DNA of 27,336 nucleotides, taken from positions 1 to 27,336 of the IMG/VR virus record IMGVR_UViG_3300020472_002167; one strand, 5' to 3'. The notes beneath the pieces are model-generated. The model saw only the letters and a program-made list of their open reading frames with translations. It was not told where the DNA came from and ran no database searches. Positions 1 to 27,336 of this stretch are shown piece after piece (the stretch's first letter is position 1; every line of letters starts with the position of its first letter). The position numbers and the translations under genes were made by a program. This DNA is from a virus.

Positions 1-2934
1 CACAATGCTGGTATATTCATATCTGGAGAACTCTGGTTATCACAGGCTCCACAACACACTGTATTCGGTGAAGAAGGCAAGTTTACCTTCGAGAGTACTG
101 GTAATGAGTCGATTACTCCTTGGATTCCTGAAGGTAGTGGTAGTCTCTTTGCGATTGGTGGACATGCAGAGGCCACTACCAAGGCATACCTACAAGGAGA
201 TTACTCCTATCTTGGTGGTACTGCAGGTCAAGTCTTCAGTCCTGCACCGAAAGGTACTGGTACAATTACCCTCAGTCTGGGTAGAGAAGAAGGTCAGACC
301 TATCTTAGAATTATTGATCTTCCAGATGATGCCTTTGGTGGAACATGGAACATTCGTGGTGGTGCCACGGATGAGAAGAATACTGATTCCTACAATGAAT
401 CCTCTATCTGGTATGGTGCAGAGGACGAGAATTGGGGTCTACTTTCTTCCGATCCTGGCTTTGGATTTGATCTTGGTGAACTTGGAAGTGCAACTGGAAC
501 TGAGACATTTGACGATGAAAGTAATACATACGACCAAGATGTTCTCTTCAGTAACAATGGTCTAACATACGACCAAGGATCTGGTGGTGTTTCTATACTA
601 CCATCCTTCGATAAGACTGATCAGTACAGTGTTGATCTTAGTAATACTGTCAATTCTGAAGACTTTGGACTTGTTGGACCAAGTTCTGTTGGAGGGCCTC
701 CATACGATCAATATCTATATCCATCCAATACTGGTTTCAGTCATCAGACTGGAATCAACAACGGATATCTGGATTATGGTTGGGTCAATTCTCCTACCAA
801 CGATCCAAGTCGCTTCCCATTTGGTCTTGGTCCATCTATTGTTCAACCAACTCCAGCATCCAAGACTCAGTGGATTCCGAAGTACAATGGTGGTGGTACT
901 CTTATTGTTTCTGGTCTTGGCCTCGAAAACGTTGCTGTTGCAAGTAGTAATACAACTCTATTCGACTTCGTTGGTACTACTTCTCCAGAGAGGTACATTG
1001 CTCAGACTCCAGAGAATACAGTTCTATTCGATACATCGGGAACTCTTGTCGAATCTTACACAAGAGATTTTGTTGGTACTGGAAGTATTGCTCTTACTCA
1101 GACTCAGGCAGTTGGGTTTACCACTTACAGAAGGATCATCAAACCTCCCTCAAGTGGTATTGTTACCGTTACTGGTTACTCAACAGAGAAATGGAGTGGA
1201 GACCCTCCAGAAGGTACATACCTACACATTGTTGGTGGAGCATACTCCGACCTCAAGGCTGCATACGCCACTCAGGCACAGAAAGTCACATCGAGACTCT
1301 ACGGAGAACTCAATCACCCTCAGATCGACTTCACACCTCATTATGGTATCGAAAGGAACATCGGTATCGAGACAGGACTTACATTGTCGCCTGGTGGTGG
1401 TACGGACAGAATTACTGGTATTACAACTGCCAGCTTTATTCCGAACTACCCAGGCGGTCAATCTGCACTCGATGGAAAGGGTGGAAACACTCACGAAGTT
1501 CTTACCTTCAGTGGTCGTTCGATCTCCAGAACCAACGCACCTATCAGTACTCACGGTGTTATCTACATTCTGGGTATTGGTACTGCTGGAAACGGTGTTG
1601 GAGGCCCAGACGAGACTGGAGATCTCGATGGAGTCGAATTTGGTGCAAAAGAACGCTTCGTACCCGCTACCGCATACGGTTTCGGGTCGATCATGTTCGA
1701 CTTTGCCGGCACGGCTCCGAGCAACTTTATCCAAGTATACGGATACTACGGAGACGACAGAGATCCAGGCGCTGGTACAAGTGGTCAACTCGTTCTCAGG
1801 AACGAAGGTACAGTTGGTTCTTCCGAGAAACTGGTTGTTCAGACAGTTGGGATATCCACATACAACTTCAGTGGTGCATACTCAGATCTCAAGGCAACCT
1901 TCACAGAAGTTGGATCTGGATCTCTATACTCCATCGGTGGATCTTCAGAGAACGTTGCAGCTGCAGAACTTGTTGCTGGAACTTCCATATTCAATGGAAC
2001 GGCAGAAGAGTCCTTCATTGCTCAGACTCCAGAAGAAACTGCAACACTTACACTTTCTGGTACAGGAAAGGCCCAACGCAGATACGAGTACGATGGTTCT
2101 GGAACGATTACTCTCAGAGGAGATATCAATCCTATTACGGGTGTCAGACTATCTGCAACTGGATCTGGTTCTCTATTCGGATTTGGTTCTGGTGCAGAGG
2201 CAGTTCCGTATCAGGGATTTGCAAGTTCCGTTCTTTCTACAATCAGTGGAGAGGCAGACACAAGATGGTTCGCAGTCTTCCAAGACTTCATTCCATCTGG
2301 ATCTCTTACAATTTCTGGGGAACTTTCCCATCCACTTATCGACTTCACTCCAGCAGCAACTGGTGGTGGATTCTCAACATTCTTCGGATCTGCAGAAGTA
2401 TCAACTCATCCACAAGAGATTGGTATTGGTACATTTACAGTTTCTGGTACTGCAATTCCAAAATTCGCAAGTCAGGCTGGCGAAGGCACAATTCTTTACG
2501 ATCTCAAGGGCGCTTCTGCAATCACGAAGCTTCATTGGGTATATCAAGACTTTGTTACCTCTGGTACTCTTACGATTCTTGGAGATGCAGACGAGTCTCT
2601 ACAACACATCTTTGGATACTACGGAGACGACAAAGATCCTGGCACATCGGGTGGATTTACATTCTCCAATACTCCTCTCGTACACCCATTTGTCGATTAC
2701 ACTCCACATTATGGAATTGGCAAGGCAGTTCTTTATGGAATCAGTGGTACTGTTGGAATATCAAGGGCATTCCCACCAGTTATCGGTACAGGATCCATCA
2801 AGAAACTTGCATCTCTCGATGAATCATATGCAAGAAGAGGATATCAAGGTGCTGGTATTGTTAACTTCTTTGGTGCTGCTCCAACTGAAATTCTCGCCTT
2901 TGAGGAAGGTAGATCCTACGTTGTTATCATATAA
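1..2934 (+). CDS. Very large repeat-rich virion structural (fibre-like) protein, 5' end outside window
   Basis: Frame 1 has no stop codon from the first base to the TAA at 2932-2934, giving at least 977 residues with no ATG in view, so the gene starts upstream of the window. The product is rich in Gly, Ser, Thr, Phe and Tyr and has no enzyme motif I recognise. Short modules recur at irregular distances: IAQTPE (997 and 2017), GYYGDD followed by DPG (1741 and 2614), DFTP/DYTP with HYGI (about 1327, 2338, 2695), YSDLKA (1240 and 1879), and several SGSLF/SGSLY-type motifs. This looks like a repetitive beta-rich fibre or baseplate-associated protein, of the kind labelled virion structural protein in T4-like cyanophages. 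That role is inferred from composition, size and position before other fibre genes. Long open frames in +2 and +3 over the same stretch are shadows: they are Leu/Ser/Arg-rich and lack these modules. Confidence 0.85.
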   Translation, partial: HNAGIFISGELWLSQAPQHTVFGEEGKFTFESTGNESITPWIPEGSGSLFAIGGHAEATTKAYLQGDYSYLGGTAGQVFSPAPKGTGTITLSLGREEGQTYLRIIDLPDDAFGGTWNIRGGATDEKNTDSYNESSIWYGAEDENWGLLSSDPGFGFDLGELGSATGTETFDDESNTYDQDVLFSNNGLTYDQGSGGVSILPSFDKTDQYSVDLSNTVNSEDFGLVGPSSVGGPPYDQYLYPSNTGFSHQTGINNGYLDYGWVNSPTNDPSRFPFGLGPSIVQPTPASKTQWIPKYNGGGTLIVSGLGLENVAVASSNTTLFDFVGTTSPERYIAQTPENTVLFDTSGTLVESYTRDFVGTGSIALTQTQAVGFTTYRRIIKPPSSGIVTVTGYSTEKWSGDPPEGTYLHIVGGAYSDLKAAYATQAQKVTSRLYGELNHPQIDFTPHYGIERNIGIETGLTLSPGGGTDRITGITTASFIPNYPGGQSALDGKGGNTHEVLTFSGRSISRTNAPISTHGVIYILGIGTAGNGVGGPDETGDLDGVEFGAKERFVPATAYGFGSIMFDFAGTAPSNFIQVYGYYGDDRDPGAGTSGQLVLRNEGTVGSSEKLVVQTVGISTYNFSGAYSDLKATFTEVGSGSLYSIGGSSENVAAAELVAGTSIFNGTAEESFIAQTPEETATLTLSGTGKAQRRYEYDGSGTITLRGDINPITGVRLSATGSGSLFGFGSGAEAVPYQGFASSVLSTISGEADTRWFAVFQDFIPSGSLTISGELSHPLIDFTPAATGGGFSTFFGSAEVSTHPQEIGIGTFTVSGTAIPKFASQAGEGTILYDLKGASAITKLHWVYQDFVTSGTLTILGDADESLQHIFGYYGDDKDPGTSGGFTFSNTPLVHPFVDYTPHYGIGKAVLYGISGTVGISRAFPPVIGTGSIKKLASLDESYARRGYQGAGIVNFFGAAPTEILAFEEGRSYVVII

Positions 2935-2936
2935 TG

Positions 2937-2944
2937 TATAAATA
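2937..2944 (+). promoter_or_regulatory. T4-type late promoter octamer TATAAATA
   Basis: A perfect TATAAATA lies just after the stop of the upstream structural gene and 32 bases before the ATG at 2977. This is the -10-like element used with the T4-type late sigma factor (gp55) and conserved in T4-like cyanophages. It sits in a 42-base gap with no other obvious role. Confidence 0.7.
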
Positions 2945-2976
2945 AACTTGAAGCATAACTATTTGACCTCTGACTC

Positions 2977-3435
2977 ATGACAAAGCAGGTTCAATTTAGG
3001 AAGGGTACAACCGCTGAACACTTTAACTTCACTGGAGCCCTTGCTGAGATTACCGTTGATACGGACAAGAATACCGCTGTTGTACACGATGGTGTAACAC
3101 CTGGCGGATTTGAACTTGCTAAGTCAAGATGGACATTTGTTAGTGCGAACTATACTGCAGGTACGAACCAGAAGTATACAGTAGACTCAACAAATTCCCC
3201 CGCAGGTTTTAATTTAACACTTCCGACTCCTCGTGCGGTCGGTGACTGGATTTGGGTAGAAGACTTTTCTAATTTTTTAAGTGTTCACCCTATAAATATT
3301 GTATCGTCATATGACTTTGAGAATGGACATCTTGTAAAAGCGTCATCACCTTTTATCATGGACGTTTCGGGTGCGTCAGTAACCTTCATTTGGAATGGAA
3401 CTCTGTGGAAGATCTTCAACAACAGGAGTAGTTAA
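2977..3435 (+). CDS. Small fibre protein with tropism-determinant-like N-terminus
   Basis: This encodes 152 residues. Residues about 4-48 (QVQFRKGTTAE, then ALAEITVDTDKN and HDGVTPGGFELA) match the pattern of the N-terminal domain of phage tropism determinants and many fibre proteins: R-x-G-T near the start, a conserved E-x-x-x-D-T, then DG-T. The C-terminal half (about 60-152) contains LPTPRAVGDWIWVED, late glycines and a W-K-I-F ending. It resembles the C-terminal tip-like domain of the large fibre protein at 3872-8293, which has LPASPDLGDTIRFFD and a W-R-I-F ending. A structural role at a tail or fibre tip is inferred. The ATG at 2977 lies 32 bases after a perfect late promoter; the Shine-Dalgarno is weak. 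Confidence 0.75.
   Translation: MTKQVQFRKGTTAEHFNFTGALAEITVDTDKNTAVVHDGVTPGGFELAKSRWTFVSANYTAGTNQKYTVDSTNSPAGFNLTLPTPRAVGDWIWVEDFSNFLSVHPINIVSSYDFENGHLVKASSPFIMDVSGASVTFIWNGTLWKIFNNRSS
3291..3298 (+). promoter_or_regulatory. Possible internal late promoter TATAAATA
   Basis: A second perfect TATAAATA lies inside the 2977-3435 gene, about 140 bases before the start of the next gene at 3438. It is in frame with coding sequence (the Pro-Ile-Asn codons), so it may be chance. If used, it would give extra late transcription of the two downstream genes. Confidence 0.3.
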
Positions 3436-3437
3436 AA

Positions 3438-3842
3438 ATGGCACTAACCCTAAGTAATTCAATTTCGGGTGAATTCGTCCCATCGGAATCATCGGGTTTT
3501 TTCACGTATGCCTTGAGAAGAGATGCAGATCACATGCTCTATTTCTCCAAAGTTAGTGCTGCAGGAACAGAATTAGGTGAGTTCTATCGTAACGATGGAA
3601 CTGCTATACCAGAATTCGGTGATGGTCTTGATTATGGATGCTATGACGTTGGTGTTGGTAAAACATCAATCATTCGTAATGATGTTGCCACGGATAAAAA
3701 ATCCTTAGATGACCCGAATGATAAATATCAACAGATCCGCTTTGACAGAAGGAATTTATATTATTACATAGACGATGATGGCTTTTTCGTTATTAGGTTC
3801 AATGGACCTGACTATAATTATACTTCTATCGGACCAAAATAA
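3438..3842 (+). CDS. Hypothetical virion-region protein, 134 residues
   Basis: I do not recognise this family. The product is 134 residues, acidic and aromatic-rich, with a Tyr cluster (NLYYYIDDDGFF) near residues 106-117 and no membrane segment, signal peptide or enzyme motif. An AGGAG at 3424-3428, nine bases before the ATG, supports the start, and the gene begins two bases after the preceding stop, so the two are probably co-translated. Its position between two fibre-type genes suggests a virion or fibre-assembly role, for example an accessory tip or chaperone. That is inference from context only. Confidence 0.7.
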   Translation: MALTLSNSISGEFVPSESSGFFTYALRRDADHMLYFSKVSAAGTELGEFYRNDGTAIPEFGDGLDYGCYDVGVGKTSIIRNDVATDKKSLDDPNDKYQQIRFDRRNLYYYIDDDGFFVIRFNGPDYNYTSIGPK

Positions 3843-3871
3843 CCCCAATCAGATAATTATCAGGAGCAAAA

Positions 3872-6800
3872 ATGGCTGAGTTTAGACTTGGAAGAGTAAA
3901 ATTCAACTGGACAGGTAATTGGACTCCAGCAAAGTCCTACCTCATTGACGATATCGCCAAGTTTGGTGGTAATACTTACGTGGCGACCGCAAACCACACG
4001 TCAACGGCCAGTACATCGGATTTTTACGCAAACGATTCAGGAAACTGGAATATCCACATCGAGGGCCTTGAACAAAAGGGTCAGTGGGTAACTTCCACCT
4101 ATTATCGTATCAACGATTTGGTGACATTCGGTAACGTAGTTTACCGTGTTACTGCTGCACATACTTCAGAAGGAACCTTCATCGATAAGACGAAGGTTGT
4201 CGAGTATGTTGCGGGATTCAAATCCGAGGGGGACTGGTTAAACGGTACGGAGTATCAAGCAGGTGACGTTGTTAACTACAACGGATCTTCTTATGTTGCT
4301 CTTACAACTTCTCTCGCTGGATACAACCCTCCACAAAACTTAGGACTTTCTACAGATCCTAACGCAAAATGGAGTATATTGTCAGACGGTCTTGCTGGTG
4401 CCGCCATAACATATACAGAAGGAACTTATTACAGAGGTGACCTAACTCAGTACGGTGGTAACATTTACCGTCATAAGATTGGTGTCACAACTAACGTATC
4501 TCCACTTCAGGTCGGTTTAGGAACGATTGCTCCCGAATCTTGGACTGGTACTGATGTATGGGATCTTTTAGTTAAAGGATTTAACTTTGTAGGTAGTTTC
4601 TCAACTACATACACCTATCATCCAGGCCACCTTGCAAGATATGGATCTGATTCATACCTATCGGTTGGTTCATCTCACATAAACGTAATTCCTACTGCTG
4701 GAATTGGAACGTTCTGGGAAGTACTTGCTCAGGGTGATTCTGGTGCTGCTCTTAACACCAAGGGTGACATTCTAAGTTACAGTGGTGGTAATGTAAGGAT
4801 CGGTATCGGTTCTACAGGTTATGCTCTTGCAGTTCAGTCAGATGGATTGCCAGGATATGAGATTGTAGGTAACCAAACAAGAATTTACTATGTTGACTCC
4901 GAGGATGGAGTTGACTCAAACAATGGTCTTGCACCTAACTTGGCGTTTAAGACTATTAAACAGGCTTGCGTTGCTGCTCGTCCTAAGACTCCTGTTACAG
5001 GACTTGATTACACCTATCAAACTGGTGTTACTACTCTTACGGCGCCTGGTCACGGACTACAAAACACTGGTACGTTCGTTCAGTTAGCTGGACTTGAACT
5101 TGAGTGTTTATCAGGTGGTAACGTCTTCAACGTACTGAGTATGGTTTATAACAAGGCCGTTGGTCTTGCAACCGTTACTGCTATTGGTCTTGGTGGCGCT
5201 CCAGAAGTTGGAATCGGCACATACATCAGAATACGGAACATGAAGGTTCAGTATACTGGTTCTGCTCAATTCGCTCACCAATTCCAGAGTTCATTAGCTG
5301 ATTCAGTTATATCTGGTGGTAACTACGCTCACACATTTGTAAGTTGTGCAACTAACGGTGTTCAAATTGTTGGTGGTTCTAACGTAACACCTTCTAATGC
5401 TACTTACGATCCTGCAAATGGTAACTTAGTATTGACCCTTTCTGGTCACTCCTTATCAACTTCTGATAAGATTACCATTACGGATAACGCATTAACCTTC
5501 ACCTGTACGATGAACGGTAATGCAAATAACCACACATATCCTCGTGTAACTGACCCAACTCGTGGTCAACAACTGAATATCACAGGAACAACAACTAATA
5601 CTATTACAGTTAACGTTGGTGCTTCTCCTATAGTCAACTTCACACCAACTGCTGCAACATATAACCAAGTTACTGGTGATATGACGCTTACCATTGGTAC
5701 TCATACGTTGACTGCTGGTACTTCAATCAAGATGGCTAACAGTGGTATTACCTTCCGTTGTGCAATGGACGGATATACTACAGATCACGCTTATCCACGT
5801 AATACTGACCCTAAGTATAATACTTCAATTCCAATTACGGCAACAAGTACTAATACTATCACTATTAACGTTGGTGCTGCATCTGCAAACACAACTATTA
5901 CAGGTCTGTTCCCTGCTGTACATACACAAGGAACATATCAGTTCCCAGTACAGGCTGTTCCCGATGCGAACTCTGTTACACTTAACGTTGGTGTTTCAAC
6001 AGTTGATTACACTTACGTTCAGGAAGGAACTGCATTTGTTGGTCTAACAACAACTACATATCCAAGTATTGTTTCTAAGTCTTACTTCGAGGTTCTTGAA
6101 GTTCCTAACGGAGACGAGATTAAGATTAACGCTGGTATAACAACTCAGGCACATAGTTACGTTCAAGGTGGTCTAATGACTGACTTGACACCTGCTATCC
6201 TGAAACTATCTGCATCGCAGTTCTATGAGCAACTTCCAATTGTTGTTCCTCCTTACACTGCTATCGTAGGTAACGCACTTAGAGGTTCACAGGTTCTGCC
6301 TAAGGTTGGTACATCTGACGATGGTACTACACCTAATAACAGATCACAGATGTTCCAGATGTCTGACTCTACAACGATTCAGGCGATCTCCATGAAGGGT
6401 ATGTTAGGATTCCATTATGATCCTAATGCTCCTTGGGTACTTGACAATACAAACGTCAGGACTGGTATTGGTACAACTGCTGCTGGTGTATTCATCGCAT
6501 TTAACCCCAATTCACCAATTAACGATAAGTCACCTTACGTTAAGGACTGTACTGCTTTCTCAGACAATGCTTCTGAGTTATCACCTGCAGAATTCGGTGG
6601 TGCTGCGGTCGGTGTACTCGCTGACGGTGGATTGCACAAAGAAGGTGCAAAATCAATGGTGTTCGACGCTTTCACGCACGTTGCTTCTGACGGTGCTGGA
6701 TACCTACTTGACAAGAGTGCAATCGCTGAGATTGTCTCCTGCTTCACATACTATGCCCGTTGGGGATACTACTCAGGTGGTGGATCAAGAATCCGTGCTG

Positions 6801-8293
6801 TTGGTGGTAACAACTCCTACGGTGACTACGGTGTAATTTCTTCTGGATTCTCCTCTGAAGAGACTCCAAGAACCGCAAGAATCTTCGGTGATCTTCTTTC
6901 AGTTCAGAGTGCTACTAAGGCTGGTACAGTCTCAGTTGGTGCTACAATGTTCGGACAAACATCTAAGGCAACTGCATGGATGTTGAACGATCAGATTGCT
7001 TCTGATAAGATTTACTTCAAATATCAGGCTGGATACGGTAATGTTGGTCTTGGAACCACTGGATTCGTAGACGGTGAGATTGTATGGTTCGGTGCTGGTG
7101 CTGAAGGAAGTGCTGGTGTAGGTTCAATCACAGTCGGTACTGCTGCTTCTTCCACAACTGGACAGAAGGGAGGTATCCTTGAGGTTGATAATACTTCAGG
7201 AACACTACTTGTCGGTGACTCCATCGGATTAAGTACAACACTTTACGGTGCAGACGATAGATTCTATATTATTAACTCTCTAACAAACGTTGCTACTGCA
7301 AACACTTACTACGAGTGGAAGGCAGGATCAACCGCAGGCGTTGCCGTTACATTCCAAAATCGTGCTACTCTGACAATTTCGCCAGAGAAGACAATCGGTA
7401 CATGGGATACACGTAACTCAGTTGCCGCTGGTTCGACAATGGTTGTTAGAACACTGTTCTCACAGGTACGACTAACAGGACACGACTTCCTCGCAGTTGG
7501 TACTGGTAATAAGACTGAAACTAACTATCCTAACGTTGACCTCGCTGGAGTTATTCAGGGTAACGAGACTAACGTATACGGGCCTGGTAAGGTGTTCTTC
7601 GTATCTACCGACCAAGGTGGTAACTTCCGAGTTGGTGAATTCTTCTCGGTTGACCAGTTAACTGGACGTGCAACCTTGGATGCCTCCGCTTTCAACCTGT
7701 CTGGTTTGACAGAATTGAGACTGGGTGCAATCGGTGGTCAGATTGGTGAGTCTATTAGTGAATTCTCTGCCGACCAAACAATGGCAGGTAACTCTAACAG
7801 TGCTTGTCCAACTGAGTACGCAGTTAAGGGATTCCTAACCCGCGGCGCAATGGGTACTAAGGCGATGACACCTCCAGTAGGTACAACCGCTCAAAGACCT
7901 GGCGGCGTTGATGATGAGTTCCAAACAGGTTGTATGAGATTCAACTCTGAATTAGGTGCTCTTGAGTACTACAATGGTTCTTCTTGGACACAACCAGGCA
8001 AACAGACCTACAGTACAATCTCAGGTGCAACTAACGTTCTTGCTTCTAACATCTACTTTGTTAACACAACAGGTGGTCCTATAACCGCAACATTACCTGC
8101 ATCTCCTGACCTTGGAGATACAATTAGGTTCTTCGACGTTGCTAAGACTTTCGATTCTAACGCATTGACAGTCGCACGTAACGGAAAACCAATTCAAGGT
8201 GATACTGCAGACTTATCAGTTTCCACAGAGGGTGCCGCATTTGAACTTTCCTACTCAGGTGCAACTTATGGATGGAGAATCTTCACCATCTAA
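3872..8293 (+). CDS. Large tail-fibre-like structural protein, 1473 residues
   Basis: A strong AGGAG (3862-3866) precedes the ATG. The N-terminal 260 residues carry about five short repeats of the type W-x(5)-Y-x(3)-D-x-x-x-[FY]-G-x-x-[VI]-Y-x-[AV], for example GNWTPAKSYLIDDIAKFGGN and GDWLNGTEYQAGDVVNYNGS. They resemble small chitin/carbohydrate-binding (CBM5/12-like) modules common in phage fibres. About residue 340, IYYVDSEDGVDSNNG followed by AFKTIKQAC looks like the entry to a right-handed beta-helix (pectin-lyase-like) region. Two 85-residue repeats occupy about residues 506-675. Near residue 1340 there is a QRPGGVDDEF, then FNSELGALEYYNGSSW segment typical of fibre tips, followed by a C-terminal domain resembling that of the 2977-3435 product. 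A host-contact fibre role is inferred; no enzyme motif is evident. Confidence 0.85.
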   Translation: MAEFRLGRVKFNWTGNWTPAKSYLIDDIAKFGGNTYVATANHTSTASTSDFYANDSGNWNIHIEGLEQKGQWVTSTYYRINDLVTFGNVVYRVTAAHTSEGTFIDKTKVVEYVAGFKSEGDWLNGTEYQAGDVVNYNGSSYVALTTSLAGYNPPQNLGLSTDPNAKWSILSDGLAGAAITYTEGTYYRGDLTQYGGNIYRHKIGVTTNVSPLQVGLGTIAPESWTGTDVWDLLVKGFNFVGSFSTTYTYHPGHLARYGSDSYLSVGSSHINVIPTAGIGTFWEVLAQGDSGAALNTKGDILSYSGGNVRIGIGSTGYALAVQSDGLPGYEIVGNQTRIYYVDSEDGVDSNNGLAPNLAFKTIKQACVAARPKTPVTGLDYTYQTGVTTLTAPGHGLQNTGTFVQLAGLELECLSGGNVFNVLSMVYNKAVGLATVTAIGLGGAPEVGIGTYIRIRNMKVQYTGSAQFAHQFQSSLADSVISGGNYAHTFVSCATNGVQIVGGSNVTPSNATYDPANGNLVLTLSGHSLSTSDKITITDNALTFTCTMNGNANNHTYPRVTDPTRGQQLNITGTTTNTITVNVGASPIVNFTPTAATYNQVTGDMTLTIGTHTLTAGTSIKMANSGITFRCAMDGYTTDHAYPRNTDPKYNTSIPITATSTNTITINVGAASANTTITGLFPAVHTQGTYQFPVQAVPDANSVTLNVGVSTVDYTYVQEGTAFVGLTTTTYPSIVSKSYFEVLEVPNGDEIKINAGITTQAHSYVQGGLMTDLTPAILKLSASQFYEQLPIVVPPYTAIVGNALRGSQVLPKVGTSDDGTTPNNRSQMFQMSDSTTIQAISMKGMLGFHYDPNAPWVLDNTNVRTGIGTTAAGVFIAFNPNSPINDKSPYVKDCTAFSDNASELSPAEFGGAAVGVLADGGLHKEGAKSMVFDAFTHVASDGAGYLLDKSAIAEIVSCFTYYARWGYYSGGGSRIRAVGGNNSYGDYGVISSGFSSEETPRTARIFGDLLSVQSATKAGTVSVGATMFGQTSKATAWMLNDQIASDKIYFKYQAGYGNVGLGTTGFVDGEIVWFGAGAEGSAGVGSITVGTAASSTTGQKGGILEVDNTSGTLLVGDSIGLSTTLYGADDRFYIINSLTNVATANTYYEWKAGSTAGVAVTFQNRATLTISPEKTIGTWDTRNSVAAGSTMVVRTLFSQVRLTGHDFLAVGTGNKTETNYPNVDLAGVIQGNETNVYGPGKVFFVSTDQGGNFRVGEFFSVDQLTGRATLDASAFNLSGLTELRLGAIGGQIGESISEFSADQTMAGNSNSACPTEYAVKGFLTRGAMGTKAMTPPVGTTAQRPGGVDDEFQTGCMRFNSELGALEYYNGSSWTQPGKQTYSTISGATNVLASNIYFVNTTGGPITATLPASPDLGDTIRFFDVAKTFDSNALTVARNGKPIQGDTADLSVSTEGAAFELSYSGATYGWRIFTI
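5387..5896 (+). repeat. Two tandem 85-residue repeats inside the large fibre gene
   Basis: The encoded protein repeats with a 255-base period. Each copy has A-T-Y, then L-T-[LI] and H-[ST]-L, then F-[TR]-C-x-M-[ND]-G, H-[TA]-YPR-x-TDP, and ends T-I-T-[VI]-NVG. Equivalent Tyr codons sit at 5405 and 5660. The copies have diverged at DNA level, so the duplication is old or under selection for the fold. Confidence 0.75.
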
Positions 8294-8318
8294 TGGTGGG
8301 TTCTCTACGTTGTTATTA

Positions 8319-8325
8319 CTAAATA
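8319..8325 (+). promoter_or_regulatory. Putative variant late promoter (A)CTAAATA
   Basis: CTAAATA, preceded by A, sits in the 55-base gap before the first cysteine-rich gene, 23 bases from its ATG. It differs from the T4 late octamer mainly at the second position (C for A). The same heptamer recurs in front of three other genes in this window. Confidence 0.45.
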
Positions 8326-8348
8326 CCATTAATCCAAGGCTGCTGTAA

Positions 8349-9131
8349 ATGGCAAATTATAGATCATATCGAAAAGTAGTTGCTGATCAAGTTCCAAGTA
8401 ACGAGATCAGCGTAGGAAAGCTCGTGCCTGGATCGGGTCCTTCATATTGTGTAAAACACATTTATGGAACTCCAAACTCATGTACTCCAGGCTGTTGTTG
8501 CAACTGGCAAGTTCCTTCTGGTACAACCAGAATAACATGGGAACTGTGGGGTGCAGGTGGAAATGGACATGGACATTGTTCATGTAACAGATGTCAGCAC
8601 TTTAGAGGTGCTGCAGGTGGAACTTATAATACTAAGACTATCTCTACAACAGGTGGTTGTAACTACTCTGTATGTGCAGGTGGTGTTTATAGGTGTTGCT
8701 CAAGAGAGTGTAACGGTTGCACAGGTTGTTCATCCTATGTGAATGGTCATAACCTAAGTAACTTCTGCGCCAGAGGTGGTGCAAGGGGTTGTGCAAACGC
8801 TGACTGGTCAGTTCAGTGTACTTCTACTTGGTACTGCTGTGTTGCGCCAGGTGCTTGGGGCGGAGATTTCGCAATGGCTCCTCACCAGACAGGTTGGTCT
8901 GGTCACTGGGATTGTCAGTGCGGTCCGTCAATTACACAAGAATGTATGTCTGGTGCTCCATTCTTAGGAATGGGTTCTGAACATAGATCTGTTCACTGCT
9001 GGTCACGTTGCGGTTGTTGGACTGCTCCTTATGCGACTGGTGGACAGGGTGCTATCAACCAATACTGTGGTCGCTGCTGCGGTCAGGGTGGCCAGGGAGG
9101 ATCTGGTATCGTTAGAATTACTTATTTGTAA
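8349..9131 (+). CDS. Cysteine-rich, glycine-rich fibre-like protein, copy 1
   Basis: The product is 260 residues with about 29 cysteines. The N-terminus (YRSYRKVVADQV) matches short N-termini of cyanophage fibre-like proteins. Next come CTPGCCCNW, then VPSGTTRITWELWGAGGNG, which is the usual entry to glycine-rich fibre domains. CSCNRC, CCSRECNGCTGC and GCSSYVNGHNLSNFCA (residues 126-141) follow, then RCGCW and a glycine-rich ending GGQGGSGIVRITYL. I infer an extracellular fibre or tail-tip adhesin in which a glycine-rich fold has been loaded with cysteines. Whether these form disulfides or bind metal cannot be read from sequence. An AAGG at 8336-8339 is a weak ribosome site. First of three tandem paralogues. 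Confidence 0.8.
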   Translation: MANYRSYRKVVADQVPSNEISVGKLVPGSGPSYCVKHIYGTPNSCTPGCCCNWQVPSGTTRITWELWGAGGNGHGHCSCNRCQHFRGAAGGTYNTKTISTTGGCNYSVCAGGVYRCCSRECNGCTGCSSYVNGHNLSNFCARGGARGCANADWSVQCTSTWYCCVAPGAWGGDFAMAPHQTGWSGHWDCQCGPSITQECMSGAPFLGMGSEHRSVHCWSRCGCWTAPYATGGQGAINQYCGRCCGQGGQGGSGIVRITYL

Positions 9132-9142
9132 TCGGAGAACAA

Positions 9143-9940
9143 ATGGCCAGTTATTCATCTTACAAAAAAATTAATGGAGATACCTTTGCAAGTGGTATCT
9201 TAGGAGCTGATAAGTTCAGTTCTTCTCCGACTTCCACATATGGTGTTAAGTGGGTATATGGAACCATGTGTAGGTGCTCGCCAGGTTGCTGTTGCAACTG
9301 GACAGTACCAACGGGAGTAACAAAGCTTTGGATCCAATTATGGGGTTCAGGTGGTAATGGTGCAGGCGCTTGTTCCTGCAACAGATGTCACCACTATGGT
9401 GCATCAGGCGGTGGATACTATAACAGTCAAATAGTTTCCTCAAATGCTGGGTGTACTTATTCGGTATGTGCTGGTGGAGTTTATCCATGTCTCTCAAGAG
9501 AGTGTTACGGATGTCAAGGATGTTCGTCGTATGTAAATGGACATAACCTAAGTAACTTCTGTGCTCAAGGTGGTAGACGCGGAGACGCGAATACTTCTTG
9601 GTCTACTGAGTGTACTTCAACATGGTCATGTTGTGCGGCCCCTACTCAATGGGGTGGACAAATGGCACTTGGTAACCATGCTCATGCATGGACTGCTTCT
9701 CGTTATGATACTTATAGAGGATGGTGTCACTGCTATAATCAGGGCATAACACCAACGTCTGCTCCATTGATCGGAACCTTTGTACAACAATCTACACGAG
9801 GATGTTGGATCCGTTGTGGTTGCTGGGTTGTTCCTTATGGTAATGGTGGAATGAACGCTATGTCAAATTATTGTGGCTCAGGCCATTGTGGACAAGGTGG
9901 TACTGGTGGTGGCGGATTAGTTAAAATTACATACTTCTAA
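9143..9940 (+). CDS. Cysteine-rich, glycine-rich fibre-like protein, copy 2
   Basis: The product is 265 residues with about 25 cysteines and is collinear with copies 1 and 3. It has CSPGCCCNW with VPTGVTKL, CSCNRC, LSRECYGCQGC and the invariant GCSSYVNGHNLSNFCA, again starting at residue 126. RCGCW and a GQGGTGGGGLVKITYF ending follow. It is the most diverged of the three: Cys is lost in the Y-P-C-L-S-R segment where the others have CCSREC. The start is supported by GGAG at 9134-9137. It begins 11 bases after copy 1, so it is probably on the same transcript. A structural adhesin role is inferred. Confidence 0.8.
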   Translation: MASYSSYKKINGDTFASGILGADKFSSSPTSTYGVKWVYGTMCRCSPGCCCNWTVPTGVTKLWIQLWGSGGNGAGACSCNRCHHYGASGGGYYNSQIVSSNAGCTYSVCAGGVYPCLSRECYGCQGCSSYVNGHNLSNFCAQGGRRGDANTSWSTECTSTWSCCAAPTQWGGQMALGNHAHAWTASRYDTYRGWCHCYNQGITPTSAPLIGTFVQQSTRGCWIRCGCWVVPYGNGGMNAMSNYCGSGHCGQGGTGGGGLVKITYF

Positions 9941-9954
9941 CAGCAGGAGAAACG

Positions 9955-10746
9955 ATGGCTACGTATTCATCATACAAAAAAATTAAGAACGACCAGATAG
10001 TCGATGCGACGATTCCATCTTCTGCTCTTGCTTCTGGTGCGTTCGCAAACTGGTGTGTCAAGTGGGTTTATGGTACACCTAACTCCTGTACTCCTGGCTG
10101 TTGCTGCGGATGGCAGGTTCCTTCAGGTGTTCAAAGAATTAACTTCGAGTTATGGGGTGCTGGAGGAAACGGACACGGATCATGTACTTGTTCCAGATGT
10201 CATAACTGGTTTGGTGCAGGTGGAGGATTCTATAATACAAAGACTATTGGAACAGTTGCGGGTTGCACTTACACAGTTTGTGCAGGTGGTGTATACCGTT
10301 GTTGTTCACGAGAATGTACAGGATGTTACGGATGTTCATCCTACGTTAACGGACATAACCTCAGTAATTTCTGTGCCTTAGGTGGTTCAAGAGGTTGTGC
10401 AACTAACTCTTGGCCAAGTTCATGTTACTCTCAGTTCGAGAGGTGTTGTGTACAACCTGGCGCATGGGGTGGAGATTTTGCAATGGGTAACCATGCAGGA
10501 ACCTCATATAAACAGGACGGATGGGACTGCCATTGTTACTATAACAAGGGTCATCCTACAGGTGCTCCATTCATCGGAACGTTGGGCGTTAGTTACGCTG
10601 TTAGACGTTGTTGGATGCGTTGTGGTTGTTGGACTGTTCCTTACGGTCACGGTGGACAGGGTGCTATTTCTACCTATTGTGGAAGTGGTCACTGTGGACA
10701 GGGTGGACAAGGAGGATCGGGTCTCGTTAAGATCACATTTGTTTAA
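9955..10746 (+). CDS. Cysteine-rich, glycine-rich fibre-like protein, copy 3
   Basis: The product is 263 residues with about 27 cysteines. Same architecture as its two upstream neighbours: YSSYKKIKNDQI at the N-terminus, CTPGCCCGW, CTCSRC, CCSRECTGCYGC, GCSSYVNGHNLSNFCA at residue 126, RCGCW, and a GGQGGSGLVKITFV end. It is closer to copy 1 than to copy 2 in most cysteine positions. AGGAGA at 9945-9950 supports the ATG. The gene is followed directly by a strong rho-independent terminator, so the triplet forms the end of a transcription unit. Role inferred as for the other copies. Confidence 0.8.
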   Translation: MATYSSYKKIKNDQIVDATIPSSALASGAFANWCVKWVYGTPNSCTPGCCCGWQVPSGVQRINFELWGAGGNGHGSCTCSRCHNWFGAGGGFYNTKTIGTVAGCTYTVCAGGVYRCCSRECTGCYGCSSYVNGHNLSNFCALGGSRGCATNSWPSSCYSQFERCCVQPGAWGGDFAMGNHAGTSYKQDGWDCHCYYNKGHPTGAPFIGTLGVSYAVRRCWMRCGCWTVPYGHGGQGAISTYCGSGHCGQGGQGGSGLVKITFV

Positions 10747-10764
10747 GAAAAACAAAATTTTAAG

Positions 10765-10792
10765 AGAGAGGGTCACCGTACCCTCTTTTTTT
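10765..10792 (+). terminator. Rho-independent terminator after the cysteine-rich triplet
   Basis: The stem AGAGGGT (10767-10773) pairs with ACCCTCT (10780-10786) across a six-base loop and is followed by a run of T, with A residues upstream. It lies about 20 bases after the stop of the third cysteine-rich gene and just before a late promoter. Confidence 0.85.
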
Positions 10793-10801
10793 ATTGAATT
10801 G

Positions 10802-10809
10802 TATAAATA
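10802..10809 (+). promoter_or_regulatory. T4-type late promoter octamer TATAAATA
   Basis: A perfect octamer immediately downstream of the terminator at 10765-10792 and 32 bases before the ATG at 10842, the same distance as for the promoter at 2937. An AAGGAG at 10817-10822 lies between promoter and gene, somewhat far from the ATG. Confidence 0.75.
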
Positions 10810-10841
10810 ATAGACGAAGGAGTTAACCTGAACAAATAACC

Positions 10842-11603
10842 ATGGCTACCAAAATTATTTCCCACGCATGGCAGTTAAAATTGCCAAATAACTTCCTTGT
10901 GGATCACTCTTTCAGTGACGGCAAGGATAGAAGTTGTACTTACGACGGACCAGACAAGATTTATTTACAGTTAGATGCTAACGGTAAAGAGGCATATGGA
11001 CCTCTTACTGAAGATGACATCGCTGATGGTCGTCCAAAACCTGCTGACGTTGTTGAATGGTTTGAAGTAGATTGTGCTGCAAGTCACACAAATACTTTAA
11101 TCTGTCAATTACGTGCTCCAGTTATAGATGAGAAGGAAGAAGACAGAGGTACAGGGGAAGTTTGGCATCCAGGCTCACCAGACATGACTGCAGATGGATA
11201 TCCAAGATTCTCTTATTCTACACCATTAATGGCTGATGATATCTATGATATCGACAGCATTAAGAAAAATGGAGGTGGTACTCTTGACGTTACTGCTTAT
11301 ACTGTTAAGGAGAAACTTAATGGTCATGATGCAGACCTAACTTGGGATAACATCAGAAGTAAGAGAGATACTACACTTGAACAGTGTGATGGTAAAGTAT
11401 CAGAAGACATGCCTACATCAATTAAAGATGAGTGGAAAGTTTATCGTCAGAAGTTAAGGGATTTCCCTAAGACTATGGCTGATGCTGGAGTTCATCCTAA
11501 CATAGCTCAAATGATGATGCCTGATGTTCCTCAGCACGTTGATCCTCCTGCGGCTAATGAGCCTAATGCAGATGGTACTCAACCTTGGGCCCCACCATTC
11601 TGA
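10842..11603 (+). CDS. Virion-region protein with tail assembly chaperone-like C-terminal domain
   Basis: The product is 253 residues. Residues about 167-183 (TWDNIRSKRDTTLEQCD) and 198-209 (WKVYRQKLRDFP) match the W-x-x-[IV]-R-x-x-R-(D/N) ... W-x-x-Y-R-x-x-L-R-D pattern of the phage tail assembly chaperone domain common in T4-like cyanophages and other tailed phages. The N-terminal 140 residues are not familiar. The C-terminus is Met/Pro-rich and ends in NADGTQPWAPPF. It forms a single-gene unit with its own late promoter and terminator. Placed after tail-tip genes, it may help assemble or attach those fibres (inference). Confidence 0.7.
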   Translation: MATKIISHAWQLKLPNNFLVDHSFSDGKDRSCTYDGPDKIYLQLDANGKEAYGPLTEDDIADGRPKPADVVEWFEVDCAASHTNTLICQLRAPVIDEKEEDRGTGEVWHPGSPDMTADGYPRFSYSTPLMADDIYDIDSIKKNGGGTLDVTAYTVKEKLNGHDADLTWDNIRSKRDTTLEQCDGKVSEDMPTSIKDEWKVYRQKLRDFPKTMADAGVHPNIAQMMMPDVPQHVDPPAANEPNADGTQPWAPPF

Positions 11604-11624
11604 TCAAACATATATAAATTAATT

Positions 11625-11650
11625 AAGATGATCGAAAGGTCATCTTTTTT
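11625..11650 (+). terminator. Rho-independent terminator with GAAA tetraloop
   Basis: AAGATGA (11625-11631) pairs with TCATCTT (11640-11646), extended by a T-G and a C-G pair that close a GAAA tetraloop, and is followed by a T run to 11650. It lies 22 bases after the stop at 11603 and ends the unit at 10842-11603. The hairpin is just upstream of the next gene's ATG at 11664. Confidence 0.8.
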
Positions 11651-11663
11651 AATGTCTTAAATT

Positions 11664-12323
11664 ATGTTTGAAGTAAATTATCAATCAGACGCACACGTTC
11701 ATAAACTTTACGATCATTATAAGTATAATGATGTTGGAATGGTCTGGAGAAAAGTTTTTATAGTAGATAATTTCTATTTAAATCCAAATGAGGTTCGAGA
11801 ATACGCTTTATCGTGTGAACCAAAAGAGGAAAAAAGTTATACTGGAGATTTGATAGGTAAAAGAGTATGGGAACAACAAATAGAAATGCAAAAAAATCTT
11901 AAACCATTGTTTAAGGGATTGTGTACTCTGGATCAATGGACAAATATTGAATGGGATGAAGATGATTTCAATACAAAATGGGATGATATGAAGTTTATGG
12001 TCAATGTTAGTTACGGATCAGACTTCGCTAAGAGACAAGATGTATATAATGGAGATGTAGTTACATATCATAAAGACAATACAAAATATAAATGGGCTGC
12101 TTTAGTATATTTGAATAAGGATGAAGAATGTGATGGAGGTACAAAGTTCTATCCATTCAAAGAAGATTTGCCTATGTTTAAACCAAGTGAAAGAGATGCC
12201 TTTACATGTGAGATGAAGTATAATAGAATGGTATTATATGAATCAAGACATACCCACGGAGCTATATTAAATAGGGATATGTTTCAAACAAAACCCCGTC
12301 TAACACAGGTGTTTTTTATGTGA
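11664..12323 (+). CDS. DUF6445-like putative Fe(II)/2-oxoglutarate-type oxygenase
   Basis: The product is 219 residues. FIVDNFYLNPNEVREYAL (residues 32-49) matches the family opening 'hydrophobic-D-[DN]-F-x-x-x-P-x-x-V-R'. Then come YHKDN (135-139, a possible H-x-D pair), ALVYLNKDEECDGGTKFYP (146-164), NRMVLYESRHTHG (187-199) and the ending R-L-T-Q-V-F-F-M. This layout is that of DUF6445, a cupin-fold family resembling prolyl hydroxylases; the enzymatic activity is not established to my knowledge. Such genes recur beside tryptophan halogenases in bacteria, as here. No Shine-Dalgarno is visible and the gene follows a terminator. A related gene lies at 22147-22875 on the other strand. Confidence 0.65.
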   Translation: MFEVNYQSDAHVHKLYDHYKYNDVGMVWRKVFIVDNFYLNPNEVREYALSCEPKEEKSYTGDLIGKRVWEQQIEMQKNLKPLFKGLCTLDQWTNIEWDEDDFNTKWDDMKFMVNVSYGSDFAKRQDVYNGDVVTYHKDNTKYKWAALVYLNKDEECDGGTKFYPFKEDLPMFKPSERDAFTCEMKYNRMVLYESRHTHGAILNRDMFQTKPRLTQVFFM

Positions 12324-12330
12324 CTAAATA
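12323..12330 (+). promoter_or_regulatory. Putative variant late promoter ACTAAATA before the accessory operon
   Basis: ACTAAATA directly follows the stop of the upstream gene, 50 bases before the ATG at 12381. It is the only late-promoter-like element upstream of the ten-gene operon. A GAGGTG at 12368-12373 serves the ATG at 12381. Confidence 0.45.
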
Positions 12331-12380
12331 ACTTTAGGAATCATGAAAATCATTATTCTAATTACTTGAGGTGAAAAACA

Positions 12381-13646
12381 ATGCGATCGAAGGCCTTTTT
12401 CATAAATGGTGGAGCCGGAAGAGTTATATGCTCCATACCTGCATTTGAAAAACATGTAGAAGAACATCCCGAAGATGATTTTATTATCATTTGCGAGGGT
12501 GGAACAGATTTTTTTAAAGGACATCCTACATTAGATGGTAGGGCTTATGACAACTGGCATAAGAATGTCTTCCAAGAACATATTAAACACAGAGATTGTG
12601 TAAGTCCAGAACCATATAGAGTTTGGCATTACTATAATCAGAAGTGTACTCTTGCACAGGCATATGATATTGAAATTAATGGTTTAGATGAACCAAGAGA
12701 ACTACCTAAACCAACACTTAATCTTAATAAGACTGAGGTTATTAATGGATATAATGTCGTACAGGAAGTTAAATCAGTAACTAAAAAGGATAAGATTCTT
12801 GTCATTCAACCGTTTGGTCGCGGGGTTGAACAGTATGGAGAGTTTATTGCAGATCCTACCTCAAGAAGTTTATCATTAACAAATACTGTTGATATCATCA
12901 ATAATCTTAAAAAGGATTATGGTGTTATTGTTATGAGTGAAATTCACTTCCCAGTAGAAGAGGATGAAGAGAAGTCTCGATATAAAATTGCAAGACCTCA
13001 AATTCAAGATATGCGTCAATGGGCTGCTGTAATTGATGTTGCAGATCACTTCTTAGGATGTGATAGTATGGGTCAACATATGGCAAGAGCTCTTGATGGA
13101 ACTGCAACTGTAATTGTTGGTTCAACATATCCAGAGAATATAAGTTATCCAGGCCATAAAGATTTTGATATCTATGATGTTGGTCTTGATAAGAGAGAAT
13201 ATGCTCCTATTAGAATATCTCAAGACGAAAGAGTTGACAGATATAATGATGAAGCATTAGAAATGACTCAATCACAAGTCAAAGAAGTTTGTGATCTTGT
13301 TAGAAAGAGGATGGGTAAATCCAGAACATTCACTGGTACATACGTTCCTGTTCAACAAACAACACAATCATGTGATACAAGTGGTAATATGCAGCCTCAG
13401 CCTGTTGCTCCTACAAATGCACAGAGACCTGATATTAATCAGTTGCAAATGCAACAACCAAATTCTGGCCAAGCTCCATCAATGAATATGGTTCAAGGTA
13501 GAGTTAAACCACAATCACCAACTCCACACTTCACTTTGGATAAACCAAAGTCTATGAAACCTTCTAAAGGATTTAAGCAGGAAGTGAAAAGTTTATTAAA
13601 GACAGATAAACCTTCTATTACTATAGAGAAAAAGAGTGAGGCTTGA
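12381..13646 (+). CDS. GT9 / heptosyltransferase-like glycosyltransferase with disordered C-terminal tail
   Basis: The product is 421 residues. FINGGAGRVICSIPAFEKH near the N-terminus resembles the GT-B N-domain start of ADP-heptose:LPS heptosyltransferases (GT9: G-D-x-x-x-x-x-P-A). Residues 138-147 contain ILVIQPFGRG, in place of the family's second-domain entry strand. Residues 221-259 (ADHFLGCDSMGQHMARALDG, then VIVGSTYPENISYPGH) match the GT9 signature D-x-x-[IV]-[GS]-x-D-[ST]-[GM]-x-x-H-x-A-x-A-L, then G-x-T-x-P. The last 100 residues are Gln/Pro/Lys-rich low-complexity sequence, unusual for this family. GAGGTG sits seven bases before the ATG. First gene of a ten-gene overlapping operon that also encodes ADP-heptose enzymes, which supports a heptosyl donor. 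Identity to a specific transferase is uncertain. Confidence 0.6.
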   Translation: MRSKAFFINGGAGRVICSIPAFEKHVEEHPEDDFIIICEGGTDFFKGHPTLDGRAYDNWHKNVFQEHIKHRDCVSPEPYRVWHYYNQKCTLAQAYDIEINGLDEPRELPKPTLNLNKTEVINGYNVVQEVKSVTKKDKILVIQPFGRGVEQYGEFIADPTSRSLSLTNTVDIINNLKKDYGVIVMSEIHFPVEEDEEKSRYKIARPQIQDMRQWAAVIDVADHFLGCDSMGQHMARALDGTATVIVGSTYPENISYPGHKDFDIYDVGLDKREYAPIRISQDERVDRYNDEALEMTQSQVKEVCDLVRKRMGKSRTFTGTYVPVQQTTQSCDTSGNMQPQPVAPTNAQRPDINQLQMQQPNSGQAPSMNMVQGRVKPQSPTPHFTLDKPKSMKPSKGFKQEVKSLLKTDKPSITIEKKSEA

Positions 13647-13648
13647 TA

Positions 13649-15463
13649 ATGACACAATGGATTGCAGCAATCGCCAGAGGTCATAACTCTGGTGTATGTC
13701 TTCTTGCGGATGGCGAATTAGTTTTTGCAATAGAAGAAGAAAGACTTTCAAGAAAAAAATATGATGGTGGGCCTTATGCTTCTATGGTCAAGATTCTTGA
13801 CTATACTGATAGGTTAGATTATCTTGCGATTGCACATACGCAACCATTAAATGAAGCTGGAACTGTTGATTTCACAGGAGAACCAGTCTATGTTGGTTTA
13901 GCCAGAAAGTTAGGTCTCATTGATAGAAATCAGGACATTTATAATCATCCTCAAGTTACTGATTTAAGTCATATCCATCATAAGTTACATGCTTCATGTG
14001 CTTTCTTTAGATCTGGATTTGAATCTGCTGTTGCTGTCATTGTAGATGGCGCAGGAACTTATATTCCTATGCAGATTGATGGTGAACAGGAGATGACATG
14101 GGAATTGGAAAGCATGTTTACATGCAAGTATCCAGATGAGTTCAATACCATTTACAAACATCAAGGAGGACGAGGACCTTGGGCTTCTGGTAGTTTACCT
14201 AATTTTGGTGCAGGAAGAGAAGGTGAAAAAGATAATACTTATGAACTTGTCTTAGATGATTCTGCTGGTATAGTTAAAACATATGAGGCTGCAACACAGT
14301 ATTGTGGATGGGCTCCTATTGAAGCTGGTAAGACAATGGGATTATTCCCATATGGAAAGAATAGTTATAAGTTTCCTGATCTATTCACAGATTATGAAGG
14401 GATTGCTGCATGGAAAACTGCCAATAGAGATTTAGTTGTACCAACTTATCCTAATGGTGCTGTTATTAACCAAGGTAGATTCCCATACTTACATACTCCA
14501 GAGGAATATACTAAAGGAGATGATAGACCAGACATAACTAAATTAGATAATCGTAGAGACATTGCTTATGCAGTCCAGACAGAATCTCAACAGATGGTTC
14601 TGGATCTTATTCGTAAAGCAGTTGACATGACAGGTAATACAAATGTAGTATTATCAGGTGGATATGGATTAAATTGCGTTGCTAATTATTGGTATCTTGA
14701 TCAATTAAAAGGTGAAGGTATTAATTTATATGTGGAACCAGTCAGTAATGATGCTGGAACTGCAATTGGAGCAGCTTACTTACAACACCAATTGGTGACG
14801 AAAGATACGACTGTTAAACCACATTTACATGATTTGTATACTGGTCCTTCATACGAATATGATAGGGAGTATATTCAAGCACTTGCAGAACATTATGGTG
14901 CATCAAGAATCTTTGAATCTAACCATAAGGATGCAGTAGAACTTATTACTAATAAGAATATTGTTGCATTGTTCCAAGGTAAATCAGAAGCAGGCCCTCG
15001 TGCATTAGGTAACAGGTCTATTCTCTATGATGCTCGTGATCCAAATGGAAAAGATTTCGTTAACACAGTAAAACGTCGTGAATACTTTAGACCATTTGCA
15101 GGTTCTATTTTAAAAGAACATGTACATGAGTGGTTTGATCTTCGTGGTATGGATGAAACTCCGTTCATGATGTATGCAGTTAACTGTCAAGAAGGTATTC
15201 AAGAAAGGATACCTGCAATCATTCATGTGGATGGTACGTGTAGGATTCAAACTGTTACCGAAGATGTTAATAAAAACTATTACGATATTATTCAAGAGTA
15301 TTATAATCAAACAGATTGTCCAATTATATTCAACACATCCTTTAACCTTGGCGGAGAACCTCTTGTAGAGACTCTGGATGACGCTCTGAGGACTCTTGCG
15401 AACAGTTTGATAGAATACCTCTATTTGCCAGAATACGGTCTTATGATCGAGGTGAAGAACTGA
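13649..15463 (+). CDS. Carbamoyltransferase (NodU/CmcH/TobZ family)
   Basis: The product is 604 residues, the full family length. It transfers carbamoyl from carbamoyl phosphate through a carbamoyl-adenylate to a hydroxyl of a sugar or antibiotic. Diagnostic motifs are in order: EEERLSRKK (29-37), HHKLHA (110-115, metal-binding region of the Kae1-like domain), VDGAGTY (132-138), LSGGYGLNCVAN (335-346), SNDAGTAIGAA (366-376), GPRALGNRSIL (449-459), KRREYFRPFAG (475-485), HVDGTCRIQTV (526-536) and NTSFNLGGEPLV (562-573). I chose the ATG at 13649, preceded by GAGG at 13638-13641, over a TTG at 13643. It begins two bases after the glycosyltransferase gene and overlaps the halogenase gene (TGATG). 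The substrate is unknown; a heptose is plausible from context. Confidence 0.9.
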   Translation: MTQWIAAIARGHNSGVCLLADGELVFAIEEERLSRKKYDGGPYASMVKILDYTDRLDYLAIAHTQPLNEAGTVDFTGEPVYVGLARKLGLIDRNQDIYNHPQVTDLSHIHHKLHASCAFFRSGFESAVAVIVDGAGTYIPMQIDGEQEMTWELESMFTCKYPDEFNTIYKHQGGRGPWASGSLPNFGAGREGEKDNTYELVLDDSAGIVKTYEAATQYCGWAPIEAGKTMGLFPYGKNSYKFPDLFTDYEGIAAWKTANRDLVVPTYPNGAVINQGRFPYLHTPEEYTKGDDRPDITKLDNRRDIAYAVQTESQQMVLDLIRKAVDMTGNTNVVLSGGYGLNCVANYWYLDQLKGEGINLYVEPVSNDAGTAIGAAYLQHQLVTKDTTVKPHLHDLYTGPSYEYDREYIQALAEHYGASRIFESNHKDAVELITNKNIVALFQGKSEAGPRALGNRSILYDARDPNGKDFVNTVKRREYFRPFAGSILKEHVHEWFDLRGMDETPFMMYAVNCQEGIQERIPAIIHVDGTCRIQTVTEDVNKNYYDIIQEYYNQTDCPIIFNTSFNLGGEPLVETLDDALRTLANSLIEYLYLPEYGLMIEVKN

Positions 15464-16881
15464 TGGAGGTTGTTATTGTTGGAGGAGGTACGGCTGGTTG
15501 GTTATCAGCTGCTTCATTTTTACATGAACTTCCTTTTGCAAATATAACTTTAATCGATAAAGAGGAATCAACTCCAGTAAGTGTTGGTGAAGCAACTCTT
15601 ATAGGTTTTGAGGGATTCCTTAAAGATAAGTGTGGATTTCCACCAGAGGAATATCTGAGGAATATGGATGTAACACTTAAGGGTGGTATATTATTTCCAG
15701 ATTGGGGAATGAATGGTAATGCTCCTTGGCATCCATTTACTTTTCCAAATATAGTTGACAAATGGTCTACTACTCAGAATGAACCACTTGAAACTCAGAT
15801 GGCTTTATACAATTGCAGTATGAGGAATAGTATTGACAGGACTCAATTAGATGGTGGTTATGCTCTTCATGTTGATTGTTTAAAACTAATAGAATATATT
15901 AAAGCAAAGATAGAACATAAGATAACTTATATACAGTCATCAGTTAAAAATATTAGAAGAAATCAGGGTATTAAATCTTTGTTCTTACAGAATGGAACAC
16001 AGGTTAGAGGGGATGTTTTTATAGATTGTACTGGTGTTGATAGTCTTCTTAAAGATAAAAGAAGAAAAGTAGATCTAAGTGATCGTTTATATGTTAATAC
16101 TGCAGTTGCAGGACATGTTGATTACATTGAAAGACATAGAGAGTTACGTCCATTTGTTGTATGTCATGCTGTAGATGATGGATGGATATGGAACATTCCT
16201 CTTAAATCAAAGATAGGAACAGGTTTAGTATTCAATAGAAATATCACTGATCCAGAAGATGCTAAGAAGATTCTTAGTAATTACTGGAATGGAAGAACAG
16301 ATGAACTAAAGATTTTAAATTGGGAACCTTACTATGATCTAAATCAATGGGAGAAGAATGTTATTTCTATTGGTTTATCTGCAGGGTTCATAGAACCACT
16401 TGAAAGTACAGGTATTGCATTGATTCTTGAAGGTATATCTACAGCTGCTACTAAATTAAAAACAGGATATTTTAATGATTATGATATTGATTGTTATAAT
16501 AGTTGGATGGTATCAATGTTTGAATGTTGTACGGACTTTGTGAATATGCATTATTCAAAAGTAACCAAGGACACTCCTTTCTGGAATTATGTTAAAGATA
16601 ACTATAAGATGTCAGATGCTCAAGAATTCTATCTTGATAATATGAAGTCTTCTGATCCTTCTGTTGTAGATGGTAAGGATCATTTCTTTGGTGGTGCCAA
16701 TTGGATACATTGGTTAATCATGTTGGGGTATCCTATCAGACCAAAAGATTATCATATATGTGAATGGAACGATCCTACTGGATGGAAATCTATGCACCAT
16801 TCAACACTTCGTAAAGATCTCACTATTGAGAACTCTGAAAACTTTATTGATCATATGACCTTTGTGGATAATTACCTATGA
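15463..16881 (+). CDS. Flavin-dependent halogenase 1 (tryptophan halogenase family)
   Basis: The product is 472 residues and predicted to use FADH2, O2 and halide to halogenate an electron-rich substrate through HOX. Visible hallmarks: FAD-binding GGGTAGW (7-13), GEAT (42-45), catalytic-lysine segment TLKGGILFPDW with K73 (equivalent to PrnA Lys79), WIWNIP (241-246, the W-x-W-x-x-P halogenase signature) and IGLSAGFIEPLESTG with E314/S315 (PrnA Glu346/Ser347). All key residues are present, so it looks active. It needs a separate flavin reductase, not seen in this window. A homologous marine viral halogenase (VirX1, from a cyanophage) has been reported to prefer iodide; whether that applies here is unknown. 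Overlaps its neighbours at both ends. Confidence 0.9.
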   Translation: MEVVIVGGGTAGWLSAASFLHELPFANITLIDKEESTPVSVGEATLIGFEGFLKDKCGFPPEEYLRNMDVTLKGGILFPDWGMNGNAPWHPFTFPNIVDKWSTTQNEPLETQMALYNCSMRNSIDRTQLDGGYALHVDCLKLIEYIKAKIEHKITYIQSSVKNIRRNQGIKSLFLQNGTQVRGDVFIDCTGVDSLLKDKRRKVDLSDRLYVNTAVAGHVDYIERHRELRPFVVCHAVDDGWIWNIPLKSKIGTGLVFNRNITDPEDAKKILSNYWNGRTDELKILNWEPYYDLNQWEKNVISIGLSAGFIEPLESTGIALILEGISTAATKLKTGYFNDYDIDCYNSWMVSMFECCTDFVNMHYSKVTKDTPFWNYVKDNYKMSDAQEFYLDNMKSSDPSVVDGKDHFFGGANWIHWLIMLGYPIRPKDYHICEWNDPTGWKSMHHSTLRKDLTIENSENFIDHMTFVDNYL

Positions 16882-18401
16882 AAAGAGTAGAACATCTTAC
16901 TATTGTTGGTGGTGGTAGTGCTGGTTGGTTATGTGCTGCTTACTTTGCCAGAAGATCTAATTTAACTAAGGCTTCTCCTCAAATGGCTTGGGGTGATAAA
17001 CTTAAGGTAACTATTATTGATAAAGAAGTTCCTGATCGTATTGGTGTAGGTGAAGCAACTATATTAGCCTTTGGTAACTTCATGGGTGAGATGGGATTTG
17101 ATGATGATTATTGGCAAGAAAAGGTTGATGCAATTCATAAAGGTGCTATAGTATTTGAAGGGTGGACTACACCAGAACATGAGATGTGGCATCCCTTTGG
17201 ATTCACTGATATCACTTATAATATTAATGAAGCTGGTAATTATGATGTAGCTCCTCTATGGGATATATGGAGTGTATATAAAGATAAGTTTGATCTTAAA
17301 GAGTCTCAAGCTTTATACACTACTGCTATGGCAAATAGAGTAGAACCCAATAACATGAATGTCTATGCTAACCATTTGGATGCAGGTAAGTTAGCAGAGT
17401 TTTTAAAAGAGGAATCTATAAATCATCCATGTCTTACTCATATCGAATCAGATGTTACAGAAGTACATTGGCATGACAATGGAGAAGTTGATTATCTGAA
17501 ACTAAAGGACGGTAGAGAACATAGATCCGATCTCTATGTTGATTGTACAGGATTTAAGAGGTTACTTAGTAGAGATCCTAAGAAGGATATGGTTGATTTG
17601 AGTGATAGATTGTTTACTAATACTGCTATTGCTGGACCTATCCAATATCAAAATAGAGATATTGAGATGCATCCTTGGACTCATGCAAAGACAGTTGATT
17701 GTGGTTGGATATGGGTCACACCAATAACATCAAGGATTGGTTCTGGATTAGTCTTTAATAGGGACATTACTGATCCAGAGCATGCTAAGGATGTATTCGT
17801 TGATTATTGGGATAATAGAATTAAGAAAGAAGATCTAAGAACTTTGAAATGGGATCCAGTTAAAGTAAAGAATGGTTGGGTTGGTAATGTAGTATCAATA
17901 GGACTATCTGCAGGGTTTATAGAACCACTTGAGAGTACTGGACTTGCTTTAATAGTTAGAGCTATAGAGACTTTAGAAGAGAATATAAGAGGTGATTGGT
18001 ATGATGAGAATGAAATTGCTCTCTTCAATGCAAGAGTGAATGGTGCTTATGAAAACTCCATAGATTTTGTTAATATGCATTATGGATTTACCCAGAGAAC
18101 TGAACCTTTCTGGCAACACGTAAGAGATACATATCAAAAATCTGAACTCTATAAGTTCTGGGAATCTCAAATGAAAGATCCTGACCATACTACCAGACAG
18201 ACACAGAAGTTTGGATTCTTTGGTGGACATAATTTTGCAGTATGTATGGCTCAATGGAATCCAGATTTATGTGTTAGAAAGACATACTTTGATCATTGTA
18301 AAGATAATTTGGAAAAGAATATGCAACACTTCTATAAGCAGTTGCAAGAGAATATAGACACATCAGTACCACTTAAAGAAAAACTTCCTTGGTTAAAATG
18401 A
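16878..18401 (+). CDS. Flavin-dependent halogenase 2 (tryptophan halogenase family)
   Basis: The product is 507 residues and clearly homologous to the preceding gene but well diverged, so this is not a recent duplication. Hallmarks are GGGSAGW (11-17), GVGEATILAFG (56-66), IHKGAIVFEGW with catalytic K88, WIWVTP (277-282), RIGSGLVFNRDITDP shared with halogenase 1, and IGLSAGFIEPLESTG with E352/S353. It has an insertion near residues 28-40 and a longer C-terminus. The ATG overlaps the previous stop (ATGA at 16878-16881), indicating translational coupling. Two tandem enzymes may act on different positions or substrates, or work as a heteromer; the sequence does not say which. No flavin reductase is visible. 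Confidence 0.9.
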   Translation: MKRVEHLTIVGGGSAGWLCAAYFARRSNLTKASPQMAWGDKLKVTIIDKEVPDRIGVGEATILAFGNFMGEMGFDDDYWQEKVDAIHKGAIVFEGWTTPEHEMWHPFGFTDITYNINEAGNYDVAPLWDIWSVYKDKFDLKESQALYTTAMANRVEPNNMNVYANHLDAGKLAEFLKEESINHPCLTHIESDVTEVHWHDNGEVDYLKLKDGREHRSDLYVDCTGFKRLLSRDPKKDMVDLSDRLFTNTAIAGPIQYQNRDIEMHPWTHAKTVDCGWIWVTPITSRIGSGLVFNRDITDPEHAKDVFVDYWDNRIKKEDLRTLKWDPVKVKNGWVGNVVSIGLSAGFIEPLESTGLALIVRAIETLEENIRGDWYDENEIALFNARVNGAYENSIDFVNMHYGFTQRTEPFWQHVRDTYQKSELYKFWESQMKDPDHTTRQTQKFGFFGGHNFAVCMAQWNPDLCVRKTYFDHCKDNLEKNMQHFYKQLQENIDTSVPLKEKLPWLK

Positions 18402-18796
18402 AAACAGTATTTGTTAATGGAACATTTGATATTCTTCACCCAGGCCACATGCAACTATTCAAGGTTGCAAGGTCTTTAGGTGATAGAGTTATCTGTGCAA
18501 CTGATAGTGATCAGAAGATAAGAGAAGATAAACCAGATACGGGTAAACCGATCAATAATCTTCCTTTTAGGATTACTATGTTAGAATCTATCAAATACAT
18601 AGATACAGTCTTGTGGTTTAATACTCGACAAGAACTATCTGATTTGATACAGATGTATCGTCCTGATATTTTATTATTAGGTGATGATTGGAGAAATGGA
18701 GTTGTGATTGGTCAAGAGTTTGCTAAAGAGGTTAGATTCTTTCCAAGAATACACATGTATTCAAGTACAAAAGTAATAGAAAAGATACGGTCATGA
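18398..18796 (+). CDS. rfaE2: D-glycero-D-manno-heptose 1-phosphate adenylyltransferase (HldE C-terminal domain, stand-alone)
   Basis: The product is 132 residues. VNGTFDILHPGHMQLF (6-21) contains the nucleotidyltransferase HxGH motif (HPGH, 14-17), followed by VARSLGDRVI and TDSDQKIREDK. The ending YSSTKVIEKI corresponds to the S-T-T-x-x-I-x-x-I motif of this family. It matches RfaE2/HldE-C better than TagD-type cytidylyltransferases, chiefly in GKPINNLPFRITMLESI. In the pathway it makes ADP-D-glycero-D-manno-heptose from heptose 1-phosphate and ATP. In E. coli it is fused behind the kinase; here the two are separate genes in reverse order, overlapping by four bases. I use the ATG at 18398, overlapping the halogenase stop (ATGA), rather than a TTG at 18389. 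Confidence 0.8.
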   Translation: MKTVFVNGTFDILHPGHMQLFKVARSLGDRVICATDSDQKIREDKPDTGKPINNLPFRITMLESIKYIDTVLWFNTRQELSDLIQMYRPDILLLGDDWRNGVVIGQEFAKEVRFFPRIHMYSSTKVIEKIRS

Positions 18797-19554
18797 AACA
18801 AGTATTAGTTATTGGAGATTCTTGTGATGACGTTTATATTTTTGGTCATTGTAAACGGTTAAGTCCAGAGTATCCTATTCCAGTATTAGATAAAGTAAAT
18901 AATGAGATTCATCCTGGCATGGCAGCTAATGTTGATGCAAATCTCAATGCTCTTGGAATAGCAACAAATCTGTTGACACAGAGAGAAAGGATAACTAAAA
19001 CAAGATTTGTAGATATCAATACTAAGCAACAGTTATTGAGAATGGATACCACACCAAAGGTTACTCCTTTGACTGGTTCAGAAGTCAAGATGGCAATGAT
19101 TCATACGTCTTATGATGCTTTAGTAATATCAGACTATGACAAGGGTTTCATTGGATATCAAGAATTAATAGTTCTTTGTGAGAATTTTCCAGGCCCAATC
19201 TTTGTAGATACAAAGAAAACAAAATTGTTTCAATTAGATAATGTATTCTGGAAGATTAATGAGAAAGAATTTAATGCCTTAGATAAAGAAAAAAGACCAA
19301 ATGAGACTCATCTTATTGTTACTCTTGGATCTAAAGGTGTACGATGGGGTGGTATAATATATCCAGCAAAACCTGTTACTGTTTTTGATGTTTGTGGTGC
19401 AGGGGACACTTTCTTAGCTGTCCTTGTATATGAATTCTTAAAGGATAATGATATGAAGAAAGCTGTAGATGTTGCTAATAGAGGTGCTGCAATCACAGTA
19501 CAACATCCTGGCACATATAAACTAACTCAAAATGATCTTGAATCATTGTTCTGA
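18793..19554 (+). CDS. rfaE1: D-glycero-D-manno-heptose 7-phosphate kinase (HldE N-terminal domain, PfkB family)
   Basis: The product is 253 residues, shorter than the roughly 315-residue kinase half of E. coli HldE. PfkB features: a first signature GMAANVDANLNALG (42-55), RFVDINTKQQLLRMD (71-85, strongly like the RfaE1 segment T-K-x-R-x-x-x-x-x-Q-Q-x-x-R-x-D), ISDYDKG (112-118), and the catalytic second signature DVCGAGDTF (199-207) with Asp205 as the likely base. It phosphorylates heptose 7-phosphate at C1. Translationally coupled to the adenylyltransferase upstream (ATGA) and to the next gene downstream (TGATG). The reduced length suggests loss of peripheral elements rather than truncation, since both signatures and the C-terminal helices are present. 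Confidence 0.8.
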   Translation: MKQVLVIGDSCDDVYIFGHCKRLSPEYPIPVLDKVNNEIHPGMAANVDANLNALGIATNLLTQRERITKTRFVDINTKQQLLRMDTTPKVTPLTGSEVKMAMIHTSYDALVISDYDKGFIGYQELIVLCENFPGPIFVDTKKTKLFQLDNVFWKINEKEFNALDKEKRPNETHLIVTLGSKGVRWGGIIYPAKPVTVFDVCGAGDTFLAVLVYEFLKDNDMKKAVDVANRGAAITVQHPGTYKLTQNDLESLF

Positions 19555-20090
19555 TGTACCCCGTTACTTTTCATAATGTATTAGAACCTAAGAAATTCCT
19601 CTCATTGAATGAAGAGTTTGAGGAGGGTTGGTGTCTTAATAATTCATCAGGGCTTGATGGTGATAATGTTACATGGGGTTTTAAAGATCCAAGCGATACC
19701 TTGATTTTTTATGATGTTGCTACTATAATCAAATTAAAGATACAAAAGGTTATTAAAAGACCTCTTAGATTCTTTGTAATGCATGTTAACGGACAGACTA
19801 CAGGACAAGGCAATCTTATTCATACTGATTTTGAATGTCCTTGGGTGTGGTCTTTTGTATTGTTTACTCATATGGATTGGGATATTCAATGGGGTGGAGA
19901 ATTTGTCTGTACAGAGCCAAATACTAAAGAACATAAGTATGTTCCATGTCTATCAAATACTGGAGTTTTAATTCCTGCCCATTGGGAACATTATGGACAA
20001 TCTCCTAATGTATTCACCAGTAGACTAAGAACTTCTCTTAGGTTCAGTTATTGTGACGATGATAAATGGGAGTTGTTTAATGCCAATTAA
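19554..20090 (+). CDS. Putative 2-oxoglutarate/Fe(II)-dependent oxygenase
   Basis: The product is 178 residues. A double-stranded beta-helix pattern is visible: LRFFVMHVNGQTTGQ (71-85), IHTDFE (89-94, the H-x-D iron ligands H90 and D92), WGGEFVCTEPN (113-123), NTGVLIPAHWEHYGQSP (135-151, distal His probably H146), and RTSLRFSYC (159-167) carrying an Arg for 2-oxoglutarate. This is the prolyl-hydroxylase-like layout common in cyanophages. The substrate is unknown. It sits between the heptose kinase and the HAD phosphatase, so a sugar intermediate or a protein are both possible. The start overlaps the kinase stop. Confidence 0.7.
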   Translation: MYPVTFHNVLEPKKFLSLNEEFEEGWCLNNSSGLDGDNVTWGFKDPSDTLIFYDVATIIKLKIQKVIKRPLRFFVMHVNGQTTGQGNLIHTDFECPWVWSFVLFTHMDWDIQWGGEFVCTEPNTKEHKYVPCLSNTGVLIPAHWEHYGQSPNVFTSRLRTSLRFSYCDDDKWELFNAN

Positions 20091-20439
20091 AACTATGAGA
20101 TACTGTGTTGACATAGATGGTACTATCTGTACCCCAACTGTTGGTAGGGATTACCACAAGGCTCAACCATTTAAGGATCGAATTAAGACCCTAAATAAAT
20201 TGTATGATGAAGGAAATTATATTATTTACTTCACAGCTCGTGCGATGGGTAGGTTCTCAGAAGAGGAACACCAAATTGCACAGGCAAAGGCTTCAGCAGT
20301 TCTATTTGAACTTACCACAAAGCAACTCAATGAATGGGGTGCAAAGTACCATGAATTAATCATGGGTAAACCTCATGCAGATTACTTTATTGATGATAAA
20401 GCTTGGCCTGATCATGTTTTCTTTAATGATAGACGATGA
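20080..20439 (+). CDS. Small HAD-family phosphatase, candidate GmhB-equivalent
   Basis: The product is 119 residues. HAD motifs: DIDGT (11-15, nucleophile D11 and acid D13), FTAR (51-54, motif II Thr52), GKPHADYFIDDKA (96-108) with Lys97 (motif III) and D105/D106 (motif IV). It is a minimal, cap-less HAD of the kind found in capsule and sugar biosynthesis clusters. By position between the split HldE genes and an HldD-type gene, it may remove the C7 phosphate of heptose 1,7-bisphosphate (the GmhB step). It lacks enough specific sequence to prove that. I chose the ATG at 20080, preceded by GGGAG at 20068-20072, giving an 11-base overlap with the oxygenase gene. ATG 20095 and GTG 20053 are alternatives. 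Confidence 0.7.
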   Translation: MPIKTMRYCVDIDGTICTPTVGRDYHKAQPFKDRIKTLNKLYDEGNYIIYFTARAMGRFSEEEHQIAQAKASAVLFELTTKQLNEWGAKYHELIMGKPHADYFIDDKAWPDHVFFNDRR

Positions 20440-20792
20440 CATTGAATACCGTAAAATTTGTTTCTAAGGGTTGGGGATTTGAGAAATGGATCGCCAATAA
20501 TAAACAGTATTGCGGTAAATTATTGTTTATCGCAAAGAACAAAAGATGTTCTTGGCATTACCATAAGTTAAAGAGAGAAACATTTTATGTCCAGTCAGGA
20601 CGTATTAAATTGTGGTATGGTAAGACAGATGACAGAGATGCTTCAAGTACTACTATATTGGAACCTGGCGATAACTTCCATGTACCAAGGGGTTTGAGAC
20701 ATCAGATGCTTGCTATAGAAGATACAGAACTATTTGAGTTCTCTACACAACATTTTGATGATGATAGTAATAGAGTAATTGCTGGTGACTGA
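20436..20792 (+). CDS. Single-domain cupin, possibly sugar-related
   Basis: The product is 118 residues. Cupin motif 1 is SWHYHKLKRETFYVQSG with metal ligands H41, H43 and E48; motif 2 is PGDNFHVPRGLRHQ with H89. The start, KGWGFEKWIANN, with the HxH-E spacing, recalls the cupin domain of type II phosphomannose isomerases and similar small sugar-isomerase-like proteins. Function could be isomerisation or epimerisation of a sugar phosphate, or a dioxygenase-like reaction. The heptose pathway here lacks a recognisable GmhA isomerase, so a role at that step is conceivable but unsupported. The ATG overlaps the HAD stop (ATGA). Confidence 0.7.
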   Translation: MTLNTVKFVSKGWGFEKWIANNKQYCGKLLFIAKNKRCSWHYHKLKRETFYVQSGRIKLWYGKTDDRDASSTTILEPGDNFHVPRGLRHQMLAIEDTELFEFSTQHFDDDSNRVIAGD

Positions 20793-21369
20793 TTGGCCGA
20801 CAAAGTTAACTGATCTTATTGTTGAGTTACCTCTCATTGAGGATGCAACTTGTGATGCGATGGTTGCTTGGTTTCATGAGAATGTAGATAGACAAGTTGT
20901 AGGTGCAGTAGGTGGTACAGGAGAACAGACAGTTAATACTGAATGTTGTAAAGCAACTGATATTGTTGTTAAACCATCAGATAAAATATTTCATTGGATG
21001 TCACAGATATCGCACTATGCATATAGTGAGTATCTAAACAGAGCGCCTGGACCTACTACAGATATTGTCTTTAATGACTTTGCTATAAGATCATACCAAC
21101 CTAATGATGGATACTTTGTTGAGCATACAGATCAACATGCAGGTGGTAGTGTTAATAGGGTGTTTGCTATAATAATGTATTTAAACACCGTAGATGAAGG
21201 TGGAGAAACAGAGTTCCCCTACTATGATGTAAAGATTAAACCAGAGAAAGGTAAGGTATTATTATTTCCTGGCAACTATTTGTTCCCACATAAAGGCAAC
21301 AAACCTATGTCGGGTGTAAAGTATATTGCTACGTCTTGGGTTGAGTTTCAAGAAATTCCTTCACAGTAA
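20785..21369 (+). CDS. 2-oxoglutarate/Fe(II)-dependent prolyl-4-hydroxylase-like oxygenase
   Basis: The product is about 194 residues. The C-terminal half is a clear P4H-type domain: FAIRSYQPNDGYFVEHTDQH (99-118) with iron ligands H114 and D116, IMYLNTVDEGGETEFP (130-145), IKPEKGKVLLFPGNYLFPHKG (centred on 151-171) with distal His169, and GVKYIATSW (177-185) with Lys179 for 2-oxoglutarate. Such enzymes hydroxylate proline or other residues of proteins, or small molecules; the target is unknown. There is no ATG near the expected start. GTG 20785 is chosen, with TTG 20779 as an alternative; either overlaps the cupin gene. The last gene of the + strand operon, its 3' end overlaps the convergent HldD-type gene by 41 bases. 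Confidence 0.8.
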   Translation: MTDWPTKLTDLIVELPLIEDATCDAMVAWFHENVDRQVVGAVGGTGEQTVNTECCKATDIVVKPSDKIFHWMSQISHYAYSEYLNRAPGPTTDIVFNDFAIRSYQPNDGYFVEHTDQHAGGSVNRVFAIIMYLNTVDEGGETEFPYYDVKIKPEKGKVLLFPGNYLFPHKGNKPMSGVKYIATSWVEFQEIPSQ

Positions 21370-22150
21370 TAAAGTCATAATCAACCCACTTCATATCTGC
21401 ACAAGTATATTTTTGGTACTTTCCTTTTAAGTGATCTGGGAATGGTATCATTTTTATCTTGACTTCTTCTTTGTCTGCTACTGCTTTTGCAACATCATAG
21501 AAAGATATTGGGTTACCTGTTCCTATATCATATATTCCACTGGGAGCATCATTGTTCATAACAATGTTGACTATATCAGTTACACATACAAAGTCTCTTA
21601 AGAACTGATCAGATCCTTCAAAGAGTTTTATTTCTCCAGTTTCACGAGCTTGTTGTGTGAACTTTGATACTGGACTTGCTTGATCTACTTTAAGTTTATC
21701 TTCTTCTCCTGTTCCATATACATTGAAGTATCTAAACCCCTGTATATACCTGAACTTATCAAGATTATCTTGTACGTAGTAATCTATTATAAGTTTTGAT
21801 ATTGCATATTGATTTAATGGATTTATCTTCTTAGTTCTTTTGGTTTGATTACCATATACTGATGCTGATGATGCATACTTAACTGGTATCTGATGTTCTA
21901 TTGCATGGTAGAGTATCCATGCTGTGAAGTCTTGATTGTAATGTGAGATCTTCATCCAGTTTGGTTCTACCGTGGATGACATTGCACCATTGTGTATGAT
22001 TAAAGTGACTCTTTCCCAATCATCAAACTTAGCAAGCCATTTCCAACAGTCATCTTTATCAATACAGATGACATGTTCTTTCATCTCTTCTTCAACATAT
22101 CGTTTAAAATGAGAACCGATGAATCCTTTATGTCCTGTTATTAATATCAT
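21329..22150 (-). CDS. hldD: ADP-L-glycero-D-manno-heptose 6-epimerase-like NAD(P)-dependent epimerase
   Basis: The product is 273 residues, an extended SDR. GHKGFIGSHF (6-15) is the Rossmann loop; ASSASVYG (93-100) and Y115-x3-K119 are the catalytic elements. FRYFNVYGTGE (139-149), LFEGSDQFLRDFV (176-188), IYDIGTGNPISF (206-217) and IPFPDHLKGKYQKYT (235-249) are close to HldD-specific segments, particularly the last. It converts ADP-D-glycero- to ADP-L-glycero-D-manno-heptose. It is somewhat shorter than E. coli HldD (310). The minus-strand ATG overlaps the stop of the DUF6445-like gene. Other nucleotide-sugar epimerases remain possible, but the neighbouring split HldE supports this call. 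Confidence 0.8.
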   Translation of the reverse strand: MILITGHKGFIGSHFKRYVEEEMKEHVICIDKDDCWKWLAKFDDWERVTLIIHNGAMSSTVEPNWMKISHYNQDFTAWILYHAIEHQIPVKYASSASVYGNQTKRTKKINPLNQYAISKLIIDYYVQDNLDKFRYIQGFRYFNVYGTGEEDKLKVDQASPVSKFTQQARETGEIKLFEGSDQFLRDFVCVTDIVNIVMNNDAPSGIYDIGTGNPISFYDVAKAVADKEEVKIKMIPFPDHLKGKYQKYTCADMKWVDYDFITVKEFLETQPKT

Positions 22151-22875
22151 CCGTATGGTTGACCTTCTGTCTTAGCAAAGTGTAGTGGTAGGAAGAATAC
22201 TTGAACTAATCTATAGTCATCTCCTTCAAAGAATCCTTCTTTATCATATGATCCATGCAATACATGATCTGGATAGAAGATCATTCTATTGTATTTCATA
22301 TCCGCAAGGTGTTCCAGTTTCCAAGGACCTATATCATCAGCAACATAATCTTCATCCCATATACCTTCTTGGAATGGATTAACAGTTGTCATACCTTTGT
22401 ATGAATAGAATCCAGTTCCACCTTTACATTCTTTACCTTTATTCAAATATATTAATCCTGCCCAACCCCTACTCTTATCGTCTCCTTCTCTTGGTATATC
22501 TACGTGTGGTAACTTAACTCTGTCTGGTGATTGAGTTACATTCACAGAGAAGGGTACATTCCTACAGGACTGTTCAAAGTGCGGTTGTTCTTGCATTGTT
22601 AGTCCGTAACAATTCAATGCAACATCTTTCCATACTTCTCCCAGATGATCCAAGTCCATATTCATGTCTACTCTTGATCCAGGCAGACATCCACATACTC
22701 TTTTGTTTTTTGTTGGAGGACATCTCAGAGCAAGATTTCTAACCTTATCTGGATTCTTATAAAAATTATCAATATAGATTATTGGATGTTCTTCCCATCC
22801 TATTAATTCAACTCTTGCACCCAACTCATCGTTTATTGCAAAAGTTTCTTCCTCATCAATAAAATACTTTTTCAT
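22147..22875 (-). CDS. DUF6445-like putative oxygenase, second copy
   Basis: The product is 242 residues. IIYIDNFYKNPDKVRNLALR (32-51) is the family opening. LPHVDIP gives a possible H-x-D pair, followed by WAGLIYLNKGKECKGGTGFY, YNRMIFYPDHVLHGSY and the ending R-L-V-Q-V-F-F-L. The layout matches the product of 11664-12323, though the two are well diverged. The C-terminus extends beyond the usual end (HFAKTEGQPYG). It is first of a two-gene minus-strand unit with the HldD-type gene and diverges from gene 13 across a 40-base gap. No Shine-Dalgarno is visible upstream of its ATG. Substrate unknown; the family tends to travel with halogenase genes. Confidence 0.65.
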   Translation of the reverse strand: MKKYFIDEEETFAINDELGARVELIGWEEHPIIYIDNFYKNPDKVRNLALRCPPTKNKRVCGCLPGSRVDMNMDLDHLGEVWKDVALNCYGLTMQEQPHFEQSCRNVPFSVNVTQSPDRVKLPHVDIPREGDDKSRGWAGLIYLNKGKECKGGTGFYSYKGMTTVNPFQEGIWDEDYVADDIGPWKLEHLADMKYNRMIFYPDHVLHGSYDKEGFFEGDDYRLVQVFFLPLHFAKTEGQPYG

Positions 22876-22880
22876 ATTAG

Positions 22881-22888
22881 ACTAAATA
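22881..22888 (+). promoter_or_regulatory. Putative variant late promoter ACTAAATA before gene 13
   Basis: ACTAAATA occurs in the short divergent gap, 27 bases before the ATG of the gp13 gene. It opens the conserved neck/tail-completion block. Identical to the elements before the genes at 8349 and 12381. Confidence 0.5.
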
Positions 22889-22915
22889 CTTTGGAGAAAC
22901 CTATGATTATTGGGA

Positions 22916-23734
22916 ATGGCTAAACCATCCAGTAGAAACGAGTTGAAGGAATATTGCCTTAGAAAACTCGGAAAGCCAGTATTGGAGATCAACGTTGACG
23001 ATGATCAAGTCGAAGATCTGGTGGATGATGCACTCCAATATTTCCATGAGAGACATGGAGAAGGAATAGATCGTGTGTTCCTAAAACATAAGTTATTAGA
23101 AGTTGAAAAGACTACACTTACTGGGATTGCATCTACAACAACTGCAAACAGTACTTTTGGTGGTATACCACAACTTGAGTATGAAGAAGGTGCAAACTAT
23201 CTTCAACTTCCAGATTCCATTATTGGAGTCAATAAGGTATTCAAGATGGATTCGAGCTCGATATCTGATGGACTATTCAACATTAAATATCAAATCTTTT
23301 TGAATGACTTATATTACTATGGTGCAATTGATTTATTGAACTATGGTATGGTTAAGTCATACTTAGAGACTTTGGATTATTTGATTAATCCAGATGCTCA
23401 GGTAAGATTTAATAAGAAGAATGGTAGATTATATTTAGATATAAATCTAAAAGAACTTACTGATAACCATTACTTGGTACTTGATTGTTACAGAATTGTG
23501 GATCCCGAAAGTGAAACAGCAGTATATAATGACTTCTGGCTTAAACAGTATACCACTTCATTGATTAAAAAGCAATGGGGTCAAAATTTAATTAAATTCA
23601 CAGGTGTTAAACTACCTGGCGGATTGGAATTAAATGGTAGACAGATATATGATGATGCTATTAAAGAACTTGAGGAGCATGAGAAGAAACTCATGGAAGA
23701 ATATGCTTTGCCACCTTTAGATATGGTAGGATAA
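22916..23734 (+). CDS. 13: Neck protein gp13
   Basis: The product is 272 residues and corresponds to T4 gp13, which with gp14 closes the packaged head and forms the collar to which the tail joins. EYCLRKLGKPVLEINVDDDQ followed by VEDLVDDALQYFHE in the first 45 residues is the conserved cyanophage gp13 start. IVDPESETAVYNDFWLKQY and GQNLIKFTGVKLPGG later in the protein are also typical. The gene order 13-14-15-16 confirms it. I use ATG 22916 (MAKPSSR), not the TTG six bases upstream. GGAG at 22893-22896 is rather distant from the start. Abuts gene 14 directly. Confidence 0.9.
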   Translation: MAKPSSRNELKEYCLRKLGKPVLEINVDDDQVEDLVDDALQYFHERHGEGIDRVFLKHKLLEVEKTTLTGIASTTTANSTFGGIPQLEYEEGANYLQLPDSIIGVNKVFKMDSSSISDGLFNIKYQIFLNDLYYYGAIDLLNYGMVKSYLETLDYLINPDAQVRFNKKNGRLYLDINLKELTDNHYLVLDCYRIVDPESETAVYNDFWLKQYTTSLIKKQWGQNLIKFTGVKLPGGLELNGRQIYDDAIKELEEHEKKLMEEYALPPLDMVG

Positions 23735-26026
23735 ATGCCTTTATCACCTTTCTTTCTACACGGATCTCCAAGTGAACAAAGACTTGTTCAAGACTTGGTA
23801 AACGAACATTTACAAATGTTTGGGCAGGATATCTTGTATATGCCCAGAAAAATTGTTAATGAACAAACAGTTATTAGAGAAATTACTGCATCCAAGTTTG
23901 ATGATAGTTTCAGATTAGAAGCTTATCTGGTTAACTATGATGGATTTGGTACACCATCAGATGTACTGACTAAGTTTGGAGTACGTGCAACAGACGAACT
24001 TACTTTAGTTATCTCTAAAGAAAGGTATGATGATTTCATATCTCCTTTCTTAAAGAACTGGCCAGCAGATGAAATTAAGGTAGCCTTTACTCCACAAGAA
24101 GGTGACTTGGTTTATCTTCCATTGGATAATGCTTTATTTGAAATCAAGTATGTAGAAAGAAAAGTACCTTTCTATCAGATGAACGATCTGTTCATGTATG
24201 AACTTAGACTTGAGATCTTTGAACTTGAGGATGAGGTTATTGATCTTCCAGACAGTCTCACTGATAAGGAAGGTGTTCCTGTTGAGGATGCTATTGCAGG
24301 CACTGGACAAGTAGTAACATTACAAATGGTTGATGCATCTGCTTCTAATGCAGAGGCAACTGTATCTCTTGCTTCTACGATTATTGGAACTCAATCGGTT
24401 CAGTATATTAAGATGTTCAATGATGGTAACTATAAGGGAACACCGGCGGTTACTATTCATAAACCCACCCAAGGTCATGGTGCTACTGGTGTAACTACTA
24501 TTGCCGATGGTGCTATTCAATCAGCAACAATTACTTACAGTGGAACAAATTACATTAACATTCCAACAGTATCCTTTACACCACCTAATAGAGCAACCTC
24601 TACCCAGATTAAGTTTGGAAACAATTCGATATATCATAGTAGTTATAATGATGTTAATGGTGTTAACTTTAAATTTACATCGAATGTAGATTCAAGAGAT
24701 AGTGGAGACGGTAGGTTATCATTCAGTTATTGGTATTATCCAACTAAGTTTGACACAGATCCAAACTTTGGTGGAGTTATGATGTGGACAGATAGATTCA
24801 AGTTATATCATAGAGAGACAGGTAATGTAGTGTTTGCCTCTGGATCTGGATCTATAGAGAACACAAATACTCTAACTTTAAATGCATGGAACTTTATTAG
24901 AGTAGAACAATATGGACAGGATGCAACAGTATCAGTCAATGGAACGGTAAGTAATAACTTAGGTACTGCTGATCCTATACTATTCTTTGCAAATGACCAA
25001 TTAAAATTAGGATCAGATACAAATGGTGCTGGTAAAGCTCCTACTATTACAAGAGGATTTGAGGGATGGATAGATCATCTCACATTGAATTTAACAGGGG
25101 ATAATGGATTTAGAACTACAAGTTCTCAACTTGTGCCTACTACTACGACACAACAAGAGACTGATCCTCAGATGAATACAACTGCTTCATTCATCAACAC
25201 TTTTGATAATGAGTATCCAATAGTTACTGCAACACTTAATAATAATAGAGAATTAGATACTCTTACTATTAATCATCCAGGCAATGGTTATCTAACCAAT
25301 CCTATAATGACTATTGAGGGTCCTACTCTTGGCGATCAAGCAACTGCTGTTGCGATCATGACAAGTAGAACTGGTGTTCCTAATCAGGCAATTGATAGAA
25401 TCTTATTAATCAATCCAGGCACAGGATATACAACTCCACCATCAGTAGTATTCAGTGGTGGTAGTCCAGTATCTTCTGCTATTGCTACTGCAATAGTATC
25501 GGAAGCATGTCTTGGACCAGTTGCAATTACTACAGGTGGTTCTGGATATTTCTTTACTCCAACTGTTGGAATAACTTCCACATATATTCAACAGTCTACC
25601 GATACTACATTTAATATTCTTAATGCAAAAGCAGAAGCTGTTGTAAGTACTGCTGGTACTGTTAAAGAAATCAGATATAGTAATGCTGGTGCTGCATATA
25701 CAACTACTCCCGCTACTGTTGCAATTGGTTCTGTAACATCTCCTACCTTTGGTAACTATACTCAAGGAGAATTGGTTGAAGGTGTATCTTCAGGAACCAG
25801 TGCATACGTTTCAAGTTGGGATGCTGCAAGTAGAATTCTAAAATTGACTATTCCAAGTGGAGACTTTGCAGTCAGTGAAGCAATTGTTGGAACTGGAGTT
25901 AGTTATAGAATAGGATCAATTACTTCAGATTTCGGTAACGTTCCTTTCGCATCTAATGAAGATATTGAGTTCGAGGCAGACCAAATCTTGGACTTCAGTG
26001 AAAGGAATCCCTTTGGTGAGTTCTAA
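23735..26026 (+). CDS. 14: Neck protein gp14, enlarged by a LamG-like and repeat insertion
   Basis: The product is 763 residues, against about 256 in T4. Residues 1-172 are a standard gp14 head (MPLSPFFLHG, DLVNEHLQMFGQDILYMPR, FDGFGTPSD-type region, PADEIKVAFTPQEGDLVYLP, then YELRLEIFELEDEV). Residues about 738-763 (ASNEDIEFEADQILDFSERN) are the usual gp14 tail. Between them is a long insertion. Residues 291-455 look like a laminin-G/concanavalin-A-like jelly roll (FIRVEQYGQDATVSVNG, then LKLGSDTNGAG and GFEGWIDHLTL). It is flanked by repeats of the type Y-x-x-x-G-x-x-Y-x-x-x-P-x-[VI] near 228, 268, 514, 560, 600 and 650. The core neck function is well supported. The insert probably projects from the collar and may bind a surface glycan (inference). 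Confidence 0.85.
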   Translation: MPLSPFFLHGSPSEQRLVQDLVNEHLQMFGQDILYMPRKIVNEQTVIREITASKFDDSFRLEAYLVNYDGFGTPSDVLTKFGVRATDELTLVISKERYDDFISPFLKNWPADEIKVAFTPQEGDLVYLPLDNALFEIKYVERKVPFYQMNDLFMYELRLEIFELEDEVIDLPDSLTDKEGVPVEDAIAGTGQVVTLQMVDASASNAEATVSLASTIIGTQSVQYIKMFNDGNYKGTPAVTIHKPTQGHGATGVTTIADGAIQSATITYSGTNYINIPTVSFTPPNRATSTQIKFGNNSIYHSSYNDVNGVNFKFTSNVDSRDSGDGRLSFSYWYYPTKFDTDPNFGGVMMWTDRFKLYHRETGNVVFASGSGSIENTNTLTLNAWNFIRVEQYGQDATVSVNGTVSNNLGTADPILFFANDQLKLGSDTNGAGKAPTITRGFEGWIDHLTLNLTGDNGFRTTSSQLVPTTTTQQETDPQMNTTASFINTFDNEYPIVTATLNNNRELDTLTINHPGNGYLTNPIMTIEGPTLGDQATAVAIMTSRTGVPNQAIDRILLINPGTGYTTPPSVVFSGGSPVSSAIATAIVSEACLGPVAITTGGSGYFFTPTVGITSTYIQQSTDTTFNILNAKAEAVVSTAGTVKEIRYSNAGAAYTTTPATVAIGSVTSPTFGNYTQGELVEGVSSGTSAYVSSWDAASRILKLTIPSGDFAVSEAIVGTGVSYRIGSITSDFGNVPFASNEDIEFEADQILDFSERNPFGEF

Positions 26027-26029
26027 ATA
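26022..26029 (+). promoter_or_regulatory. Weak candidate late promoter TCTAAATA before gene 15
   Basis: CTAAATA overlaps the TAA stop of gene 14 and lies 14 bases before the ATG of gene 15. The expected transcript leader would be very short, with no Shine-Dalgarno, so chance is a real possibility. Listed because it shares the heptamer found before three other genes. Confidence 0.3.
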
Positions 26030-26043
26030 GTTAAAAAATTGTC

Positions 26044-27108
26044 ATGTTAACAAGTCATTTCTACCACGAAATAATTAGAAAAACCATTGTTTCTTTTGGA
26101 ACATTGTTTAATAATATTGAGATTCAGCACAAGGATAAGGCTGGGTCTGTGGTAAGTGTTGTGAAGGTTCCTATTTCATATGGTCCACAACAAAAGTTCT
26201 TGGCCAGAGTAACTGAAGGAAGAGATTATCAAGGTGGAGTTGCGAAAGCTCTTACTTTACCAAGGATGTCTTTTGAAGTTATTGGGATGAATTATGATCC
26301 CAGTCGTAAGGTTTCTACAATGCAAACCTTTAAGGCAGTTAACAAGACTACTTCTAAGTTAGTGAAGGGTTATATGCCCGTACCATATAATATAAACATG
26401 CAGATGAGTATCCTTGCAAAGTTAAATGAGGATGCCATTCAAATTTTAGAACAGATTTTACCATACTTCCAACCAGCTTTCAATTTAACTATTGACTTGG
26501 TAAGTATTATTGGCGAGAAGAGAGATATGCCAATAACTCTTGAAGGTATAAGTATGGAAGATAACTATGAGGATGACTATCTAACCAGAAGAGCATTAAT
26601 ATATACACTGAACTTTACATGTAAGACATTCCTATTCGGTCCTATTAACAATAGTAGTGAAGGACTTATTAAGAAAGTTCAAACAGATTACTATGGTGAT
26701 ACTGCAAATCTTAAGACTGCACCAAGACAAGTTAGATATACTGCAGTTCCAGTTGCAGTCAAGGATTATAATGCAGATGATACCGCAAGAACCAATGAAG
26801 TATTTGATGAGAAGAAGACTTCATTCGGTGTAAACTCTGCAACTCCATTCGCTAAGGGTAACTTCATTCAGGTTGATGAGGAAGTTATGTTGATTAGTTC
26901 TATAAATTCTAATAGACTTACTGTAAAACGTGGTCAATATGGAACTGTAATTGCTCCACATGATATTAATATCCCAGTTAATGCAATAACTATACAGGAT
27001 AATGAAGCGATCGTGGAAGGTGATGACTTTGGATTTGGTGAAACTAAATCCGAATATGCAGATGGACAAGTCTTTAGTGTAAGTCAACAGACTGATTCTG
27101 ACCTATGA
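26044..27108 (+). CDS. 15: Tail sheath stabiliser / tail completion protein gp15
   Basis: The product is 354 residues. Residues 1-200 correspond to T4 gp15, which caps the tail tube and sheath before head joining: FYHEIIRKTIVSFGTLFNNI, KVPISYGPQQKFLAR, LTLPRMSFEVIGMNYD and ILEQILPYFQPAFN (a strongly conserved stretch), then RRALIYTLNFTCKTFLFGP. T4 gp15 ends soon after this point (272 residues). Here there is a C-terminal extension of about 140 residues that includes VDEEVMLISSINSNRLTVKR and GQYGTVIAPH, a phage motif seen in other structural proteins. The ATG overlaps nothing upstream; its stop overlaps the gene 16 start (ATGA at 27105-27108). Confidence 0.9.
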   Translation: MLTSHFYHEIIRKTIVSFGTLFNNIEIQHKDKAGSVVSVVKVPISYGPQQKFLARVTEGRDYQGGVAKALTLPRMSFEVIGMNYDPSRKVSTMQTFKAVNKTTSKLVKGYMPVPYNINMQMSILAKLNEDAIQILEQILPYFQPAFNLTIDLVSIIGEKRDMPITLEGISMEDNYEDDYLTRRALIYTLNFTCKTFLFGPINNSSEGLIKKVQTDYYGDTANLKTAPRQVRYTAVPVAVKDYNADDTARTNEVFDEKKTSFGVNSATPFAKGNFIQVDEEVMLISSINSNRLTVKRGQYGTVIAPHDINIPVNAITIQDNEAIVEGDDFGFGETKSEYADGQVFSVSQQTDSDL

Positions 27109-27336
27109 AGAGTGAATTCGACGCTATTGATAATGCTTTAGAGGTTTCTGCTGAGATTATTCCTACAAAGGAGATCCAAAAGAGTCCTACCAGAACAAGT
27201 ATTAAAAAGTCTAAAGATGAATCTCCTGAGATTCAACAAGACTATGAGTATAGTAGAGCCCAGTTATATTCTCTGATAGAGAAGGGACAGGAAGCAGTTG
27301 ATGGTATACTTGAAGTTGCACAAGAATCTGAGTCTG
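27105..27336 (+). CDS. 16: Small terminase subunit gp16, 3' end outside window
   Basis: At least 77 residues are visible before the window ends. FDAIDNALEVSAEII near the start and YEYSRAQLYSLIEKGQEAVD with GILEVAQESES further on match the N-terminal part of gp16 from T4-like cyanophages, which recognises phage DNA and regulates the large terminase during packaging. A lysine/serine-rich linker (residues about 22-42) separates the two. Four-base overlap with gene 15 indicates coupled translation. The position directly after 13-14-15 is as in T4. Confidence 0.9.
   Translation, partial: MKSEFDAIDNALEVSAEIIPTKEIQKSPTRTSIKKSKDESPEIQQDYEYSRAQLYSLIEKGQEAVDGILEVAQESES

Follow-up and report, generated by a model that had tools for sequence, protein, structure and literature searches.

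In cyanophage Pam3, the fibre protein gp24 is the product of one gene per phage and forms a homotrimer with a long N-terminal helical shaft, a TNF-like domain and a polyglycine tip (about 39% Gly in the tip, with GGGGxGG motifs), and it has gp25 as its chaperone (7YPX, 7YFW; PMC9608196). The gp24 chain contains 63 Gly and 1 Cys. T4-like cyanophages have glycine-rich small fibres, such as Syn9 gp36 and gp38 (phrog_863), encoded in the slot after the long tail fibre, and fibres of this type contain 22–35% Gly and 2–8 Cys. A different kind of precedent is provided by the TibC/AAH autotransporter heptosyltransferases, dedicated enzymes with ADP-heptose as donor and an adhesin as target; TibC, a dodecamer that needs a four-Cys iron finger, hyperglycosylates adhesins on Ser (PMC4358343).

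The locus considered here lies in 27,336 nucleotides of DNA from a marine cyanophage (IMG/VR record IMGVR_UViG_3300020472_002167), which in its whole length we call the window. The genes of its tail region that concern us are the following:

3872..8293, + strand: upstream tail fibre of 1473 aa with CBM5/12-like N-terminal repeats (phrog_9851, E 0; PF02839), a possible carrier of the tip
8349..9131, + strand: p1, Cys-rich protein, probably of the fibre tip, 260 aa with 29 Cys (11.2%; phrog_4205, E 2e-54)
9143..9940, + strand: p2, Cys-rich protein, probably of the fibre tip, 265 aa with 25 Cys (9.4%; phrog_4205)
9955..10746, + strand: p3, Cys-rich protein, probably of the fibre tip, 263 aa with 27 Cys (10.3%), whose AlphaFold2 model resembles Pam3 fibre gp24
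10842..11603, + strand: putative fibre assembly chaperone of 253 aa (Phage_tail_APC, PF16778, E 1.1e-9, residues 170–214)

The first-pass annotation of this DNA had described p1–p3 as three tandem proteins in which about one residue in ten is Cys, and the counts above bear it out; likewise, each of the three has GCSSYVNGHNLSNFCA beginning at residue 126, and the Cys motifs GCCC, C-x-C-x-x-C, C-x-x-C-x-x-C and RCGCW are all found. At near 10%, the Cys content exceeds that of normal phage proteins by an order of magnitude. Among the window's other main gene products, those checked contain 0–2.8% Cys, base composition alone would lead one to expect about 4%, and a 543-aa ORF with 5.3% Cys lies out of frame within another gene of the window. 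In an alignment of 192 relatives, conservation reaches at least 95% in 20 Cys columns, and in a broader sample of 261 proteins it does so in 15; such conservation means that the richness in Cys has been selected and is not due to chance.

The same annotation had likened the scaffold around the Cys to that of glycine-rich phage fibres, and three lines of evidence support this. First, the Gly_rich_2 profile (PF21722) matches 65 of 123 family members with E 0.01 or better (best 5e-9); p3 itself lies at the cut-off (24.1–24.7 bits, cut-off 24.3), and Pam3 gp24 scores the same as the proteins here (23.8 versus 23.6–24.1 bits). Second, the AlphaFold2 model of p3 (pLDDT 82.5), which is predicted to contain a TNF-like beta-sandwich with a loop-rich tip domain, has Pam3 gp24 as its closest structure (7ypx, Z 16.6 over 212 residues), followed by the tail tip of mycobacteriophage Bxb1 (Z 11.5) and the glycine-rich domains of ALK/LTK (Z about 10); numerous glycine-rich and tail fibre proteins of viruses also match, Syn9 gp38 among them. 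Third, as in Pam3, a putative chaperone gene lies downstream. The protein from 10842..11603 is modelled with a pLDDT of 92, and its structural match to Pam3 gp25 is weak (Z 2.8), for which reason the designation as a fibre chaperone is only likely. By sequence, searches of the PDB found no real relative, and comparison of Pam3 gp24 with the family by profile alone gave no usable match. Given the predicted fold and the gene neighbourhood, we read p1–p3 as fibre-tip adhesins, and they are probably carried on tail fibres.

It is also clear where p1–p3 depart from the described fibres. Pam3 gp24 has 1 Cys where these proteins have about 27, a long helical shaft where they have a short N-terminus, and a single gene where there are three paralogues here; the Syn9-type fibres, which share the slot and the glycine-rich type, are likewise unlike p1–p3 in their Cys content. 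Overall, p1–p3 contain 17–18% Gly and 9–11% Cys, and a polyglycine tip lattice, as recognized from the GGGGxGG motifs and high Gly content of the Pam3 tip, is absent from all three. This combination points to a branch of the fold that has diverged and become rich in Cys, and not to a canonical Pam3-type fibre. The p1–p3 proteins are thus a new variation on a known fold: probably, on the evidence of the model, fibre-tip adhesins of the TNF-like, glycine-rich kind with an extreme enrichment in Cys.

Relatives of the family occur in the Synechococcus phages S-SSM7, S-SSM6a and Sf-FS3 and, more distantly, in P-SSM2/P-SSM5, S-CAM1 and S-CAM3, and a scan of viral contigs for the Cys-rich family yielded 78 loci. 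If only those loci are counted that hold strong family members and are flanked by 600 bp in both directions, 95 of 96 have exactly three copies, making 73 distinct triplets once duplicates are removed. A homologue of the C-terminus of the upstream fibre precedes 64 of these 73, and a homologue of the gene at 10842 follows 68. In the tree, copies group largely by position (the labels p1, p2 and p3 require 10 changes, versus 93 in shuffles), the divergences of p1, p2, p3 and the chaperone are tightly correlated (r 0.94–0.96), and differences specific to p1, p2 or p3 cluster at residues 185–217. Orthology by position, constant copy number and correlated divergence would all fit a 1:1:1 complex of p1, p2 and p3. 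Hence the tandem triplication is real, conserved and fixed in order; the hetero-oligomer that the first-pass annotation had drawn from it fares less well. Outside the clade of strong members the copy number differs, with two copies in P-SSM2 types and six in the locus L111. In another locus, L118, a Cys-rich gene and then a small gene, a possible chaperone, are repeated three times. With relatives of these kinds, triplication does not settle the choice between hetero- and homotrimer. In the literature on virion proteomics, where the phages studied are S-SM1, Syn9 and S-PM2, we found none for proteins of this family. Bacterial genomes gave five matches; all are in metagenome-assembled genomes, and we read them as mis-binned viral contigs.

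What, then, are the Cys for? One account, to which we attach hardly any weight, is that the Cys clusters hold zinc or iron and so stabilise the tip. Within the close family, hardly any variation is seen in the motifs C121-x2-C124-x2-C127 and C192-H193-C194, but they are not kept in the P-SSM2 and S-CAM1 relatives, which are still similarly rich in Cys; furthermore, no metal site in the PDB was matched by sequence, and the structures that resemble the fold are phage fibre or tail-tip proteins and ALK/LTK domains. The main rival to the reading that we develop below is that disulfides within and between chains, probably formed after lysis, staple the tip in place of a polyglycine lattice of the Pam3 type, in which case the sugar enzymes described below would act on another fibre residue or on something else and be linked to the Cys otherwise. 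Strong conservation of the Cys is in keeping with this, as is the observation that Cys positions move between subfamilies and the content stays high, and disulfides are documented in the tail of phage Milano (PMC10811340) and at the fibre attachment of Pam3 (PMC11821841). Certain variable Cys also occur together (43 with 104, both present in 89 proteins and alone in 1 and 55; 101 with 134), but this co-variation is not significant after correction for the tree, in the larger set it is dominated by one divergent clade, and the number of Cys is often odd. We consider this account rather unlikely, largely for reasons that lie in the genes farther downstream:

12381..13646, + strand: GT9-like glycosyltransferase (PF01075 in homologues; co-occurrence with Cys-rich proteins)
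13643..15463, + strand: carbamoyltransferase of the NodU/TobZ family (PF16861, E 5e-58; PF02543, E 8e-24)
18389..18796, + strand: cytidylyltransferase-like protein resembling the HldE nucleotidyltransferase (PF01467, E 1e-17)
18793..19554, + strand: PfkB-family protein resembling the HldE kinase (PF00294, E 7e-17; distribution in phages)
21329..22150, - strand: NAD-dependent epimerase, possibly an ADP-heptose 6-epimerase (PF01370, E 2e-21)

The glycosyltransferase (GT) of the window has no match to the GT9 profile PF01075 at E 0.01; 23 of its 39 homologues do match (best 1.8e-7), and on these profile matches the protein family is assigned to GT9, the heptosyltransferases. Both the N- and the C-terminal Carbam_trans domains (PF02543, PF16861) are found in the product of 13643..15463, together with a weak, sub-threshold match to HypF_C_2. 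Relatives of the 18389..18796 product are annotated as heptose adenylyltransferase, and the S-CAM3 gene in the same place as 21329..22150 is annotated as ADP-heptose-6-epimerase; it is possible that these two genes, along with 18793..19554, supply ADP-heptose.

The distribution of this GT is closely tied to that of Cys-rich proteins. In a set of 50,697 phage records, 23 contain a GT homologue that is at least 39% identical, and the most similar carbamoyltransferases (at least 43% identity) are found in these 23 too. The Cys-rich fibre family is present in 21 of the 23 (tblastn), and inspection of the other two, MH319759 and MH319766, revealed Cys-rich proteins of other kinds (758 aa with 73 Cys, 290 with 31 and 282 with 26). 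Starting from Cys-rich genes followed by no less than 3.5 kb of sequence, a scan detected the GT in 111 of 115 loci, or 114 after correction, three of the four exceptions being false negatives of the ORF filter. Starting instead from close GTs with at least 4 kb upstream, a Cys-rich ORF (at least 150 aa and 6% Cys) is present in 53 of 53 loci. Distant GTs are accompanied by an ORF with at least 5% Cys in 65 of 80 loci, and by one with 4.8–5.0% in five more; where the flanks are good the count is 54 of 63, and in 45 of those 54 the Cys-rich ORF has no detectable kinship to the fibre family. Around four of the distant GTs, no Cys-rich ORF lies within reach. The Cys-rich ORFs of GT loci fall into 28 BLAST clusters, reach 1397 aa with 148 Cys and lie close to the GT (median distance about 1 kb); the mean Cys content of the other ORFs in distant-GT loci is 0.8%. 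Of the large Cys-rich proteins at distant loci, seven were compared with both Pfam and PHROG; none matched Pfam, and two gave PHROG matches that were only weak; two of the other Cys-rich proteins have no relatives in phage records.

The carbamoyltransferase accompanies the GT in 76 of 80 and 69 of 72 GT-led loci. As a control, carbamoyltransferase loci without a window-type GT contained a Cys-rich ORF in 0 of 23 cases, and loci led by Syn9 gp33 in 1 of 23; no GT, carbamoyltransferase or heptose genes were found in the latter. Against these controls pooled (1 of 46), the GT-led loci differ with a Fisher probability of 6e-20, a value to be read in the knowledge that the loci are not fully independent. 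When GTs are clustered at 70% identity, a Cys-rich ORF is found with 75 of 79 lineages, the Cys-led loci being counted here too. These observations suggest that the GT/carbamoyltransferase pair tracks richness in Cys itself, even in unrelated proteins, and in phages that carry the GT, proteins of the tail region without kinship to one another seem to have become extremely rich in Cys repeatedly. Disulfide stapling offers no reason for a single GT family to accompany Cys-rich proteins from 28 BLAST clusters, or for carbamoyltransferase loci lacking this GT to be without Cys-rich genes. We found no account of an association between Cys-rich proteins, GT9 and carbamoyltransferases in literature searches that were not aimed at the association as such, and we know of no description of it.

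That an enzyme follows Cys content across unrelated proteins is most simply understood if Cys matter to it, most directly as acceptors. We therefore put forward, with slightly less than an even chance of being right, that the enzyme pair modifies the p1–p3 fibres, the GT by S-glycosylating Cys and the carbamoyltransferase by decorating the sugar. The three genes would yield short receptor-binding proteins of the fibre tip, made with the putative assembly chaperone; in the infected cell, the GT would place a sugar on many of the fibre Cys thiols; the carbamoyltransferase would then decorate the sugar set on Cys, or the carbamoyl group could instead go elsewhere; and the outcome would be a densely S-glycosylated adhesin. 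In the window the donor would probably be ADP-heptose, made by the products of the HldE-like and epimerase genes. The fibre as substrate of the GT, Cys as acceptor, heptose as the sugar and the order of the steps are all what we infer. The gene order (Cys-rich fibre, chaperone, GT, carbamoyltransferase) fits a modification of the fibre. Glycocins, which are S-glycosylated, and HypF, which carbamoylates Cys, are precedents for the transfer of a sugar or a carbamoyl group to a Cys thiol; they differ in that other glycosyltransferase families are involved and in that the substrates are small peptides or HypE, not virion proteins. Marine Synechococcus has LPS without heptose (PMC4515613), so the heptose genes of the window are not obviously there for the core of host LPS. 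At the same time, most of the loci with distant GTs yielded no heptose genes, which makes the donor uncertain; it may vary or come from the host.

Several observations speak against S-glycosylation. Near-invariant Cys would suit structural disulfides at least as well, no clear sequon surrounds the Cys, the four distant GT loci noted above are without a Cys-rich ORF, and the window GT falls below the PF01075 threshold at E 0.01. If our proposal is right, TibC and AAH are comparable to the window GT as dedicated enzymes with the same donor and an adhesin target, but TibC acts on Ser where the acceptor proposed here is Cys, and its four-Cys iron finger is absent from the window GT family, in which only C227 is nearly invariant (39 homologues). 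The two roles may also be compatible, with some Cys paired and others modified.

It is worth considering whether the GT and carbamoyltransferase act on the fibre at all. Their target might instead be the host surface, changed for example so that the same phage cannot superinfect the cell, with fibre and surface genes moving together as a host-range module to which richness in Cys is unrelated. The adjacency of fibre and sugar-enzyme genes is as this would have it, and clusters of LPS genes with unknown function were noted earlier in cyanophages (PMC3037559). However, the link of the enzyme to Cys holds for unrelated Cys-rich proteins in diverse phages, and related carbamoyltransferase loci without a window-type GT have no Cys-rich genes; we regard this account as improbable, and both it and a metal site as less likely than disulfide stapling.

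S-glycosylation may extend beyond the fibres. We suggest, more tentatively than for p1–p3 and with some doubt, that in many aquatic phages GT9 and carbamoyltransferase S-glycosylate unrelated Cys-rich proteins of the tail region (up to 148 Cys per chain), giving a dense thioglycoside coat. If true, this would mean protein S-glycosylation in ocean and lake viruses and a new family of thioglycoside-making enzymes; to our knowledge, no protein S-glycosylation at such a scale has been described. Some of the cyanophage ‘LPS’ genes, whose function a 2010 paper did not settle (PMC3037559), would gain a role as well. If the Cys form disulfides instead, p1–p3 represent an unusual way of building a fibre tip without polyglycine. 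These readings are directly testable, as isolates of S-SSM7, P-SSM2, S-CAM1 and Sf-FS3 exist. Farther afield, GTs with 25–29% identity in Aeromonas HJ05 and Vibrio SBP1, beside which no carbamoyltransferase was found, adjoin Cys-enriched tail genes, and the tail proteins of Vibrio D505 and K479 show a mild enrichment only (2.3–2.4% Cys).

The association between cysteine-rich genes and the GT9-like glycosyltransferase/carbamoyltransferase pair extends to much larger proteins than the three tandem fibre-tip proteins of the window. Specifically, in five of the viral loci collected in the homologue scans, the pair is adjoined by ORFs of 894–1458 amino acids containing 94–148 cysteines:

L319:5298–9491, very large Cys-rich ORF
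L310:4636–8805, very large Cys-rich ORF
L292:6312–9878, very large Cys-rich ORF
L299:2302–6678, very large Cys-rich ORF
L301:5394–8078, very large Cys-rich ORF

Those members of this group that were scanned gave zero matches to Pfam and, at best, weak matches to PHROG.

In phages of other hosts, distant GT9 homologues likewise adjoin Cys-enriched tail proteins, as in Aeromonas phage HJ05 (L271:7303–9918; 23 Cys in 559 amino acids, the majority within the final 280 residues) and Vibrio phage SBP1 (L272:8938–12522; 41 Cys in 925 amino acids). At four other distant glycosyltransferase loci (L327, L333, L340 and L341), no Cys-rich ORF lies within reach, which may be a clue to additional roles of the glycosyltransferase.

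Copy number and gene order also vary. At locus L111 (741–6933), a tandem array of six Cys-rich genes is followed by one chaperone-like gene; at L118 (4821–8386), three alternate with small genes, one after each, which may be chaperones, and the glycosyltransferase and carbamoyltransferase are encoded on the opposite strand. The fibre-like Syn9 gp36 (L164:28855–29805; 35% Gly, 8 Cys), whose polyglycine stretches contain CYGC and CSGC, is a possible intermediate towards the Cys-rich tips.

The window's glycosyltransferase/carbamoyltransferase cluster also includes:

window 15463–18401, two tryptophan halogenase genes (PF04820), side by side

Window 20053–20439 occupies the slot annotated as phosphoheptose isomerase in relatives; judged by its sequence, the product (CVDIDGTICTPT) looks closer to a HAD-type phosphatase. 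Window 11664–12323 belongs to a family labelled “minor coat protein” by PHROG, but shows similarity to 2OG-Fe(II) oxygenase and DUF6445.

Follow-up and report, generated by a model that had tools for sequence, protein, structure and literature searches.

In bacteria, the ADP-L,D-heptose pathway consists of GmhA, HldE (or HldA plus HldC), GmhB, and HldD, and the GDP-D-glycero-alpha-D-manno-heptose pathway consists of GmhA, HddA, GmhB, and HddC; the ADP-beta and GDP-alpha routes have no steps in common other than those of the isomerase and the C7 phosphatase. To our knowledge, the first committed heptose step has always been assigned to a SIS-type GmhA. Phage-encoded heptose genes have already been published as cyanophage LPS genes (PMC3037559, PMC7378029), and T4-GC 304, 305, 307, and 308 were described as co-occurring LPS genes in cyanophages with the function left open (Sullivan et al. 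2010, PMC3037559). The heptose block itself is not new; the addition made here is an answer to its missing GmhA.

The window analyzed (a virus record of 27,336 bases, taken whole) is a fragment of a marine T4-like cyanophage, the host being assigned from its relatives, of which the closest named ones are the Synechococcus phages S-SSM7 and Sf-FS3. Tail fibre genes are followed by three Gly/Cys-rich proteins, a modification block, and then the neck genes gp13-gp15; the heptose set is located among the tail genes and adjoins the sugar-transferase-like GT302. The features are as follows:

8349-9131, 9143-9940, and 9955-10746, +: three paralogous tandem Gly/Cys-rich tail-associated proteins (Gly_rich_2)
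11664..12323, +: 2OG-Fe(II)/DUF6445-like oxygenase adjoining GT302 (PF13640/PF20043)
12381..13646, +: GT302 (phrog_8954, T4-GC302), a putative (heptosyl)transferase of GT9-like type whose C-terminus is a low-complexity tail
13643..15463, +: 303, NodU/TobZ-type O-carbamoyltransferase (PF02543 and PF16861)
18398..18796, +: 304, heptose-1-phosphate nucleotidyltransferase of the HldC/HldE-C type with some likeness to TagD
18793..19554, +: 305, heptose-7-phosphate kinase (TIGR02198, E 3.4e-41)
19554: oxygenase-like gene, assigned from its relatives
20080..20439, +: 306, BcbF-like HAD phosphatase (TIGR01689 EcbF-BcbF, E 2e-8)
20436..20792, +: 307, cupin (PF07883), candidate S7P (sedoheptulose 7-phosphate) isomerase replacing GmhA
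20779 and 22147 (-): oxygenase-like genes (PF13640/PF20043)
21329..22150, -: 308, HldD-type ADP-heptose 6-epimerase (TIGR02197, E 2e-61)

The five open reading frames named in the first-pass annotation were all present where it had placed them, and its families held for the kinase, the nucleotidyltransferase, the HldD epimerase, and the GT9-like gene; the HAD protein, however, does not belong to the GmhB family. The block is far beyond chance because it recurs in no fewer than 31 named records of cyanophages and in over 100 viral contigs. Also within the modification block, two neighboring genes of the flavin-dependent tryptophan-halogenase family (15463-16881 and 16878-18401; PF04820) were found, whose targets might include aromatic residues in tail proteins. 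The T4-like late promoter ATAAATA occurs in 4 copies in the window, fewer than by chance, and none lies between 10.8 kb and the cassette; late expression of the cassette, as the first-pass annotation supposed, may still be the case and gains no support from this motif count.

Kinase, nucleotidyltransferase, epimerase, and HAD phosphatase

Compared with the bacterial ADP-L,D-heptose pathway, the same kinase, adenylyltransferase, and 6-epimerase families and the same order of chemistry were recognized, whereas a cupin stands for the SIS-type GmhA, a BcbF-like HAD stands for GmhB, the kinase is compact and split from 304, and all enzymes are divergent; the curated-family scores of 304, 305, and 308 were all below the equivalog cut-offs. 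For 305, TIGR02198 was the best family (141 bits; cut-off, 345), with profile positions of about 67-97 lacking; HldA (4e84) was matched with E 1e-13, and the SPExPxPV and GAGD motifs were found, the latter in 133/133 relatives, so the heptose-7-phosphate kinase named in the first-pass annotation stands as a divergent member. As for 304, TIGR02199 was best (E 5e-27, 94.5 bits; cut-off, 181.5), and GxFDxLHxGH was present in 112 of the 120 relatives; the proposed adenylyltransferase is retained with the qualification that TagD was a close second (70.7 bits) and the best match in PDB. The nucleotide joined by 304 is probably of the ADP type, mainly because HldD is present. The epimerase was borne out most clearly: 308 matched TIGR02197 (208 bits; cut-off, 275) and E. 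coli HldD (1eq2, E 6e-40), HldD being best by a wide margin, and Y115, K119, and K154, at the catalytic Tyr/Lys positions of HldD, were invariant, which gives the SDR Tyr-x3-Lys and a further catalytic Lys (K178 in HldD).

A small HAD phosphatase, as proposed at 20080, is indeed encoded (119 aa), and it is BcbF-like instead of GmhB-like: its NCBIfam matches were limited to the EcbF-BcbF and BT0820 HAD models with no match to the GmhB family, and its profile matched the BcbF-like PDB entries 9iqw (E 1e-17) and 1xpj (E 2e-13). Residues D11, D13, T52, K97, and D106 were invariant. We propose 306 as a heptose-1,7-bisphosphate 7-phosphatase, a non-orthologous stand-in for GmhB.

The GenBank products named phosphoheptose isomerase that could be checked were mostly HAD 306, including L081:16658-16993, L083:12722-13066, and L084:12710-13033. 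We considered 306 as an isomerase and rejected it, since its motifs are those of a HAD protein and SIS was not matched. GenBank labels the cupin beside these HADs cysteine dioxygenase or nucleotidyltransferase, and it does the same for 307 in the published T4-GC 302-308, where 306 is again phosphoheptose isomerase; these labels on HAD 306 and the neighboring cupin are likely misannotations.

Cupin 307 and the isomerase step

No SIS_2/TIGR00441 (GmhA) match was found in the window, a 27 kb fragment to which this absence applies, in agreement with the first-pass annotation. SIS_2 was also absent from nine further records (eight complete phages), 50 viral records, and phage Bellamy; over all 63 records, SIS-type isomerases were absent from 62. 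The sole match, a weak one, adjoins the HldE-like kinase and HldD of SynMITS9220M01 itself (SynMITS9220M01_205, L220:967-1473). This phage carries the cupin as well, and its genome may encode two heptose routes in parallel. Among the control genomes, the one cyanobacterium (S. elongatus) gave no gmhA match. The pathway, called near-complete in the first-pass annotation, does lack the SIS-type GmhA and is nevertheless probably complete, since the cupin at 20436-20792, which that annotation did not list, is the best isomerase candidate.

The cupin has 118 aa and a single domain. In Foldseek with its AF2 model (pLDDT 87), the six best matches were D-lyxose isomerases, whereas many cupins tied at Z 14-15 in VIA-align; the fold alone is insufficient to fix the function. 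By hhalign, the lyxose isomerases were matched with 77% and E 2e-5; PF07385 missed the threshold (20.2 bits; cut-off, 20.8), and the PDB sequence matches were weak and mixed. In TsLI, an archaeal lyxose isomerase, the sugar and Mn are contacted by K62, H75, H77, K86, E88, H143, E156, and D163 (PMC8378251). All eight have a counterpart in the cupin (K28, H41, H43, K46, E48, H89, E101, and D108, respectively), as matched by spacing and through bacterial homologues because the TsLI sequence itself is not in the text of that paper. The K-H, H-H, K-E, and E-D spacings are as in TsLI, the distance from the second His to Lys is larger in TsLI numbering than in the bacterial lyxose isomerases, and across 26 sequences the eight residues varied little or not at all. 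The metal triad (HxH..E plus H) and the substrate residues (K, K, E, and D) are thus present. The phage motif YCGKLLx10HxHxxKxE compares with, for example, YAEKLLx10HxHxxKxE in the genuine lyxose isomerases (L186-L192). K-x12-HxHxxKxE was found in 120/120 viral cupins, 12 cupins of genome contigs, and 6/6 genuine lyxose isomerases, and in 0 of about 3,840 other open reading frames. Note that CapF, a UDP-sugar epimerase, likewise has HxHxxKxE in a printed alignment. The cupin fold, K-x12-HxHxxKxE, and the second His are common to 307, D-lyxose/D-mannose isomerase (PF07385; TsLI, 7nzo; YdaE, 2y0o), and L-ribose isomerase, and ExSx4D is common to 307 and the lyxose isomerases; 307 differs from these isomerases in its length of a single domain, an identity of about 25%, and the proposed substrate, a C7 sugar phosphate. 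As predicted from these residues, the active site of the cupin is that of a D-lyxose/D-mannose isomerase. A literature search for a cupin S7P isomerase found nothing relevant.

Nearly all viruses examined had the cupin as part of the gene core. The block 302-303-304-305-306-307-308 lies beside tail genes in S-SSM7, Sf-FS3, P-SSM2, and S-CAM1 (the published T4-GC 302-308 of S-SSM7, P-SSM2, and S-CAM1 being identical to that of the window in genes and order), and in S-SM2, P-TIM68, S-T4, and Sf-CH8 a core reduced to 304-305-306-307, to which 308 may be added, lies among glycosyltransferases. Of the loci 15 kb or longer, 43 had all seven genes, 20 had 304-307 alone, and 7 had 304-308. When viral loci were searched with the cupin only, 304 (53/57), 305 (51/57), and 306 (52/57) were found, usually within 3 kb; conversely, the cupin was present in 47/47 kinase loci with enough flank. 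Some of the contigs behind the locus counts are related or overlap, so that the Fisher p value overstates their independence. A heptose-7-phosphate kinase was present in 35/35 named phage records that have the cupin (31 HldE-type and 4 HddA-type; one of the two Bellamy records was looked at). A scan of genome contigs with the cupin yielded 12 contigs from metagenome-assembled genomes, several of which carry the phage block, so that the family is nearly viral-only.

Some cupins had no heptose kinase nearby (L138, L149, L160, L163, L172, L173, L174, and L178). The relative at L149:10001-10357 adjoins thymidylate synthase, and no heptose kinase was found in that record or in that of L160; these two cupins may have another role or be remnants. 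Near the cupin cassette, an RpiB-like isomerase domain forms the C-terminus of a longer protein (L163:3952-5109 and L138:5903-7069), which in L163 has an NTP_transferase-like N-terminus; relatives were seen in L076, L078-L080, and L086.

The kinase beside the cupin is not always of the same family. In Bellamy, SynMITS9220M01, AG-345-E15, and contigs L126 and L127, an unrelated HddA-type kinase was found; in the resolvable cupin viruses with no HldE-type kinase beside the cupin, a GHMP kinase was near or directly adjoining it, followed by NTP_transferase. The closest solved relatives of this GHMP kinase are D-glycero-D-manno-heptose kinases (3k85/WcbL-like, E 3e-74). After the swap, HAD 306 was still present in L126, L127, and Bellamy and weak in AG-345-E15; near the cupin of SynMITS9220M01 and that of L216, it was not found. 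Bellamy, SynMITS9220M01, and AG-345-E15 thus have HddA-/HddC-like genes of the GDP-heptose pathway around the same cupin, whereas the window has the HldA/HldC type. Because the cupin, with HAD 306 where it was found, was kept through the swap, we provisionally assign them, by gene content, to the shared isomerase and C7-phosphatase steps. In L126, L127, L216, L217, and L221, the HddA-type kinase, cupin, and HddC-like gene occur with GDP-mannose-dehydratase-like SDRs; these contigs likely encode a GDP-(6-deoxy)heptose route that their annotation does not name.

GT302 and the neighboring tail genes

The GT9 heptosyltransferases (WaaC, WaaF, and WaaQ) and the GT9-like autotransporter heptosyltransferases share with GT302 the C-terminal nucleotide-binding motif D-S-x-x-x-H-x-A. 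The single protein gave a weak GT9 signal; among its relatives, TIGR02201 (heptosyltransferase III) was matched by 14/14 (best, 3.5e-7) and PF01075 by 10/14, and hhalign with a roughly assembled GT9 set gave 92% and E 7e-7 in the C-terminal domain only. DSxGQH was present in 66/66 relatives. The Asp of the N-terminal GD is the catalytic base in WaaC; in 62 of the 66 relatives Arg was found at this site, as aligned by eye, the N-terminal half being unaligned by profile. The AF2 model (21-row alignment) had a pLDDT of 33, and the PDB profile search with GT302 gave no match. Of the GT9-like transferase proposed at 12381, the C-terminal motif was recovered and the rest of the GT9 signature was not; GT302 differs from GT9 in this Arg, Gln before His, its low-complexity tail, and a host group without reported LPS heptose.

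The occurrence of GT302, 303, and reversed 308 was confined to loci with tail/neck genes (39/45 against 0/33), and 303 accompanied 302 in 43 of the 45 long loci with 302. The three upstream proteins contain 9-11% Cys and 17-18% Gly; Gly-rich relatives lay upstream of 302 in 50/54 loci with 302, against 0/78 cassette loci without it. Because the contigs are related and in part overlap, both contrasts are to be read as association, not as independent events. The company of GT302, with tail/neck genes and near Gly/Cys-rich tail proteins, suggests virion glycosylation, and these proteins are plausibly the sugar acceptors. Since 303 travels with GT302 and 7-O-carbamoyl heptose is known from Pseudomonas LPS core (PMC7168646), carbamoyl-heptose is a reasonable guess. 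Nothing relevant was found in the literature on a phage virion heptosyltransferase.

Proposed pathway and alternative explanations

We infer the catalytic steps, the nucleotide, and the acceptor; the families of 304, 305, and 308, the cupin site, the linkage, and the absence of SIS were read from sequence. The Calvin cycle supplies cyanobacteria with S7P, and fructose-6-phosphate to mannose-6-phosphate is an exchange analogous to the one proposed. S7P would come from the Calvin/pentose-phosphate pathway of the host, fed by cyanophage transaldolase (talC; 15/16 cyanophage genomes, PMC3037559). Cupin 307 would convert it to D-glycero-D-manno-heptose 7-phosphate by a manno-type ketose/aldose exchange, kinase 305 would phosphorylate C1, HAD 306 would remove the C7 phosphate, 304 would add the nucleotide, and 308 would invert C6. 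GT302 would then transfer the heptose to the virion, where the Gly/Cys-rich tail proteins whose genes lie directly upstream are plausible acceptors, and 303 would perhaps O-carbamoylate the transferred sugar. We consider this self-sufficient route from S7P to ADP-heptose, with GT302 passing the sugar to the virion, fairly probable; the virion step, for which the chances seem about even, is its least certain part.

The same nucleotide-heptose pathway may instead serve the host surface through LPS or capsule remodelling (e.g., against superinfection), which is the published reading for sugar genes of cyanophages and pelagiphages (PMC3037559, PMC7029224). We hold this to be possible and rather doubtful: the core does lie among glycosyltransferases outside virion genes in S-SM2, P-TIM68, S-T4, Sf-CH8, Bellamy, and L076-L080, whereas the restriction of GT302, 303, and reversed 308 to tail/neck genes and the company of Gly-rich tail proteins speak against it, as does the cyanobacterial LPS reported to be without heptose (PMC4390846, PMC4377996), reviews that back the corresponding statement of the first-pass annotation for cyanobacteria. 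The position among virion genes favors the virion over the host surface as acceptor.

That the cupin is a CapF/RmlC-like epimerase of nucleotide sugars or a modifier of some other kind, with heptose 7-phosphate coming from the host, we consider unlikely. Its HxHxxKxE is shared by CapF, its fold by itself leaves the function unfixed, and a SIS gene is also present in SynMITS9220M01; however, all eight active-site residues of lyxose isomerase are present, and the cupin is kept in the 20 long loci with 304-307 alone and no strong SDR match to 308. A host-supplied GmhA is possible, although LPS reported without heptose (PMC4390846) and the missing gmhA match in S. elongatus argue against this source. 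It is improbable that the divergent PfkB, TagD-like, and SDR enzymes make a nucleotide sugar other than heptose: sub-cut-off scores, the TagD match of 304, and the profile segment of HldA lacking in the kinase could be so read, whereas HldD is the best family of 308 by a wide margin and the replacement kinase found elsewhere is independently a heptose-7-phosphate kinase (E 3e-74).

Taken in full, our proposal is that the cupin is a new and nearly viral-only class of S7P isomerase, non-orthologous to the GmhA that it replaces, that the ADP- or GDP-heptose pathways of these marine phages are thereby complete and host-independent, and that in the gene setting of the window a perhaps carbamoylated heptose is put on their own tail proteins; we advance it tentatively, at somewhat less than even chances. 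If it is true, the cupin would bring a new enzyme into a well-studied pathway, at its first committed step, and would explain the apparent lack of GmhA in cyanophage heptose cassettes, the name phosphoheptose isomerase on HAD 306 would appear to be wrong, and virion glycosylation with a sugar reportedly missing from cyanobacterial LPS would become testable for T4-like cyanophages.
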